DNA from: Myxococcus hansupus
GTDB lineage: Bacteria; Myxococcota; Myxococcia; Myxococcales; Myxococcaceae
NCBI RefSeq assembly: GCF_000280925.3
Contig: NZ_CP012109.1
Location: 6,096,501-6,160,500 of the forward strand
DNA length: 64,000 bases
Direction: 5' to 3'
This document shows, piece after piece, positions 1 through 64,000 of the stretch (positions within the stretch are counted from its first letter, which is position 1; each line of letters starts with the position of its first letter). Made by a program: the position numbers and the translations under genes. Under the pieces are notes generated by a model that worked only from the letters and a program-made list of their open reading frames with translations, had not been told where the DNA came from and did no database searches.

Positions 1-2
1 TC

Positions 3-536
3 GTCTACGTCGGCACGTTCAGCAAGTCGATGTTCCCTGGCCTGCGGCTGGGCTTCTTCGTCGCGCCTCCGCCCCTGGTGGATGCCTTCGCCGCGGCCCG
101 AGCGGCCTTTCCCGCACCTGCCTCCGCCCTGGAGCAGGCGGCATTGGCGGTGTTCATCGAGGAGGGCCACTTCGCGCGGCACTTGCGCAGGATGCGGGTG
201 GCCTACAGGGAGCGCGGCGAAGCCTTGCTCGAAGCCCTTCGAGCGGATTGCGCTGGAGCGCTGACGCCCCGCGCCTGTGACACCGGCATGCAGCTCACCG
301 CGTCACTCGCAGCGCCCCTGTCCGACCAGCGGGTCCGCGACGAAGCAGCCCGCCGAGGGGTCGAGGTGGCCGCGCTGTCCGACTACGCCTCCGGCCGACA
401 CCGTGAGGGAGGCCTTGTCTTTGGATTCGGGTGCGTGCGGCCAGAGGCGCTCCGTGAAGGGACGCGGACACTGGCCCGCGCGCTGGAGGCGGCACGAGAA
501 TTCGGCACGATACGCCCCATGGCAAGACGCCCTTAA
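3..536 (+). CDS. MocR/PdxR-type regulator, aminotransferase-like C-terminal part (5' truncated)
   Basis: The reading frame is open from base 3, so the start lies before the window. The visible 177 residues begin with VYVGTFSKSMFPGLRLGF, the PLP-lysine neighbourhood of fold-type I aminotransferases (the S-K is the Schiff-base lysine). They continue with the small-domain region typical of the aminotransferase-like module of GntR/MocR regulators. In that family an N-terminal winged-helix domain, not visible here, is fused to this module and often controls PLP or amino-acid genes. A plain class I aminotransferase is the alternative; the 'TFSKSMFPGLRLG' wording favours MocR. The stop is a TAA at 534. 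Confidence 0.75.
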   Translation, partial: VYVGTFSKSMFPGLRLGFFVAPPPLVDAFAAARAAFPAPASALEQAALAVFIEEGHFARHLRRMRVAYRERGEALLEALRADCAGALTPRACDTGMQLTASLAAPLSDQRVRDEAARRGVEVAALSDYASGRHREGGLVFGFGCVRPEALREGTRTLARALEAAREFGTIRPMARRP

Positions 537-809
537 GCCTAACGCGGTCCACGCTGTTTTCTGGTGTTCCGTCCCCCAACACGCTTCGGTGCACCTCCCT
601 CCGTGAAACGGCGCCCCAGTGGTCTCGTGCGTCAGAAGACCCGCACGCCATGCACTGGTGGTCGTGCCTGGACGTCGCCCACCTTGCACGCTGCCTGTCT
701 CGCCGCGTTTGCATCCATGCCGCAGCGGCCGGGTTCTGGAGAAGGACCGGAGCGGTCCTTTGCCTCGCACACGCGGCCGACAGTCGCGACGGACACAGAG
801 GGGGACGCC

Positions 810-992
810 ATGAGTCATCATGACGATGGCGAAGGGAGAAGCACCGAAGCGCTCAACCAAGCTTCCCTGGAAGGCGATGAGGAAGATGAGCGCGCCTGGG
901 ACGCAATCTGGGCGCTGCGTCGCCGGGGGACTCGCGACGTGCTGAACGCCGCAATCCATCTGCTTGGTAGTTCGTCCGCGAAGGAGCGATGA
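810..992 (+). CDS. small hypothetical protein (60 aa)
   Basis: A short acidic protein starting at ATG 810 behind a purine-rich GAGGGGGA stretch that could act as a ribosome binding site. The first half is rich in D, E and H (MSHHDDGEGRSTEALN), and the second half reads as an amphipathic helix (AWDAIWALRRRGTRDVLNAA). No family is recognised and there is no signal peptide or metal motif. The frame is open further upstream to 564, but that part looks like non-coding arginine/proline-rich translation. Moderate confidence that it is a real gene. Confidence 0.45.
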   Translation: MSHHDDGEGRSTEALNQASLEGDEEDERAWDAIWALRRRGTRDVLNAAIHLLGSSSAKER

Positions 993-1299
993 GTGAATTC
1001 TGAGACCGGTGGGCGGCCCAAGCCGATTCACGGAGAAGCTGTCCGTCGCGCACGCGGCGGCGAAATCAGGGCGATAGCAATAACCCCACGAAGGACGCGC
1101 TGACACCCGTTGTCACACTGCCCCCACGTTCATTCGTCGTGCCCCTGCGTGCCCCGTTTTCATCTCCCTGCGAGTCGGCCAGGCGCCCGCCGTGGTGTTT
1201 CACGGCGAATTCGCAGCCACCGTCTGAATTCATACACGCCGCACGGCCGTGGACTCCCGACGCAACAACAAGTGTGCGATACACTGGAAAGGAGTCCCG
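993..1299. other. intergenic region, nothing recognised
   Basis: About 300 bases between the small hypothetical gene and the glycosyltransferase. No convincing gene, RNA or terminator hairpin is seen. The last bases contain the ribosome binding site (AAAGGAG) of the glycosyltransferase. A promoter for that gene is expected here but no clear -35/-10 pair could be identified. Confidence 0.4.
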
Positions 1300-2565
1300 A
1301 TGTCGACGGTCGGAATCTACATGCTGCCCGAATACGGCGGCCTCAACGCGACCTTCTCTCTGGCGGGGGCGATGGTGCGCCGGGGCCATCGTGTCCGCTA
1401 CTTCGTGCCGGAGTCCTTCGCGGAACATGTGTCGCGGCAGGGCTTCGAGTTCAGCCGATACACGCAATCCCTCCGTGTCACCGCGAGCTGGGCAACTCGC
1501 GTGCCGGGTGTTCGTTTCCTGCACCTGCGCGCGCGATACCACGAGCACCTCGCGGCGGCATTCAACGCCTGGGTGGACACGGATGGGATCGATGGCGTCC
1601 TCGTCGATCCCGTGGTGTGGGACATCGCCGCGGGAGCGCACGAGCGCGGGCTGCCATACCTCAGCCTCAACCCAACCTACGCGGCCCCATTCTCGCTTGA
1701 TTATCCCTCCGTCCACTCGTCGGCCATCCCCAGTTCCAGTGGCCCACTCGCCCGCGCACGCAACCTCGTGACGTGGTCGCTCCATGCGAAAATCCCCGTG
1801 CGCCGGGGACTGTACGACCACGGAATCCGTTGGGCGGGGCACTCCGCGTTCCGAAGCATGCGGCGCGCAGGACGCCGTGTGCGATGGGGAGACTTCGGTT
1901 ATCGGCCCGACGTGGAGGAGCTGGTGATTGGCCCCAGCGCGCTGGACTTCGAGCCGCTGCGAGCACTTCCCGGCAGGCACTACCTGGGCACCTGTGTGGA
2001 GCCCGCACGCGACGACGGCGCATTCGATTGGACCGGCCATGACGCCTCGAAGCCGCTGGCGTACTGCTCGCTGGGGACGTTCGCTGAGTTCCTGCCGGAC
2101 TCACACCGCTTCTACACCGCTGTCATCGAGTCCTTCCGACGACGTCAGGGATGGCAGCTCATCGTGAGCTGCGGCCCGTTGGCTCAGCAACTCCGTGGCG
2201 AGGCGCTACCCCCGACCATTCGCGTGGAGGCCTCGGTGCCTCAACTGGAGGTCCTCTCCCGGGCGAGCCTGTTCCTGAATCACGCCGGCATCGGCTCTGT
2301 CCGGGAGGCGCTGTACTTCGGCGTCCCGCTGCTCCTGTTCCCCGATGAATCAGACCAGCCCGGGCTGACGGCGAGGCTGGTGCACCACAAGCTTGGCCTC
2401 CGTGGCGACATCCGCACGAAGGATGCCCGCGTCATCACCGAGCGGGTGGATGCACTGCTGGGACGCGCCGACATCCGCGCCTCCGTGGAGGCGATGAGAC
2501 ACGCATGCCGTGGCTCGAACGAGCTGGAACAGGGCGTGGATGTCATCGAACGGGCTCTTGGGTGA
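1300..2565 (+). CDS. glycosyltransferase, MGT/UGT-like (GT-B fold, GT1 family)
   Basis: A 421-residue protein. The N-terminus (GIYMLPEYGGLNATFSLAG) has the shape of the acceptor domain of macrolide/UDP-sugar glycosyltransferases. Near the C-terminus it carries the nucleotide-sugar signature NHAGIGSVREALYFGVPLLLFP followed by DQPGLTARLV, the donor-binding motif of the GT1 (UGT/MGT) family. ATG 1300 was chosen because AAAGGAG lies 6 bases upstream; the frame is open 17 codons further to 1249 without a better site. Enzymes of this type transfer a sugar to small lipophilic acceptors such as polyketides or carotenoids. The acceptor cannot be told here because no biosynthetic genes adjoin it. Confidence 0.85.
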   Translation: MSTVGIYMLPEYGGLNATFSLAGAMVRRGHRVRYFVPESFAEHVSRQGFEFSRYTQSLRVTASWATRVPGVRFLHLRARYHEHLAAAFNAWVDTDGIDGVLVDPVVWDIAAGAHERGLPYLSLNPTYAAPFSLDYPSVHSSAIPSSSGPLARARNLVTWSLHAKIPVRRGLYDHGIRWAGHSAFRSMRRAGRRVRWGDFGYRPDVEELVIGPSALDFEPLRALPGRHYLGTCVEPARDDGAFDWTGHDASKPLAYCSLGTFAEFLPDSHRFYTAVIESFRRRQGWQLIVSCGPLAQQLRGEALPPTIRVEASVPQLEVLSRASLFLNHAGIGSVREALYFGVPLLLFPDESDQPGLTARLVHHKLGLRGDIRTKDARVITERVDALLGRADIRASVEAMRHACRGSNELEQGVDVIERALG

Positions 2566-2786
2566 GTAACTCACCGCTCGTGGCGAATGGCGCGGCCTTT
2601 GGGGTCCCCACGCTGGAACCCGCCCGCCAAGAAATACCCTGAAATTCACGAACCGAAGACTTTTCTGGGTGACCGTTCAACTGGGCGCGGAATGACCTCG
2701 CCTCACGTGCCTCGCATTCCGCGCAGTGTCGCGAGAGCTGGCTCATGGAGAGTCACCTCGATGTGCTTTCAGCAAGGGAATGAGAC

Positions 2787-3560
2787 ATGCGGAGCGGAAT
2801 GAAGTGGCTCGCGATGGGAAGCCTTGGAGTGGCGCTGTTCACGGGGTGCGCTGGAGCAGAGACGGAGTCAGCCGGCCCTGGTGAATCGGAGACGCCCGTC
2901 AACACGACGACCGAGGCCAGCGCCCTGCTGCGCATCGAACTCGAGCCGGGACACACCGTCACGTTCTACGAGCCCGCGCCGGGCGCATTGTACCTGGCCG
3001 AGCACAAGCGGCCGGACCAGTCGTTCGTGCTCGGCGACAAGGAGGCCTCGGATGCGCTGCTCGCGTTCAACCGGCTGCGCCCCGGCGCCCCGGTCCCCGC
3101 GGAGCTCCAGGCCGCGTATGACCGCGCGCTGAGCCTTCCGAACGACGTGAGTGCGCAAGAGTTTCACGTGGGCGGGGGCCAGAGGGAGGACGCGTCCGCG
3201 CGGGCGCCGCGCCCTGGCGTCAGCGAGCAGGGACTGACGTCCTCGAGCAACGCGGCCACGTTCGTCAACAACGGCGGCTGCAACTGGGGACCGCGGTGGA
3301 GCACCTGCACGGTGAACTGGGCCAACGGCTTCTATGCCTATACGACCTCGACGTCCGGCCTGTGTGGCGTGGACCACTACTCTGGCAACGGCGTGATCAT
3401 CCAAATCACCGTCGGGAGCACCATCACGTCGGTGTTCCAGGGTGCGGGAACGCACGCCCAGTACAGCCTGGGCTCCGCTGGCGTTTCGACCACGCGCCGG
3501 CTCGACATCACGAACGCCTCCGGTGACAGCTTCCACGTGGGCTGCCGCTGGGGCATCTGA
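2787..3560 (+). CDS. secreted lipoprotein, function unknown
   Basis: A 257-residue protein with a type II signal peptide: short basic start, hydrophobic core and a lipobox LFTGC ending near residue 21. The middle has a 40-residue E/P/A-rich linker. The last 90 residues form a compact Cys-containing domain (NNGGCNWGPRWSTCTVNWANGF, then CGVDH and HVGCRWGI) with four cysteines that could form disulfides. No known family is recognised. GGGAATGAG precedes the ATG at 2787. It is followed by another lipoprotein gene in the same direction. Confidence 0.7.
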   Translation: MRSGMKWLAMGSLGVALFTGCAGAETESAGPGESETPVNTTTEASALLRIELEPGHTVTFYEPAPGALYLAEHKRPDQSFVLGDKEASDALLAFNRLRPGAPVPAELQAAYDRALSLPNDVSAQEFHVGGGQREDASARAPRPGVSEQGLTSSSNAATFVNNGGCNWGPRWSTCTVNWANGFYAYTTSTSGLCGVDHYSGNGVIIQITVGSTITSVFQGAGTHAQYSLGSAGVSTTRRLDITNASGDSFHVGCRWGI

Positions 3561-3751
3561 GGTCATGAGCAGGTAACCGGGGACGTGCCGGAGGCCCTAC
3601 TCCATGAGCCCTGCCGGTCGTCCCCACCTCTCGTCACGCGCTCCGTCTCCGCCGTCCATAGGCGGAGTGCGCGACCTGGTCCGTCGTCAAGGACTCCACC
3701 CACCTTCGTGGCCAAGCCATCTCCGGCCCCGCTCGCGCTAGACTCCCGCGA

Positions 3752-6025
3752 ATGTCCCTCGCGAGAACCTCCTGGCTCTGGGCCCTCCTGCTGGCCCTTT
3801 CCGCCTGCACCTCCGACTCGCCCCCTTCTTCGACGCCCGACTCCGGAACACCGGCACAGCGCGGCCGAGTGACGGGACAGGCCCTCCTCGAAGGGGTCGC
3901 CTCCGAAGGCATCCTCCTCACGCTCCAGGGCACCGAGCACCGCGCCCTCACCAACACGGAGGGCCGCTTCACGATGGAAGACGTCCCCGTGGGGACACAC
4001 ACGCTGGTGGCGCAGCAACTGGGCTACCGCGATGCCACGCAGAGCGTGCAGGTCCAGGCCGGCGAGACGGCCACCGTCACGCTCCACCTCACGGCGGAGC
4101 TCGGGGCGTTGCAAGGACTCGTCATCCGCGAGGACGAAGCCCCTGTGCCCGATGCCCGCGTGACGCTGGTCGAGACAGGCACCACCCGGACCACCGACGA
4201 ACTCGGCCACGTCAACCTGGGCTCACTCGTCCCGGGCACCTACACCGTGGTGGCCGAAAAGGCAGGCCACGTCCGCGCCCAGCAGACGGTCCGCGTCACG
4301 AACGTCGAATTCTCCCTGGTCACCCTCATCCTCCGGAGAGAGCGAGGCAGCCTGAACGGCACCGCGCTGCTCGAAGGGGCCACCGCGCATGACGGCATCA
4401 CCCTCACCTTGCTGGAGAGCGGCGCCACCACGACCACGGATGCGCAGGGCCACTTCACCTTCGCCAGCGTCCCCACGGGCACGTACACGGTGCAGGCCCG
4501 GAAGGGCCTCTACGCCGACGCCCGTCAGCCCGTGGAGATCCGCGCGAACCTGCCGAGCCAGGTCAGCCTGACGCTGAATCGACTCCAGGCCCCGGAGCTC
4601 ACGGCGCCCGCGCTGGCCGTCCAACGCGGCCACCTGCGGCTGACAGGCGCCCACTTCGGCGCGGAGCAAGGAAGCCACGGCATCACCCTGGGCGGCGTGG
4701 AGGTCGACGAATACCTCGCCTGGTCCGATGCGGAAGTGGTGGTTCGCGTGCCCGAGAGCCTCGCGCCCGGCGTGCACGAGCTGGTCATGACATCCGGCGT
4801 GAGCTGGCGGCCCGATGCGACCGCCTCGCTGCGCGTGCTCCGGCAACGGACCCTGTCGTACGCGGCCAACTGGGGCATGGGCGTGCTGCCCGACAACACC
4901 GTCACCATCTGGGGCTCGGCCGATGCGTCGACCGGCCTCACGCCGGTTCCCTCCGCGCTCTCCGATGTCGTGAGCGTGGCCTCCGGAATGTCCTTCGCGG
5001 TGGCATTGCAGGCCGATGGCAGCGTCATCAAATGGGGAGGGCCCGATCCCCTCCCGGTGCCCGACGGCCTGTCGGACGTGGTGGCCATCAGCGCGAGCGG
5101 CGCCCGTGCCCTCGCGCTCAAGCGGGATGGAAGCGTCGTCACCATCGCCACGAGCAACGCCGAGGAGACGCCCGTCCCCGAGGGACTGCGGAACGTGGTC
5201 GCGGTCTCCGCGGGGCCGTTCCACGGCATGGCGCTCAAGGCGGACGGCACTCTTTCCGTCTGGGGACAAGATGTCTTCGACCTCCAGGATGTCCCAGCGG
5301 ACCTGCAGGACGTGGTGGTCATCGCCAGCACGAGCAACAGCGCACTGGCGCTGCGGTCGGATGGAACCGCGGCCGTCTGGGGCTTCGGCGCGGCGTACTA
5401 CGACCTCGCGAGCACCCCGGACCTCAGCGATGTCGTGGAGGTCGCGGGCGGCGAACACCACTACATGGCGCTCCGCTCCAACGGCAGCCTCCTCGCATGG
5501 GGAAACAGCGCCTATGGGCAAACGACGCTCCCTTCGGGATTGACAGACGTCGCCGCCGTCGCGGGGCAGGCCTTCAACAAAAGCCTGGCACTGCGATGGA
5601 ACGGAACTCTCGCGAATTGGGGGACTCGACGCCTTTGTACCTGCCACCTCCGGGCCTCGTCCTTCGCGTCCCTGCTCGGTAGCACAAGCACACACGAAGA
5701 AGGTGATGCACCAGGCGCTGCGGCTCCGGCCAGTGCATTCGTCCGCCTTGGACAGCCAGGATTGACCGTTCGTTGCGTATCTCCCCGGATAGGGCTTGTC
5801 GCCTTTTCCATGGGTGGGGGATTGAATGAACTGGCTGAAGTGGTCCGTCCTCGTTGGGTCGACGTGTGCGATGACGCTGGTGGGCTGTGGCTCGCCCGAG
5901 CAGGATGCGCAGGAGTTCCCGGAGAACCCCTCTCCGAACGGACCGAGTTCCGAGGCGCCTGGCCATTGCACCTCGATGGGCGAGCCGCTGGCGGAGGGAT
6001 GCACCGATGCCGGGACACCCGGTGA
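3752..6025 (+). CDS. RCC1-like repeat lipoprotein with carboxypeptidase-regulatory-like domains; 3' end probably frameshifted
   Basis: Starts with a lipoprotein signal (LLLALSACTSD). Next come three carboxypeptidase-regulatory-like beta domains (for example GRFTMEDVPVGTHTLVAQQLG and GHFTFASVPTGTYTVQARKG, about residues 35-280), an IPT/TIG-like domain (about 285-360), and then RCC1-type propeller repeats of the form GSxxxWGx...VPxGLxDVVAVA. The repeat pattern stops abruptly at NWG, around base 5620, at a run of five Gs (5619-5623). After it the as-sequenced frame reads unrelated Arg/Cys-rich sequence and overlaps the next gene by 200 bases. One extra G restores WGDSTPLYLPPPGL, which fits the repeat, and a stop at 5680-5682. 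The natural end is therefore probably 5682. Likely an outer-surface protein of unknown role. Confidence 0.8.
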   Translation: MSLARTSWLWALLLALSACTSDSPPSSTPDSGTPAQRGRVTGQALLEGVASEGILLTLQGTEHRALTNTEGRFTMEDVPVGTHTLVAQQLGYRDATQSVQVQAGETATVTLHLTAELGALQGLVIREDEAPVPDARVTLVETGTTRTTDELGHVNLGSLVPGTYTVVAEKAGHVRAQQTVRVTNVEFSLVTLILRRERGSLNGTALLEGATAHDGITLTLLESGATTTTDAQGHFTFASVPTGTYTVQARKGLYADARQPVEIRANLPSQVSLTLNRLQAPELTAPALAVQRGHLRLTGAHFGAEQGSHGITLGGVEVDEYLAWSDAEVVVRVPESLAPGVHELVMTSGVSWRPDATASLRVLRQRTLSYAANWGMGVLPDNTVTIWGSADASTGLTPVPSALSDVVSVASGMSFAVALQADGSVIKWGGPDPLPVPDGLSDVVAISASGARALALKRDGSVVTIATSNAEETPVPEGLRNVVAVSAGPFHGMALKADGTLSVWGQDVFDLQDVPADLQDVVVIASTSNSALALRSDGTAAVWGFGAAYYDLASTPDLSDVVEVAGGEHHYMALRSNGSLLAWGNSAYGQTTLPSGLTDVAAVAGQAFNKSLALRWNGTLANWGTRRLCTCHLRASSFASLLGSTSTHEEGDAPGAAAPASAFVRLGQPGLTVRCVSPRIGLVAFSMGGGLNELAEVVRPRWVDVCDDAGGLWLARAGCAGVPGEPLSERTEFRGAWPLHLDGRAAGGGMHRCRDTR

Positions 6026-7463
6026 CGCGGGCATCCCGAGCGATGCGGTGCTGGTGACAAACACCACGCGCTTCTACACGTCGGTGGGAATCTCCGAGCG
6101 GGCGGAGGACATGGCGGCGCAGCCTCCCGAACTCTATGTGCCGCACGGCTCGACGTTCAGCCTGCTGCTCGGCTCCGCGGTGCCTGGCGGGTGGCAGTTC
6201 ACGGGCGTCCCCTCGGGGCCGTACTACCTGCGCACGGGGACGAACTTCATCGTCTCGAACGCGCGCCACGTGGACGTGGGCATCAACAAGCTGGGACGTC
6301 CGGACACCGTCTACTCGGACTTCTACCTGACGCCGCTCCAATTGAACCTGGTGAACACGGCGCCGTGGACGAACTGGTCGAGTTCGTCCCTTCCTGGCTC
6401 CAGCCTCCAGCTCGCGTCCGCACAGGTGGACCTGTTTGGGGCCTTGAGCCTCCACGACCTCATCCCCGACGGTGAGACGCGCATCCTCACCCACAATGCC
6501 GAGCTGTGGTCGAGCACGGGCCCCATCCCCGTCTTCGAGGCGAGCAAGGGAGATCGGCTCTACGTCTCACAGCACAGCCAGTACCCCGCGGGGACGGCGC
6601 CGGATGGCACGGCGTTGGGGTACTCCGCTGTGGACCGCGCGGTGGAGGTGGGCGCGTTCGACTTCACCCCGGATGGCGCCACGCCCCTGCCGCTGGCGGG
6701 CGTGATGCAGTCGCCGCCCCGGACGGAGTTCCCGCTCGAGTGGCGTCTGCCGGCCTATACGGCCTGGACCACGGACGCGCACCCGCTCGCGACGCCGTCC
6801 ATCCCCACCTTCTCCGCCATCCCCGCCGCGCACGGGACGAACAACGGGTGGATTGGCTACTCCGGGGAGCTGCTCACCCTGCAGATGCCGCGCGCCGCGT
6901 CGTTCCATTTCACGCAGCGGCTGCAGTTCGGAAATCCGTTCCCGTCGAACTGGGGCGTGGTGGGAATGGGCAGCTATTCGTTCCGTGTTCTGGAAACGCT
7001 TCCGGATGGCTCGGGCCGGCGCGTCAGCCTGACGGGCAGCATCTCGACGTGGGATGAGTTCAACAGCTTCATCGCGAGCCCCGTCCAGCCGAGCGTGTCG
7101 CCGCCGCGGGCGCTGGCCATTGACGGCGTGCTCGCCAGCTCGCAGCGCGAGGTGGGCTCGGCCAGCCCGGTCATCTCCTGGCTGCCTCCGACCCAGGGCT
7201 CCGTCAACGCCTACCGGCTGGCGCTCCTCCGGTATCTCCCGGAGATGAACTCCTTGGTCCCCGATGGCGCCATCCACCTGTCTGGCTCGGCCACCCAGGT
7301 GCGGCTGCCTCCCGGAATGCTCAAGCCGGACAGCATCTACTACCTGCGCCTGTCCGCCTACGACAGCGCCGGCTACGACATCGAGCGCGACCCGTTCCAC
7401 ACCCGCGAGGCGCTGCCCATGGCCCGCGCGGACGCGTTCAGCTCGCTCTTCACCACGCCGTGA
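5826..7463 (+). CDS. large secreted lipoprotein, function unknown
   Basis: A 545-residue protein beginning MNWLKWSVLVGSTCAMTLVGC, a lipoprotein signal with lipobox LVGC. A low-complexity N/P/D/G linker follows (about residues 25-60), then a long beta-rich body. The C-terminal 100 residues (SPVISWLPPTQGSVNAYRLALLRY...SIYYLRLSAYDSAGYD) resemble a fibronectin type III-like fold. No enzyme motif is visible. The start lies inside the as-sequenced tail of the preceding RCC1-like gene, an overlap that vanishes if that gene's frameshift is corrected. Confidence 0.7.
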   Translation: MNWLKWSVLVGSTCAMTLVGCGSPEQDAQEFPENPSPNGPSSEAPGHCTSMGEPLAEGCTDAGTPGDAGIPSDAVLVTNTTRFYTSVGISERAEDMAAQPPELYVPHGSTFSLLLGSAVPGGWQFTGVPSGPYYLRTGTNFIVSNARHVDVGINKLGRPDTVYSDFYLTPLQLNLVNTAPWTNWSSSSLPGSSLQLASAQVDLFGALSLHDLIPDGETRILTHNAELWSSTGPIPVFEASKGDRLYVSQHSQYPAGTAPDGTALGYSAVDRAVEVGAFDFTPDGATPLPLAGVMQSPPRTEFPLEWRLPAYTAWTTDAHPLATPSIPTFSAIPAAHGTNNGWIGYSGELLTLQMPRAASFHFTQRLQFGNPFPSNWGVVGMGSYSFRVLETLPDGSGRRVSLTGSISTWDEFNSFIASPVQPSVSPPRALAIDGVLASSQREVGSASPVISWLPPTQGSVNAYRLALLRYLPEMNSLVPDGAIHLSGSATQVRLPPGMLKPDSIYYLRLSAYDSAGYDIERDPFHTREALPMARADAFSSLFTTP

Positions 7464-7624
7464 GGGTGTCTCCGAGGTCGTGACGCAGCGCCTGTTGATT
7501 CGAATGACCGGTTCCAACACCGCGGCGCTGGGAAGCTGTCACCTGAAGTCCGCGCGTCCCCGACCTCGTGCGTTCGCATACGCGGATGCCCTATCAAGCC
7601 TCACCCGGCATCCTTCCGCGTCGG

Positions 7625-7653
7625 GAGGGTCAAGCGCATGAGCCTTGACCCTC
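7625..7653 (+). terminator. hairpin, possible terminator of the 5826-7463 gene
   Basis: GAGGGTCAAG and CTTGACCCTC form a perfect 10-bp stem around a 9-base loop. There is no following T-run, so it could also be an operator or a factor-dependent terminator. Confidence 0.4.
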
Positions 7654-7839
7654 TCTGGACATGTCAATCGACTGGTGGAGTGCCTGCGCTCGGCCGCTGT
7701 GTCGCACGGATGCCGGCCTGGCTCACGGGTGGTACGGCCGGTTCCTCAGGTGCACGCCGCTTCGGCGGGTGCAACCTTCAAGGAGGTCGGCACAGTCTCC
7801 GCGCCAGGACGGAAGACGCTTTCATTCCGTCCTTGCCAC

Positions 7840-7856
7840 ATACCCCCCGGGGGTAT
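7840..7856. promoter_or_regulatory. FrmR/CsoR-family operator candidate 1
   Basis: ATACCCCCCGGGGGTAT is a near-perfect palindrome of AT-rich ends around a C-tract/G-tract core. This is the architecture bound by CsoR/RcnR/FrmR tetramers. It lies about 50 bases upstream of the frmR start, fitting autorepression relieved by formaldehyde. Confidence 0.65.
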
Positions 7857-7874
7857 AAGCCCCACTGCGGCAGG

Positions 7875-7891
7875 ATACCCCCACCCAGTAT
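7875..7891. promoter_or_regulatory. FrmR/CsoR-family operator candidate 2 (degenerate)
   Basis: ATACCCCCACCCAGTAT shares the left half ATACCCCC and the spacing of the first site but has a weaker right half. It is centred 35 bases downstream of site 1 and ends 12 bases before the frmR ATG. A second FrmR tetramer bound here would block translation-proximal promoter DNA. Confidence 0.5.
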
Positions 7892-7903
7892 GACGTCTCC
7901 GCC

Positions 7904-8179
7904 ATGCCCCACTCGCCGGAAGAGAAGAAGAAGGCGCTGCTCCGCGTCCGCCGCATCCGCGGACAAACCGAAGCCTTGGAGCGTGCGTTGGAGTCCGGCG
8001 CTGAATGCGGCACGGTCCTCCAGCAGCTCGCTGCCATCCGAGGGGCCATCAACGGCCTGATGTCCGAGGTGCTGGAGTCACACATCCGGGAGGAGTTCGG
8101 CCCGGCGTCCGACGAGGACCCGCGCCACGCCCAGCGAGTGCGGGACATGACGGCGCTGGTCCGCACGTACCTCAAGTGA
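7904..8179 (+). CDS. frmR: formaldehyde-responsive repressor FrmR (CsoR/RcnR family)
   Basis: A 91-residue all-alpha DUF156 protein. It starts [21 protein letters not shown] and continues through the family block [30 protein letters not shown] and [11 protein letters not shown]. The N-terminal Pro2 and Cys35 (in AEC) are the two residues that formaldehyde cross-links in characterised FrmR proteins, and both are present. The length is that of the E. coli protein, and the C-terminus LVRTYLK also matches. It is the first gene of a three-gene operon with frmA and fghA and is preceded by two operator-like palindromes. Confidence 0.93.
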
Positions 8180-8206
8180 GTGGGAGTCCCTGCCTTCATC
8201 CCCTAG

Positions 8207-9331
<1,125 letters not shown>

Positions 9332-9365
9332 GTCCACCGCCAACCCCATCTCCGAGGAGCAGGAC

Positions 9366-10217
9366 ATGGAACGCATCGAACACCACGCGAGTTTTGGCGG
9401 CCGACAGGAGGTGTGGAAGCACACCTCCTCCGCGCTGGGCGGCGAGACGCGATTCGGCGTCTACCTGCCAGAGGCCGCGCTGCGCGGCGAGCGCTGCCCG
9501 GTGCTGTACTGGCTCTCCGGCCTGACCTGCACCGAGCAGAACTTCATCACCAAGGCGGGCGCGCAGGAGCACGCGGCGCGCCACGGCCTCATCGTCGTCG
9601 CGCCTGACACGAGTCCTCGCGGCGACGCGGTGGCCAACGACGCGGCCTACGACCTGGGCCAGGGGGCGGGCTTCTATCTCGACGCCACGCAGGCCCCCTG
9701 GGCGCCGCACTTCCGCATGCAGGACTACGTGGCCCGGGAGCTCCCCTCGCTGGTGGAGCAGCACTTCCCGGCCACGGATGCGCGAGGCATCTTCGGCCAC
9801 TCCATGGGCGGTCACGGCGCGCTCGTCACCGCCCTGCGCCACCCGGGCCGCTACCGCAGCGTGTCCGCATTCTCTCCCATCGTCGCTCCCTCCCAAGTGC
9901 CGTGGGGCCAGAAGGCCTTCACCGCCTACCTGGGCGACAACCGTGAGGCGTGGGCGGCCTGGGACGCCGTCGCGTTGGTGAAGACGGCCCAGGAGCGACT
10001 GGCCCTCCTGGTCGACCAGGGCGAGGCCGACGAGTTCCTCGCCACCCAGCTTCGCCCGGAGCTGCTGGCCGCCGCCTGCGAGGCCACGGGCCACCCGCTC
10101 ACGCTGCGGCGGCACGCGGGGTACGACCACAGCTACTACTTCATCGCCACGTTCCTCGCGGACCACTTCGCGCACCACGCGAAGGCCCTCGGTGGTTCCA
10201 AGAACGCGCGTTCGTAG
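9366..10217 (+). CDS. fghA: S-formylglutathione hydrolase
   Basis: A 283-residue esterase D-type alpha/beta hydrolase that splits S-formylglutathione into formate and glutathione, the second step of the pathway. It shows YWLSGLTCTEQNFITKAGAQ (family signature), the nucleophile elbow GHSMGGHGAL (Ser), an acidic residue in the later DQGEADEF block and the catalytic His in YDHSYYFIATF. The length is normal for FrmB/FghA. A CGAGGAGCAG ribosome binding site precedes ATG 9366. It is the last gene of the frm operon, followed by a 13-bp hairpin. Confidence 0.96.
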   Translation: MERIEHHASFGGRQEVWKHTSSALGGETRFGVYLPEAALRGERCPVLYWLSGLTCTEQNFITKAGAQEHAARHGLIVVAPDTSPRGDAVANDAAYDLGQGAGFYLDATQAPWAPHFRMQDYVARELPSLVEQHFPATDARGIFGHSMGGHGALVTALRHPGRYRSVSAFSPIVAPSQVPWGQKAFTAYLGDNREAWAAWDAVALVKTAQERLALLVDQGEADEFLATQLRPELLAAACEATGHPLTLRRHAGYDHSYYFIATFLADHFAHHAKALGGSKNARS

Positions 10218-10549
10218 TCGCGACAGTCATTCCTTCCGGCCAGCCCCGACGTGACAAGTGTCGGGGCTGGCCGTGTCTCAGCCGGATGATGCCGCTCTTC
10301 ACGCAGGAAGTGCTGGCGGGGGTCCGCGGCCCCAACGAAGGAACTCCTTCACGGATTCAGAGGGGAGGCGCTCGAAGTGGAAGGAACGCCGAGTGCTCGT
10401 GCGGGGCACCGTGTTCGCCCATCTGAAACGACACTCCGGGTAGTCGTAACTCCCGGCGCCCTGTGCGACCCAAGCCGTCATGTAACGAATGAGCAACACG
10501 TCCCGCGAGACGGTGCGCATCGCGGTCCCTGCGGCATGCTCGACGCTGC
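10218..10549. other. intergenic region after the frm operon
   Basis: 330 bases with the strong hairpin at 10238-10272 and nothing else that can be named. Short open frames on both strands here show no recognisable family. Confidence 0.5.
10238..10272 (+). terminator. terminator hairpin of the frm operon
   Basis: GGCCAGCCCCGAC and GTCGGGGCTGGCC form a perfect 13-bp stem with a 9-base loop, 20 bases after the fghA stop. There is no T-tract, as is common in high-GC genomes. Confidence 0.7.
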
Positions 10550-12082
10550 ATGGTTCTACGTCCGTTTCATGGTTCCTGGCTGTTCCTCCTGCTCTTGCTC
10601 TCTGGATGCGCCACGCTGAACCCTCGCGCCGAGTGCGCGGCGCATGGCGGCGATACGTGGCATGAAGCGCGGAGCGAGCACTTCCGCGTGTGGACGGACC
10701 TGGACGCGGACGAGGCGCGCGGCGCCACCGTGGCCCTGGAGCGGACTCGCGCGATGATGCGGTTGTGGTGGGGCGATGGGACGGACTTCGATCCGCCGGG
10801 CACCGTCGATGTCGTCCTCCTCCGTCGGCAGGGCGCGCTCAGCGAGTTCGCCGACAACCGGGTTGGCGGCTACGTGAGCTGGCAAGACACCAACGTGCGC
10901 ATGTTGGTGGTCATGGCCCATGAGAAACGGCGAGGTATTCCGAAGCTCGTCCGGCACGAACTCGCTCACTACCTGAGCCGATTCGTGCTGCTGCGGCAAC
11001 CTCGTTGGTTCGCCGAAGGGTTGGCCATGTACCTCGAGGTCGCCGAGGAGCGGCGGGATGGCATGGTGGAGCTGGGGCAGGACAACAAGACGGCGCTCGA
11101 CACCGTGCTTCGGATGGGCGCGTTGCCGCTGGCATCCCTCTGGGCCTGGGACACGTCGGAGCCGCCCGTACGCGACCGGTTCCACTACTACGCGTCGAGT
11201 TGGGCGTGGGTCCACTTCCTCCTCAACTCGCAGGCCGAGCGCTTCGCGGACTACCAGCAACGTCTGGCACGGGCGGAGCCGCCTCGTCTGGCGTGGGATG
11301 CCGCCTTCGAGGGAATGTCAGACGAGGCGTTGGAGCAGGAATTCGCGAAGGCGCTGCGGCACGGCACTGAATACACCATCGTCACCCGAAAGCTGCCTCC
11401 CGCCTCGACTGACGTCACGCTGGGGGCCATGAGTGCGGCGGATGTGCACGTGACGCGGGCGCGGCTTCACCGCTCCGCTTTTGGCGGGACGTTGACGCCT
11501 GCGCAGCGTCAGGTACAGGCGCAGGCTGACGTGGCCGAGGCCTTGAGACTGGAGCCAGGTCACGTTCACGCAGCGGTCCTCGGCGCGGTCATGGAGGAGG
11601 ACGGTGCGAAACGGCTCGCGCGTGCACGGGCGTTGACGGCTGCGCATCCAGCGAGCGCGGAAGCCTGGGACCTGCTGGGTGATTCACTGGGGGAGGAGAC
11701 CTCCGCCCGAGTCGAGCGGGAGCAGGCGCGGCGCAACGCACTGCGATTGACGCCCGAAGAGCCAGCGCGCCTGGCGGCGCTCGCTCGCGAGTACACCGCG
11801 AACGGGCGGCACGCCAACGCGCTTGCCCATGCGGTGAAGGCAGCGAAGCTGGCGCCCTGGAGCCAGGACGTGCAGGCCACGCTTGCGGTGGCGGCCGCGG
11901 CCCAGGGGCGTTGCGCGGAGGCCCAGGTGGCGCAGGCGCGCGCCGTGGACTTGCAGCATGAGTCCGTCTCCTCCGAGCAACGTGCTGCCTTCCACGAGTG
12001 GCTCGCTTCGCGCATCAGGGTGCACTGTGCCGCTGCACCAGAGGCGCCTCCCTCCGCGCCGGAAGCCCCCGCGACGCGGTGA
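10550..12082 (+). CDS. lipoprotein with HExxH metalloprotease-like domain and TPR-like C-terminus
   Basis: A 510-residue protein with a type II signal peptide (LFLLLLLSGCATL). The region around residues 40-280 carries LVRHELAHYLSRFVL, an HExxH zinc-binding motif, followed by PRWFAEGLAMYLE, the E of the gluzincin third-ligand type. This arrangement is seen in DUF1570/peptidase MA-like proteins. The C-terminal 200 residues are alanine-rich paired helices (for example EAWDLLGDSLG and ALAHAVKAAKLAPWS), consistent with TPR repeats. A cell-surface peptidase with protein-interaction repeats is inferred; the substrate is unknown. It is convergent with drmC. Confidence 0.75.
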   Translation: MVLRPFHGSWLFLLLLLSGCATLNPRAECAAHGGDTWHEARSEHFRVWTDLDADEARGATVALERTRAMMRLWWGDGTDFDPPGTVDVVLLRRQGALSEFADNRVGGYVSWQDTNVRMLVVMAHEKRRGIPKLVRHELAHYLSRFVLLRQPRWFAEGLAMYLEVAEERRDGMVELGQDNKTALDTVLRMGALPLASLWAWDTSEPPVRDRFHYYASSWAWVHFLLNSQAERFADYQQRLARAEPPRLAWDAAFEGMSDEALEQEFAKALRHGTEYTIVTRKLPPASTDVTLGAMSAADVHVTRARLHRSAFGGTLTPAQRQVQAQADVAEALRLEPGHVHAAVLGAVMEEDGAKRLARARALTAAHPASAEAWDLLGDSLGEETSARVEREQARRNALRLTPEEPARLAALAREYTANGRHANALAHAVKAAKLAPWSQDVQATLAVAAAAQGRCAEAQVAQARAVDLQHESVSSEQRAAFHEWLASRIRVHCAAAPEAPPSAPEAPATR

Positions 12083-12083
12083 G

Positions 12084-12107
12084 GCCCGCCGTGGTGGTGA
12101 GGCGGGC
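12084..12107. terminator. hairpin between convergent genes
   Basis: GCCCGCC and GGCGGGC form a 7-bp G/C stem around a 10-base loop in the 38-base gap between two convergent genes, so it may serve both. Confidence 0.45.
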
Positions 12108-12120
12108 GCAGGCCCCAGCA

Positions 12121-12807
12121 TCAGGCGACCCGTGAGAACCACTCCCCCGTGGAGAACTGGGCCTCCAGCGCCGCTGCCAGGTGCGTGTCCTCCAGCAGCA
12201 CGCCCACTTCGATGTTCCGTGTCTGTCCTCGGTTCGTGAAGTTCGCGGACGTCACGAAGACCCACCGTGCGTCCACCACGACGCATTTCGCATGCAGGCT
12301 GGCGAAGACCCCCTTCCTGGGTGAGAAGCCGTGGCACTCCGGAAAGGGCGGACCGAAGGGCCAGTGCTCCCGCAGGAATGCCGAGGCCACCGGCGCGCTC
12401 GCATAGAGCCTGCCACTCACGCCTCGTCGGAGGGCTTCGTGCAGCGGCCCCAACACGTCCGCCGCGTGGTCGAACGTGAACCCGGCCACCAGCACCGTGC
12501 TCGTGGCCTTGTGGAACAGGTCCGCCAGCACCACCGCCGTGTCGCGAGCGCCGCTCCAGCGGGTCTCCGGCCCCGTCCAGACCAGCTCTGGCCGCCGGGC
12601 CCCCGCGCGCCGCTCCACGAGCACCGCGTCCAGCAACACCAACGTTCCCTCTCGTCCCAGCGCGTTCAACGCCGCGACCTCCCCCGTCAGCCGCTCCAGC
12701 CCCTCTCCCTGGAGCGCCAGACGGGACAACGGAAACCCGAGCCGCCGCGTGCCCACCACGGCCTTCAGCCGCTCCAGGTCCAGCGTCGCCACGCCGCTCA
12801 GGTCCAC
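12121..12807 (-). CDS. drmC: DISARM protein DrmC, phospholipase D-like domain
   Basis: About 228 residues with a single PLD/HKD-type motif, SLHAKCVVVD (H-x-K-x4-D), followed by VFVTSANFTNRGQTRNIEVGVLLED, the typical continuation. One HKD motif per chain implies a dimeric active site. In DISARM systems DrmC is an accessory component reported as dispensable for defence in the Bacillus system. It is the last gene of the operon. The GTG at 12807 overlaps the drmB end by 10 bases; GTG 12792 is an alternative. The frame stays open to 12924, but that portion lies inside drmB and reads as a shadow. Confidence 0.9.
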   Translation of the reverse strand: MDLSGVATLDLERLKAVVGTRRLGFPLSRLALQGEGLERLTGEVAALNALGREGTLVLLDAVLVERRAGARRPELVWTGPETRWSGARDTAVVLADLFHKATSTVLVAGFTFDHAADVLGPLHEALRRGVSGRLYASAPVASAFLREHWPFGPPFPECHGFSPRKGVFASLHAKCVVVDARWVFVTSANFTNRGQTRNIEVGVLLEDTHLAAALEAQFSTGEWFSRVA

Positions 12808-14645
12808 GGCGTCTTCAGGAAGGCAACGGCCTCGTGGCCCAGCGTGGGCACGACGAGCGCGCGATCGAGGTACTGGTTGAAGCGCTCGCAGGAGCACTCG
12901 GGGAGGAAGAGGCACCCGTGGCACGCGGCGCCCTCCAGGTCGCGGTCGTCACGGCCCGTGGGTTCGTGATGCGCGCAGACGGGGTCGTTGGAGCAGAGGC
13001 GCGCGTCCTCCAGCGCCCGGACAAGGTGCTGTCCCAGTCGCCGGCCCTCCTCTACCAGGCCGCCCAGCGTGCCTTCCGCGCCCGTGGTGCCCGTCATCAA
13101 CAGGATGCCCGCCATGGGGACGGCGTCGCTGTGCGGCGCGCAGTAGAGCCGCTCGCGGATGGAGCTCGCGGGATAGCCACACTCCAGCGCCACCTCCGTC
13201 ATCAACAGGTGCGCCAGCGAATGGAGCAGGTAGAGCCGCACGCCCGGAAAGGGGAGCTTCGAACCGGAGACCTGCTTCCAGCGCTCATATCCAGCCCGGA
13301 GCACCTCCTCGCGCCGCAGCACGGGCTCGGACATCTCCCAGGCATGCACCTGCGCCTCATCGAGCATCAGCAGCATGCCCTCGCCCTGCATCTCCGTGAC
13401 GGGCACCCAGTCCCGGTGGAGCGACATCGGCGCGAGCGCCACGTCCAGGTCGTAGCGTCCCTGGAGGTCCTTCGACAGGGGCTCCAGCCGCGTGAAGCCC
13501 ACCTGGGCCTGGACCTCCCGCAACCGTCGCGCCAGCACCACGCGTTCGACCAGTGAGGGCAGTCCCTGGGGCCGAGCGATGCGCCGGGCCCAGAAGACCT
13601 CGGAGCGGTCCCGGGGCATCTCGCCAGGCTTCTCCTGTGGCTGCGCGAGGAACTGGAGCCACTCCGCGGTGCGGATCTCCGGGACGGCCTCGGGCAGGTG
13701 CTCGCGCTCCGCCGTGATGGCCGCCAGCACCTCCGCGTTGGAGGCGGAGCCGAGCGCCGCCTGCACCTGGGAAATGGTCCGGAAGGCAGGCAGGGTCTCC
13801 GCGGTGGCGGACTGGAGGATGCTCCACGCGGACTGCACCTTGCGTCGGAGCGACTCCGGTTCAGGGATGGTGATGGCGCTGGTGGTCTGCGCGAAATAGC
13901 CGTTGCTGGCGGTCCGGACCAGCAGCCGCTGCCTCTCGGCGCAGCGCTCCCGCGCCTCCAACCCCAGCCAGGGCCGCTCCCCGGCGCAGGGGTCCTGCTG
14001 CTCCTTGTGTGTCATGTCGATGAGGCGCCTGCGTTTGCCGCACGTCGAGCACGCGACCTCGATGTCACTGAAGTCACCGCTCACGCCCTCCTCGAGCTTG
14101 AGCTGTGGGGCATCGCATGGCTTGCGCTCGTGCATCCACCAGCTCCAGTCGATGTCCGACAGGTGCCCCCTCGGACAGGCCGCGACGAAGCGCACCGGCA
14201 CGCAGCGCTCGGGCTTCGCCTCCACGCCCGCGCAGCGGTGGCGGTACTCTTGATTCACACGCTCCAAGCTGTTGGCCCGCACCAGCGTGCGGCAATGGGG
14301 GTTCTGGCAGACAAACCAGCGCGGAAACTCATACACCTGGATGCCGCAGGACTCTGTCGGCTCTCGCTCATCCCCAGCGGGAGGCTTGCGGAAGGGGGCC
14401 TCCTTGCTGAGCGGCCACTTGTTGCGGTGGTAGAGCGGTTCGACGATCTCCAGCAGCCGTGGCTCGTTGACCACCTCGCCCTGCCCCTTGAGACGCCAGA
14501 AGTCCAGGCCGCCCACGAGGACTGCGTCGTTCAGCAAATCCAGCATGCTGCCCGGACCGAAGGTGGAGACCACCTGGCTCTGGCGCACGCGCCCATCCGG
14601 CGGCCGCGTCGAGCGGGCCCGGTTCCACTTCCTACGGTTCATCAT
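12798..14645 (-). CDS. drmB: DISARM protein DrmB (DUF1998 domain)
   Basis: 615 residues. The N-terminus RQSQVVSTFGPGSMLDLLNDAVLVGGLDFW is typical of DrmB. Cysteine pairs (VCQNPHC, VACSTCGKRRRL) suggest zinc ribbons. The C-terminal DUF1998 region shows YLLHSLAHLLMTEVALECGY, GILLMTGTTGAEGTLGGLVE and a cysteine cluster LCSNDPVC...CHGCLFLPEC...C. DrmB pairs with DrmA to form the core DNA-sensing/translocating complex of DISARM. Start ATG 14645 (or 14642) has GAGGAGG just upstream and overlaps the drmA end by about 14 bases, indicating translational coupling. Confidence 0.95.
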   Translation of the reverse strand: MMNRRKWNRARSTRPPDGRVRQSQVVSTFGPGSMLDLLNDAVLVGGLDFWRLKGQGEVVNEPRLLEIVEPLYHRNKWPLSKEAPFRKPPAGDEREPTESCGIQVYEFPRWFVCQNPHCRTLVRANSLERVNQEYRHRCAGVEAKPERCVPVRFVAACPRGHLSDIDWSWWMHERKPCDAPQLKLEEGVSGDFSDIEVACSTCGKRRRLIDMTHKEQQDPCAGERPWLGLEARERCAERQRLLVRTASNGYFAQTTSAITIPEPESLRRKVQSAWSILQSATAETLPAFRTISQVQAALGSASNAEVLAAITAEREHLPEAVPEIRTAEWLQFLAQPQEKPGEMPRDRSEVFWARRIARPQGLPSLVERVVLARRLREVQAQVGFTRLEPLSKDLQGRYDLDVALAPMSLHRDWVPVTEMQGEGMLLMLDEAQVHAWEMSEPVLRREEVLRAGYERWKQVSGSKLPFPGVRLYLLHSLAHLLMTEVALECGYPASSIRERLYCAPHSDAVPMAGILLMTGTTGAEGTLGGLVEEGRRLGQHLVRALEDARLCSNDPVCAHHEPTGRDDRDLEGAACHGCLFLPECSCERFNQYLDRALVVPTLGHEAVAFLKTPWT

Positions 14646-17600
14646 GCGCTGCCTCCTCCGTCGCGGCCTTCGGGGCGCGGTAGCCGCCCAGGGGTTGACG
14701 TGAAATCCACAAGTGCACCGAGGACTCCACGTCACGCATGGACGTGGGCGCCTCGAACTTGAGCTCGTCCTGGGTGAGGTTTTCGGTGGGGTCCAGGAAA
14801 CCGCGCAGCAGGGGCTTGAGCCCCTTTCCCTCCGGGTCGTAGGGCGAGTACGCGCGCTGGGCGGCGTCCTTCTTCGCCTGCTCGATGATGTTGCGCCACG
14901 AGTCGAGCAGGCTTCGTGCGCGCTGCATCACGATGCCGCTGGCCCGCTCCGACTCATCCTTGGGAAGCCCTCGGCCCGCGCGCTTCGCCAGGATTTCGAG
15001 CGCCTGCTCCAGCGCATCCCGGTGCGCCTGCAGGGACTTCCAATCCAGGGGCGCGGTCATGGCGGTGTCCAGCAGCCGGCCCAGCGCCACCACCACGCCC
15101 GCGAGCCCCCGGTCGAGCGCCGGTGCTGAGAAGGGTGTCACCGAGGTGGCTTCGACGAAGCGATAGAACGACTCGTGGTACGTCCCGAAGCGCTCGTAGT
15201 GGCTGCGGTCGCGGGGCTTGGCCGCGTTGAGGCACGTCACCACGAGGCCGGGCTTGTTCAGCTTGCGGCCCACGCGGCTGGACGCCTGGATGTACTCGCT
15301 GGTCGTCTTGGGCTGTCCCGCCACGACCATGAGTCCCAACCGGTCGATGTCCACGCCGACGGAGATCATGTTGCTGGCGAGCACGACGTCGATGCTCTGG
15401 GGCTGGCCGTGCGTGAGCTCCAGGCGGTTCTTCGATGCCTTGATGTCAGCGGTCTTCTCCCGGCTGGTCAGCTCGATGGGCTCGCCGCGGATGGTCCTGC
15501 CCCGGTACCAGGGATGCTCGGCCTCTTTGCCGAAGTCCTCGGGACGACGGCGGACTCGGTCCATCACGAGTCGGCGCACCTCGTCCTCGACCAGCCGGCG
15601 CATGCCGCCCAGTTCACGCAGGCTGTTGAAATAGCCGACGAGCGTCAGGTACGGGTCCGCGCTCACGGCGCCGTGAAGTTGTTCGCCGCGCGCGGCGGCG
15701 GCGAGCAGGCTGACATAGACGCGCAGCAGGATGGCCTTCATGGGCCGCCCAGGTGCCGCCACGCCCACGTATTGGCGCGCGCCCTTCTTGCCCACTGAGG
15801 CGAAGAACGTCTCGGAGGCATCCACGCCTGGCGGAGGGAAGAGTGCGACGTCCCGTCCATAGAGGCGACTCACCTGTTGCCGGGAGCGGCGGACGGTGGC
15901 GGTGGAGGCCACCAACTTCGCCCGGGGCGCGAGCGTCAGGACGGCACCTTCGTAGAGGCCCACCATGGAGCCCAGCGGACCGGAGATGAGGTGCAGTTCG
16001 TCCTGCACGATGAGTTCCGGGGGAGGCAGCCCCCTCGGGAGCGTCACGAGCGCAGCCTTCACGTCCGCGGCATCGTTGCACGGGCCGACGAAGCGCTTCC
16101 CGGTGCGCCCCAGGATGCGACCGAAGAGCAATCCCGTCTCTCCACGCCACGGCAGCATGGCGAACTTGTCCACGGTGGCGACGAGGAAACACGGAAGCTC
16201 GCGGTAGATCTGCTCGTCGACGAAGAGGACGGGGAGCCCTTCCGGGTTGCGGCCCAGGTTGAAGGCACACGCGATGTTCGCGCAGCCGACGAGCACTTCC
16301 TCGGGTTTGGACTTGGAGGGCCGGAGGATGAAGCACTCCCGTTCGAACGGCGTCGCGCACCAGGGACAGGTGGCCAGCGGGAAGGGAGATTGCGCGCGGG
16401 CGCTGTTGTCGTTCTTGTACTCGGTGATCTGCGTGGAGGCCTGCTCCAGCGTGTTGGCGGTCGCGGAGCGGCCGACCCACAGTCCGATGGAGAAGCGCAC
16501 GGCGCCCAGGCGTTTCGGCTCTTGCTTGCGGAGCATTTCGAGCGCGCAGATGAGTGTCGCGGCGCGACCCAGTTGGTCGAGGGTGAGCAGCCGCAGCGTG
16601 TAGCGCAGCAGCACGGCCACGCCCAGGCCACCGTGGAGGTGAGCCTGACCTCGGAGGCGGCGCAGGAGAAGCGTGAAGGCAATGAGTCCCAGGTAGGCCT
16701 GCGTCTTTCCGCCACCGGTGGGGAAGAAGATGAGCTCCACGAGTTCGCGGTCCGCGTGGCCTTCGTCCTCGACGGAGGGGAGATTGAGCAAGATGAAGGC
16801 GAGCTGGAAGAGACGCCATTGAGGCGCTTCTTCCTGCCGCACCTTGCGTTCCGACTGGGCCATGACGCTGTTCATCCAGCGGAAGGCGTCGAAGGCGAGA
16901 GGTTCCCGTGTCAGGAGGTTGATGCCATCTTCGATGCGGTCCGCCGCGCGTCGAGCCCTGCGGATGAGCTCATCCCGTGTCTCCTCGCGGCGTTCGCTGC
17001 CCACAGCAATAGTGGCCTGCATGTCCACCCATTCGCGGTAGGCCCGAACCAGGGGGAGCAGAGCCGCGACGGTCTCCGAGGGTGTCGTGAACGCGGCGAG
17101 CTGCTCCATGCCCACCGTGACTTCGTCAATCCGTCGCGCTTCGACTGGGAGCACCTCGACGCGTGGCAGCCAGTCCGTTTCCACGCGGGTGACGGGGACG
17201 GAGGTGGATGAGACGCGCACGGAGATGCCATGGCCCACAGCCCACCGCTGGCGGTCGCGAAACTGGAGGTCGTTGACACGGTCGTCGTCGTCCTCGCTCC
17301 CGGCATCGCTGGAATCCTGTCGGCTGACGAAGCCCTGCTCGCATTCCAGGGCGAGATGGGTCTGGAAGGCATAGGCTTCGTCCCGGTCGACGGCGGTGCT
17401 GGTGGGCGGGCGCGCGTTGACGAGGAAGATGGCGACCGCGAGCTCGCCTTCGCGCGTCTTCTCCACGTGGCCTTCCAGGCGCAGGCCCTGGCTGTCCTGG
17501 AGGTACAGGCCTTCTCGCAGAGCCGCGTCGTTCAGGGACAGGGTGACAGTGCGTTGGTGGAAGGTGCGGCGCCACGGCTTGCGCCCCTCTGCTTCGAGGC

Positions 17601-17970
17601 GCTGGTAGTCCGCCCAGCAGACATGGGCGGTGAGCTGGGTCGTGCCAGCGGGGACGAAGACGGACAGGCCCATGGACGCGGGCAGGCGGCGCACCTTCTT
17701 GGCGGTTGGGTCGGGTCGAGAGGATTCCTCGTTGTCCTCGTCATTGCCTGCGGCCAGGTCGTCTTCCTCGTCGTCGGGGTCGTCCTCGATGACGCCCTGG
17801 TCGAGCGGGACGAGGAAGCCGGTCAGGTACCAGCGGGACGGCGGATTGCGGAGCACTTCCGGGGCATCCGAGACAGGAGCACCTGGAGGCTTGTGGAACG
17901 GACCGACGAGGTCCGCTTCGAGCGCATCAATGAGGTGGGAGCGGACCGCGCCCGTGTCAGGGACATTCAT
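14632..17970 (-). CDS. drmA: DISARM helicase DrmA
   Basis: 1112 residues, an SF2 helicase. An acidic linker lies near residues 60-90. Walker A FPTGGGKT is at 416-423, motif II reads QDELHLISGPLG, motif III STATVRRS, and the motif V/VI block is SNMISVGVDIDRLG...YIQASSRVGRK. A zinc-knuckle-like CPWCATPFE...CANIAC lies between. DrmA with DrmB forms the DNA-binding complex of DISARM that restricts unmodified phage DNA. ATG 17970 begins 8 bases after the drmMI stop. Confidence 0.95.
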   Translation of the reverse strand: MNVPDTGAVRSHLIDALEADLVGPFHKPPGAPVSDAPEVLRNPPSRWYLTGFLVPLDQGVIEDDPDDEEDDLAAGNDEDNEESSRPDPTAKKVRRLPASMGLSVFVPAGTTQLTAHVCWADYQRLEAEGRKPWRRTFHQRTVTLSLNDAALREGLYLQDSQGLRLEGHVEKTREGELAVAIFLVNARPPTSTAVDRDEAYAFQTHLALECEQGFVSRQDSSDAGSEDDDDRVNDLQFRDRQRWAVGHGISVRVSSTSVPVTRVETDWLPRVEVLPVEARRIDEVTVGMEQLAAFTTPSETVAALLPLVRAYREWVDMQATIAVGSERREETRDELIRRARRAADRIEDGINLLTREPLAFDAFRWMNSVMAQSERKVRQEEAPQWRLFQLAFILLNLPSVEDEGHADRELVELIFFPTGGGKTQAYLGLIAFTLLLRRLRGQAHLHGGLGVAVLLRYTLRLLTLDQLGRAATLICALEMLRKQEPKRLGAVRFSIGLWVGRSATANTLEQASTQITEYKNDNSARAQSPFPLATCPWCATPFERECFILRPSKSKPEEVLVGCANIACAFNLGRNPEGLPVLFVDEQIYRELPCFLVATVDKFAMLPWRGETGLLFGRILGRTGKRFVGPCNDAADVKAALVTLPRGLPPPELIVQDELHLISGPLGSMVGLYEGAVLTLAPRAKLVASTATVRRSRQQVSRLYGRDVALFPPPGVDASETFFASVGKKGARQYVGVAAPGRPMKAILLRVYVSLLAAAARGEQLHGAVSADPYLTLVGYFNSLRELGGMRRLVEDEVRRLVMDRVRRRPEDFGKEAEHPWYRGRTIRGEPIELTSREKTADIKASKNRLELTHGQPQSIDVVLASNMISVGVDIDRLGLMVVAGQPKTTSEYIQASSRVGRKLNKPGLVVTCLNAAKPRDRSHYERFGTYHESFYRFVEATSVTPFSAPALDRGLAGVVVALGRLLDTAMTAPLDWKSLQAHRDALEQALEILAKRAGRGLPKDESERASGIVMQRARSLLDSWRNIIEQAKKDAAQRAYSPYDPEGKGLKPLLRGFLDPTENLTQDELKFEAPTSMRDVESSVHLWISRQPLGGYRAPKAATEEAAHDEP

Positions 17971-17978
17971 GGGAGGAC

Positions 17979-20900
17979 TCAGGCGGTCTGGGTGCGGGAC
18001 TTCGAGGGACGGCGTACGGTGGGGTGGGCTTCCTCGTGAGCACGCTGCGCGTTCAGGTCGAAGAGGCGGTCGAGAACTTCGTCTTCGAACGCTTCGAGCT
18101 GCTTGGCAGTGGCGCCGCAGTACAGAGGGGCGTGGATGTCATTCCAGCCGTAGGCATCCAGGACAGCCTGGTCCACGGCCACGTGCAGGTCCCGCAGGCG
18201 CTGGGTCGCAGTGTCGATGACGGACTTGTCCTTAAGCCGATTGTACGTCGTCGTCAGGCCGATGTTGTTGGCTTGCATGTACTGGCTGCGTTCGAAGTGG
18301 AATCGCTTACCTAATGCATCGAGCCCTGATGCTTTGCCGAGAACAGGGAAAGGAAAGGTCTCGAAGCAGTCGCTGGGGGTGTAACGAAGTCGGTCTTCGA
18401 GTGATGACGACAGCAGTCGCGCCCAGACCTCGTGCACACGTGATTGCAGCAGTGTGAGCCAGCGCTCCTGACTAAGGGCGAAGACGCCAGCTGAATGTGA
18501 AAAGACGACGTCCGTTGGCCGCCATTCGAAAGTGAGATGCTTGGAGACAAGGCTGATTGCGAGGCAGCGTTCCGATTTACGAAGTGTTTCCTGGAGTTCA
18601 CTGCGCTTCTCAGCAAACTGCCACCACCACTTGCGGTAACCTCCCCTATTGTTTTTGTCTCGTTCAGGCTTCACCAATTCCCGTACGATGCGGATGAGGT
18701 CGGGCCACCGCTCAGCTTCGGCTAAATCCATTTGCCCAAAGTTGATGACGTGCCTTTCGAGGCTCGACCTAGGGTCAGAGTTGATTTCCTCTCCGCCCAC
18801 ATAGCGAAAGATGCGTTCCGCGTTCCTCGGAGACTTCGCGACGAGCGCTACTCGCTGCTCGGGGCTGAGCACGAACCCCATTCCAAGGACGATGCATCCC
18901 TGGAAGCTCTTCCCTGTGTTAGCGGTGAGGACCAAGGGGTCGGCTCGATCGGGCTTCCCTCTCAGTCGAGAGTTGAGGTGCTTTACAGGCAGATGGTCCA
19001 GCCGCGGCTCCAACTTCAAGTCTGAGACGTGCCCCTTCGCCAGATGCACCACGGACACTGAGACGTTGGCGCCAGCTAACGGCCACTTCATGGAGCGTAC
19101 GGCGTCGTAGAGGTGGCCGCCGTGGTCCACCAGGTACTTCAGTCCAGTGACCCTCGTGTCCCCCTGCGCAATGGTGTTGGTGGCGATAAATCCGAAGCTG
19201 CCGTGTTCACCCAGTAGATGGAACGCACGGCGGAAGAAGTGCGCGGAGAGATCCGCGTTGCCGTGCGCACCCTCATGAACCGTCTGGAGCCAAGGGAGGT
19301 AGTTCTCTCCGCCCGTCTCGATGATGGTGTTCTTTCCCGCAAACGGCGGGTTCCCTACGAACCCATCGATCCAGGCCGTCTTGTTGGGCTGCTCGTTGTC
19401 GAGCGGATCTGGCCGGCTCCCGTGGAAAACCTCAGGGAACTCCAGTGGCCAGTGGAACGTCCCTGACGGTGCGGAGAACGCCGCGATGTCCGCCGGCAGG
19501 GGAGGCAGAACCCCATTCTTCGCCGTGGACAGCCAGGTTCCAATCAGGTTCGACCGGCGGAAACGCTCCTTCTCCCGCTCCTTGTCCGAGCCACGGGCGA
19601 AGAACGCCCCGACGCACGCATTGGCGATCCGTTTGATGTCTTCCAACGCCGCGTCCGCGTCACGGAGAAGCCCCTCCTTTACCCGGCCGGGATCCAGGTC
19701 CAGTTGCAGCGGCTTGCGCTCCGGCCCTTCCAGGTCGAGCGCAAGTTGGAGGATTTCCTCACGCTTCTCCAGGGAGCGCGTCAGTGCCTTCTTGATGAAC
19801 GCCCAGGACAGTTCCGACTGCTTCTTGCTAGTCGGGTCCCAGTGGAACGCTTGAAGCTGATCCAGGTCGAGTCCGACCAACGAATCCCCGCACTTGAGCG
19901 CATGGTCCAGGAATGTGAAGGGCTCCGTCTTCGCCAACGTCACGAGCCACAGCGACAGCTTCGCGAGCTTCACGGCCCATGGATTCTTGTCCACGCCGTA
20001 CAGGCATCGCTGAGCCACCAGCCGGCGTGCCCGCATCACCTCGTCCTCATGCTTGTCACGCTTCAGCACGCCCTCGCGTGTCCAGGCGGCGACAACCTGG
20101 TCCGCGAGAAAGCGGCAGGACTCCACCAGGAACGCACCGGACCCCATGGCAGGGTCGCAGATCTTGAGGTTGAGAAGCCTTTCTGAGGACGGCTGCGGCC
20201 CCATCGTCTTGAGCAAAGGCTCCAAGGCCCGGCGAACAATGGGCGCGGAGATGCTTCGAGGCGTGTAGTGGCTGCTGGTTTGTCGTCGCTCGGCGCCGGG
20301 TTGTAGCACCAACTGGGATGGTCGCCGTGTCTCGGTCCCCTTCACGCGGTACGGCTCAAGCGCGGTCAGGATCATCTGCTGCGTGGACGCCTGCTCCAGC
20401 GCCTTCGACAGAGCTTTCACCGCCTTCGCGTCGAGGCCCGCCACCGCTTCCAGCCATGCAGCACGCCGCTTCGCGGGCTGGACCAGCACCTCGTTCACGG
20501 AGACCCATACCTTCGAGGGCTTGAGGCAGATTCCAGCACCCGTCAGCCGCTTCACGTGGATGCCCATCAGGCCCTCGTACACGGAGCCGATCTGCTCTAC
20601 GTCGAGCGACTTGAAGCTCAGTCGCTGCCCCTTGAGGAAAATGAGCCGCTCAAGGACCTGGAGGACCGTCTCGTCATCAACGGGAGGCACCCGCGCATCC
20701 GTGCTCGCATCGGTGGAACTCGTGCCTCCCAGAAAGGGGAACGTGTCAGGGTCGAAGAGCTGTCCGCGCCGTGCCGGCATTCGCAGTTTGTCGTGCGAGG
20801 CCCCCAGGTAGATGCACCGGAAGAGCGCCAGCAATCGTGGCCACGCACCGAAGCGCCGGTTCATCGAATCGGGGTATTGGCTGGAGTCCTCGACGAGTTG

Positions 20901-21896
20901 CGCGTGAAGTGCCTTCACCGACAGGTCATCGCGGTAGGGCTCCTGGTCCACGGGGAGCAGGCCCCTGTCTTCCGCGTAGAGGATGAAGACGAGCCGCAAG
21001 AGCGTGGAGAGGAGCCCGCCGTAGACGTGGTCCTCATCTCGAGAGAGCGCCTCGTCCAGGGCCCGGGAGCCATCCCGTTCAGCGGCCGTCTCGAAACCCG
21101 TGAGAAGGATGCCTAGCGCTTCCAGTACCTGGTCGGACAATTCGTCAGTGACATCCGCCTGCCGGCGGCGTGACTGCTCCAGGAGCGCGGGAAGTTGATG
21201 CTCGGGCAGCACGCCGAAGAAGCGGCGCGCGTGCAGGAGCATCACCATCGCGTCAAACAGCGGACGACCGCTGGCGGTGACGATGTCCTTGAACCGGAAA
21301 GTGATGTGCCCTGACGTCTCTCCGTGGGGCGCATAGACCAGGCGCACGGAGTCCCCGTTGAACAGCAGCCCGATGGGAACACGGGCCGCGCGCAGCAGGC
21401 GGTCAAACTTGGCGGTGGGCTCGTAGAACCACGTGCCCGTGGTGTCTTCCTTCTTGTCCAGGTCCAACCCGGCCGGCAGTTCCCAGGTCAGGAGCGCGAA
21501 GCCTTCCGCGGCGCGACTGATGGGCGTGGAGTCATCCGGCAACCCTTCCGGTTTCGCGGGAGGAGGCCCTCGTCGCAACAGCCCCCGCGTGGGCTTGATC
21601 GTCTGTTGACCCTCCGCGATGTCGAGTTGGAGGTCCTCCGGAAACACCGAGGTGAAATCATCCTCGGCGTAGCCCAGCACCTCCCGGAGGAAGCGCGGGA
21701 CATCCGTCACGCGAGATGACTCCCGGCCCGCCAGCAGGACGAACCGCGACTGCGCGGACACCGGCAGGCGCTGCATACACTGCGCGTCCTCGAGGACCGG
21801 GATGGAGACCACCAGCCCTTCGAAGGGCTGCGCCATCCCCATCCAGGTCTGGTGATAGCGACGCTCGACGTCCCCGCCAAGATTCTGGCCGCTCAT
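17979..21896 (-). CDS. drmMI: DISARM class 1 adenine-N6 DNA methyltransferase DrmMI
   Basis: 1305 residues. An N-terminal half precedes the methylase core: SAM motif I DPAMGSGAFLVE near residue 580 and catalytic motif IV NPPF (GNPPFAGKN) near 847, the signature of gamma-type N6-adenine methylases related to Eco57I/PglX. The C-terminal part should hold the target-recognition domain. This enzyme marks host DNA so that DISARM ignores it. Start ATG 21896 overlaps the drmD stop as TGATG. DNA at about 18350-19030, in the recognition part, looks lower in GC than its flanks, which may reflect exchange of specificity segments. Confidence 0.93.
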   Translation of the reverse strand: MSGQNLGGDVERRYHQTWMGMAQPFEGLVVSIPVLEDAQCMQRLPVSAQSRFVLLAGRESSRVTDVPRFLREVLGYAEDDFTSVFPEDLQLDIAEGQQTIKPTRGLLRRGPPPAKPEGLPDDSTPISRAAEGFALLTWELPAGLDLDKKEDTTGTWFYEPTAKFDRLLRAARVPIGLLFNGDSVRLVYAPHGETSGHITFRFKDIVTASGRPLFDAMVMLLHARRFFGVLPEHQLPALLEQSRRRQADVTDELSDQVLEALGILLTGFETAAERDGSRALDEALSRDEDHVYGGLLSTLLRLVFILYAEDRGLLPVDQEPYRDDLSVKALHAQLVEDSSQYPDSMNRRFGAWPRLLALFRCIYLGASHDKLRMPARRGQLFDPDTFPFLGGTSSTDASTDARVPPVDDETVLQVLERLIFLKGQRLSFKSLDVEQIGSVYEGLMGIHVKRLTGAGICLKPSKVWVSVNEVLVQPAKRRAAWLEAVAGLDAKAVKALSKALEQASTQQMILTALEPYRVKGTETRRPSQLVLQPGAERRQTSSHYTPRSISAPIVRRALEPLLKTMGPQPSSERLLNLKICDPAMGSGAFLVESCRFLADQVVAAWTREGVLKRDKHEDEVMRARRLVAQRCLYGVDKNPWAVKLAKLSLWLVTLAKTEPFTFLDHALKCGDSLVGLDLDQLQAFHWDPTSKKQSELSWAFIKKALTRSLEKREEILQLALDLEGPERKPLQLDLDPGRVKEGLLRDADAALEDIKRIANACVGAFFARGSDKEREKERFRRSNLIGTWLSTAKNGVLPPLPADIAAFSAPSGTFHWPLEFPEVFHGSRPDPLDNEQPNKTAWIDGFVGNPPFAGKNTIIETGGENYLPWLQTVHEGAHGNADLSAHFFRRAFHLLGEHGSFGFIATNTIAQGDTRVTGLKYLVDHGGHLYDAVRSMKWPLAGANVSVSVVHLAKGHVSDLKLEPRLDHLPVKHLNSRLRGKPDRADPLVLTANTGKSFQGCIVLGMGFVLSPEQRVALVAKSPRNAERIFRYVGGEEINSDPRSSLERHVINFGQMDLAEAERWPDLIRIVRELVKPERDKNNRGGYRKWWWQFAEKRSELQETLRKSERCLAISLVSKHLTFEWRPTDVVFSHSAGVFALSQERWLTLLQSRVHEVWARLLSSSLEDRLRYTPSDCFETFPFPVLGKASGLDALGKRFHFERSQYMQANNIGLTTTYNRLKDKSVIDTATQRLRDLHVAVDQAVLDAYGWNDIHAPLYCGATAKQLEAFEDEVLDRLFDLNAQRAHEEAHPTVRRPSKSRTQTA

Positions 21897-24800
21897 CAAC
21901 GCGCCCCCGGCCACAGGTAGACCATGCCCACTGGCACCAGGCGGGCGACCCGCACCGCATAGGTGGCCCTCAAGGATTCGGGTTGTTCGACGAGCTCCCT
22001 TCCGAGCGCTGCCAATCGCTGCTCAAGATGAACCTTGTCCCTCCTCCACTGGTCCTGCTCCGCCCGGGCGTCGAGCTTGAGTTCGAGCTGCGCGCTCAAT
22101 GCCTCCTGGATGGCCTCCCGCTGCGTCAGGAGAATCTGTGTCAGCGCCTTGGCTTCGGACGCCCCACGGGCCGCTAACTTCTTGCGAGCCCCCTGCTCTC
22201 TCACCGAGGCCTGCTCCTCGATGGCGGGCCAGAGCTTCGAGAAGTCGGACTCGACACTGGCCAGCAGACGTTTCTGGACAGCCTTTGGTATCGAGGAGAG
22301 CGCGGGCGCTTCCGCCAGCGTGGTCTCCAGTTGATCGATCGCCTTGCGGTCCGCATCGTCCGCGAAGGGCTTCAGGTGCCCGCGACCGCCACCGTCCAGC
22401 CACCTTGCTGAAACAGAGACCACCTCGTCATGGAGCCGCGCGGCGCCCTCGCCAAAGAGCGACAACCGGCCGAAGACGATGACGCGTGCCACTGCGTCGC
22501 GCTGGGTCTGAACCACCGAGACACGGCTCAGGTCGTTCGCGGAGAACCCCTGCGCCAGGAACCGCTGAAGCACCCGCTGGACGAGCGGATGGGACAGGTG
22601 CAGGTGGACGAGCTTGCTCGAAACGCCCGGAGGTGCCTCGAAGACGACGGGAGACAGAGGGCGCTTACGCCATTCCCATGCTGCCTCGTCGCGCTCCCGG
22701 CGCGGACGAATGGCATCCAGGGTCGTGTTCCACGAAGCAGGCAGGGCGGGGACCTTCCAGGCTTCCAGCGTCCGGCCCTGTTCCGTGATGGACTCCCGCT
22801 CCAACCGGCCCGCACCGGCCAGCTCGAACCCCACGTCCAGCGCATCGCGCAGCAGGACGGGATTGAAGTCCATCACCTTCCCACTGCGCTCACGGAGTTC
22901 TCCAATCGCATCCAGTTCCTTGCGCAGGGATTGGAGCGTCCGTTGGGACTCCAGTTCCCGCTTCGTCACCTCCGTCCGAGTCGAGGTCGCGGCGCGGGAG
23001 AGGCGCTCCAGCGTGCCCTTCGTGATGCCCGAGGCGAGGGCATCGTGCATCTGGTCCATCAGCACGCAGCCCAGGCTGCCCAGCTCGCGCGTGATGGTCT
23101 CGACCTTGCGCGCGAGGGTGTCGAGCACCGCGTCCTCGGAGCGCTGGCCGTAGACGAAGTAGCCACAGCGCACGGTGGATGCAGGTTGCAAGGCGCGGTC
23201 GATGCGACCGTTGCGCTGCTCCATGCGTGAGGGATTCCACGGCACGTCGATGTGGAAGAGGTCCGCGCAGTGGCCTTGTAGATTGATGCCTTCGCGCGCG
23301 GCGTCGGTCGCGAGGAGGACCCGCACGGGGAACTCCTCCATCGAACCGTTGAAGGCGGCCTGCACCTCCGCGCGCTTTACGTCATCGATGCCACCCGTCA
23401 GCGTGAGGATGCGCTCATCACCCCGTTGGGTCCCCTCGAAGGCGGCGGCGAGCTGCTCCTTGAGGTAGCGGAGCGTGTCGCCATACTCGGTAAAAAGGAT
23501 GACCCGGCGGGGCTTCCACGCGGCGCCTCGGGTGAGCGGGCATTGGTGCTCTCGAATCCAGTGGAGCAGGGCTCGCAGCTTCGCGTCCCGGGCAGTGCGG
23601 TGCCGGGCGCTCAGCTTGAGCATGTCATCCAGGAGCTTGCGCGCCTGGACGCTGGCGGACAGCTCCTGACTGTGCTCGCGGATGGTCTCCGCGAACGACA
23701 GCTCGAGTGCATCGTCCGGCTCGCCATGCTCCTCGGACTCAGGAGCCGTATCGCCGGTGAGCGCTCCGCCGTCGGGAGCCAGCGCCCCCGCGCCGAAGGC
23801 AGCCGCGTGGACGGAGAGGGTGCGATGGAACGCCTCGATGCTGGAGAGGAGGCGCTTTTGGAGGTTAATGAAGACCAGGCGCCCCTGCTTAGTGCCAGGC
23901 GCCATGAGTTCCGTGTAGCGCGCGAGCTTCTGGGACAGTTCCAGTTCCGGGGCGGGGGCTTCGCCCAGGTCGACACGCTGCTCGACGGCCTTTCCGTCCG
24001 GGGCGAGCCACTCAGCGTGCCAGCGTCCCGAGTCATGCGTCAGCCGCACACCCACTACGTGCCGCTCGGGGTAGCGCTGTGAACTGCCCAGGGCGCGCAG
24101 GTCGCCCTTGAGCCGGCGAACCATGACGGGAGCCAACTGTGATTCGCGGACGCGGGTGCCCCGCGTGAAGCGCTGTGGGTCCAACATCTCCAACAGCGCG
24201 GAGAAGCTGTTGGAGTGGCCGTTGTGGGGCGTCGCGGAGAGGAAGAGCCGGTGCTCGAAGCGCTCCGCCAGTGAGCGGATGCTGCGAGTGGTCTCCGTGT
24301 CGATGGCGTACCGGCTGGCCGATGCGGGCGCGACGACGTGCGCCTCGTCGAGCACCAACAAGGACTTGTGGTGCCCCTTCTCCTCCAGGAGGGTCTTCAG
24401 CGGCTCGAAGTACTCGCTGCGCCGCAGCGTCTGGTACGACACGATGAAGCGTGAGTGCGTGGCCCAGACGGGGACCTGGAAGCCGCGCTCCTGACGGCGG
24501 CGGGAGACGAACTCGCTGTTGAAGATTTCGAAGCGCAGGCCGAAGCGCCTCTCCATCTCATCGCGCCACTGGAGCGTCACCGACGCCGGGCAGACGATGA
24601 GGACGCGGTCCACGCGCTGGCGGAGGATGAGTTCCTGCAACACCAGCCCGGCCTCGATGGTCTTTCCGAGACCTACGTCATCGGCGATGAAGAGATTCAC
24701 CCGAGGCAGCTCAAGCGCCTTCTTGAGAGGCGTGAGCTGGTGATTCATCAAGTGGATGCCCGCGCGGAACGGCGCCTGAAAGAGCCGAGCGTCGGTGGCG

Positions 24801-25117
24801 GTGACGGAGCTCCACTTGAGCGCGTGCAGATACGCGGCGAAGTGACGCGGCTCGTCGAAACGCGCAGGCGTTCCCAAGCCACCCTGTTCGGGTCGGACGA
24901 CCCGAGCGGCGAGCTCACGCTCCCACAAGACCGACAGGGAGCGTCCCTGTGCGTCATCATCGAGACAAGTAAGACGAACGAGGGTGTGTTGCTCCCGGAC
25001 ATCCGAAGGAGCAATGACTTCATTGACCAGATACTGACGGTGTCGGACCTGCGCGATATCACCCGCGCACGGCATGGGAGCGATGGGCACGGGAGCAAAA
25101 TCCCGCAGCATAGGCAT
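21896..25117 (-). CDS. drmD: DISARM SNF2-type helicase DrmD
   Basis: About 1073 residues. SNF2-family helicase motifs in order: ADDVGLGKTIEAGL (I), LIVCPASVTLQWRDEM (Ia), LLVLDEAHVV (II, DEAH), LFLSATPHNGHSNSFSALLEML (III), ILFTEYGDTL (IV), LATDAAREGINLQGH (V) and NPSRMEQRNGRIDR (VI). DrmD with DrmMI defines class 1 DISARM. The start is ambiguous: ATG 25117 is preferred because GGGAGG lies 12 bases upstream, and starting there leaves the repeat cluster at 25128-25175 outside the gene. ATG 25189 is possible but has no visible ribosome binding site. First gene of the operon. Confidence 0.93.
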   Translation of the reverse strand: MPMLRDFAPVPIAPMPCAGDIAQVRHRQYLVNEVIAPSDVREQHTLVRLTCLDDDAQGRSLSVLWERELAARVVRPEQGGLGTPARFDEPRHFAAYLHALKWSSVTATDARLFQAPFRAGIHLMNHQLTPLKKALELPRVNLFIADDVGLGKTIEAGLVLQELILRQRVDRVLIVCPASVTLQWRDEMERRFGLRFEIFNSEFVSRRRQERGFQVPVWATHSRFIVSYQTLRRSEYFEPLKTLLEEKGHHKSLLVLDEAHVVAPASASRYAIDTETTRSIRSLAERFEHRLFLSATPHNGHSNSFSALLEMLDPQRFTRGTRVRESQLAPVMVRRLKGDLRALGSSQRYPERHVVGVRLTHDSGRWHAEWLAPDGKAVEQRVDLGEAPAPELELSQKLARYTELMAPGTKQGRLVFINLQKRLLSSIEAFHRTLSVHAAAFGAGALAPDGGALTGDTAPESEEHGEPDDALELSFAETIREHSQELSASVQARKLLDDMLKLSARHRTARDAKLRALLHWIREHQCPLTRGAAWKPRRVILFTEYGDTLRYLKEQLAAAFEGTQRGDERILTLTGGIDDVKRAEVQAAFNGSMEEFPVRVLLATDAAREGINLQGHCADLFHIDVPWNPSRMEQRNGRIDRALQPASTVRCGYFVYGQRSEDAVLDTLARKVETITRELGSLGCVLMDQMHDALASGITKGTLERLSRAATSTRTEVTKRELESQRTLQSLRKELDAIGELRERSGKVMDFNPVLLRDALDVGFELAGAGRLERESITEQGRTLEAWKVPALPASWNTTLDAIRPRRERDEAAWEWRKRPLSPVVFEAPPGVSSKLVHLHLSHPLVQRVLQRFLAQGFSANDLSRVSVVQTQRDAVARVIVFGRLSLFGEGAARLHDEVVSVSARWLDGGGRGHLKPFADDADRKAIDQLETTLAEAPALSSIPKAVQKRLLASVESDFSKLWPAIEEQASVREQGARKKLAARGASEAKALTQILLTQREAIQEALSAQLELKLDARAEQDQWRRDKVHLEQRLAALGRELVEQPESLRATYAVRVARLVPVGMVYLWPGAR

Positions 25118-25127
25118 GTAGGCGCCA

Positions 25128-25175
25128 TACCTCCCGAGTGGTAAACTCCCCGGAGGTAGTACTACCCCAGAGGTA
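25128..25175. promoter_or_regulatory. repeat cluster upstream of drmD, candidate operator
   Basis: Read on the plus strand, CCCCGGAGGTA (25148) and CCCCAGAGGTA (25165) are direct repeats 17 bases apart. TACCTCCCGAG (25128) is the same core inverted. The central GGTAGTACTACC is itself a 12-base palindrome. The arrangement, directly in front of the DISARM operon, is what one expects for binding of a dimeric repressor. No regulator gene is adjacent. Confidence 0.35.
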
Positions 25176-25189
25176 TGCAACAGCCGCAT

Positions 25190-26015
25190 CAAGCCAAATA
25201 GGCTGAGGGCGCCGATACGTCTATCCGCTCAGCGCATAAGCCTTCGTAGCCACCGGCGAAGGTGGAAGCGAAGAAGTAGCGGTCGCCGCGAGTGGATTGG
25301 GCCGGGCCGCGGCAGCATCAAGGCGGACTCAACTCGCCGCCCCCCCCCTCACACAGCTCGTCGCAAAACCAAGCACCACGAACGCGACGCGCTTTCTCAC
25401 GCGCCCCATCCCCCCTTGCTTGCCCGGGCCGAACTGAGCCGCCACGCGGTCGATGAGGTCGAGTTCGCGCAGGTCCCCAGCGTCAGGAGTGCCTTGATGT
25501 CCCCTTCTTTGAGACACCAGGTTCTCAATGTCATCGGCGAGCGCACGGAGAGCTGGGCTCCCAACCGTATCGACATATTCACCTTCCAGCGCGCCGTCCA
25601 CCAGCCCTTCTCGTCCGCCCTCCAGGTGGGTTCCTGCCGCTTCCCCACCCATCCAGCGCCCGCCTACCCTCCGGGCCGTTTGGGAATCACGCTCCGTCGT
25701 TCAGGCTTGCCAGTGTGCGCTCGCGGGGTGTGCCCATTTCAGCTCCCACAGGCGCCCCGTGGGCAGGCGAAACATGCGGAACATCGACGGCACGACGTTC
25801 TTTCACTGAGAAGAAAGTCTCAAAGCGAATCTAAACCAACCATCTCAACTCTCGCACGGAGTCAGGAGACGCGATTGAGGTCAGAGCAGAGATGGACAAA
25901 CAGAGCGCTGTGCATTCCGCAAGTTGCGGGTAGATATGCACCCGCACCATGACCCAGGCCATGGTGCGGGTGCGGTGATTTCGAGTGACGCTGCCTCGAA
26001 GGCGCGGGTCGGCCG
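25190..26015. other. gene-poor region between drmD and the WDVD lipoprotein
   Basis: 825 bases. Open frames on both strands (25416-25952 plus, 25329-25652 minus) exist but neither shows a recognisable family, clear start signal or secretion signal. It may hold decayed coding sequence. The promoter of the DISARM operon should lie at the left end of this stretch. Confidence 0.4.
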
Positions 26016-26690
26016 CTACTGGCTCAAGATGGAGAACGCCATCATGTACGTCCCGGAGCTGCCGTTGGTTCCACGGCTACCGCCCGAATCCACGTCCCAC
26101 CATCCGACGCAACTGTACCCAGGCAAGCAAGGCGGCGCCGAGGAATTGGACGCAACGAGTTCCGCTCGCACGATGCAGCGATTGTTGCTGACTGCGCCAC
26201 TCGCCGTGTAGAGCCCCATCATGTAGCTTCCCCACACGCCATTTCCGCCGAGGCCGCCGGCATCGTCGACATCCCAGTAACCCCGCCCTGTGAAGTTGGG
26301 AGACATCTCCCACGGCAGCCAGCTATCGTTGGAGGACACCATGGCCACCTTCTCGATACAGGTGGTGACAGTATCGGTACTTTCATACCGTGCATACATG
26401 GCCATCATATAGGTCCCCGTACTCCCATTGGTCCCCACACTGCCGGCGTTGTCGACGTCCCAGTAACCCACGAGGGAATAGCCCGCAGGGCCAGGGGGTG
26501 CGGTGTTCCCATTGGATGCACGGAGCTGGATGTCCGTTAGCACTGAGATACCGGAGGCCGTCACCATGCCGTCTGACTCGTGAAATCCCTCTGGCGTCTC
26601 CGCACTCTCCTCCACAGGCGCTCCGCACGCTGAAGCAAGGAGGGATGCAGTGACCAAAGCAAATGAACGGGCAAAATATGACTTTTTCAT
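26016..26690 (-). CDS. lipoprotein with three WDVD repeats
   Basis: About 224 residues starting MKKSYFARSFALVTASLLASACG, a lipoprotein signal with lipobox ASAC. After a short linker the protein has three copies of a roughly 60-residue unit with the pattern GYWDVDxxGxxGTNGxxGTYMM. The copies read YWDVDNAGSVGTNGSTGTYMM, YWDVDDAGGLGGNGVWGSYMM and WWDVDSGGSRGTNGSSGTYMM. Each unit seems to carry one or two cysteines. Aspartate/glycine-rich turns suggest metal or sugar binding, but this is inference. ATG 26696 two codons upstream is an alternative. Base composition is less GC-rich than the core genes. Confidence 0.75.
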   Translation of the reverse strand: MKKSYFARSFALVTASLLASACGAPVEESAETPEGFHESDGMVTASGISVLTDIQLRASNGNTAPPGPAGYSLVGYWDVDNAGSVGTNGSTGTYMMAMYARYESTDTVTTCIEKVAMVSSNDSWLPWEMSPNFTGRGYWDVDDAGGLGGNGVWGSYMMGLYTASGAVSNNRCIVRAELVASNSSAPPCLPGYSCVGWWDVDSGGSRGTNGSSGTYMMAFSILSQ

Positions 26691-26696
26691 ACTCAT

Positions 26697-27125
26697 GAAT
26701 CTCCGAGCTTTGTTGAGATGGCGCATGTCTATCCAGGCGCCATGGAGCGACCCTTCAAATCCCTGAACCTCTCGGGGTAGACGCTCCAAATGACGCAACA
26801 CGGAGAGTGTAATACACTTGACTCGCTGTCGATATGTCAAATTTGCCCCGGGTCAAAGCAACCGTAGAGCCATACTCCCACGAAAGACATTCAATCTTTA
26901 TCGCCTCCTTCTCATCGACACAGCTACGCTCGTCCACCGCTCCCTGAATGCCCATGAGTTGCGGCCTACCCATGGGTCCAGCCCATCTTTACCGTCCTGT
27001 CGAGGCTTGATTATGCCGAGTTCGCGGGCGGGCGGGCGGCGTCATGCGCGTGACCCATTCGGAGAAACCGCTCACATTCAGGAAAGGTGACTCCTCCCCT
27101 CGACCTCCTAAAGCCTAGCCCCTCA
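26697..27125. other. intergenic region, nothing recognised
   Basis: 430 bases between the WDVD lipoprotein start and the nuclease remnant, visibly richer in A/T than the surroundings. The promoter of the lipoprotein gene is expected here. No gene is supported. Confidence 0.4.
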
Positions 27126-27440
27126 GTGATTGCCGGGAGCATCCAGCGACTCAGCGTTTCCCAACTCAAATGCCACAAGCCCGCCCGGCCCCGACCTGCT
27201 TATTGAGCAGCCCCTGAATGGTGAACCGCCACTGACGGCAGGCGACATCCCCTTCACCGGCCGCATTGACCTCGTAGACGCTCGGCGGATCTCCTCTGAC
27301 GGCGTCCTTCGCATCACCGACCACAAGTTCACCAGCAACGTCGCAGCGAATGCCGCGAGCGCTGAGCAGCTCACCGACACCGAACCCGGCTTGCAGATGG
27401 TCGGCGATGGCGAGTGGGCACTCAGCCAGGTTGAGCGTTC
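27126..27440 (+). pseudogene. remnant of a PD-(D/E)XK (RecB/Cas4-like) nuclease
   Basis: Fragments in two frames. In one frame, RLSVSQLKCHK matches the usual start of RecB-type nuclease domains (SVSQLK plus a cysteine). In another frame, DIPFTGRIDLVD...GVLRITDHKFTS carries the D and E/D-x-K active-site block. QMVGDGEWAL follows, as in family helices after the core. The segment between SQLK and the core is missing, and the sequence runs directly into an IS91 transposase tail, so the gene is internally deleted and truncated. Confidence 0.6.
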
Positions 27441-27887
27441 CCCGGGGCTGCGCGCACTGGAGCTGCTCCGCCGGCTGGCCAGCCTGATGCCTCCTCCAAG
27501 GGAAAACCTGACGAGGTTCCACGGAGTCATTTCCCCAGGCGCGAAAGTGTGGCCATTTCCGCTCCCTCAAGCGGGGGCGGAGCCGGTGTTGGAGGAGGAA
27601 GGCCCAGCCTTTGCCGCGACGGTGGAGAAGCCGAGAAAGGAGCGCACACCCCGTTTCGACTGGGCCGGAGTCCTGCGCAGGACGTTCGCTCTGGATGTGT
27701 TCGCGTGCTTGAGGTGTGGAGGCGGGCAGCAGGTCTTGGCGTACGTGAAGGGAGCAGAAGGGGTGAGAGTGATTCTGGAGCACCTGGGGTTGCCCGCGGC
27801 GAGTGCGCACCTGGCCCCTTCGCGAGGGCCGCCTCAGAGCGCCTGGTGTTGAAGCTCAAGCCGCCACGGCCAGCCAAGAGAGCCAGA
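27440..27887 (+). mobile_element. IS91-family transposase, C-terminal remnant (copy 1)
   Basis: The translated sequence reads LRRLASLMPPPRENLTRFHGVISPGAKVWPF, then FDWAGVLRRTFALDVFACLRCGGGQQVLAYV and VILEHLGLPAAS...APSRGPPQSAW. This is the characteristic end of IS91-type (Y2, rolling-circle) transposases, including the C-x2-C zinc pair. The N-terminal catalytic tyrosines are absent. The final KLKPPRPAKRAR tail is in a different frame, so there is also a frameshift near 27830. Confidence 0.75.
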
Positions 27888-28117
27888 CCCCAGCCGCGCC
27901 CCGCCTGGGAAGGCGGCTAGGCAGGCGTGTGTCTGCTGGAGATGAATGGCTTCTGCGCCGACCCAGAGTGAGGCGCATGGGCAACCCGTTAGCGTCCCTC
28001 ACCTCCCGCCCGCTACGTGCGATTAGGCTCCTGTCTTTCCTATGCTCAATATCCGTCCCCGCCAGCACAGTGCTACCCTCCCTCGCCGCAAGGTGGCGAA
28101 TGGGACGGGAGTGACCG

Positions 28118-30046
28118 GTGACAGTGCTCTGGTACCAGTTGGCGATCGTGGTCACGTTGATCTTGGTTCGCCTCATCTCACCGAGGCACTTGCAAGGGGC
28201 CGCGCTGGTCTGGACGGCGTTGACGGTCATCAACCTGTTCTGGCCGCCGCTCATCGCCGTCCAACTGCTTGTCATCTGGGGCACGTACAGCGCTCTTAAG
28301 CGCCTCGCCCCTCCGCCAGCGCCGCCCAAACCAGCCGTCAAGCGCGAGCGCCAGATTATCGACCTCGGTGCCTACGCCCCCCGCGTCCCCGGTGAGTCGC
28401 CCCAGCGTCACGCCCAAGGACAGCTCGACAAGAGCCTTCGGATGCCAATCCCCACCGCCGCCCCCATACCCGCTCCGGCTCCGCCGCCAGTTACAACAGC
28501 AGCGGGGCCTGCGTCCTCATCGGGTAAGCAGCAGCCGCCGCAGGCACCAATCGAGGGAGCGCAGACTGGCACAAGATGGTCGGTTCAGCAGAATGCCATT
28601 TTCGATTTCTTTGCCACGGGGAACGGCAACGCGGTCGTTCGCGCGAGGGCGGGTACGGGCAAGACCACCACCATCCTGGAGGGCATCAGCCACGCGCGCG
28701 AGAGGGCCATCGTGCTTGCGGCGTTCAATAAGCGCATTGCGGACGAGTTGGTGACGAAGCTGAAGAACCCCGCCGCCACTGCGAAGACCCTGCATGGGCT
28801 CGGCTTCGCTGCGGTGAAGACGTACTGGAAGGATACTGCGCTCGATAAGGACCGGGGGCTGGCTCTCGCCCGCCGGGCAGCCGTGGACCAGCGCCCAGAC
28901 CCGATGATGGTCAAGCTCATCCAAAAGCTCGCTGCGTATGGCAAAAACATCGCACCGTTCGGCTCCGTCGCCGATTTGGTCGAGTTGGCGATTCAGTTCG
29001 ACGTCGAACCCGATGCGCAATGGAGCAAGCGCGGTTGGGACACCGAAAAGATCGCCCAATGTGCCCATGAGGCCATGCGGCTTGCCACGCAGCGCGATGG
29101 AACCGTGGACTTCGACGACATGATTTTCGTCCCCGTGGCGATGAAGATGGTCCACCCGAAGTACGACCTCGTGGTGATCGACGAGGCGCAGGACATGAAC
29201 TTGACCCAGCTCCTGCTTGCCCAAAAGCTGGTCCGCAAGGGTGGACGCACGGTGGTGGTGGGCGATGACCGCCAGGCCATCTACGGTTTTCGTGGTGCCG
29301 ACTCGAGGAGCCTTGACCGGCTCAAGAACGAGTTGAACGCGGTCGAGTTTCCCCTAACGACGACCTACCGCTGTCCGAAGAACGTCGTGGCCCTCGCCCA
29401 GCAGCTTGTGCCCGATTACAGGGCCGCAGACACCGCCCCCGAGGGCATCGTTCGCGACATGTCGGAATCGAAGCTGGTGGAGGAGGCCACCCCCGGATGC
29501 TTCATCCTCAGCCGCAAGAACGCGCCGCTCGTCTCGACGTGCATCAAGCTCCTCAAGCGGGGCAAGCGGGCGAAGGTGGAGGGGAAGGACGTCGGGCGTA
29601 GCCTCCTGACCATCGTCAAGAAGCTCGGTGGGACGACCATCGAGACCTTCCTCTCCAAGCTCGCCGCCTGGGAAGACCGTGAGTCGCAACGCGCTCGCTT
29701 GACGGCGAAAGAACCAGAGCCGGTCATCGAGCGCATCGCAGACCAGGCCGGAATGCTCGTGGCCCTGTGCGAGGACCTCCTCACGACGAAGGAGCTGGAG
29801 GCCCGCATCGAGAACCTGTTCGACGATGCCGCCGAAGGCGCCCAGCCTTTCATTGTTTGCAGTTCCGTTCACAAGGCCAAGGGGTTGGAGCGCGAGAGGG
29901 TGTTCCTCCTCAAGGACACGTTCAGCCGGTCCGGAACGGAAGAATGCAACATCGAATATGTTGCGATTACGCGCGCAAAGCAGGAGTTGATCTGGGTGGT
30001 CAACGAGGCCGCGAACCGTTCACAGGCGGGGCACCGGAACCGATAG
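28118..30046 (+). CDS. membrane-anchored UvrD/Rep-like (SF1A) helicase
   Basis: 642 residues. Residues 1-60 contain two hydrophobic segments (LWYQLAIVVTLILVRLI and VINLFWPPLIAVQLLVIW), followed by a 90-residue Pro/Ala/Gln-rich linker. From about residue 155 comes a UvrD-type helicase: Q-motif-like WSVQQNAIFDF, Walker A ARAGTGKTTT near 177, VVIDEAQDMN near 351, GDDRQAIYGFRGAD, TTYRCP, and motif VI YVAITRAKQEL near 612. The membrane tether is unusual for this family. A nuclease domain is not visible. Start GTG 28118. The gene stands alone between two IS91-family tails. A role in defence against incoming DNA is only inferred. Confidence 0.85.
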   Translation: MTVLWYQLAIVVTLILVRLISPRHLQGAALVWTALTVINLFWPPLIAVQLLVIWGTYSALKRLAPPPAPPKPAVKRERQIIDLGAYAPRVPGESPQRHAQGQLDKSLRMPIPTAAPIPAPAPPPVTTAAGPASSSGKQQPPQAPIEGAQTGTRWSVQQNAIFDFFATGNGNAVVRARAGTGKTTTILEGISHARERAIVLAAFNKRIADELVTKLKNPAATAKTLHGLGFAAVKTYWKDTALDKDRGLALARRAAVDQRPDPMMVKLIQKLAAYGKNIAPFGSVADLVELAIQFDVEPDAQWSKRGWDTEKIAQCAHEAMRLATQRDGTVDFDDMIFVPVAMKMVHPKYDLVVIDEAQDMNLTQLLLAQKLVRKGGRTVVVGDDRQAIYGFRGADSRSLDRLKNELNAVEFPLTTTYRCPKNVVALAQQLVPDYRAADTAPEGIVRDMSESKLVEEATPGCFILSRKNAPLVSTCIKLLKRGKRAKVEGKDVGRSLLTIVKKLGGTTIETFLSKLAAWEDRESQRARLTAKEPEPVIERIADQAGMLVALCEDLLTTKELEARIENLFDDAAEGAQPFIVCSSVHKAKGLERERVFLLKDTFSRSGTEECNIEYVAITRAKQELIWVVNEAANRSQAGHRNR

Positions 30047-30228
30047 ATGCCAGCCTCCACAGAGCGCCTGCCCTGACATGCATCCTGACGGGCGGCTCCA
30101 GAGTCCGGCCGCCTTCCCCCTGGACTTCCTCCCGTCGCGTTCTGTCTAGCTTCGCCGACGCCCTTGCGGTGACACACCGAAGGGGCAAATACGGGGCACA
30201 TGTTCCAAGCGCTTGGGGCCCCTAGAAC

Positions 30229-30371
30229 GGCTCCGGAGCGCCCTGCGCGGAGGCGGAGCAGGGGCTGAAGGAGGAGAGCCCAGTCTTTGAACTCAAGCCT
30301 CCACAGCCAGCCAAGAGAGCTAGAGACGCCAAGGGGGCACACCGCGGGCACATGAGGCCACGCGGGCAAAC
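30229..30371 (+). mobile_element. IS91-family transposase C-terminal tail (copy 2)
   Basis: The frame reads EQGLKEESPVFELKPPQPAKRA and continues RDAKGAHRGHMRPRG. The part VFELKPPQPAKRAR matches VLKLKPPRPAKRAR of copy 1. At DNA level 30292-30324 and 27855-27887 agree at 30 of 33 bases. Only the tail is present, in the same orientation as copy 1 and ending next to the ssrA 3' end. Confidence 0.55.
30292..30324 (+). repeat. direct repeat of 27855-27887 (30/33 identical)
   Basis: Begins CTCAAGCC and ends AGCCAAGAGAGC plus AGA. The three differences are single substitutions. Both copies come from the IS91 transposase tail and bracket the helicase gene. Confidence 0.7.
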
Positions 30372-30404
30372 AAAAAGCCCAGCAACCTCGCGGCTGCTGG
30401 GCTT
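30372..30404 (-). terminator. rho-independent terminator of ssrA
   Basis: On the minus strand AAGCCCAGCA and TGCTGGGCTT form a perfect 10-bp stem with a 10-base loop, followed by a T-tract, 10 bases after the ssrA 3' end. Confidence 0.85.
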
Positions 30405-30413
30405 CTCACTCAG

Positions 30414-30776
30414 TGGAGGCGGCGGGAATCGAACCCGCGTCCGAAAGCCGTCCGTCCTTCGACCCTACGTGCGTAGTCCGCGATTTGCTACGTCCCTGAG
30501 GCTCCCACGGACGGGATACTCAGAGCCGGTCCTGGAAAGGTCTCGCCACCTCGGGTCCAGGCGCCCTCGGAAGCCAGCCTGCATTATGACGGTCCATCCC
30601 AACCCCACAGGCAGAGGGCGAGGGGACCGCGCACTATGGGCTGTTTTTAGGCAGCCAGCGCGAGCTCAACGTTGTCGTTGGCTTTTGTGTCTTTGCCGGG
30701 TTGGATTTACGAGCTACCAGACAAGCTCGGCACGCGTCTCGAACTTCATTGCCCCCGTCGAAACCAGGTCGCCCCC
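30414..30776 (-). ncRNA. ssrA: transfer-messenger RNA (tmRNA)
   Basis: 363 bases. The 5' end GGGGGCGACCTGGTTTCGACGGGGGC and the 3' end with GCGGGTTCGATTCCCGC then CGCCTCC and A form the tRNA-like domain; the 7-bp acceptor includes one G-U pair. The terminal CCA is not encoded (the next bases are CTG). The tag frame at 30682-30647 reads GCC AAC GAC AAC GTT GAG CTC GCG CTG GCT GCC TAA, giving tag ANDNVELALAA. With SmpB it rescues stalled ribosomes. ssrA 3' ends are well-known integrase targets, which fits the mobile DNA on that side. Confidence 0.97.
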
Positions 30777-30990
30777 GGTGGGTTCACTGTACGTCACACG
30801 GCCCCTGACGGCGCCGCGTCTTCCTCACATTAACCGCTGACGGGGGCGCGTCAATCCTCCTGAATGTCTCCGGGCCCACCTGGGCGCAGGAACGTGGACA
30901 CTCGGCCCACAAGCCCCTCCCCCACCGAGCCAGCCATCGTAGGGTCGCCTCCCCGCCGGGTCCCCTTCCGCCCGGCCACGAGGCACCTGA

Positions 30991-32352
30991 ATGAGACGAC
31001 TGCTCCCCCTCCTTCTGCTCCTGTGGGGCTCCGCCCTCCCGGCCGCCGCCGCGTCGATTCCGGCGTCGGACGCCTTCCCGTACGCCCTCACCACGGACAC
31101 CCTGCCCAACGGCCTCACCGTGGTCCGCGTGCCCTACCCGTCCAGCGGCATCATCGCCTACGTCACTGTGGTCCGCGTCGGCTCGCGCAACGAGGTGGAG
31201 CCCGGCAAGACGGGCTTCGCCCACTTCTTCGAGCACATGATGTTCAAGGGCACGAAGACGCACCCGGAAGGCGAGCGCGAGCGCATCCTCGGCAGCTTCG
31301 GCTTCGACGACAACGCCTTCACCACCGACGACATCACCCTCTACTACTCCTACGGCCCCACCGCCGGCCTGCCCCAGCTCATCGAAATCGAGGCCGACCG
31401 GTTCCAGAACCTGGAGTACAGCGAGCCGGCCTTCCAGACGGAGGCGCTCGCCGTGCTCGGCGAGTACCACAAGAACGCCGCCGCCCCCTTCCTCAAGATG
31501 GAGGAGGAGCTCAACGCCGCGGCCTTCACCCGCCACACGTACCAACACACCACCATGGGCTTCTACAAGGACATCCAGGCGATGCCCCAGGCCTATGAAT
31601 ACAGCCGCACCTTCTTCGAGCGCTGGTACACGCCCGACAACACCCTGCTCTTCATCATCGGCGACTTCGATGACGCCAAGACGATGGAGCTCGTACGCAA
31701 GAACTACGGCCCCTGGAACCGCAAGGCCGCCCAGGTCTCCGTCCCCGCCGAGCCGCCCCAGAAGGGCCCTCGCACCGCGCACATCGACTGGCCCCAGCCC
31801 ACGCAGCCCCGGCAGGTGATTGCCTGGCGCACGCCCAGCGCCGGCACCAGCCCCGCCGACGCCGCCATCCAGACGCTCCTCGTGGACTACCTCGCCGGCT
31901 CCACCAGCCCCGCGTACAAGACGCTGGTCCTGGACAAGCAGCTCGTCGAGTCCATTGGCAGCGACTACTCCGAGCACCGCGACCCGCACCTCTTCTCCCT
32001 CACCGCCACCCTCAAGGACGAGCGCCACCGCGACACCGTCCGCAAGACGCTGCTCCAGGAGGTCAGCCGGCTCGCCGCCGGTCGCGTGGACGCCGCGCGC
32101 CTCAAGGCCATCCAGGACCACGCCCGCTACGGCGCGCTCATGGCCCTGGAGACGCCGCGCGACGTGGGCATCCAGCTCGGCTGGTACGCCGGCGTCACCG
32201 GCTCGCCCGACGGCTTCCAGCGCCACCTGCAGAGCCTGCCCAAGGTGACGCCCGCGCAGCTCTCCGACTTCGCCAAGCGCTACCTCACCGCCAACAAGTT
32301 CATCCTGCTCAGCCTCACCCCGAAGACGGCCACTCCCGGAGGGACGAAGTGA
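30991..32352 (+). CDS. M16 family zinc metallopeptidase (catalytic subunit), exported
   Basis: 453 residues with an N-terminal signal peptide (LLPLLLLLWGSALPAAAA). It carries the inverted zinc motif HFFEH (HxxEH) in KTGFAHFFEHMMFKGT, and the distal glutamate follows in the FQTEALAVLGEYH region. The arrangement is typical of M16B processing-peptidase-like proteins that pair with a second M16 protein. It overlaps the next gene by a few bases, strongly suggesting a heterodimer. Location is periplasm. Confidence 0.93.
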   Translation: MRRLLPLLLLLWGSALPAAAASIPASDAFPYALTTDTLPNGLTVVRVPYPSSGIIAYVTVVRVGSRNEVEPGKTGFAHFFEHMMFKGTKTHPEGERERILGSFGFDDNAFTTDDITLYYSYGPTAGLPQLIEIEADRFQNLEYSEPAFQTEALAVLGEYHKNAAAPFLKMEEELNAAAFTRHTYQHTTMGFYKDIQAMPQAYEYSRTFFERWYTPDNTLLFIIGDFDDAKTMELVRKNYGPWNRKAAQVSVPAEPPQKGPRTAHIDWPQPTQPRQVIAWRTPSAGTSPADAAIQTLLVDYLAGSTSPAYKTLVLDKQLVESIGSDYSEHRDPHLFSLTATLKDERHRDTVRKTLLQEVSRLAAGRVDAARLKAIQDHARYGALMALETPRDVGIQLGWYAGVTGSPDGFQRHLQSLPKVTPAQLSDFAKRYLTANKFILLSLTPKTATPGGTK

Positions 32353-33968
32353 TGAAGACCCGCGCACTCATGTCTCTCACCGCCCTGCTGGGGCTCGCCG
32401 GCTGCGCCACCACGCCCACGGCCCCGCCTCCGGACGAGAACGCTCCGCCCCCCGCGGTGCCCGCCCAGGCCGCGCCGCCGCAAAAGGCCGCGCTTCCCGA
32501 GCGCCCCGAGTCCGTGCCCGCCAAGCCCCTGGGCCAGCCCAAACCCCTGCAGACCGTGGTCCTCGCCCGGCCGGACACGCCCATCGTCTCCTTCCGACTC
32601 GTCTTCCACACCGGCTCCGTGGATGACCCGAAGGGCAAGGAGGGCCTCACCGCCCTCACCGCGCAGCTCATGGCGGAGGGCGGCACGCAGAAGCTCTCAG
32701 CGGCGCAGCTCCTGGAGGCCCTCTACCCCATGGCCGCCGAGCTGGACGTCTTCGTGGACAAGGAGTTCACGACGTTCTCCGGCCGCGTCCACAAGGACTT
32801 CCTGTCGCGCTTCCAGGACCTCTTCACCGACGTCCTCCTGGCCCCGCGCCTGGACTCGGCCGAGCTGGAGCGCCTGCGCGCCAACGCCATCAGCGATGTG
32901 GAAAACGGCCTGCGCAGCGCCAACGACGAGGCGCTCGGCAAGGCCGCGCTGGAGGCCCTCATCTACGAAGGCCATCCCTACGCGCACTTCACCGGCGGCA
33001 CCGTGCAGGGCTTGAAGGCCATCACGCTGGACGACGTGAAGGGCCACGCCCAGCGCGTCTTCACCCAGGACCGGCTCGTGGTGGGGCTCGCGGGCGCGGT
33101 GGACGACACGCTCACGCAGTCGCTCACCTCGCGACTGACGGCGCTGCCCTCCACGGGCTCGCCCCGGGTGCAACTGCCCGCCGTGCCGACGACGGCCGGC
33201 CGCACCGTCATCATCCAGAAGCCCACGCTCTCCACCGCCGTCAGCATGGGCTTCGTCAATCCCATCCGCCGTGGCGACCCGGACTTCTTCCCGGTGGCCC
33301 TGGCCATGGCGAACCTGGGCGAGCACCGGCAGTTCATCGGCGTGCTCTTCAACGAGCTGCGCGAGAAGCGCGGCCTCAACTACGGCGACTACGCCTACGC
33401 CGAGCACTTCATCGAGTCGCCTGGCTCCACGTACAACCGCACCAACATCGCGCGCACCCAGCAGGATTTGACGCTGTGGCTGCGCCCCGTGGTGCCCGCC
33501 AACGGCGTGTTCGCCACGCGCGGCGCCGTGTTCTTCCTGAACCAAATGGTGACGGAGGGCCTCTCCCAGGAGCGGCTCGACCTGATGCGCGGCTACCTGC
33601 AGGGCTACACGCGTCTGTGGGAGCAGACCGACCAGCGGCGACTGGGCTACGCCATTGATGGCCTCTTCTACGACACGCCCAACTTCCTGGAGCAGTACCG
33701 CGAGGCGATGACGAAGATGACGCCGCAGTCCGTGCAGGACGCGCTGCGCCGCCACGTGCAGCCGGGCGCGCTCAACTACGCCTTCGTCACCGAGGACGCG
33801 GAGGGGCTCGCCAACACGCTGCGCTCCGGTGAACCGACGCCCATCACCTACGCGTCCCCCAAGTCGGCGGAGCTTCTGGAACAGGACAAAGCCATCTCCA
33901 GCTCCAAGCTCCCGCTGCGTCCGGAGGCCATCCAAATCCTCCCCGCGCAGCAGTTCATGGAGAAATAA
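32352..33968 (+). CDS. M16 family protein, non-catalytic partner, lipoprotein
   Basis: 538 residues. Lipoprotein signal LTALLGLAGCATT, then a Pro/Ala-rich linker and two M16 domains. At the place of HxxEH the sequence reads GLTALTAQLMAEGG, so the zinc ligands are gone. The C-terminal half keeps the family REKRGLNYGDYAYAE-type motif. As in mitochondrial processing peptidase and other M16B pairs, this subunit probably binds substrate while the upstream partner cuts. The ATG at 32352 overlaps the upstream stop as TGATG; GTG 32349 is an alternative. Confidence 0.9.
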   Translation: MKTRALMSLTALLGLAGCATTPTAPPPDENAPPPAVPAQAAPPQKAALPERPESVPAKPLGQPKPLQTVVLARPDTPIVSFRLVFHTGSVDDPKGKEGLTALTAQLMAEGGTQKLSAAQLLEALYPMAAELDVFVDKEFTTFSGRVHKDFLSRFQDLFTDVLLAPRLDSAELERLRANAISDVENGLRSANDEALGKAALEALIYEGHPYAHFTGGTVQGLKAITLDDVKGHAQRVFTQDRLVVGLAGAVDDTLTQSLTSRLTALPSTGSPRVQLPAVPTTAGRTVIIQKPTLSTAVSMGFVNPIRRGDPDFFPVALAMANLGEHRQFIGVLFNELREKRGLNYGDYAYAEHFIESPGSTYNRTNIARTQQDLTLWLRPVVPANGVFATRGAVFFLNQMVTEGLSQERLDLMRGYLQGYTRLWEQTDQRRLGYAIDGLFYDTPNFLEQYREAMTKMTPQSVQDALRRHVQPGALNYAFVTEDAEGLANTLRSGEPTPITYASPKSAELLEQDKAISSSKLPLRPEAIQILPAQQFMEK

Positions 33969-33994
33969 CACACGGCTGTAATCAGCAGTGCCGG

Positions 33995-34019
33995 GGGGTG
34001 GGTCATTTCCTTCCACCCC
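33995..34019 (+). terminator. hairpin after the M16 pair
   Basis: GGGGTGG and CCACCCC form a 7-bp stem around an 11-base loop, 26 bases after the M16 stop. There is no T-run. Confidence 0.4.
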
Positions 34020-34047
34020 TCGGAGCCGGATGGTAAGAGCCTGAAAC

Positions 34048-35949
34048 ATGCGAGGCTTCAGCTTGCGCGGCGCTGCCACCCGACTCGCCATACTGGGCCT
34101 GCTTCTGGCCTCGGTGGCCGCACACGCCGACCACGACCCGTTCGCCCGCGGATTCGACGCCGTCCCAGTGAAGGCCACCGCCGCGCAGCACAGCGGCATC
34201 GCACTGGAAGGCACGAGCAACGCGCTGCCCGTCGGCAGCTTCCGCGCGGCACTCCTCTTCGACTTCAACTGGCGCATCCTCGCCCTCAAACTGGGCGACG
34301 AGAAGCTGGGCGACCTCCTGCCCTACCGGCTCGATGCGCACCTGCTGTTCGCGTATCAGCTCCATGAGCGCCTGGAACTGGCGGTGGACATCCCCGTCAC
34401 GCTGCTCCAGGGCGACAACTTCCAACTGCTGCGCGATGCGCTCAACGCGCCCAACTTCCCGGGTGCCGCGGGCGTGGGCCGCACCACGATGGGCGACATC
34501 CGCCTGCTGCCGCGCGTCCACCTGCTGGACCGCGAGAAGTTCCCGGTGGGCGTGTCGCTCGTCGCCGAGGTCCGGCTGCCCACCGGCAGCGCCTCCAGCT
34601 TCACCGGCGAGCGCGGCGTGCTGTGGGCGCCTCGCGTCGCGCTGGAGCAGCGCTTCACCTCGCTGCCCGTGCCCATCCGCGTGCTCGGCAACGTGGGCGT
34701 GCGGCTGCGGCCGCATGCGCAGTACCTCAACCTGCTCGTGGATGACGAGCTGACGCTGGGCGCCGGCGCCATCGCGGAGCTGCCCAACATGGGCCGCTTC
34801 ACGGACGTGGAGGCCGTGGCGGAAATGCACCTGGGCACCCCGCTGGTGCGCCCCTTCAACTTCGACCAGGCCGACTCGCTCAAGACGCCGTGGGAGGCCC
34901 TGGTGGGCGCCCGCGCGAAGGTCTGGGGCAACTGGGGCATGGAGCTGAATGTCGGCCGAGGCATCAACGTGTCCAGCGGCTATGGCCGCGAGGCGCTGCG
35001 GGTCATGTTCGCGGTGCGCTACGACGAGACGTTCATCGACTCGGACGGCGACGGCATCCCCGACGTCCGCGACCGCTGCCCCAACGAGCCCGAGGACATC
35101 GACGGCTTCCAGGACAGCGACGGCTGCCCCGACCCGGACAATGACGGCGACGGCATCCCCGACGGCGAGGACGGCTGCCCCAACGAGAAGGGCCCCAAGC
35201 ACACCAAGGGCTGCCCGGACCCGAACTACGACACGGACGGTGACGGCGTCGTCGACGGCGAGGACGCGTGCGTCGACAAGCCGGGCCCCAAGTCCAACAA
35301 GGGCTGCCCGGAGGACGACAACGACACCGACGGCGACGGCATCCCCGACCGGCTCGACAAGTGCCCGGACAAGCCCGGCCCGAAGGATTACGACGGCTGC
35401 CCGGACACCGACGGTGACGAGGTGCCCGACAACGAGGACGACTGCCCCGAGCAGTTCGGTCCGCCGGAGAACAACGGCTGCCCGTACGACTCGCCGCCGT
35501 ACGTCGTCGTCGAGTCCGACCGCATCCGCATCAAGGGCAACGTGCTCTTCGAGACGGGCTCCGCCGTCATCCAGAAGCAGTCGTATCCGCTGCTCGACGA
35601 GGTGGCGACGGTGCTGCGGAAGAACCCGACGCTGGGCCCGGTGCTCATCGAAGGCCACACCGACAACCGCGGCTCGCGCCCCCTGAACATGGGCCTGTCC
35701 GACCGCCGCGCGAAGTCCGTGCTCGAGTACCTGGTGGGCCGGGGCATCGACCGCAAGCGCCTCAGCTCCAAGGGCTTCGGCTTCGACAACCCCATCGCGA
35801 CCAACGACACCGCGCTGGGCCGCGCGAAGAACCGGCGCGTCGACTTCCGACTCGTGCGCTCCGAGGTGGAGACGGAGAAGAAGGAGACCGTCGTCCCGGC
35901 GGGTCAGCAGCCTCCGTCCTCGGCCTCGCAGCCGGCGAAGAAGCCGTGA
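34048..35949 (+). CDS. OmpA-family outer-membrane protein with thrombospondin type-3 repeats
   Basis: 633 residues. Signal peptide (LGLLLASVAAHA), then about 300 residues of beta-barrel-like sequence. Five or more calcium-binding TSP3 repeats follow (DxDGDGIPDxxDxCPxxPxxxxGC, about residues 330-480). The C-terminal OmpA peptidoglycan-binding domain includes NVLFETGSAVIQKQSYPLLDEV and IEGHTDNRGSRPLNMGLSDRRAKSV. The tail is Pro/Gln/Ser-rich. It probably anchors the outer membrane to the cell wall, with the Asp-rich repeats binding calcium between barrel and anchor. Confidence 0.93.
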   Translation: MRGFSLRGAATRLAILGLLLASVAAHADHDPFARGFDAVPVKATAAQHSGIALEGTSNALPVGSFRAALLFDFNWRILALKLGDEKLGDLLPYRLDAHLLFAYQLHERLELAVDIPVTLLQGDNFQLLRDALNAPNFPGAAGVGRTTMGDIRLLPRVHLLDREKFPVGVSLVAEVRLPTGSASSFTGERGVLWAPRVALEQRFTSLPVPIRVLGNVGVRLRPHAQYLNLLVDDELTLGAGAIAELPNMGRFTDVEAVAEMHLGTPLVRPFNFDQADSLKTPWEALVGARAKVWGNWGMELNVGRGINVSSGYGREALRVMFAVRYDETFIDSDGDGIPDVRDRCPNEPEDIDGFQDSDGCPDPDNDGDGIPDGEDGCPNEKGPKHTKGCPDPNYDTDGDGVVDGEDACVDKPGPKSNKGCPEDDNDTDGDGIPDRLDKCPDKPGPKDYDGCPDTDGDEVPDNEDDCPEQFGPPENNGCPYDSPPYVVVESDRIRIKGNVLFETGSAVIQKQSYPLLDEVATVLRKNPTLGPVLIEGHTDNRGSRPLNMGLSDRRAKSVLEYLVGRGIDRKRLSSKGFGFDNPIATNDTALGRAKNRRVDFRLVRSEVETEKKETVVPAGQQPPSSASQPAKKP

Positions 35950-36090
35950 GCCTGTGAGCCAATGGGGCGGCGTGCCGTCATGGCGCCGCCCCGGACGACG
36001 AATGGCGGCACGGCGTTGCGGCACATACCGCGACGAACCGGCGCCACGTCACCAGAGCGGAGACGCGGGCGTTGTGCCGCCCCGCTCAGC

Positions 36091-36669
36091 TCACTGCGCC
36101 TTCAGTGCCCGGTCGATGCGCCTGCGGATGGCGTCCTCGGACAGCGAGCCCCGCTGCGCATCAATCACCTTGCCGTCCCGGTCCAGGAAGTAGAGCGTCG
36201 GCAAGGCGCTGACCTGGAAGGCCCGCGCCACGTTGTCATCCGCGTAGACGACGTACGGCGCCAGGTCCGGCAGGTGGTTGCGCATGAACGCGTCCACCAG
36301 CTTGGGCGCGCGGTCGCCGTCATCCCGGCTGGCCGCCACGAAGACGAGCCCCTGGGGCTCGTACTCCTTCGCGAGCTTCACCAACGCCGGCATCTCCTCA
36401 CGGCACGGCGGGCACCAGGTCGCCCAGAAGTCCAGCATCACCACCTGGCCCTTCAGGTCCTCCAGCTTCAGCGTCCCGCCGCCGTGACGCGCCATCTCCA
36501 TGGACGGCGCGGACGTCCCATCCGGAACCAGCTTGGCTCGCTGAGCCTCCAGCACGCCCAGATACACCACGCCGCCCAGGCCCAACGCCGCCAGCGCGCC
36601 CAGTACCACCTTCATGCCACCGCCGCCCGGCTTCGGGGCCGGAGGCGGAGCCCCGATGCTTTCCGTCAC
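36091..36669 (-). CDS. TlpA/ResA-like thioredoxin-fold protein, membrane-anchored
   Basis: 192 residues with one N-terminal membrane segment (MKVVLGALAALGLGGVVYLGVL). The thioredoxin fold follows, with active site FWATWCPPCREEMPAL (WCxxC) and the cis-proline VSALPTLYFLDRDGKV. Such proteins reduce or exchange disulfides outside the cytoplasm, for example in cytochrome maturation. Start GTG 36669 overlaps the upstream stop (GTGA), so the two genes are translationally coupled. The frame is open to 37245, but that part is antisense noise within the upstream gene. Confidence 0.9.
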   Translation of the reverse strand: MTESIGAPPPAPKPGGGGMKVVLGALAALGLGGVVYLGVLEAQRAKLVPDGTSAPSMEMARHGGGTLKLEDLKGQVVMLDFWATWCPPCREEMPALVKLAKEYEPQGLVFVAASRDDGDRAPKLVDAFMRNHLPDLAPYVVYADDNVARAFQVSALPTLYFLDRDGKVIDAQRGSLSEDAIRRRIDRALKAQ

Positions 36670-37742
36670 GCGAATCCACTCCTCGTCAGGCGGCCATGCA
36701 CCCGCCGCAACACCCACCGCACACCCTCGCGAGCCACCGGACGCCTCGACACCCAGGCCGCCACATCCGGTCCCCAACGATAGTAGCCACGGATGAACAC
36801 GCGACCCGGCGCGCTCTTCCGCAGCACGTCGTCCCGGTACGCACGGAAGGCCACCAGCTCCGGCGCGCCGTCGCCAAAGGCCACCGTCGCCACGAAGCAC
36901 GAGGACGCCGGGCTCACCCACATGAGCCGCTGGTTGGTGAGGTTCACCACCGCCTTCAGCTCGCGCGCCTCCGTGTACACGAAGGCCAACAGGTCGCGCC
37001 GCGCGGAGGGGAACTCCTGACCGCTGGCCTCCTCGAACTCGATGCGGGTGCTCCCCGTCGTGCCGACCTCGTCCACGGTGAAGAAGTACCGCTTGGAGCT
37101 GCGGCCCACCTCCACCTCGAGCCCGCGCAGCTCGCCGAAGTACGCCAGGAAGGGCGTGCGGCACGCCGGGCACAGGAAGCGGTTGTAGGCGTGGTTGGTG
37201 AGGAACGCGTAATCCCCCACCCGCTTGCAGCCCATGTTCGGGCACACCAGCTTCACGCTCGCCTGGGTCGCCGAGCGCGGGTCATACCGCGAGACGCGCG
37301 ACTCCTTGTCGAACACCGGTGGCGGCCGCGGCGCCGACGTCACCAGGTGACGCGTCGGGTGCGCGGCGCGCTCCAGCTCCTGCGCGCGGCGCCAGGCCGT
37401 CTCGGCGGCCTCCAGCCGGCCATCCGCCGTATGGCAGAGCGCCTCGCCATGGGCCAGCAGCGCGGCCACCAGCTTCTCCAGCGGCGCCACCGCCGAGCCA
37501 TCCCGCCCCGCGGCCAGCGCCTCCGCCAGCACCCGCTCGACTTCGGGGAGCAGGGCCTTGGCCGCCTTGCGAGAGGGGTCCTCCGCGCGCCGGTACACCG
37601 GGGGTTCGGGGATGCGGACGAAGAGCGCCGAGGCCGCCGCGCGCACCCGCTCCACCGCGGCGTCGCCACGCCCCACGTCCAACTGCGCCGCCCGCTCACG
37701 GGCCGCCTGAAAGAGTTCTTCGGGTTGCAAGCCCGCGGACAT
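36666..37742 (-). CDS. zinc-ribbon and CFI-box protein, function unknown
   Basis: 358 residues. Helical N-terminal half (about 150 residues). Then a zinc ribbon (VCPNMGCKRVG...FLCPACRTPF) and a C-terminal region SSCFVATVAFGDGAPELVAFRAYRDDVL...APGRVFIRGYYRWGP. This last part is the 'CFIATAAYG' (CFI-box) domain found in many bacterial membrane or zinc-ribbon proteins of unknown role. ATG 37742 was chosen; a GTG 12 bases upstream is possible. The 4-base overlap with the thioredoxin gene suggests a joint function in redox or metal handling. Confidence 0.75.
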   Translation of the reverse strand: MSAGLQPEELFQAARERAAQLDVGRGDAAVERVRAAASALFVRIPEPPVYRRAEDPSRKAAKALLPEVERVLAEALAAGRDGSAVAPLEKLVAALLAHGEALCHTADGRLEAAETAWRRAQELERAAHPTRHLVTSAPRPPPVFDKESRVSRYDPRSATQASVKLVCPNMGCKRVGDYAFLTNHAYNRFLCPACRTPFLAYFGELRGLEVEVGRSSKRYFFTVDEVGTTGSTRIEFEEASGQEFPSARRDLLAFVYTEARELKAVVNLTNQRLMWVSPASSCFVATVAFGDGAPELVAFRAYRDDVLRKSAPGRVFIRGYYRWGPDVAAWVSRRPVAREGVRWVLRRVHGRLTRSGFA

Positions 37743-37843
37743 TAAAGGCCCCACCCCGCCCTGTCAGCGCAATGCACACACCTGCGTTCGGAAACTGGCC
37801 AAGCCCGCCTCGCCGGTGTACGAACAGGTAGGAGGCTGTGAGC

Positions 37844-38125
37844 GTGAACGCATTGAAGTTCATCGTCTGGACGTGCTGTGCGGTGGGGCTCGGCGTCTTC
37901 CTGGCTTCGGGGAAGGTGGATGGCCGTACGCCCCTGAACCACATGGAGCGGGCGTGGAACCGCTCGGTGAACCCGTCCACGGTTGATCGGCTGAAGGACG
38001 GGCTCGAGGACGCGTACGAGGGCGCCAAGGACGCCGTCGCCGGGAACAAGGATTCGTCGCCTCGTGAGCGCATCAGCGCCGAGGACCGTGCTGCGGTGAA
38101 CCGCATCATCGCGCAGAAGAAGTAA
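37844..38125 (+). CDS. small exported or membrane protein, unknown
   Basis: 93 residues with a single N-terminal hydrophobic helix (ALKFIVWTCCAVGLGVFLASG), then a charged soluble tail with the stretch VDRLKDGLEDAYEGAKDAV. No family is recognised. GTG 37844 is preferred over GTG 37838 because GGAGG then sits 8 bases upstream. It is divergent from the zinc-ribbon gene, whose start lies 100 bases away. Confidence 0.6.
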   Translation: MNALKFIVWTCCAVGLGVFLASGKVDGRTPLNHMERAWNRSVNPSTVDRLKDGLEDAYEGAKDAVAGNKDSSPRERISAEDRAAVNRIIAQKK

Positions 38126-38205
38126 CCCGCCCGCGGGCCCGCTTCCCCTCAACACCCCTCCACCTTAGGTTGCCCGAAAGGTGACTGGTGGGTGGAGGCG
38201 GGGCC

Positions 38206-39465
38206 ATGGGCTGGGCGCGAGGCACGAGGGTCATCCTGTTCGCCGCGCTGGTGTGCGCGCTGGTCCTGCCAGCGCAAGCCACCGGCCGCGACCAGGGACG
38301 GCTGTGGGTGGAGTCGCAGAACCGCTCCCTCCAGAAACAACGCTCCACTTTGAGTGACGTGGCCCGCAAGGCCATGCCCTCCGTGGTCTCCATCACCACG
38401 CAGCAGGCCTCCGACCTGCAGGCCGCGGCGGACGGTGAAGAAGCCCAGAAGGGCATCGGCTCCGGCTTCATCATCCACCCCGACGGCTACATCCTCACCA
38501 GCGCGCACGTGGTGGAGGGCGCGGTGGAGGTCGTCGTCTCCGTCCTGCACCCGCGGGGCTACGTGGAGGAGTACGAGGCCATCGTCGTTGGCGAGGACGC
38601 GCGCACGGACTGTGCGCTGCTGAAAATCGCCGCGCCTCGCAAGCTGCCGGTGCTGAAGCTGGCCTCCGCGTCGCACGTGCGGTCGGCGGATTGGATTGTC
38701 GTGATTGGCAACCCGTTCGGCCTGGCCCACTCGGTGACGGTGGGCGTGGTCAGCTACATGGGCCGCACGGACGTGACGCCCAACGGACGGGACGGCGACT
38801 TCGACTACATCCAGATGGACGCCTCCATCAACCCGGGCAACTCCGGGGGCCCGGTGCTCGACCTGCACGGCGACGTGGTGGCGGTGGCCAACGCCGTCAA
38901 CGTCGCGGGCCAGGGCATCGGCTTCGCCATTCCCATCGACATCGCGAAGACGGTGATTCCACACCTCCAGAACCACGGCCGCGTGCGGCGCGGCTGGCTG
39001 GGCATGAGCGTGCAGGACTTCTCCCCCGAGGTGGCGGAGGCCTTCAACCTGCGCCGGGGCCGGGGCGTGGTGGTGACGGACATCGTCGTGGGCGGCCCCG
39101 CCGAGCGCGCTGGCCTCCAGGTGGGTGACGTCATCGTCGGACTGGACCAGCGCAGCGTCCGGCGCGCCCATGCGCTGCGTTGGCAGGTCGCCGCCCGGGG
39201 CGTGGGGCGCAACGTGAAGTTCCAGGTCCACCGGCTCGGTCGTCCCATGAAGATGACGCTGCGGCTGGAGGAGATGCCGTCCGAACAGGCCCCTCCGGCC
39301 TCCGTGGCCACCAGCGCCGCCGGACGGCCCGCGGGCGCGCCCCAGTCGGTGCTGGAGGAGCTGCTGTCCCCGGTGCCCCGCTCGAAGGGCCGCCAGGCGG
39401 CTCCGCCCGCCCGGGAAGCCGGGCCTGGCACGGGAGGTTCTGGGCAGGACACCCGCGTGCCCTGA
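38206..39465 (+). CDS. HtrA/DegP-like serine protease (S1C) with PDZ domain
   Basis: About 419 residues. Signal peptide (VILFAALVCALVLPAQA), then a trypsin-like domain with the triad His in LTSAHVVEG, Asp in RTDCALLKI and Ser in NPGNSGGPVLDL. One PDZ domain follows (RRGWLGMSVQDFSPEVAEAF to VGDVIVGLDQ). The tail is Pro/Ala-rich. A periplasmic protein-quality-control role is typical of the family. ATG 38206 has GGTGGAGG upstream; a GTG at 38188 is in frame. Confidence 0.93.
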   Translation: MGWARGTRVILFAALVCALVLPAQATGRDQGRLWVESQNRSLQKQRSTLSDVARKAMPSVVSITTQQASDLQAAADGEEAQKGIGSGFIIHPDGYILTSAHVVEGAVEVVVSVLHPRGYVEEYEAIVVGEDARTDCALLKIAAPRKLPVLKLASASHVRSADWIVVIGNPFGLAHSVTVGVVSYMGRTDVTPNGRDGDFDYIQMDASINPGNSGGPVLDLHGDVVAVANAVNVAGQGIGFAIPIDIAKTVIPHLQNHGRVRRGWLGMSVQDFSPEVAEAFNLRRGRGVVVTDIVVGGPAERAGLQVGDVIVGLDQRSVRRAHALRWQVAARGVGRNVKFQVHRLGRPMKMTLRLEEMPSEQAPPASVATSAAGRPAGAPQSVLEELLSPVPRSKGRQAAPPAREAGPGTGGSGQDTRVP

Positions 39466-39608
39466 AGTCCTGGATGGGCCCCGGTTTTCCGGCCTCCTTG
39501 CGTTCGGGTGTCATGGGCGCTAGACAGTGCGCCTTTTTCCATACCCTTGCGGCGGGTCCACCTCGGTGTGGCGCCGCGATTCGCACCGTTTCGCAGGAGA
39601 GTTTCGCA

Positions 39609-39875
39609 ATGGCCGAGGCCCAGACGACCCAGAAGCGCACCAGTTGGCCGCGTTTCGCCAAGAGCAATGGCAAGAAGGCGTGCACCGTGGAGGGCTGCAA
39701 GCGCCCCTACCGCGCCAAGAACTACTGCTACTTCCACTACAAGCAGTGGCGCCAGGGCGAGCTGCCCCACAGCCGTTACCGCACCTGCTCCAAGCCGGAG
39801 TGCCGCGTGAAGACGTTCAAGGCCGGCCTGTGCGAGAAGCACCACGGCGAGGCGTACAAGAAGGACGCGGCGTAG
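39609..39875 (+). CDS. small Cys/His-rich protein (88 aa), zinc-binding candidate
   Basis: A short basic protein. It has two Cys/His knuckles: CTVEGCKRPYRAKNYCYFHY (C-x4-C-x9-C-x2-H) and CSKPECRVKTFKAGLCEKHH, the same spacing again. Between them is a basic aromatic stretch (KQWRQGELPHSRYR). The duplicated C4/C3H pattern suggests two small zinc fingers binding nucleic acid, but no named family is recognised. AGGAGAG lies 9 bases before ATG 39609. It is convergent with the RNA methyltransferase. Confidence 0.75.
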   Translation: MAEAQTTQKRTSWPRFAKSNGKKACTVEGCKRPYRAKNYCYFHYKQWRQGELPHSRYRTCSKPECRVKTFKAGLCEKHHGEAYKKDAA

Positions 39876-39909
39876 ACCGCGGTCCCCGGCGCCGGGGTGC
39901 CCTCCCCAC

Positions 39910-40644
39910 TCAGGTGGAGGCGCCCCGCGTCACCGCGCGGTCCAGATGTTTGAAGGCGTTGAGCCAAAGCTCCGCCTCGCGCTGGGTCAACCGCGCTCGC
40001 ATCAAGGTCTGCTCCAACTCGTTGAGCACGTGCTGCGGTGCCTGCGGGTTGAGGAAGTCCGCACGCAGCATCACCTCGCGCATCCGCTTCGCCAGCGCGC
40101 CCAACGTGCCCAGCTTCGCGCCCGGCGCTTCGTCCTCCGCCACCGGCGTGGGCGTGAGCGACTGACGGTGGCAGAGGTACAGCAGCACCGCGGACGACTG
40201 CGCCAGGTTCATGGACGGCTGCACCGCCGCCGTGGGAATCGCCAGCACGTCCGTGCAGCGCGCCAAGTCCTCGTCGGACATGCCTCGCTGCTCGCCGCCA
40301 AAGACGAGCGCCACGCGGCCGCGCGCGCTCTGCTCCGCGAGCCTGCGGATGGCCTCTTCCGGCATCAACGTCTCGCGCCCCTTGAGCTGGGTACGAGACG
40401 TCGTGCCCACGGCATACACGCAGTCCTTCAGCGCTTCGGAGAGGTCAGACGCCACCTCCATGCCCTTCAGGACGAAGTCGCTTTTGACCGCGAGCTTCTC
40501 CGCGCCCTCGATGGATTTGAGCACCGGCTCGGACAGAATCAGCCGTGAGAATCCGAAGTTGGCCATGATGCGGGCCACCGCTCCGAGGTTGTCGGTGGAA
40601 CGCGTCTGATGAAGGACAACGGTGAGCTGCTCGCCGGGCCGCAT
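39910..40644 (-). CDS. TrmH/SpoU-family RNA 2'-O-methyltransferase (TrmJ-like)
   Basis: 244 residues. N-terminal LHQTRSTDNLGAVARIMANFGFSRLIL (motif 1, N/R), central ALVFGGEQRGMSDEDLARC (motif 2) and IPTAAVQPSMNLAQSSAVLLYL (motif 3) are the knotted SPOUT fold signature. The length and C-terminal helical extension resemble TrmJ, which methylates position 32 in tRNA. Other SpoU RNA methylases are possible. It is divergent from the lipoprotein at 40696 with only 51 bases between. Confidence 0.88.
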   Translation of the reverse strand: MRPGEQLTVVLHQTRSTDNLGAVARIMANFGFSRLILSEPVLKSIEGAEKLAVKSDFVLKGMEVASDLSEALKDCVYAVGTTSRTQLKGRETLMPEEAIRRLAEQSARGRVALVFGGEQRGMSDEDLARCTDVLAIPTAAVQPSMNLAQSSAVLLYLCHRQSLTPTPVAEDEAPGAKLGTLGALAKRMREVMLRADFLNPQAPQHVLNELEQTLMRARLTQREAELWLNAFKHLDRAVTRGAST

Positions 40645-40695
40645 GCGCCGAGTTTAGCTGGTTGATCTGGAAGCAGATCGGTATATTCCCGCCTG
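40645..40695. promoter_or_regulatory. short divergent promoter region
   Basis: 51 bases serve both directions. TATATT at 40682-40687 is a plausible -10 element, only 8 bases before ATG 40696, and no ribosome binding site is visible. The lipoprotein mRNA may therefore be leaderless. GATCT...AGATC forms a small inverted repeat at 40665-40680. Confidence 0.3.
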
Positions 40696-41283
40696 ATGCG
40701 TCGCTGGCTCCCTGGGTTGCTCCTCTCTCTCGTAACGGTCCTCACCGCGTGTGGCGAGACCGGCACGCCCGCGCGTGCCACGATGAGTGCGCGGCAAGCC
40801 CTCACCAACCCGCCCGAGTTCCTCGAGTTCGAGTCTTCCTCGACGCGACTGGAGCTCTTCCGCGAGGTGGCGAAGCAGTCCGTCATCGAGTCCGGGCAGG
40901 CGGCCCAGGCCCTGGTGCTCTTCCCCGTCAGCCGGCAGGGCGAGCTGCTCGCCGCGCCGGGCTTCGACGCGAAGATGGACCTGTTCCAGGCCCCCGACGC
41001 GGGTGGCAACCTGGCGCTGGTGTTCGAATCCGGCGGCGAGCGTTGGCCGGAGGACCGCCGGGAGGGCCTGCAGGGCCTGTCCGAGCGTGAGGCGGCGGAG
41101 CTGGTGGCCCGCACGCTGCTCGCGCACTGGGACATCGAGCCGGACGGCACGGTGCAGGTGGACCGGGCCTCGGGCGCGCCGTACGCGGTCGCTTACGTGG
41201 ACGGAATCCTGCGCATCAACCCAGCTTTCCTCTACCTGGCAGCGGCGTACGGTCCTTCTTCCCTGCCCGCTTCGCTCCAGTAG
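40696..41283 (+). CDS. lipoprotein, function unknown
   Basis: 195 residues. Signal peptide with lipobox VLTACGE (MRRWLPGLLLSLVTVLTAC). The rest is a soluble alpha/beta domain without recognised motifs. It ends about 70 bases before purC and may be co-transcribed with it, unless the hairpin at 41303-41341 stops transcription. Confidence 0.65.
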   Translation: MRRWLPGLLLSLVTVLTACGETGTPARATMSARQALTNPPEFLEFESSSTRLELFREVAKQSVIESGQAAQALVLFPVSRQGELLAAPGFDAKMDLFQAPDAGGNLALVFESGGERWPEDRREGLQGLSEREAAELVARTLLAHWDIEPDGTVQVDRASGAPYAVAYVDGILRINPAFLYLAAAYGPSSLPASLQ

Positions 41284-41302
41284 AGTCGCGCGCCTCAAGT
41301 CA

Positions 41303-41341
41303 GGCCCCGTTGCCTCTCGCCCTTCCCGCGAGAGAGGGGCC
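41303..41341 (+). promoter_or_regulatory. two-tier hairpin just upstream of purC
   Basis: GGCCCC/GGGGCC forms an outer stem and CTCTCGC/GCGAGAG an inner stem with a 6-base loop. The structure ends 11 bases before the purC GTG. It could terminate the lipoprotein transcript or affect purC translation. No purine riboswitch consensus is seen. Confidence 0.4.
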
Positions 41342-41352
41342 GCGAGGCGACA

Positions 41353-42312
41353 GTGAACACCTCCGCACTTCACGCGCAGCTTCCCCTCACCCTCCAGCAG
41401 ACGGACCTTCCCGCGCTCGGCCAGCACTACCGCGGCAAGGTGCGTGAGACGTACCGGCAGGATGACCGGCTCATCCTCGTGACGACGGACCGGTTGTCCG
41501 CGTTCGACCACATCCTCACCACCATCCCCTTCAAGGGCGAGGTGCTCAACCGACTCGCGGCCTTCTGGTTCGAGCGCACGAAGCACATCGTCCCCAACCA
41601 CGTGCTGGACGTGCCCGACGCGAACGTCACCGTGGCCCGCGCCTGCCAGCCCTTCTCCGTGGAGGTCGTCGTGCGCGGCTACCTCACGGGGAGCCTGTGG
41701 CGCGACTACCAGAAGGGCACGCACACGGCCTATGGGCTGCCCTTCCCGGATGGGCTGCGCAAGGACGAGGCCTTCCCCGCTCCCATCATCACCCCGTCCA
41801 CCAAGGCCGAGTACGGCATGCACGACGAGCCCATCTCGGAGGAGGCGCTTCTGGCGCGGGGACTGGCCAGCCCTCGCGACTGGGCGCGCATCACCGAGGC
41901 CGCGCTGGGCCTCTTCGCCGAAGGGCAGAAGTGGGCGCGCTCGCGGGGCCTCATCCTGGTGGATACGAAGTACGAGTTCGGCAAGGTGGGCGACACGCTC
42001 TACGTCATCGACGAGATGCACACCCCGGACTCCAGCCGCTACTGGGTGGCGGACGAGTACGAGGCGCGCTTCGCGAAGGGCGAGGACCAGCGCATGCTCG
42101 ACAAGGAGAACATCCGCCAGTGGCTCATCCGCGAGCGGAACTTCTCCGGCCAGGGCACGCCCCCGCCCATCCCCGATGACGTGCGCGTGGACCTGGCCAC
42201 CAAGTACGTGGCCGCCTACGAGCACATCACCGGCACGACGTTGACGCTCGAAGCGGGCGACGTGAAGGCCCGCATCGAGCGCAACCTGCGAGAGCAGGGC
42301 TACCTGAAGTAG
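41353..42312 (+). CDS. purC: phosphoribosylaminoimidazole-succinocarboxamide synthase (SAICAR synthetase)
   Basis: 319 residues, the longer PurC type. GKVRETYRQDDRLILVTTDRLSAFD is the N-terminal ATP-grasp-like signature. EVVVRGYLTGSLWRDY and LILVDTKYEFG with IDEMHTPDSSRYW are further family blocks. It joins aspartate to CAIR in de novo purine synthesis. Start GTG 41353 has GAGG upstream. It is convergent with purB, the enzyme for the following step, with 15 bases between. Confidence 0.97.
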   Translation: MNTSALHAQLPLTLQQTDLPALGQHYRGKVRETYRQDDRLILVTTDRLSAFDHILTTIPFKGEVLNRLAAFWFERTKHIVPNHVLDVPDANVTVARACQPFSVEVVVRGYLTGSLWRDYQKGTHTAYGLPFPDGLRKDEAFPAPIITPSTKAEYGMHDEPISEEALLARGLASPRDWARITEAALGLFAEGQKWARSRGLILVDTKYEFGKVGDTLYVIDEMHTPDSSRYWVADEYEARFAKGEDQRMLDKENIRQWLIRERNFSGQGTPPPIPDDVRVDLATKYVAAYEHITGTTLTLEAGDVKARIERNLREQGYLK

Positions 42313-42327
42313 CCCCGCCCTGGGCGC

Positions 42328-43641
42328 CTAAGCGCTCCGGCCGAACACGCGCTGGAAGACGTCGTCCATGTGGCGCGTGTGGTAGCCCGGGGAGAAGCAG
42401 TCCGAAATCTCCTCGGGCGTCATCATCTTCCGCAGGTCCTCGTCCGCCAGCAGGGCCTGCTTGAAGTCGAGTCCCTCCTCGTACAGCTTCATCGCGTTGC
42501 GCTGGACGATGACGTACGCGGCCTGCCGGTCCATGCCCTTGCGCGCCAGCTCCAGCAGCAGCCGCTGCGAGTTCACCACGCCGCCGAGCAGGTCCAGGTT
42601 CTTCTTCATCTGCTCCGGGTAGACGCGCAGGTCCTCCATCAGCCGCGCGAAGCGGATGAGCATGAAGTCCGCGAGGATGGTGGCGTCCGGGCCGATGACG
42701 CGCTCCACGGAGGAGTGCGAGATGTCCCGCTCGTGCCACAGCGCCACGTCCTCCATGGCGCTCACCGCGTAGCCGCGCAGCAGGCGGGCCAGGCCGGTGA
42801 GGTTCTCCGACAGGATGGGGTTGCGCTTGTGCGGCATGGCGCTGGAACCCTTCTGTCCCGCGGTGAAGGGCTCCTCCGCCTCACGCACCTCGGTGCGCTG
42901 GAGGTGGCGAATCTCCACCGCGAACTTCTCGATGCTCGAGCCCAGCAGCGCCAGCGCGGTGAAGAACTCCGCGTGCCGGTCTCGCTGCACCACCTGGCTG
43001 GAGGCCGGCGCCGGCTTGAGGCCCAGCTTGCGGCAGACGTGCTCCTCCACCGCGGGAGGCAGGTGCGCGAAGGTGCCCACCGCGCCGGAAATCTTGCCCA
43101 CGGCGATGACGTCTCGCGCGTGCTCCAGGCGAACACGAGCGCGGCGCAGCTCGTCGTACCAGATGGCCAGCTTGTGCCCGAAGGTGATGGGCTCCGCGTG
43201 GATGCCGTGGCTGCGGCCCATCTGCAGCGTGTGCTTGTGCTCGAAGGCGCGCTTCTCCACCGCGGCCATGACGCGGTCCACATCCTTCAGGATGAGGTCC
43301 AGCGCGTCGCGCAGGGTGAGCGCCAGCGACGTGTCCAGCACGTCCGACGACGTCATGCCCAGGTGCAACCAGCGCGCGCTGGGACCGACGCGCTCCTCCA
43401 TGAAGGTGAGGAAGGCGATGACGTCGTGCTTGGTGGTGCGCTCAATCTCCTCGATTTTCGCCGCGTCCTGCGGCGTGAAGTCGCCGGCGCGCGCAAGGCA
43501 GTCCGCCAGCGCCTCGCGGGGCGCGAGCCCCGCCTCCACCATGCCCTCCAGGGCGGCGAGCTCCACGTCACGCCAACGGCTGTAACGGGCCTCGTCGGAC
43601 CAGAGGGACGACATCTCCTGACGGCTGTATCGCGGAATCAC
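42328..43641 (-). CDS. purB: adenylosuccinate lyase
   Basis: 437 residues. Fumarase/aspartase superfamily: signature SSAMPHKRNPILSENLTGLARLLR (catalytic Ser loop), LGMTSSDVLDTSLAL and GRSHGIHAEPITFG (catalytic His). It cleaves SAICAR and adenylosuccinate in purine synthesis. Start GTG 43641 overlaps the preceding gene's stop (GTGA). Confidence 0.97.
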   Translation of the reverse strand: MIPRYSRQEMSSLWSDEARYSRWRDVELAALEGMVEAGLAPREALADCLARAGDFTPQDAAKIEEIERTTKHDVIAFLTFMEERVGPSARWLHLGMTSSDVLDTSLALTLRDALDLILKDVDRVMAAVEKRAFEHKHTLQMGRSHGIHAEPITFGHKLAIWYDELRRARVRLEHARDVIAVGKISGAVGTFAHLPPAVEEHVCRKLGLKPAPASSQVVQRDRHAEFFTALALLGSSIEKFAVEIRHLQRTEVREAEEPFTAGQKGSSAMPHKRNPILSENLTGLARLLRGYAVSAMEDVALWHERDISHSSVERVIGPDATILADFMLIRFARLMEDLRVYPEQMKKNLDLLGGVVNSQRLLLELARKGMDRQAAYVIVQRNAMKLYEEGLDFKQALLADEDLRKMMTPEEISDCFSPGYHTRHMDDVFQRVFGRSA

Positions 43642-44582
43642 TCGTAGACCTTCACGGCAAAGTCCCGCCGCGCCGCGAGCCGGAGCAGTTCCAGCACGGC
43701 GCCGGAGGACGGATCCAACTTCCTGGCGGCGGTGAGATTGAGGGACAAGTCCAGCCCCTCTGGCTGAACCACCGCCAGCGCTCCTGGATTCACCTTCTCG
43801 TGGATGATGCGGTTGGCCAGCCGCCCGGCTTGCTGGCCAATGGCCGTGGGACTGGGCGAGAGCGCGAGCGTTGCCCCCTCCTTCACCTGGCTGGGCGTCA
43901 GCGCGGCCAGCGGCAGCTTGTTCGCCGCCGCGAAGGAGATGAGCGCCTGCACCACCGCGGCGTTGCCCACCGTCTTGTCCGCCACCATCAACAGCGCGTC
44001 CACCTTCCCCACCGCCCCGTCGAGCACCTTCTCCGTCCGGCTCCCCGATTCCAGCTCCAGCGGGAGGATGGACATGCCCTTCGAGGACGCCGCGGCCCGC
44101 GCCTGCGTCACCGTTCCCGCCGAGAAGCGCGGGTCATGCAGGATGCCCACGCGCTTCACCTTCGGCGACACGGCCTTCAGCGCGTCCAACTCCGGCCCCA
44201 AGTCACTGGTGAGGGAGATGCCGGTGACGTTCGCCCCATCCAGGCCGTACTTCTCATAGTACGGCACCATGGCGAAGAGAACCGGCACGTCCTCGCCCAG
44301 CGAGCGGCGCGCGGCGTTGGCGGCCAGCGGCCCCAGGGCCAGAATCATCGCGGGCTTCTGCGCCGCCAGCTTCTTGAAGAGCCGCGCGGCGGCGCCCGCG
44401 CTTTCGTCCAGCATCACCTCCTGCACCTCGGCGCGCGCCTCCGCCGCGAAGCCGGCGATGACGGACGCATAGGGCGCCAGGTTGGCGGACTTCACCGCGA
44501 CGACGCGGGGCCGGGCCTGCGTCTGCGCCAGGGCCACCACGGGCAGCACCGCGACGAGCAACGCGGCGATGCGGCCCCTCAT
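43638..44582 (-). CDS. ABC transporter substrate-binding protein (ABC_sub_bind / DUF534)
   Basis: 314 residues. Signal peptide (MRGRIAALLVAVLPVVALAQ), then a periplasmic binding fold with VVAVKSANLAPYASVIAGF, ILALGPLAANAAR and TPSQVKEGATLALSPSPTAIGQQAG, as in the TrpX-like family. No permease or ATPase gene adjoins it, so it may be an orphan or act with a regulator. ATG 44582 overlaps the kinase stop (ATGA), and its own stop overlaps purB. Confidence 0.85.
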   Translation of the reverse strand: MRGRIAALLVAVLPVVALAQTQARPRVVAVKSANLAPYASVIAGFAAEARAEVQEVMLDESAGAAARLFKKLAAQKPAMILALGPLAANAARRSLGEDVPVLFAMVPYYEKYGLDGANVTGISLTSDLGPELDALKAVSPKVKRVGILHDPRFSAGTVTQARAAASSKGMSILPLELESGSRTEKVLDGAVGKVDALLMVADKTVGNAAVVQALISFAAANKLPLAALTPSQVKEGATLALSPSPTAIGQQAGRLANRIIHEKVNPGALAVVQPEGLDLSLNLTAARKLDPSSGAVLELLRLAARRDFAVKVYE

Positions 44583-47071
44583 TGCCGCACTCCCGCACAG
44601 CAGCGGAAGCCCACCGCGTTCGAGCGCTCCGTCGGGGCGCCGTTCGCCCGGGCCGAGCAGCGCGACGCCGCGTCCGGCTGGTCGAATGTGCCGCCCTTCA
44701 ACGTGTAGCCCTGTCCCCCGAAGCGCGAGGCCGTCCACTCCGCCACGTTGCCCGCCAGGTCCACCACGGCGTAGCCGGACTTGCAGCGCGCGAAGCTTCC
44801 AGAGGCAGCCAGTCCGCCCGGCGTCGCCGAGGTGTTGCAGGCGCCCGACTCCTGCTCCGCGCCATACGGGAACCGCAGGTTGCCCGGGCCCTTGCATGCC
44901 TTCTCCCACTCCTGCTCGGTGCAGAGCCGCTTCCCTTCGCGCTCACACGTCGCGCGGGCCTCTTCCCAAGGCACCGCCACCGCAGGCCTCGCTCCGGCCC
45001 GGTTCGGGTACTCGTATTCATCCACGCAGAAGGAGGGCACCTGCACGTTCGCGACGGGGGGCTCGTCCGCGCCGCCCAACGCGTCGTCGTCCTCGCGCCC
45101 CATCTTGAAGGCACCGCCGCTCACCAGCCGCATTCCCGCCGGACAGCCGCCCTCGGTCGCGGCCACCGCGGCGCCCCCTGCCGCGCCGGGGACGGGCGCC
45201 GCGCCACGCGGTCCCTGCCCACCAGACTTCTGCAGCGCCTTGATGATGAGGAATCCCCCGCCCCCGCCCACCACCAACCCGCCGACCACGAGCAGCACCA
45301 GGCCCAGCATCGAGCGCTTGGGCTTCGCCGCGCGCGTCCCCTGCTTGGTGAGCACCGCGCCACGGGGCGCGGTGCGCGCACTCGACGACTCGGCGGGCTC
45401 ACTCCGCTTCCCACCCGAGCGCGAGCCCGGGTCGGAGACCTCCGACGCGCGACGGCGGCTGCGAATCCCCGAGTCCTCGGAGGAGCGGCCCTTGCCGCGG
45501 CTGCCCGTGTCCTCGGCACCGTCGTCCGCCGCGCCCTCCCTGCCACGCGAACGAGACCGGCCCACCGCGGGCGCCGAATCCAGCGTGGGCGCGGCGGCGC
45601 GAACGGGCACCGCGGGCGCCTCATCGAGCGTCATCGCGCTCGAGCGGTTGTCCGTCACCGCGGGCGCGTCCACCTGCGTGGGCGCGGAGGAGCGACTCAG
45701 GGCAGCCTCGGACTCCTGCGCGGAGGGAGAAGAACGCTCGGAGGTGTCATCCGCCTCCTTCCGGGCGGGCGCGGAGCGCGCGGCCACGGGAGGCGCGGAG
45801 GCGGGCCGGGCGGGCGCGGGCGCCGCTTTCGGTGGAGCGGCCGGCGGCGCGATGAAGGGCAGCGCCTGCTCCGTGAGGTGCTGCTGCGCGGGCTTGCCGC
45901 GCCCCATGATGGCGGCCAGTGACGCCGCGTCCAGGGGCTGCGTGGCATCCGCCGGGGGCAGGTCCGGGACCGGCGAGGGAGGCTTCGGCGCCGCGACCCC
46001 CGGAGGCGGCGGCAGGTCCGCCTCCTGCACCGCGGGGAGCATGCCCGTGGGGACGGGCGGCGGTGGCCGGGCGGACTGCCTCGCGGCGTTCGCGGCGGAG
46101 CTGCCCGGCGCGGCCGGCAGGCTCCGCGTCTTCGTCAGCACGGCGGCCGGCGTGCGCGCCAGGATGCCGGTGAACTCGTTGAGGAACTCGCCCGCCGTCT
46201 TGGGCCGGACCAGCGGGTTGAAGTTGAGCGCGCGCCGGTACAGCGCCTCCAGGGAGGTCGGCAGGTCCGGGTGGTGCATCGTCAATCCGGGGATGACGCC
46301 CTCTTCGGGCACCAGGCCCGTGAGCATCTCCCCCACGATGACCGCGAGCGAGTACACGTCCATGCGCGTGTCCAGCTCACCCCCACCGAGGTACTCGGGC
46401 GCGATGTAAGCGTCCGCGCGCTGGCCCTTCTGCGCCTGGGCGAAGGGAAGGTGCGGCACCGCGAGCCCGAGGCCGTAGTCCGTCACCTTGAGCAGGTCCG
46501 GCAGGACGATGACGTTCTCCGGCTTGAAGTCGGAGTGCGGCCCGAAGCGGTGGGCCGCGTCCAGGGCCGCCGCCATCTGCGTCAGCAGCGGCTCCACTTC
46601 CTTCAACGAGAAGAGCTGCCCGCGCGCGGCGCGCTGCTCCAACATCCGGCGCAGCGTCATCCCCTCCAGGAGCTGCATGGTGACGAAGGGGCGGTCACCG
46701 TCCAGGCCCTCGTCGTACACGCGCAGGAGGTTCGGGTGATTGAGCTTCTTGGCCACCCGCATGGACAGCGAGAACTGCATGCGCTCCTCGGGCTGCTGCA
46801 CCAGACGCGGGTGCACGGCCTTGAGCGCGACCTCGACGTCAATCTCCTCGTCCTGGGCCCGGAAGACGAAGCCCATGGGCCCGGAGCCCACCACCTCTTG
46901 GATGGCGTAGCGGCCGGCGACGACGTCTCCCGGCTTGTAGGGAGCGCCCTCCGCGCCACGGCGGCGGGCAGCGCCAGCGGGCGGACGCGCCGAGGCGTCG
47001 TGCTTCAGCCCGCAGGTGGGACAGGTGTCTTGGGAGGCAGGGACGAGGCTGCCGCAGCGGTAGCAGAGCAA
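44579..47071 (-). CDS. zinc ribbon - Ser/Thr kinase - formylglycine-generating-enzyme-like fusion, membrane protein
   Basis: 830 residues. Zinc ribbon at residues 3-20 (CYRC, CPTC). The kinase domain spans about 52-310 with Lys84 in VALKAV. The catalytic loop is HSDFKPEN (HRD changed to HSD, a non-RD kinase) with Asp181 and Asn186, DYG replaces DFG, and an IAPEYL block follows. A long Pro/Ala/Ser linker carries many potential phosphosites. One membrane helix lies near residue 600 (MLGLVLLVVGGLVVGG). The C-terminal FGE/SUMF1-like domain includes GMRLVSGGAFKMGRED, CVDEYEYPNR, DLAGNVAEW and SNAVGFRCC. Catalytic lysine and aspartates are kept, so activity is possible. Start codon is TTG. Confidence 0.88.
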   Translation of the reverse strand: MLCYRCGSLVPASQDTCPTCGLKHDASARPPAGAARRRGAEGAPYKPGDVVAGRYAIQEVVGSGPMGFVFRAQDEEIDVEVALKAVHPRLVQQPEERMQFSLSMRVAKKLNHPNLLRVYDEGLDGDRPFVTMQLLEGMTLRRMLEQRAARGQLFSLKEVEPLLTQMAAALDAAHRFGPHSDFKPENVIVLPDLLKVTDYGLGLAVPHLPFAQAQKGQRADAYIAPEYLGGGELDTRMDVYSLAVIVGEMLTGLVPEEGVIPGLTMHHPDLPTSLEALYRRALNFNPLVRPKTAGEFLNEFTGILARTPAAVLTKTRSLPAAPGSSAANAARQSARPPPPVPTGMLPAVQEADLPPPPGVAAPKPPSPVPDLPPADATQPLDAASLAAIMGRGKPAQQHLTEQALPFIAPPAAPPKAAPAPARPASAPPVAARSAPARKEADDTSERSSPSAQESEAALSRSSAPTQVDAPAVTDNRSSAMTLDEAPAVPVRAAAPTLDSAPAVGRSRSRGREGAADDGAEDTGSRGKGRSSEDSGIRSRRRASEVSDPGSRSGGKRSEPAESSSARTAPRGAVLTKQGTRAAKPKRSMLGLVLLVVGGLVVGGGGGFLIIKALQKSGGQGPRGAAPVPGAAGGAAVAATEGGCPAGMRLVSGGAFKMGREDDDALGGADEPPVANVQVPSFCVDEYEYPNRAGARPAVAVPWEEARATCEREGKRLCTEQEWEKACKGPGNLRFPYGAEQESGACNTSATPGGLAASGSFARCKSGYAVVDLAGNVAEWTASRFGGQGYTLKGGTFDQPDAASRCSARANGAPTERSNAVGFRCCAGVRQ

Positions 47072-47180
47072 AGCGGGCGTACTCCAGGAGGCAGTCGGGG
47101 GGCCACCTCGGGGGAAGGCCCAGCCTCATATTCTGCACGCTCCCCTGTCATCAAGGAACGCCAAGCACAGGGGGCCTTGA

Positions 47181-47636
47181 CTAGCGCCCCGTGGAACCGA
47201 AGCCACCTTCGCCCCGGGGGGTCTCCTCCAGCACCTCCACCTCCACCAACGCCGCCTGCGGCGCCGCGGCCACCACCAACTGGGCCACCCGGTCTCCCCG
47301 CCGCAAGGTGAAGGGCTCGTTGGAGAGGTTGACGAGCACCACCTGCACCTCGCCCCGGTAGTCCGCGTCCACCGTACCTGGTGCGTTGAGCAGCGTGACG
47401 CCGTGCCGCAGCGCCAGTCCCGAGCGCGGGCGCACCTGCCCCTCGTAGCCGGGAGGAAGCGCGAGCGCGAGCCCGGTGGGAACCGCCATCCGCTCCAGCG
47501 GCCCCAGCACCCGCTCTCCCTCGATGTCCGCGCGCAGGTCCAGGCCCGCGGCCTGCGCCGTTTCGTAGCGGGGAAGTGGCAGGGGCTCCGCATGGGTGCG
47601 CACCCGGCGCACCTTCACCGTGAGGGGGGAAGACAT
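47181..47636 (-). CDS. dut: deoxyuridine 5'-triphosphate nucleotidohydrolase (dUTPase)
   Basis: 151 residues, the trimeric dUTPase size. Motifs: GLDLRAD (1), [20 protein letters not shown] (2-3, uracil and catalytic region), YRGEV and GDRVAQLVV (4), [15 protein letters not shown] (5, the P-loop-like tail). It removes dUTP and supplies dUMP. It is followed by the kinase gene after about 110 bases. Confidence 0.96.
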
Positions 47637-47693
47637 GCGCCAGGACGTAGCACAGCCACCCCGACGCTCAACCCACTTCGTGCCACGGCTGCG

Positions 47694-48710
47694 TCACGGC
47701 GCGGCGTCCTTCGCCACCGAGCGCAGCGCGGTGCGGAACTTCAGCGGGTCCATGGGCCGCGCGGCCAGCTCCAACTGGTAGTGCAGATGCGGCCCCGTGG
47801 AGCGGCCCGTGTTGCCCGAGAGCGCGACGCGCTGCCCGCGAGACACACGCTCCCCCACCCTCACCAGCAGCTCCGAGTTGTGGCAGTACGCGGTCGTCAC
47901 GCCGCGCCCGTGGTCCACCACGAGCACACGGCCATTCACCGCGTCCTCGCTGGCCCTGCGCACCACGCCGTCCGCCACGGCCGCGACGGACGTCCCAATG
48001 GGCACGCCCAGGTCCACACCGGTGTGCAACTTGCGCCGGCCCAGGACGGGGTGGAAGCGCTCACCGAACGGGCTCGTCACGCGCGCGCTCTCATGAACGG
48101 GCCACGCCAGACCGAAGGCGGTGGCCAGGGCCAGGGCCTGGGCGGCGCCCACGGAGGCACCCTCGAAGCCGGGCGGGAGCTGACTGGCGAGCCGCTCCAG
48201 CGAGGGTGTGCCCCCCTCCGCCTTCATCCGGTCCAGGGCGTAGCGCGCGGGCACGCGGCCCGCGAACAGCGCCGTCAGCCGGGCCTCTTCTCCTGGGAAG
48301 TCCTCCGTCAGGGCCGCATGCAGCCTGCGCGCGGCGGCGGGGCCCTCTTGCGAATCCAGCAGCGCCGCGGTGGAGACGCCCAGCTCCGAGGCCAGCGCCA
48401 CCACCGGCGCTCGCGCACGGGCGTCCATCGACTTGAGCGCCAGGTGGGTGCCCCACGCCAACGCCTCCGCGTCCGTCAGTGTCCGCATCAGGGGCACATC
48501 GGGCGCCACCAGCGGCGCCGTCACCGCGGTGCCACTCACCCCGTCGTAGTACGCGAGCAGGGGCCGCGCGGTGCTCCGCGTCCCCGTGGCCCACGCCGTC
48601 GCCTTGCGCAGCAACGCCCCCGCGGGCGTGTGGTGGTACGCCGCCCACACGCACAGCGCGGCCATGCAGAAGTCGAGCAGTCCTTTCGCGCGGCGCGGGA
48701 ACACGGGCAC
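47694..48710 (-). CDS. M23 family metallopeptidase (LytM/peptidoglycan endopeptidase-like)
   Basis: 338 residues with an N-terminal membrane helix (LLDFCMAALCVWAAY). A 190-residue helical region follows, then an M23 domain with the zinc ligands HTGVDLGVP (H-x3-D) and TGPHLHYQLE (HxH). Both motifs are intact, so hydrolysis of peptidoglycan cross-links in the periplasm is likely. GTG 48710 begins at the base after the upstream TAG, so the two genes form one unit. Confidence 0.9.
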   Translation of the reverse strand: MPVFPRRAKGLLDFCMAALCVWAAYHHTPAGALLRKATAWATGTRSTARPLLAYYDGVSGTAVTAPLVAPDVPLMRTLTDAEALAWGTHLALKSMDARARAPVVALASELGVSTAALLDSQEGPAAARRLHAALTEDFPGEEARLTALFAGRVPARYALDRMKAEGGTPSLERLASQLPPGFEGASVGAAQALALATAFGLAWPVHESARVTSPFGERFHPVLGRRKLHTGVDLGVPIGTSVAAVADGVVRRASEDAVNGRVLVVDHGRGVTTAYCHNSELLVRVGERVSRGQRVALSGNTGRSTGPHLHYQLELAARPMDPLKFRTALRSVAKDAAP

Positions 48711-49505
48711 CTACCGGAAGAAGGACCACAGCGGCGTCGCGTCCACCGCCGCCGCCACGGCCAGCGGGACCACCACCAAACAGCCCAGGAGCCCCCGGCG
48801 CCAGGCGCGCCTGCCTCCACCCTCCTCGCAGACCGCGTCCGCGTGTTGCAGGTTGCGCAGCACCGCGCGCCAGCCCAGCGAAGCGAGCACCCCCACCAGC
48901 CCCGCCAGCGCCAGCACGCGCGCCGCGATGTCCGCCGCGGCATCTCCGAAGAGCTCACGCCAGGACAGATACACCGAGCCTTGGATGAGCTTCGCCACCG
49001 CGCACGCGCCCGCCAGCACCACCGCCGCCGTCGCCAGCGGCCGCAGCCAGCGCAGGGGCGTGGGCTTGCGCCAACACCGCGTCCACAGGGCCCGCCACGT
49101 CGGCTGCGCGGGCTGGGGCTCCATCATCGCGCGCCAGGCCTCCACGGGCGCCGGCGCGCTCGACTCGCGATAGCCCAAGGCGGGGAGCGCCAGCACGAGG
49201 TCCGCGCACAACTCCCACGCGAGCGCCAGGAAGCGCGCGATGCGCGTGCGCTGCTCCAGCGACACCCACTCCACCATGGGCGCCGTCAGCTCGAAGCGGC
49301 CCACGAAGCCGTCAAAGGCCGCGTCCACCCGGTCCACCACCGACAACAGCCGCTCATCCAGCGTGTCCGCCGCCGAGTGCACGCCCACCGCAATCAACGC
49401 CACCAGCCCCAGCGGCATGAACGCCCAGCGGAACGCCCCCAGGAACCGGGAGACGTCCGTCAGGAACGGCGTGGACGGCGGCGCGCTGGGTGGGCGAGGC
49501 GGCAA
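48711..49505 (-). CDS. integral membrane protein, unknown
   Basis: 264 residues with several hydrophobic helices (for example FMPLGLVALIAVGVHS, LATAAVVLAGACAVAKL, VLALAGLVGVLASLG and GLLGCLVVVPLAVAAAV). No family is recognised. The first TM follows a Pro/Ser-rich start. The start is a TTG with GGAG upstream, so it is uncertain. Directly precedes the M23 peptidase, suggesting a cell-envelope role. Confidence 0.65.
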   Translation of the reverse strand: MPPRPPSAPPSTPFLTDVSRFLGAFRWAFMPLGLVALIAVGVHSAADTLDERLLSVVDRVDAAFDGFVGRFELTAPMVEWVSLEQRTRIARFLALAWELCADLVLALPALGYRESSAPAPVEAWRAMMEPQPAQPTWRALWTRCWRKPTPLRWLRPLATAAVVLAGACAVAKLIQGSVYLSWRELFGDAAADIAARVLALAGLVGVLASLGWRAVLRNLQHADAVCEEGGGRRAWRRGLLGCLVVVPLAVAAAVDATPLWSFFR

Positions 49506-49583
49506 GCAGGCTCCAGTCCGGGCGGGACTCGCACCTCAACGCACGGCCCCCTGGGACGGTCTAAGCGAAGGCGGGCCGAAACG

Positions 49584-49620
49584 AAAACACCCCCTCCCGC
49601 GCCGAGGCAGAAGGGGGCGT
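49584..49620 (-). terminator. rho-independent terminator downstream of pnp
   Basis: On the minus strand ACGCCCCC pairs with GGGGGTGT and is followed by TTTCGTTTC. It lies about 50 bases after the pnp stop and sits behind a second hairpin at 49629-49653. Confidence 0.55.
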
Positions 49621-49628
49621 CAGGCACA

Positions 49629-49653
49629 CCGGGCTCCCGTGAGGGGAGCCCGG
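49629..49653 (-). terminator. hairpin after pnp
   Basis: CCGGGCTCCC and GGGAGCCCGG form a perfect 10-bp stem with loop GTGAG, 14 bases after the pnp stop. There is no T-run, but together with the next hairpin it probably ends the transcript or protects its 3' end. Confidence 0.6.
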
Positions 49654-49667
49654 GGCTTCGCGAAGGA

Positions 49668-51839
49668 CTAGGCCTTCGCGTCGGGCTGCGTGGGGGCCGG
49701 GGCCGCGGGCTGCGCGGCGGCCTCACCGGCGGCGGCACCCTGCTGCGCGGCGCGCTCGGCCATGGCCTCCTTGCGCGACAGACGAATCTTGCCCGTCTTG
49801 TCGATGCTGACGACCTTCACCAGCACCTCGTCGCCCTCGTTCAGCACGTCGGAGACGCTCTTGACGCGCTTGTCGGACAGCTCCGAGATGTGGATGAGGC
49901 CGTCGGTGCCCGGGAACAGCTCCACGAAGGCGCCGAACTCGGCGATCTTCCGCACCGTGCCCGTGTAGATCTTCCCGATTTCGGCCTCGCGGGTCAGCGC
50001 CTGAATCATCGCGATGGCGGCCTTCACGGCCTCGCCGTTCGCGCTGGCGATGTCCACGCGGCCCGAGTCCTCGATGTTAATCGCGGCACCCGTGCGAGCG
50101 ATGATGTCCTTGATGACCTTGCCGCCCGGCCCGATGACGTTCTTGATGAACTCGGGACGAATCTGGATGGTGGTGATGCGCGGCGCGTACTGGCTGATTT
50201 CCTTGCGGGACTCGGCCAGCGTCTTGAGCATCTCGCCCAGGATGTGCAGACGGCCCTGACGCGCCTGCTCCAGCGCGCGGCTCATGATCTCCGTGGTGAG
50301 GCCGGTGATCTTGATGTCCATCTGGATGGACGTGATGCCCTTCGAGGTGCCGCACACCTTGAAGTCCATGTCGCCCAGGTGGTCCTCGTCACCGAGGATG
50401 TCGGAGAGGATGGCGATCTTGTCGCCTTCCTTCACCAGACCCATGGCGATACCCGCCACCGGAGCCTTGAGCGGAACACCCGCGTCCATCAGCGCCAGCG
50501 TGCCGCCGCAGACGGAGGCCATGGAGGAGGAGCCGTTGGACTCCAGGATGTCCGACACCAGGCGCACCGTGTACGGGAAGGACTCGCTCTTGGGCACCAT
50601 GTTGCGCAGCGCGCGCTCCGCCAGCGCACCGTGACCGACTTCACGGCGGCCCGGGCCACGCAGCGGCTTGGTCTCGTTCACGCTGAACGGCGGGAAGTTG
50701 TAGTGCAGCATGAAGCGCTTGAACGCCATGCCGCCCAGCATCTCCAGGCGCTGCTCGTCGTCGCTGGTGCCCAGCGTGGTGACGACGAGCGCCTGCGTCT
50801 CGCCGCGCGTGAAGACGGCGCTGCCGTGGGTGCGCGGGAGCACGCCCACTTCGCACGTGATTTGACGGACCACGTCGTGGCCACGGTCACCGATGCGGCC
50901 GCCGTTGACCGTCATCTCGCGCATGTGCTCGTACTTCAGGTCCTCGACCACCGACTTGGCGTGCTTCTCCACCAGTGGGGTGTAGCCGTCGCCGAGCTGC
51001 TCCTTGAGCTTGGCGAGCGTCTCCTTCTTCGTCTTGCCGAGCGACTCGTAGCGGGGGCCCTTCTCCTTGATGCCGTAGCCCGCCTTGATGCCGTCCATGG
51101 CCAGCTCGCGCACCTTGGCGCGCAGGCCCTCGTCCACGGCGGCCGGCTTGTCGAAGGCGCGGACCTGCTTGTTCAGCTCGCGCCGCAGCTCGTCCTGGAG
51201 GTCCAGCGCGGGCTGCGCCGTCTTGAAGCCGAAGTCGAGCGCCGCGACCATGTCGGCCTCGGAGACCTCCTCCGCGCCACCTTCCACCATGACGATGGCC
51301 TTGCGGCTCACGGCCATGACCAGGTCCAGGTCGCTCTGCTCACGCTGCTTCGCGGTAGGGTTGGCCACCAGCTCGCCGCCGACGCGGCCCACGCGGATGC
51401 CGGCGATGGGGCCGTCGAACGGGATGTCCGACACCCACAGCGCCGCGGAGGCGCCGGTGATGCCGTGGATGTCACCCTCGTTCTCCGGGTCCGAGGAGAT
51501 GACGCTGGCGATGACCTGCGTCTCGTACGCGTAGCCTTCCGGGAACAGCGGGCGGCAGGAGCGGTCCACCAGGCGGCTGGCCAGCGTCTCCTTCTCCGTG
51601 AGGCGGCCCTCGCGCTTGAAGTAGCTGCCGGGGATGCGGCCGGCCGAATACAGCTTCTCCTGGTACTCCACCGTCAGGGGGAGGAAGTCGATGTCCTTCT
51701 TCTCCCGGGCGCTCACGGCCGTCACCAGCAGCATGGTGTCGCCGTAGCGAACCACCACGGAACCGTCGGCCTGCTTCGCCAGACGGCCCACTTCGATGCT
51801 CAGCTCGCTCTCGCCAATCTTGACGCTCTTCTTCAACAT
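49668..51839 (-). CDS. pnp: polyribonucleotide nucleotidyltransferase (PNPase)
   Basis: About 723 residues. Two RNase PH domains ([30 protein letters not shown] and the second around [21 protein letters not shown]), a KH domain ([16 protein letters not shown]) and an S1 domain ([31 protein letters not shown]). It degrades RNA 3'-5' with phosphate. The tail is Gln/Ala-rich ([14 protein letters not shown]). ATG 51839 fits homologues; the frame is open to 51986, but that part has non-coding character. Confidence 0.97.
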
Positions 51840-52210
51840 GTCCGTGCCTCTGGATTCTTCAGGGCGAAGACCCCACCGCGCGCACCCGGCCTGGGAAATA
51901 GGCCCGGCACCCCGGGAGGGCCCTCGGGGTGTTTGAGCGGTCACCCGCGCCTCAAGACAGGCGCCAATTGAGGCAACCGCCAGCATGTACTGCGGAGGGC
52001 GCTTGCGGAGCGCCGGAGGGATGTCTCGGAACTTTTGATCCCTGGTCGCACGGGCCGACCGCGGTCAGCCCTTCCGAACGGAAACCAAAACCTCCGCAGC
52101 CACCACTCCCTTGCCCGCCACCACCCGCCGCGCTTCCACTTCCGGTACCACTTACGTCTTAAACGCGCGGGGCGCTGGTTTCTGCCAGCGCCCCGGTCCT
52201 GCTCAACTGC
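51840..52210. other. rpsO-pnp intergenic region
   Basis: 370 bases. Contains the rpsO terminator (52169-52194) and the pnp leader. No open gene is supported. A pnp promoter and an autoregulatory leader hairpin are expected from other bacteria, but the sequence alone does not show them clearly. Confidence 0.5.
52169..52194 (-). terminator. rpsO terminator
   Basis: On the minus strand GGGGCGCTGG and CCAGCGCCCC form a 10-bp stem with a 6-base loop, followed by GCGCGTTT. It lies about 17 bases after the rpsO stop. Confidence 0.75.
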
Positions 52211-52480
52211 CTACTTGCGGATGCCGAGGCCGTCGATGAGCTTCTTGTACCGCGCGACGTCCTTGGACTTCAGGTAGTCCAGCAGGCGGCGGCGCTGACC
52301 GACCAGCTTCAGCAGACCGCGGCGGGAGTGGTGGTCCTTCTTGTGCGTCTTGAAGTGCTCGGTGAGCATGGTGATGCGCTCGGACAGCAGCGCCACCTGC
52401 ACCTCGGGCGAACCCGTGTCCGTCTCGTGGGTCTTGAACTTCGACACCAGCTCCGACTTGCGCTCCTGATGCAGCGACAT
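52211..52480 (-). CDS. rpsO: 30S ribosomal protein S15
   Basis: 89 residues with the S15 signature: [22 protein letters not shown] and [20 protein letters not shown]. It binds 16S rRNA. It is the usual neighbour of pnp and truB. Normal length. Confidence 0.98.
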
Positions 52481-52689
52481 GTGACTCTTCCTTGCCCGCT
52501 CCGGTGGAGTTGCTGCTCGCGTCGCCGCGGTCCGCGGAGGGGTACAGACCGGGTTCGTCCTACTAACGAGCGGGGGGGCTTATAAGCTTCACCCCCCGTG
52601 GGGTCAACCAAGGACGCCCGCCCGCCAGCCCCGGAAGGTCCGGGAGCGTGCGGAGACTTACAACCGCAACCCCGCGAAAAGTCCCGGAT

Positions 52690-53559
52690 TCAAACGAGCA
52701 CGCGCAGATAGCGCAGGCGGCCCTCGACGATTTCGGCCACCGCCAGCAGCGCGTCCTCCGGGCCCATGACGCGCACCCGGCCGGACCGCCCCGCGGGGAC
52801 TTCCACCGGGACGCCGTGGGAGACGCGCTTGGCCTCGGCGGGCCCCACGCGGACCTCCGGCATGTCCACCAACGCAGCGGACATGGACACCAGCCGGCCG
52901 GCCAGCGCGCCGTCCTTCACCAGGCCGGGCAGGTCCGCCAGCGGCAGCGCCTGCGCCAGGGAGAACGGCCCGCTGGCGGTGCGCCGCAGCGCCTCCAGGT
53001 GGGCGCCGCAGCCCAGCGCGCGGCCCACGTCCTGCGCCAGGGTGCGCACGAAGAAGCCCTTGGAGCAGCGCACCGACACCTGCAGGCGGTCCGCGGAGAA
53101 GTCGCGCAGCACGAGCTCGTAGACCGTCACCTGACGGGCGGCCCGCTCCACTTCCTCGCCCGCGCGGGCCAGTTCGTAGAGCCGCTTGCCGCCCACCTTC
53201 ACCGCCGAATACATGGGCGGAATCTGGTCGTAGGTGCCGCGGTAGCGCGCCAGCGCGGCTTCGATGAGCGCGGGCGTCAGGGCGGGCACCGGCGCATGGG
53301 CCGTCACCTGCCCCTCCGCGTCCAGTGTGTCCGTCTCCGAGCCCAGGCGCACCGTGGCGTCGTAGGCCTTGTCACCTTCGGTGATGAAGCCCGCGACCTT
53401 GGTGGCCTCGCCCAGGCAGAGCGGCAGCACCCCGGTGGCCAGCGGGTCCAGGGTGCCGGTGTGGCCCACCTTCTTGATGCGAAGCAGCGAACGCACCTGC
53501 CGGACCACGTCGAACGACGTGGGGCCAGAGGGCTTGTCAATGACGAGGACGCCGTCCAT
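52690..53559 (-). CDS. truB: tRNA pseudouridine-55 synthase TruB
   Basis: 289 residues. It opens with VLVIDKPSGPTSFDVVRQVR and has the catalytic block KVGHTGTLDPLATGVLPLC (Asp nucleophile). It also has YDATVRLGSETDTLDAEG and FVRTLAQDVGRALGCGAHL. It makes pseudouridine 55 in the tRNA T-loop. It follows rbfA with a 32-base gap. Confidence 0.97.
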   Translation of the reverse strand: MDGVLVIDKPSGPTSFDVVRQVRSLLRIKKVGHTGTLDPLATGVLPLCLGEATKVAGFITEGDKAYDATVRLGSETDTLDAEGQVTAHAPVPALTPALIEAALARYRGTYDQIPPMYSAVKVGGKRLYELARAGEEVERAARQVTVYELVLRDFSADRLQVSVRCSKGFFVRTLAQDVGRALGCGAHLEALRRTASGPFSLAQALPLADLPGLVKDGALAGRLVSMSAALVDMPEVRVGPAEAKRVSHGVPVEVPAGRSGRVRVMGPEDALLAVAEIVEGRLRYLRVLV

Positions 53560-53591
53560 GTCACGCCAATACTGGAGGCCGGGGGCTGGAA

Positions 53592-53951
53592 CTACCAGCC
53601 TTCCTTGTTCCGGACTTCGCGCAGCAACCGGTCAATCTTGTCACCTTCCCCCACGGACTCGTCGAAGGAGAAGAAGATTTCCGGCGACACGCGCAGGTTG
53701 ACGACCGACGTCACCTCGCGGCGAACGAAGCCCTTGGCGGCCTCCAGGCCCTTCTGCGTGTCCGCGCGCTCCTGCTCGGTGCCCATCATCGAATAGAAGA
53801 CACGCGCCACGCGCAGGTCCGGGGAGACCTTCACGCCGGTGATGGTGATGTAGCCGATACGCGGGTCCCTCAGCATGCCCCGGGTGAGCAAGTCACCGAT
53901 GGCCGCCTGGATTTCCTGCCCCACCCGCTCCGGTCGGGAATGCGTCGTCAT
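53592..53951 (-). CDS. rbfA: ribosome-binding factor A
   Basis: 119 residues. [40 protein letters not shown] and the tail match RbfA, a 30S maturation factor of the KH fold. Its start overlaps the stop of the ylxP gene by 4 bases (ATGA), so the two are translationally coupled. Confidence 0.95.
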
Positions 53952-54565
53952 TTCTTCTCCCAGTCTCGCGGGTTGCGCAGGGAGCGGGCCCGAGCCCGCG
54001 CCTCATCAATCGTCATCCGTCCACCGCTCGACGGAGACGGGCGGCCCGTGCCGCCGTCCATGCCGCCCTCGTGGCGGCTGTCCCAATCCCCCAACCCCTC
54101 GGCCTCCGCCAGCGACGAGCGCTCGCCCCGCAGGAAGCGGGCGATGGCGGCCTCCGAATGCGCCGCAGCCTGCTCCGCGGAGAGCGGAAGCCCTTCCAAA
54201 TCCTCATCCACCCCCTCCGCCGAGAAAGCCGCCCGGACAGAGGGCCTGACGGCCGGGCCGCTCGCGAAGAGCTGGTCGCCCATGCCCAGGATTTCCGTCT
54301 CCCGCGACAACAGCGGGGCGACGTACATCTCCTCGACGTGGTGGATGATTTTCTCGAGCTGCTCATCCACGTGGCGGCGGTCATTGCCCACCACCGCGAG
54401 CGCCAGGGAAGCCTTCTGCCAGAGGTCCTGGTCCTCGACCTCGGCCACCGCCACGTTGAAGCGGGCCTTGAGCCGGTCCGTCACCCGGCGGACCACCTGC
54501 CGCTTGGACTTCAGCGAGCCGCTGTCCGGAATCTGCAGGGTGAGGCGTGCGACACCAACGAACAT
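53948..54565 (-). CDS. ylxP: YlxP/DUF503 family protein with long C-terminal extension
   Basis: 205 residues. The first 90 residues ([21 protein letters not shown] and [25 protein letters not shown]) are the DUF503 domain found next to rbfA and infB in many bacteria. The normal family length is about 95 residues, so the remaining 110 residues, rich in E, R, S and G, form a lineage-specific extension. ATG 54565 is preferred; the frame is open 6 codons upstream. Confidence 0.85.
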
Positions 54566-54623
54566 ACGAGTCCCCCATGCCACGGGTCACCGCGCCAGAG
54601 GCGGCGGCAACCCGGGCTTCAGC

Positions 54624-54652
54624 ACCCTGGGAAGATGGGGTCTTCCCAGGGT
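54624..54652 (-). terminator. strong hairpin between infB and ylxP
   Basis: ACCCTGGGAAGA and TCTTCCCAGGGT form a perfect 12-bp stem with loop TGGGG. There is no T-run. It probably causes partial termination or an RNA-processing barrier within the translation operon. Confidence 0.55.
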
Positions 54653-54682
54653 TTCAGGGAGGCGCTGACGCTCTCCTTGCGA

Positions 54683-57600
54683 CTAGGTGAGGCTCTGGCG
54701 GGTCTCTTCGATTTCGTACGCCTCGATGATGTCGCCCGGCTTGAGGTCGTTGAAGCTCTCGATGCCGATACCGCACTCGAAGCCCTGCGCGACCTCCTTG
54801 ACGTCATCCTTGAAGCGACGCAGCGACGCCATCTTGCCTGAGAACAACTGCTTGTTCTCGCGCATGAGGCGAACGAAGGCGCCGCGCTTCATGACGCCAT
54901 CCAGCACCGCCGCACCGGCGATGGTGCCCAGACGCGGCACGTTGAAGGTGTTGCGCACCTCCGCACGGCCCAGCTTGCGCTCGGTGCGGATGGGCTCCAG
55001 GAGCTCCTCCATCTCCGTCCGAACCCCGTCGATGAGCTCGTAGATGATGGAGTAGCTCTTGAGCACCACTTCCTGCGCCTTGGCCGCGGCCTCGGCACCG
55101 GACTCCGGGTTGACGTTGAAGCCCAGCACGACGCCCTTGGAGGCCGCCGCCCGCATCACGTCGCCCTCGGTGATGGCGCCCACGCCGGAGTGAACGACCT
55201 CCACCTTGACCTTGTGCGTGGTCAGCTTCTGGACGGCCTGCTTGACGGCCTCGGACGAGCCCTGCACGTCCGCCTTGATGACGACGCGCAGCTCCTTGGG
55301 ACCGCCGCCCGCCTTCGTCTTGGCGAAGAGCTGCTCCAGGGACTCGCGGCTGACCTTGGACAGCTCGGTCTGCCGCTCCTTCATGTTGCGGTGCTCGGCG
55401 ATCTGCTTGGCCGCCTTCTCGTCCGCCACCACGTTGATGGCGTCACCCGCGCTCGGCACGCCGGAGAGACCGACGACCTCGGCGCAGTAGCCCGGCTTCA
55501 CTTCCTTGACCTGCTCGCCGCGGCTGTTCGTCATCGCGCGGACGCGGCCGTAGTGCGAACCGGTGACGACGGCGTCGCCCAGCTTCAGCGTGCCTTCCTG
55601 CACCAGCACCGTGGCGACGGGGCCACGGCCGCGGTCCAGCTTGGCCTCGATGATGGCACCCACCGACGGGCGGTTCGGATTGGCCGACAGCTCGAGCACC
55701 TCGGCCTGGAGGGCCAGGTTCTCCAGCAGCAGCTCCAGGTTCTCCTTCGTCTTCGCGGAGACCGGAACCATGATGGTGTCGCCGCCCCACTCTTCCGGGG
55801 TGAGCTCGTGGTTGGCCAGGTCCTTCTTCACGCGGTCCGGGTTCGCGCCCGGCACGTCCATCTTGTTGATGGCGACGACGATGGGCACCTCGGCCGCCTT
55901 CGCGTGCTTGATGGCCTCCACCGTCTGCGGCATCACGCCGTCGTCGGCGGCGACCACCAGCACCACGATGTCCGTCACGTCGGCGCCGCGGGCGCGCATG
56001 GACGTGAAGGCCTCGTGGCCCGGCGTGTCGAGGAACGTCACGTCACCGCGCGCGGTGCTGATGCTGTACGCGCCGATGTGCTGGGTGATGCCACCGGCCT
56101 CGCCCTGCGCGACGTTGGCCTTCCGGATGGCGTCCAGGAGGCTCGTCTTGCCGTGGTCGACGTGGCCCATGATGGTGACGACCGGCGGACGGGGACGCTC
56201 GTCCTCGGGACGGGCCTCCACCTCGGGCAGGTAGTCCTCCACCTCGAAGCCCACGCGTTCGATCTTCCAGCCGTAGTCGCTGGCGACCGTCTCCGCCGTG
56301 TCCGCGTCCACCATCTGGTTCGCGGTGGCCATCTTCCCCATGCCCATCAGCTTCTTGATGAGCTCGTTGCTGCGCACACCCATGCGCTGGCCCAGGTCGG
56401 ACACCGAGATGCCCTCCTGCAGCTTGATGACCTTCTTCTCCTCGGCCATCTGGGTGATCTGCGTCTTGGCGCCCTTCTTCGTGGGCTTGCGCTTCTTGCC
56501 ACGGATGGGGATGGTGACGCGGCCCCAGACCATGTCCGTCAGTTCCTGCTTGGACACGCTCTGCGTATCACCGCTGGTGCGCTTGCGCTGACCACGCTCC
56601 TTGTTCTTGGAGACGTCCACCAGCTCGCGGCCACGGCCCAGGTGGTCCGGGACCACCTTGTACTCACGCCGCTCGGGATGCCCGTGCGGCCCGGCGCCAT
56701 GGGGTACTGCTTGGCGGCGCCCGCCGTGGGCGTCACGCGGCGCACCTGGATGAGCGGGCGCGAGATGACGACGGCCTGCGTCGCCGTGGGGCGGGCCTGC
56801 GAGCCCGTCGGCGTCACCTGGGCGTGGGGCACGCCGCCCACCATGATGGTGGGACCCTGCGGAACCGGAGAGGCCGAGGCCGAGGCCTGGACACCCGTGC
56901 CGGGCGCGGAGGTCGGACGCACCGGCCCCTGACCGGGACGCGAGCCCGGGCCCTGGTACGAGCCCTGACCCTGGTACGAGCTCTGCCCCTGGTACGACGG
57001 ACGACCGCCCGGACCACCGGGACGACCACCCGGGCCGCCCGGACCACCGGGACGACCACCCGGGCCGCCCGGACCACCGGGACGACCACCCGGGCCGCCC
57101 GGACCACCGGGACGACCACCGGGACCACCCGGGCCACCGGGGCGACCACCACCGGGTCCGCGCTGCTGATAGCCAGGCGCGGGGCCCCGGGAGACGACGG
57201 TCGCGGACGAAGGAGTGCTCGAAGGCGTCCGGACAGTCGGCGGTACCGGTGAGCGTGGGGGGGGTTGGGGCAAGGTGGTGCTCTCCTGAACAGGGGGACG
57301 AGGCTGCGCGACGGCAGGAGCCGGGACGGCAGCCGGAGGAGCCTCCGCAGGGGCCGCAGGGGCCTCGGCGGTGGGCGTGGCGGGAGCCACCTCGACGGCG
57401 GCGGGGGCCCGAGGGACCTCGGCCACCGGCGCGGGGGCGTAGAAGTGACGGGAGTCGCGGCGACCGGCTCCGGCGTGGAGACGGGGGCTTCGACCCGCTG
57501 GGGTTCCGGCGCGCTCGGCGCCTCGACGGGCGCTCGCGGCGCCTCCGGGGGCTCGGCCTGGACCGGGACCTCGGGAGCCTGGGCGACCGGCTCGGACTGT

Positions 57601-57920
57601 GCGGAGGACGGCTCGTAGCCCTGAGCGGACTCCGCAGCGTAGGCCGCCTCGGCGCCATCCGCCGTCGCACCGGCGGGCGGGCCCACCTTGCGGCGCACGA
57701 CGAAGCCCTTCGCCGTCACGGGCGGCGTGGCCTGCTTCGGCTTGCGCTTGTCCAGAATCTTCTGGACGGCAGCGGTCGCCTGGTCGTCATCGAGAGACGA
57801 CGAGTGGCTCTTGACGTCGTAACCGAGGCTCGACAGCTCGGTGACGACCTCCTTGTTGTCGAGCTCAATCCCGTGGCTCTTGAGTTCCTTGGCGATTTCG
57901 TGGACGCGCTTCTTCGACAT
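54683..57920 (-). CDS. infB: translation initiation factor IF-2 (as sequenced, split over three frames)
   Basis: About 1080 codons. It starts [20 protein letters not shown] (IF2_N domain). A very long Pro/Ala/Gly linker follows. A second IF2_N block comes next ([36 protein letters not shown]), then the GTPase domain with [14 protein letters not shown] (G1), DTPGHEAF (G3) and NKMD (G4), and domains II-IV. Two breaks occur. Near 57433-57437 (plus-strand G5) the N-terminal frame must shift to reach [12 protein letters not shown], and near 56690-56692 (GGG on the gene strand) it shifts again before [15 protein letters not shown]. One inserted base at each place joins everything. The gene is essential, so sequencing errors are likely. 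Neighbours nusA and rbfA support the identity. Confidence 0.93.
57010..57120 (-). repeat. infB: 30-bp tandem repeats inside infB
   Basis: Three identical 30-base units and a partial fourth (plus strand CGGACCACCGGGACGACC and on). They encode [10 protein letters not shown]-type repeats in the IF-2 linker. Such arrays change copy number by slippage. They are also hard to assemble. Confidence 0.85.
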
Positions 57921-58001
57921 ATTGCCCTTGTTGGCCTTCTGCTCCGCCGACTCCGGGGCGCAGCACCCTAGTCCGAACCCGAAAATGTGTGCGAGTGGTG
58001 A

Positions 58002-58337
58002 CTAACACCCACTCCCCCCCGCACCCCTCCGCTCACCGACCCCCGGCTCCCATGCCTGTCCGAGCTGCGACGGGTCAACCTGGCCCGCCTTTCCGCGAAA
58101 GGCCCTACCAAACGCCTTCCGCTTCAGCGCCGCCGTCAGACAACCGGCACCGCACAGGTAGGCGCCCCGTCCAGGCAGCCGCCTCTTCCTGTCGACCTCG
58201 ATGGCACCCTCGGGATTGACCCCGAACCGGGTGAGCTCCCTCTGAGGCCGCCGCGACCCGCATCCGACGCACGTCCGGACCGGACCTGACTCCGTGTTCT
58301 GCGCATCCGGCCCAGGCCGGCCTGCGGGGCGCCGCAC
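58002..58337 (-). CDS. ylxR: YlxR/DUF448 RNA-binding protein
   Basis: 111 residues. VRTCVGCGSRRPQRELTRF, RLPGRGAYLCG and LKRKAFGRAFRG are the YlxR signature of a protein found between nusA and infB in most bacteria. Start GTG 58337 is chosen because AAGGGAGGGGAC lies directly upstream, 19 bases after nusA. The frame is open further to 58421, inside nusA. The C-terminal 25 residues are variable. Confidence 0.9.
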   Translation of the reverse strand: MRRPAGRPGPDAQNTESGPVRTCVGCGSRRPQRELTRFGVNPEGAIEVDRKRRLPGRGAYLCGAGCLTAALKRKAFGRAFRGKAGQVDPSQLGQAWEPGVGERRGAGGSGC

Positions 58338-58356
58338 GTCCCCTCCCTTGCCTAGC

Positions 58357-60057
<1,701 letters not shown>

Positions 60058-60119
60058 GGTCTTCTCCTAAAAGGGTCCACGGGCGCCCTCGCGCGGAGGG
60101 GCACCCTGTATGTCGGCGT

Positions 60120-60605
60120 CTAGAACTGAAACTCCAGATTCGCCTTGGCGATGTCCTTGAACAGGATGTGGAAGGTTCCGGCACCTTCCACTTCCACCGC
60201 GATCCCGTCGCCCGCCACCTCGGTCAGCGTGCCGGTGAAGTTCTTGCGCGGGGGCTCTCCCACCGGGCCGAACGTCTTCACCTTCACCTTCTGACCCTTC
60301 ACCCGTTCGAAGTGCACCGGCTTCCTCAACGGCCGGTCCACTCCGGGACTGGAGACCTCCAGGCTGTACTCGTGGGGAATGAAATCCTCCACGTCGAGCG
60401 ATGGATCCACCGCTCGCGACACCTGGGAGCACTCGTCCAGCCCCACGCGGCCACCCGGCTTGTCGATGAACAAACGGAGAACCCAGCCCTCGCGCTCCCG
60501 GAGGAATTCCAGGTCCGCGAGCTCCAGGCCTTCACCCGCGACAATGGGTTCGAGCAGGGCCAAGGCCCTCTCCTCCACCGTCTGCTTGAGGTTCTTCTCC
60601 GACAT
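60120..60605 (-). CDS. rimP: ribosome maturation factor RimP
   Basis: 161 residues. It has the RimP pattern ELADLEFLREREGWVLRLFIDKPGG, CSQVSRAVDPSLDVEDFIPHEYSLEVSSPGVDRPLRK and KNFTGTLTEV. It is needed for 30S assembly. ATG 60605 is the family start, although the frame is open far upstream (to 61601, antisense to the amidase). It is the first gene of the rimP-nusA-ylxR-infB operon. Confidence 0.95.
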   Translation of the reverse strand: MSEKNLKQTVEERALALLEPIVAGEGLELADLEFLREREGWVLRLFIDKPGGRVGLDECSQVSRAVDPSLDVEDFIPHEYSLEVSSPGVDRPLRKPVHFERVKGQKVKVKTFGPVGEPPRKNFTGTLTEVAGDGIAVEVEGAGTFHILFKDIAKANLEFQF

Positions 60606-60812
60606 AACCGGGAAACCAGTCTCCAAAAACACGAAAAGCGGGCACGGGGCCCACTTTTCGAAGTGCATCATCGAAAAATGTCGGGGCGTCCGTAGCACAC
60701 GCCCCGTCGGGGTGTAAAGGAAGGACGCACCCTCCTGCTCCGGGTGAAACCCGCCCGACAGCGCGAGGAATTCCCAGGGGTTCCGCGCTTGTGCGGGAGT
60801 TATAACGCGGCC
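60606..60812. promoter_or_regulatory. divergent intergenic region rimP / amidase
   Basis: 207 bases separating the leftward translation operon from the rightward amidase gene. Promoters for both must lie here. AT-richer stretches (for example GAAAAATG near 60675) are present but no consensus is claimed. Confidence 0.35.
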
Positions 60813-61616
60813 ATGCACCTCATCGCCGCCGCGCAGATGGTGTCCACCGCCGACAAGGCGCACAACCTGGAGTCCGCCACCCGGCTCGTCCGGCGGGCCG
60901 CAGGATTGGGCGCCAGACTGGTGGGCCTCCCCGAGAACTTCTCCTGGATGGGCCCGGAGCCCGAGCGCCAGGACGCCGCCGAGGGACTCGACGGTCCGAC
61001 ACTGTCCCGGATGGCCAGTCTGGCCCGGGAGCTGAAAGTGACGGTGCTGGCCGGCAGCGTCCTGGAGACGGGCGCCCCGGGGGGCCGCCTCTACAACACC
61101 AGCGTCCTCTTCGGTCCCGGGGGCGAGCGGCTCGCCGTCTACCGGAAGATTCACCTGTTCGACGTGAATGTAGGAGATGGTGCCACCTACCACGAGTCCG
61201 CGGCGGTGGCGCCGGGCACGGAGGTGGTCTCCGCCGATACGGAGGTGGGACGGCTGGGGCTGTCCGTCTGCTACGACCTGCGCTTCCCCGAGCTGTACCG
61301 GCGGCTGGCGAAAGACAACGCCACCCTGCTGGCGGTCCCCGCGGCCTTCACCTTGATGACGGGAAAGGACCACTGGGAGGTGCTCCTGCGGGCGCGCGCC
61401 ATTGAAAACCAGGCGTACGTGCTGGCGCCCGCCCAGGGAGGACGGCACTCCGCCAACCGGCTCACCTATGGCCATGCCATGGTGGTGGACCCGTGGGGCC
61501 TGGTCACCGCCCGCGCCTCCGAAGGCGAGGGCCTGGCATTGGCACCGGTGGACCCGGAGTTGCAAACCCGTATTCGCCGCAACCTGCCCTGCCTGGAGCA
61601 CCGCCGTTTGGACTAG
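60813..61616 (+). CDS. carbon-nitrogen hydrolase (Nit1/Nit2-like amidase)
   Basis: 267 residues, nitrilase superfamily. The Glu-Lys-Cys triad is visible in LPENFSW, YRKIHLFDV and SVCYDLRFPEL. AQGGRHSANRLTYGHAMVVDPWG matches the NIT1/NIT2 branch, whose members hydrolyse deaminated glutathione or omega-amides. ATG 60813 was taken; the frame is open 23 codons upstream. No operon partner defines the substrate. Confidence 0.92.
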   Translation: MHLIAAAQMVSTADKAHNLESATRLVRRAAGLGARLVGLPENFSWMGPEPERQDAAEGLDGPTLSRMASLARELKVTVLAGSVLETGAPGGRLYNTSVLFGPGGERLAVYRKIHLFDVNVGDGATYHESAAVAPGTEVVSADTEVGRLGLSVCYDLRFPELYRRLAKDNATLLAVPAAFTLMTGKDHWEVLLRARAIENQAYVLAPAQGGRHSANRLTYGHAMVVDPWGLVTARASEGEGLALAPVDPELQTRIRRNLPCLEHRRLD

Positions 61617-61685
61617 CGTGCGTGTGCCCGTGCCCGCCCCCTCGGGTCCACCTTCGATAGACTTCGGGTCCCCGGAACTCCACTC

Positions 61686-62162
61686 GTGAACGGACGACGC
61701 TGGTCACCCATGCTGCTTGTGCTCGCGCTTTCGGCCCTTCCCGCCGGCTGCACCGCCGACGAGCGCCCGTCCGCGCCCGACGCGGCGACACCGACGCCCG
61801 TGGCCACGCTCCGTGCCCACCTGCGCACCATCAAGGGGGGCGTCCAAATCAAACGCGCGGCGGCGGATGAGTGGAGCCCCGCGCGCGAAGGCCAGCCCCT
61901 CTTCGAGAACGACAAGGTCCGCACCGAGGCGGGCGCCGGCACCGACATCGTCTTCTCCGCCAACGGCAGCACGGTGCACCTGGGCGGGGACTCGCTCATC
62001 AGCATCGCGGAGACGCGCCCACGCCCCGGACAGCAGCGCACGGACCTCACCGTGCTGCGGGGCCGCATCGACGCGGAGCTGGAGAAGCCCGCGACCCAGT
62101 CCCTCTCCGTCACCACGCCGTCCGCCACCATCCAGGCGGGAAGGGAGATTGTCTTCCAATGA
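61686..62162 (+). CDS. FecR-domain lipoprotein
   Basis: 158 residues. Lipoprotein signal (LLVLALSALPAGCTAD). A FecR-type beta domain follows: GGVQIKRAAADEWSPAREGQPLFENDKVRTEAGAGTDIVFSANGSTVHLGG and LTVLRGRI. It lacks the N-terminal sensing region of iron-uptake FecR, so a structural or envelope role is more likely. Start GTG 61686. Its stop overlaps the next gene (ATGA). Confidence 0.85.
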   Translation: MNGRRWSPMLLVLALSALPAGCTADERPSAPDAATPTPVATLRAHLRTIKGGVQIKRAAADEWSPAREGQPLFENDKVRTEAGAGTDIVFSANGSTVHLGGDSLISIAETRPRPGQQRTDLTVLRGRIDAELEKPATQSLSVTTPSATIQAGREIVFQ

Positions 62163-63058
62163 AGGCGGCGCTCCTGCTTCTCACATGGCTGGGCGCCGCG
62201 CCGCCGGACACCGTGGTGGTTGGCCCGAACGAGTCGCTGCGACAGGTGGCCGAGCGAACCCTGGGCGACCCGAAGGCCGCGGAGGAGCTGCAGTCGCTCA
62301 ACGGGCTGTCCTCGGAGGTGGTGAGCGCGGGGACCCGGCTGAAGGTGCCCGGCCATGAGCGCGTGCTGGCGCAGAAGGCGATGGAGACCGCGCGCACGCT
62401 GCTGGCCAGCGCCAAGGATACGAACGTGCCACCCGAAGCCTCGGCGCACCTCCAGGACGCGGAGACGCACTTCCGCGGCGCCCGGTACGCCCAGGCCTCC
62501 GAGGCGGCCAACACGGCGGGGAAGCTGGTGGCGGCGGTCCGCTCGCCGCAGTCCTCCGCGTTCTCCGTGGAGGTCGGCGACAGCGGCGACAGCACCACCG
62601 TCACCGTGAAGCAGGGCCCACCGGTCCGCGTGGAAGCGGAGGGTGTCACGCAGCCCGTCGCCAAGGGTGAGGCCGTCCGCGTGGACAAGGGCCGCCCTCC
62701 CCCGGTGCCCACGCCGCTGCTGGTGGCCCCTGCGCCGGCGCAGCCGGAGAACGCCGCGAAGCTGAAGCGTCGTCCGGACGGCGACGGGCACCTGGGCCCG
62801 GTGAAGCTGACCTGGGCGGCGGTGTCCGGCGCCGAGCGATACGAAGTGGAGGTGTCGCGCGAGCAGGAGCAACGCGCCGTCTTCACGCAGACGGTCACCA
62901 CCCTGGAGGCGAAGCTGCCCGTCCTCCCCGCGGGGCGCTACCGATGGACGGTGCGCGCCCAGGGGGCCGCGGGCCGGTCCGAGCCCAGCGCGCCGCGCCA
63001 CTTCGAGTTGGTGCCCGAGCGGCTCAAGCTCGAGGTGAAGAAGGGGCAGTGGCAGTAA
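62159..63058 (+). CDS. LysM-domain envelope protein
   Basis: 299 residues. Signal peptide (MKAALLLLTWLGAAPP). The next stretch VGPNESLRQVAERTLGDPKAAEELQSLNGLSSEVVSAGTRLKVPG is a LysM peptidoglycan-binding motif. A helical middle and a C-terminal fibronectin-like domain (LTWAAVSGAERYEVEVSRE and AGRYRWTVRAQGAAGRS) follow. It overlaps the FecR-domain gene by 4 bases and precedes the Cache protein by 19, so the three are one operon. Confidence 0.85.
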   Translation: MKAALLLLTWLGAAPPDTVVVGPNESLRQVAERTLGDPKAAEELQSLNGLSSEVVSAGTRLKVPGHERVLAQKAMETARTLLASAKDTNVPPEASAHLQDAETHFRGARYAQASEAANTAGKLVAAVRSPQSSAFSVEVGDSGDSTTVTVKQGPPVRVEAEGVTQPVAKGEAVRVDKGRPPPVPTPLLVAPAPAQPENAAKLKRRPDGDGHLGPVKLTWAAVSGAERYEVEVSREQEQRAVFTQTVTTLEAKLPVLPAGRYRWTVRAQGAAGRSEPSAPRHFELVPERLKLEVKKGQWQ

Positions 63059-63077
63059 CCCCCGGAGGAGCCACACC

Positions 63078-64000
63078 GTGCGCCTGTTCAAAGCCATCCT
63101 CCTCTTGATGCTGATCGTGGGCGTCGTCCCCACGCTGATGGTCGGCTGGCTCTCCGTCTCCCACACGCGCGAGCTGCTGGTGCGCGACGCGCAAGAGCTG
63201 GCGCAGGAGCGGGTGAAGCAGCTCCGCCTCAAGGCCGAAATCTTCCTGGGCGAGCCCACCGACGCCGTGCTGGGCCTGGCCCGCATCCCCGGCTTCTTCG
63301 GCCTGCCGCTGGAGGCGCAGCAGACGCATCTGGCCTCGGTGCTCAACCAGCGGCGTGAAGTGCTGGCGCTCACCGTGTTCGACGCGGAGGGCAAACGACT
63401 GCCGGGGCTTCAGGCCTTCTCCAAACACGACGTGCCCCCCACCGCCCTCGCCGGCCATGAGGAACGCGCGCTGGCGCTGCTCCGAGGCATCGAGGGCGTG
63501 CGTTACGCGGACGTGGTGAAGGACACCAGCGGCGGAGAGCCCGTGCTGACGCTGGCCTTCCCCGTGGGCGAGCCCGTCCGCGGATACGTCGCGGCGGACC
63601 TGTCGCTCGCGGACCTGCGGAACATGCTGGAGCAGGAGCGCGTGGGCAGCACCGGCTTCGCGTACCTGGCGGACCGGCGCGGGCACCTCGTCGCGGGAGG
63701 CGGCGGCATCGCGGACCTGGGCGAGGACGTGTCGAAGCGCGGCCCCGTGGCGCACGTGCGCCAGCAGCTCGAGGGCAAACCGGACATGGAGATGTTCCAC
63801 GTCGGAAACTTCGGCGAGGGACGGGACGCGGTGGTGGCCGCGTACACGGCGCTGCCCGTGCTGGGCTGGGCCATTGTCTCCGAGCAGCCCGTGGAGCACG
63901 CCTACCGCCAGGTGGACACCATGGAGCAGCGCATCCTGCTGGGCCTGGGCGCCGCCATCCTGGTCGCCGTGGTCCTGGCCGCGCTGTTCTCCCGGAACCT
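63078..64000 (+). CDS. Cache-domain membrane sensor, N-terminal part (3' truncated)
   Basis: 307 residues visible; the frame is open to the window edge. It starts with GTG 63078 after GGAGGAG. TM1 is FKAILLLMLIVGVVPTLMVGW. An extracytoplasmic double-Cache (dCache_1-like) sensor follows, with the typical end GSTGFAYLADRRGHLVAG...YTALPVLGWAIVSEQPVEHAY. TM2 starts at RILLGLGAAILVAVVLAALF. A HAMP plus output domain (kinase, phosphatase or cyclase) is expected after the window. It is downstream of the LysM gene. Confidence 0.88.
   Translation, partial: MRLFKAILLLMLIVGVVPTLMVGWLSVSHTRELLVRDAQELAQERVKQLRLKAEIFLGEPTDAVLGLARIPGFFGLPLEAQQTHLASVLNQRREVLALTVFDAEGKRLPGLQAFSKHDVPPTALAGHEERALALLRGIEGVRYADVVKDTSGGEPVLTLAFPVGEPVRGYVAADLSLADLRNMLEQERVGSTGFAYLADRRGHLVAGGGGIADLGEDVSKRGPVAHVRQQLEGKPDMEMFHVGNFGEGRDAVVAAYTALPVLGWAIVSEQPVEHAYRQVDTMEQRILLGLGAAILVAVVLAALFSRN

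Follow-up and report, generated by a model that had tools for sequence, protein, structure and literature searches.

A gene in the 64,000-nucleotide stretch of Myxococcus hansupus DNA analyzed here (the window) encodes a putatively membrane-anchored SF1A helicase, whose hydrophobic N-terminal module (N-module) looks like an addition to a helicase of phage/plasmid type, seen so far only in Myxococcaceae. Sequence comparisons support the anatomy of the protein, the constraint on its N-module, its phage/plasmid-type ancestry, its mobility, and its independence from an adjacent DISARM operon. The parts are of known kinds; the combination, the constraint, and the common N-module appear to be new. 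Our tentative reading is that the motor is tethered and serves in mobile-element conflict.

Table 1. Features of the helicase gene and its surroundings, in window coordinates
Feature	Position	Strand	Basis or remark
DISARM operon drmD, drmMI, drmA, drmB, drmC	12121-25192	-	
Segment without blastn match in G024, between DISARM and tmRNA, holding the helicase	25257..30410	.	
ISCR/IS91-like transposase C-terminal remnant	27427..27852	+	37% tblastn identity, across residues 21-139 of 141, to a feature on a plasmid annotated ISCR1
51-nt repeat, upstream copy, at 3' end of transposase remnant	27837..27887	+	family D2
Conserved 48-bp leader with ribosome-binding sequence	28070..28117	+	in blastn, the window copy starts to match the other four full copies at -48
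Putatively membrane-anchored SF1A helicase gene	28118..30046	+	642 aa, GTG start
N-terminal hydrophobic module, residues 1-61	28118..28300	+	hydropathy, AlphaFold helices, conservation, profile search
Disordered Pro/Ala-rich linker, residues 62-150	28301..28567	+	dN/dS, pLDDT, column variability
Helicase core, residues 151-630, phage/plasmid type	28568..30007	+	PHROG_1967, Pfam UvrD-helicase, alignment
Walker A AGTGKTT, residues 178-184	28649..28669	+	
Walker B DEAQD, residues 355-359	29180..29194	+	
51-nt repeat, downstream copy, 80% identical	30274..30324	+	family D2
tmRNA gene	30413..30776	-	copies of the 3' end lie elsewhere in several relatives; inferred hotspot for integration

Layout of the protein

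The hydrophobic N-module (residues 1-61) is followed by a linker rich in Pro and Ala (about 62-150) and then by a full SF1A core (151-630). The mean Kyte-Doolittle value of residues 1-61 was 1.29, versus -0.16 for the whole protein, and 156 of 20,000 shuffles of the protein contained any 61-residue window as hydrophobic as the N-module. An AlphaFold model based on a 50-sequence alignment (mean pLDDT 84.5) placed helices at residues 2-19 and 22-63 (pLDDT of these blocks about 62-83), fell below 50 in the linker (69-140 and 146-149), and exceeded 90 over most of the core. The SF1A motifs AGTGKTT, DEAQD, GDDRQAIYGFRGAD, TYRC, HKAKGLE, and VAITRAK were found, named according to the usual scheme. 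Hydropathy, motifs, model, and conservation thus bear out the preliminary description of an SF1A helicase behind a hydrophobic N terminus and a long flexible linker.

The conserved hydrophobic helices are of membrane-spanning length on the basis of hydropathy, the AlphaFold model, and conservation, as in an integral membrane protein, and probably keep the DNA motor at the cell membrane. The second AlphaFold helix includes N-L-F-W-P-P-L-I and is drawn as a single helix, so that the model has two helices in total, the number originally described; read by eye, the N-module may instead form three short membrane helices (4-20, 25-41, and 45-60), the second and third joined by a W-P-P turn. The chain would accordingly cross the membrane three times with the N terminus outside or twice with the N terminus inside, and R18/R23 and K61/R62 would favor a cytoplasmic helicase. 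A turn within the second helix would leave both basic clusters and the helicase in the cytoplasm.

Conservation of the start codon and the N-module

Full-length copies were found in five Myxococcaceae genomes: the window genome (G000), Pyxidicoccus caerfyrddinensis (G022, locus L021), Myxococcus eversor (G013, locus L023), G134, and G128. The other four copies have ATG or GTG at the matching codon after GGGAGTGACCG, from which M. eversor differs by one base, and the N-module is kept in frame in all five. When the ungapped columns of the five copies were counted (gapped columns were skipped), 12 of 61 were variable in the N-module, 41 of 62 in the linker, and 82 of 477 in the core, so that the N-module differed from the linker (Fisher p = 2e-7) and not from the core (p = 0.59). 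The dN/dS values of the window copy versus the P. caerfyrddinensis and M. eversor copies were 0.25-0.26 (residues 1-61), 0.92-0.95 (linker), and 0.17-0.25 (core); for the closest pair compared, P. caerfyrddinensis versus M. eversor, they were 0.36, 1.23, and 0.41-0.51, respectively. The linker evolves nearly neutrally. A codon-position test on the window and P. caerfyrddinensis pair gave no significant difference between N-module and linker (Fisher p = 0.14). We conclude from these comparisons that the N-module is translated and constrained, being as conserved as the core.

These data bear directly on whether the protein is an ordinary soluble helicase with its true start past the hydrophobic part, a start that the preliminary description had named as one finding that would refute its proposal. 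Most inspected viral and plasmid relatives do start near the core, but the start codon and leader are conserved in five genomes, the N-module is constrained like the core when the linker is not, and the same N-module begins an unrelated protein (see below). We regard a soluble helicase as very improbable. The related concern that homologs might always lack the N terminus holds for the inspected relatives outside Myxococcaceae and fails within the family, where five of the six helicase copies have it. The sixth, from Corallococcus carmarthensis, lacks the N terminus through a deletion that also took the ATP-binding loop; in this copy (L022, about 9940-11278) about 685 bp are missing, from -48 to +636, removing the N-module and Walker A.

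The N-module also precedes an unrelated protein

We screened IMG/VR and 195 Myxococcota genomes with a profile of the N-module, and the contig search across genomes used the window protein. Seven of the 195 genomes matched at E <1e-30, five of them with the helicase; weaker matches in the phylum (G088, G074, and G157, E 0.001-0.003) were not counted as N-module members. In the remaining two genomes, G121 (276 aa) and G143 (205 aa), an N-module 56-59% identical to that of P. caerfyrddinensis stands ahead of non-helicase sequence, and the G143 form carries a 251-bp out-of-frame deletion. These orphan proteins lie at L040 8777-9607 and L041 9461-10078, the second copy being frameshifted. Their C-terminal sequence had no blastp similarity to the helicase, and the C-terminal part of the G121 protein had no meaningful Pfam, PHROG, PADLOC, or PDB match and no phage or plasmid match. 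It was present only in G121 and G143 among 193 genomes and, as read from its sequence, is probably a coiled coil. The occurrence of the same N-module ahead of an unrelated protein in two other genomes points to a transferable module.

Across both architectures (seven sequences), 32 of 63 N-module positions, start Met included, are invariant, among them N39, W42, P43, P44, Q49, W54, and Y57. Silent changes between the two architectures showed no significant excess (third positions accounted for 20 of 54 differences, p = 0.33), so the case for constraint across architectures rests on the identity itself. The N-module had no meaningful match to Pfam, PHROGs, or PADLOC. We also asked whether viral relatives have the N-module next to them as a small gene of its own, and rejected this idea: an HMM run over 189 loci matched strongly only in the seven known genomes and a viral-contig duplicate, with weak matches at L035/L057 (E 4e-4), L034 (E 0.005), and L058 (E 0.04).

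The extent of identity invites a different reading of the protein, in which the core would be the sensor, for phage DNA or forks, and the N-module the effector, killing or stalling an infected cell by forming a leak or pore. The 32 invariant positions exceed what a passive anchor seems to need, and the N-module precedes two unrelated C-terminal parts; however, neither the database searches with the N-module nor the silent-change test lends this reading support, and we consider it quite unlikely. It is doubtful, too, that the N-module is a plug-in effector or docking piece for varied cytoplasmic sensors, with a captured phage-type helicase detecting phage DNA at the membrane and the module causing a leak there. 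If true, one protein would provide immunity by coupling a helicase sensor to a membrane effector, an arrangement of which we know no example.

The core is of phage/plasmid type

The best PHROG for the window protein was PHROG_1967, phage DNA helicases (E 5.6e-85, 287 bits, residues 152-632 on profile positions 151-672 of 776). Pfam gave UvrD-helicase (2.7e-26) and UvrD_C_2 (1.3e-9), and no nuclease domain was found in the Pfam scan of the protein. Pfam, the motifs, and a Foldseek match to Deinococcus radiodurans UvrD (E 2e-23) agree on an SF1A (UvrD/Rep-like) fold, which is shared with UvrD, Rep, and PcrA, the best PDB Foldseek matches; the chains of these enzymes are 647-724 aa long versus about 480 aa for the window core. 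A housekeeping UvrD, PcrA, or Rep was rejected, with scores of 61-73 bits versus equivalog cut-offs of 911-1144 (TIGR01073-01075). Of the UvrD/Rep identity first assigned, the fold therefore stands, but the core belongs to the phage/plasmid family PHROG_1967 and not to UvrD/Rep proper. The window genome has other UvrD-like genes, with partial matches of up to 39% identity.

With the window protein as query, tblastn gave matches in 245 phage records and 1005 plasmid records; none reached 80% query coverage, and among the 60 matches listed all start at residue 133 or later. The PHROG_1967 phage helicases (for example those of Pseudomonas phage JG054, Virus Rctr197k, and Salinibacter phages) align with the core over residues 152-632; eight named phage proteins were 32-37% identical to the window protein, with the same motifs and a similar C-terminal end. 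The nearest uncultivated viruses, among the best 80 of 582 relatives, reached 42-46% identity. We compared 72 viral relatives from these best 80 (minus nine partial or weakest, L122, L133, L139, and L142-L147, plus L049) and scored the longest open extension ahead of each core by Kyte-Doolittle hydropathy over 19 residues (>1.6). More than 40 residues preceded the core in nine of the 72 and a hydrophobic N-terminal extension in none, which suggests that the N-module was added to a phage/plasmid-type helicase.

The ancestry of the core underlies the main rival of the conflict role, namely that the protein is a mobile element's own replication helicase, anchored at the membrane to organize its forks. 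The phi29 proteins p1 and p16.7, membrane-associated DNA-handling proteins of a mobile element like the one proposed here, are described in PMC4974454 as proposed organizers of phage replication at the membrane, so that such anchoring has a described parallel. The core falls in a phage/plasmid helicase family, two of four inspected plasmid relatives lie near topA or PRTRC genes, and one copy is on a predicted viral contig. Set against this are the absence of a hydrophobic extension from all 72 viral relatives and the flanks of the other four full copies (about 8-17 kb inspected per side; 1.8 kb on the left of G128), in which no phage gene cluster or replication gene was recognized by eye. We judge replication anchoring to be somewhat unlikely.

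Copies, flanks, and mobility of the gene

The five full copies have in common a block from about -112 (-48 in the window, -81 in G134) to about +1893, and their flanks differ. Among ORFs around eight loci, predicted with a simple caller trained on window ORFs, only two protein pairs recurred from one locus to another: a transposase remnant (window and G134) and a 99-residue match (M. eversor and G121). A full match was present in 3 of 27 genomes of the genus. We compared dS of the helicase with that of a housekeeping ORF at 49668-51839, presumably polynucleotide phosphorylase (the G128 version is in two pieces and was left out). The respective values were 0.063 versus 0.229 for M. eversor and P. 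caerfyrddinensis, 0.149 versus 0.340 for P. caerfyrddinensis and G134, and 0.182 versus 0.378 for M. eversor and G134. For the window copy, they were 0.255 and 0.255 with P. caerfyrddinensis and 0.283 and 0.248 with M. eversor. Values below the housekeeping level indicate recent transfer between the other copies; for the window copy the two are alike and give no such indication.

The 51-nt repeat flanks the window gene on both sides. At M. eversor and G143, a transposase remnant homologous to the one upstream of the window gene lies at most 0.7 kb upstream of the copy; at C. carmarthensis and G134, such a remnant is 3-5 kb downstream. None was found by tblastn near the P. caerfyrddinensis, G128, and G121 copies, although blastn did show the G121 locus to be homologous to the remnant of M. 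eversor. The P. caerfyrddinensis copy lies on a viral contig of IMG/VR, a predicted prophage, identical in the unit and its 4-kb flanks; a tail match (E 7e-12) and a weak holin match (E 2e-4) are nearby, and a short methyltransferase-like ORF adjoins the gene. It is the only one of the five full copies on an IMG/VR contig, and the surroundings of the window copy held no phage genes recognizable by eye. Differing flanks, transposase remnants, the viral-contig copy, and low dS between the other copies all fit the mobile segment of the preliminary description, and on these comparisons the helicase gene moves alone between species.

Two further observations concern individual loci. The G134 copy (L038 8700-11267) reads on to 855 aa, with a C-terminal tail of about 230 residues and no further Pfam match. 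In the window, 26016-26780 (minus strand) encodes what by eye is a putative lipoprotein; it contains three G-Y/W-W-D-V-D repeats and has no match in Pfam.

Mobility of this kind could also mean that the gene is a transposon passenger that is decaying, has been spread by IS91/ISCR-like elements, and plays no selected role in the hosts it now occupies. Transposase remnants or ORFs surround copies, and damage is seen in C. carmarthensis (Walker A lost), in G134 (the C-terminal read-on), and in the non-helicase form of G143 (the deletion). The helicase motifs are nevertheless intact in five copies, and dN/dS is well below 1 for core and N-module versus the window copy, if less low in the closest pair (0.36-0.51). 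We find passenger status unlikely.

Relationship to DISARM and the tmRNA gene

In the window operon, drmD, drmA, drmB, and drmC reach NCBIfam cut-offs and drmMI matches PADLOC. A relative, G024, has the same DISARM (93% nucleotide identity over window 12120-25256) adjoining tmRNA with no helicase between, the DISARM-tmRNA gap being about 0.86 kb versus 5.15 kb in the window, and this genome had no full-length match to the helicase protein. An HNH-endonuclease-like ORF, recognized by eye, sits between DISARM and tmRNA in G024 (L184 18394-18792). Around seven other loci, five with the helicase (full or truncated) and two with the non-helicase protein, none of 117 ORFs matched the five window DISARM proteins by blastp (E <= 1e-3), and ten neighbor proteins chosen by eye from five other loci matched no PADLOC model at 1e-5. 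The helicase thus does not co-occur with drm genes in G024 or at the seven other loci. An accessory part of the neighboring DISARM, which adjacency within the window might suggest, is hardly credible given the same DISARM without the helicase in G024, the lack of DISARM homologs among those 117 ORFs, and the opposite strand of the helicase. Because G024 has DISARM by tmRNA without the helicase, we take the adjacency to be accidental, and the DISARM association originally noted is not upheld.

In several Myxococcus-group genomes, the tmRNA 3' end (window 30380-30443) recurs on the same contig at distances of 2 to 78 kb, and such repeated ends probably mark integrated elements. A second copy of the 65-base end was not found in the window, where the best ungapped matches were 34/65 (plus strand) and 36/65 (other strand). 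An ARAGORN tmRNA call at 29778-30503, marked with an asterisk, overlaps the helicase gene and was ignored. The G024 arrangement together with the repeated tmRNA ends suggests that the helicase and DISARM have a common hotspot, not a common system.

Comparison with known systems

Gabija GajB is also a short UvrD-like helicase and matched the window protein (PADLOC E 1.6e-31; Foldseek rank 46). One GajB model matches 50 of 50 members of the family alignment, mostly viral, so this match is generic. GajA had no match among the five window DISARM proteins or the ten neighbors from five other loci (window ORFs 26016 and 30991 lay outside the scan). Gabija was set aside, the GajB similarity being generic and no GajA being recognized beside the window helicase. 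The core of F-box DNA helicase 1 (FBH1) was among the sequence and structural matches (19% identity in the structural alignment); FBH1 is eukaryotic and F-box fused. To our knowledge, GajB has no membrane module, and phi29 p16.7 and p1 are not helicases. In the titles and abstract openings of the open-licence literature, we found no description of a membrane-anchored SF1A helicase.

Proposed role

Membrane insertion, topology, polarity, and biological role are proposed here from the features described above. Residues 1-61 would insert into the inner membrane, and the disordered linker of about 88 residues would give the motor access to DNA near the membrane. The core, in which the motifs for ATPase activity and translocation are intact, would act as a cytoplasmic motor, presumably of 3'-5' polarity as in its family. 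The tethered motor would engage foreign or replicating DNA at the membrane and unwind or strip it, and the gene would serve as a superinfection-exclusion or immunity gene carried on mobile DNA. We favor a conflict role because the gene moves alone, its motor is intact, and it would be held where incoming DNA appears. Against this role, the ten scanned neighbors are not defense genes, the protein lacks a nuclease domain of the sort that many helicase-based defenses have, the gene is rare, and some copies (C. carmarthensis and G134) are damaged. The whole explanation, a mobile single gene for an inner-membrane-anchored SF1A translocase used in mobile-element conflict, is therefore put forward as a possibility held at somewhat less than even confidence.

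An anchor common to an unrelated protein suggests an exchangeable membrane module of Myxococcaceae, of which we found no description. SF1A helicases are normally soluble, yet the putative anchor of this family is as conserved as its motor, which makes the family suited to testing directly whether, at the bacterial membrane, DNA motors operate against mobile DNA or in its favor.
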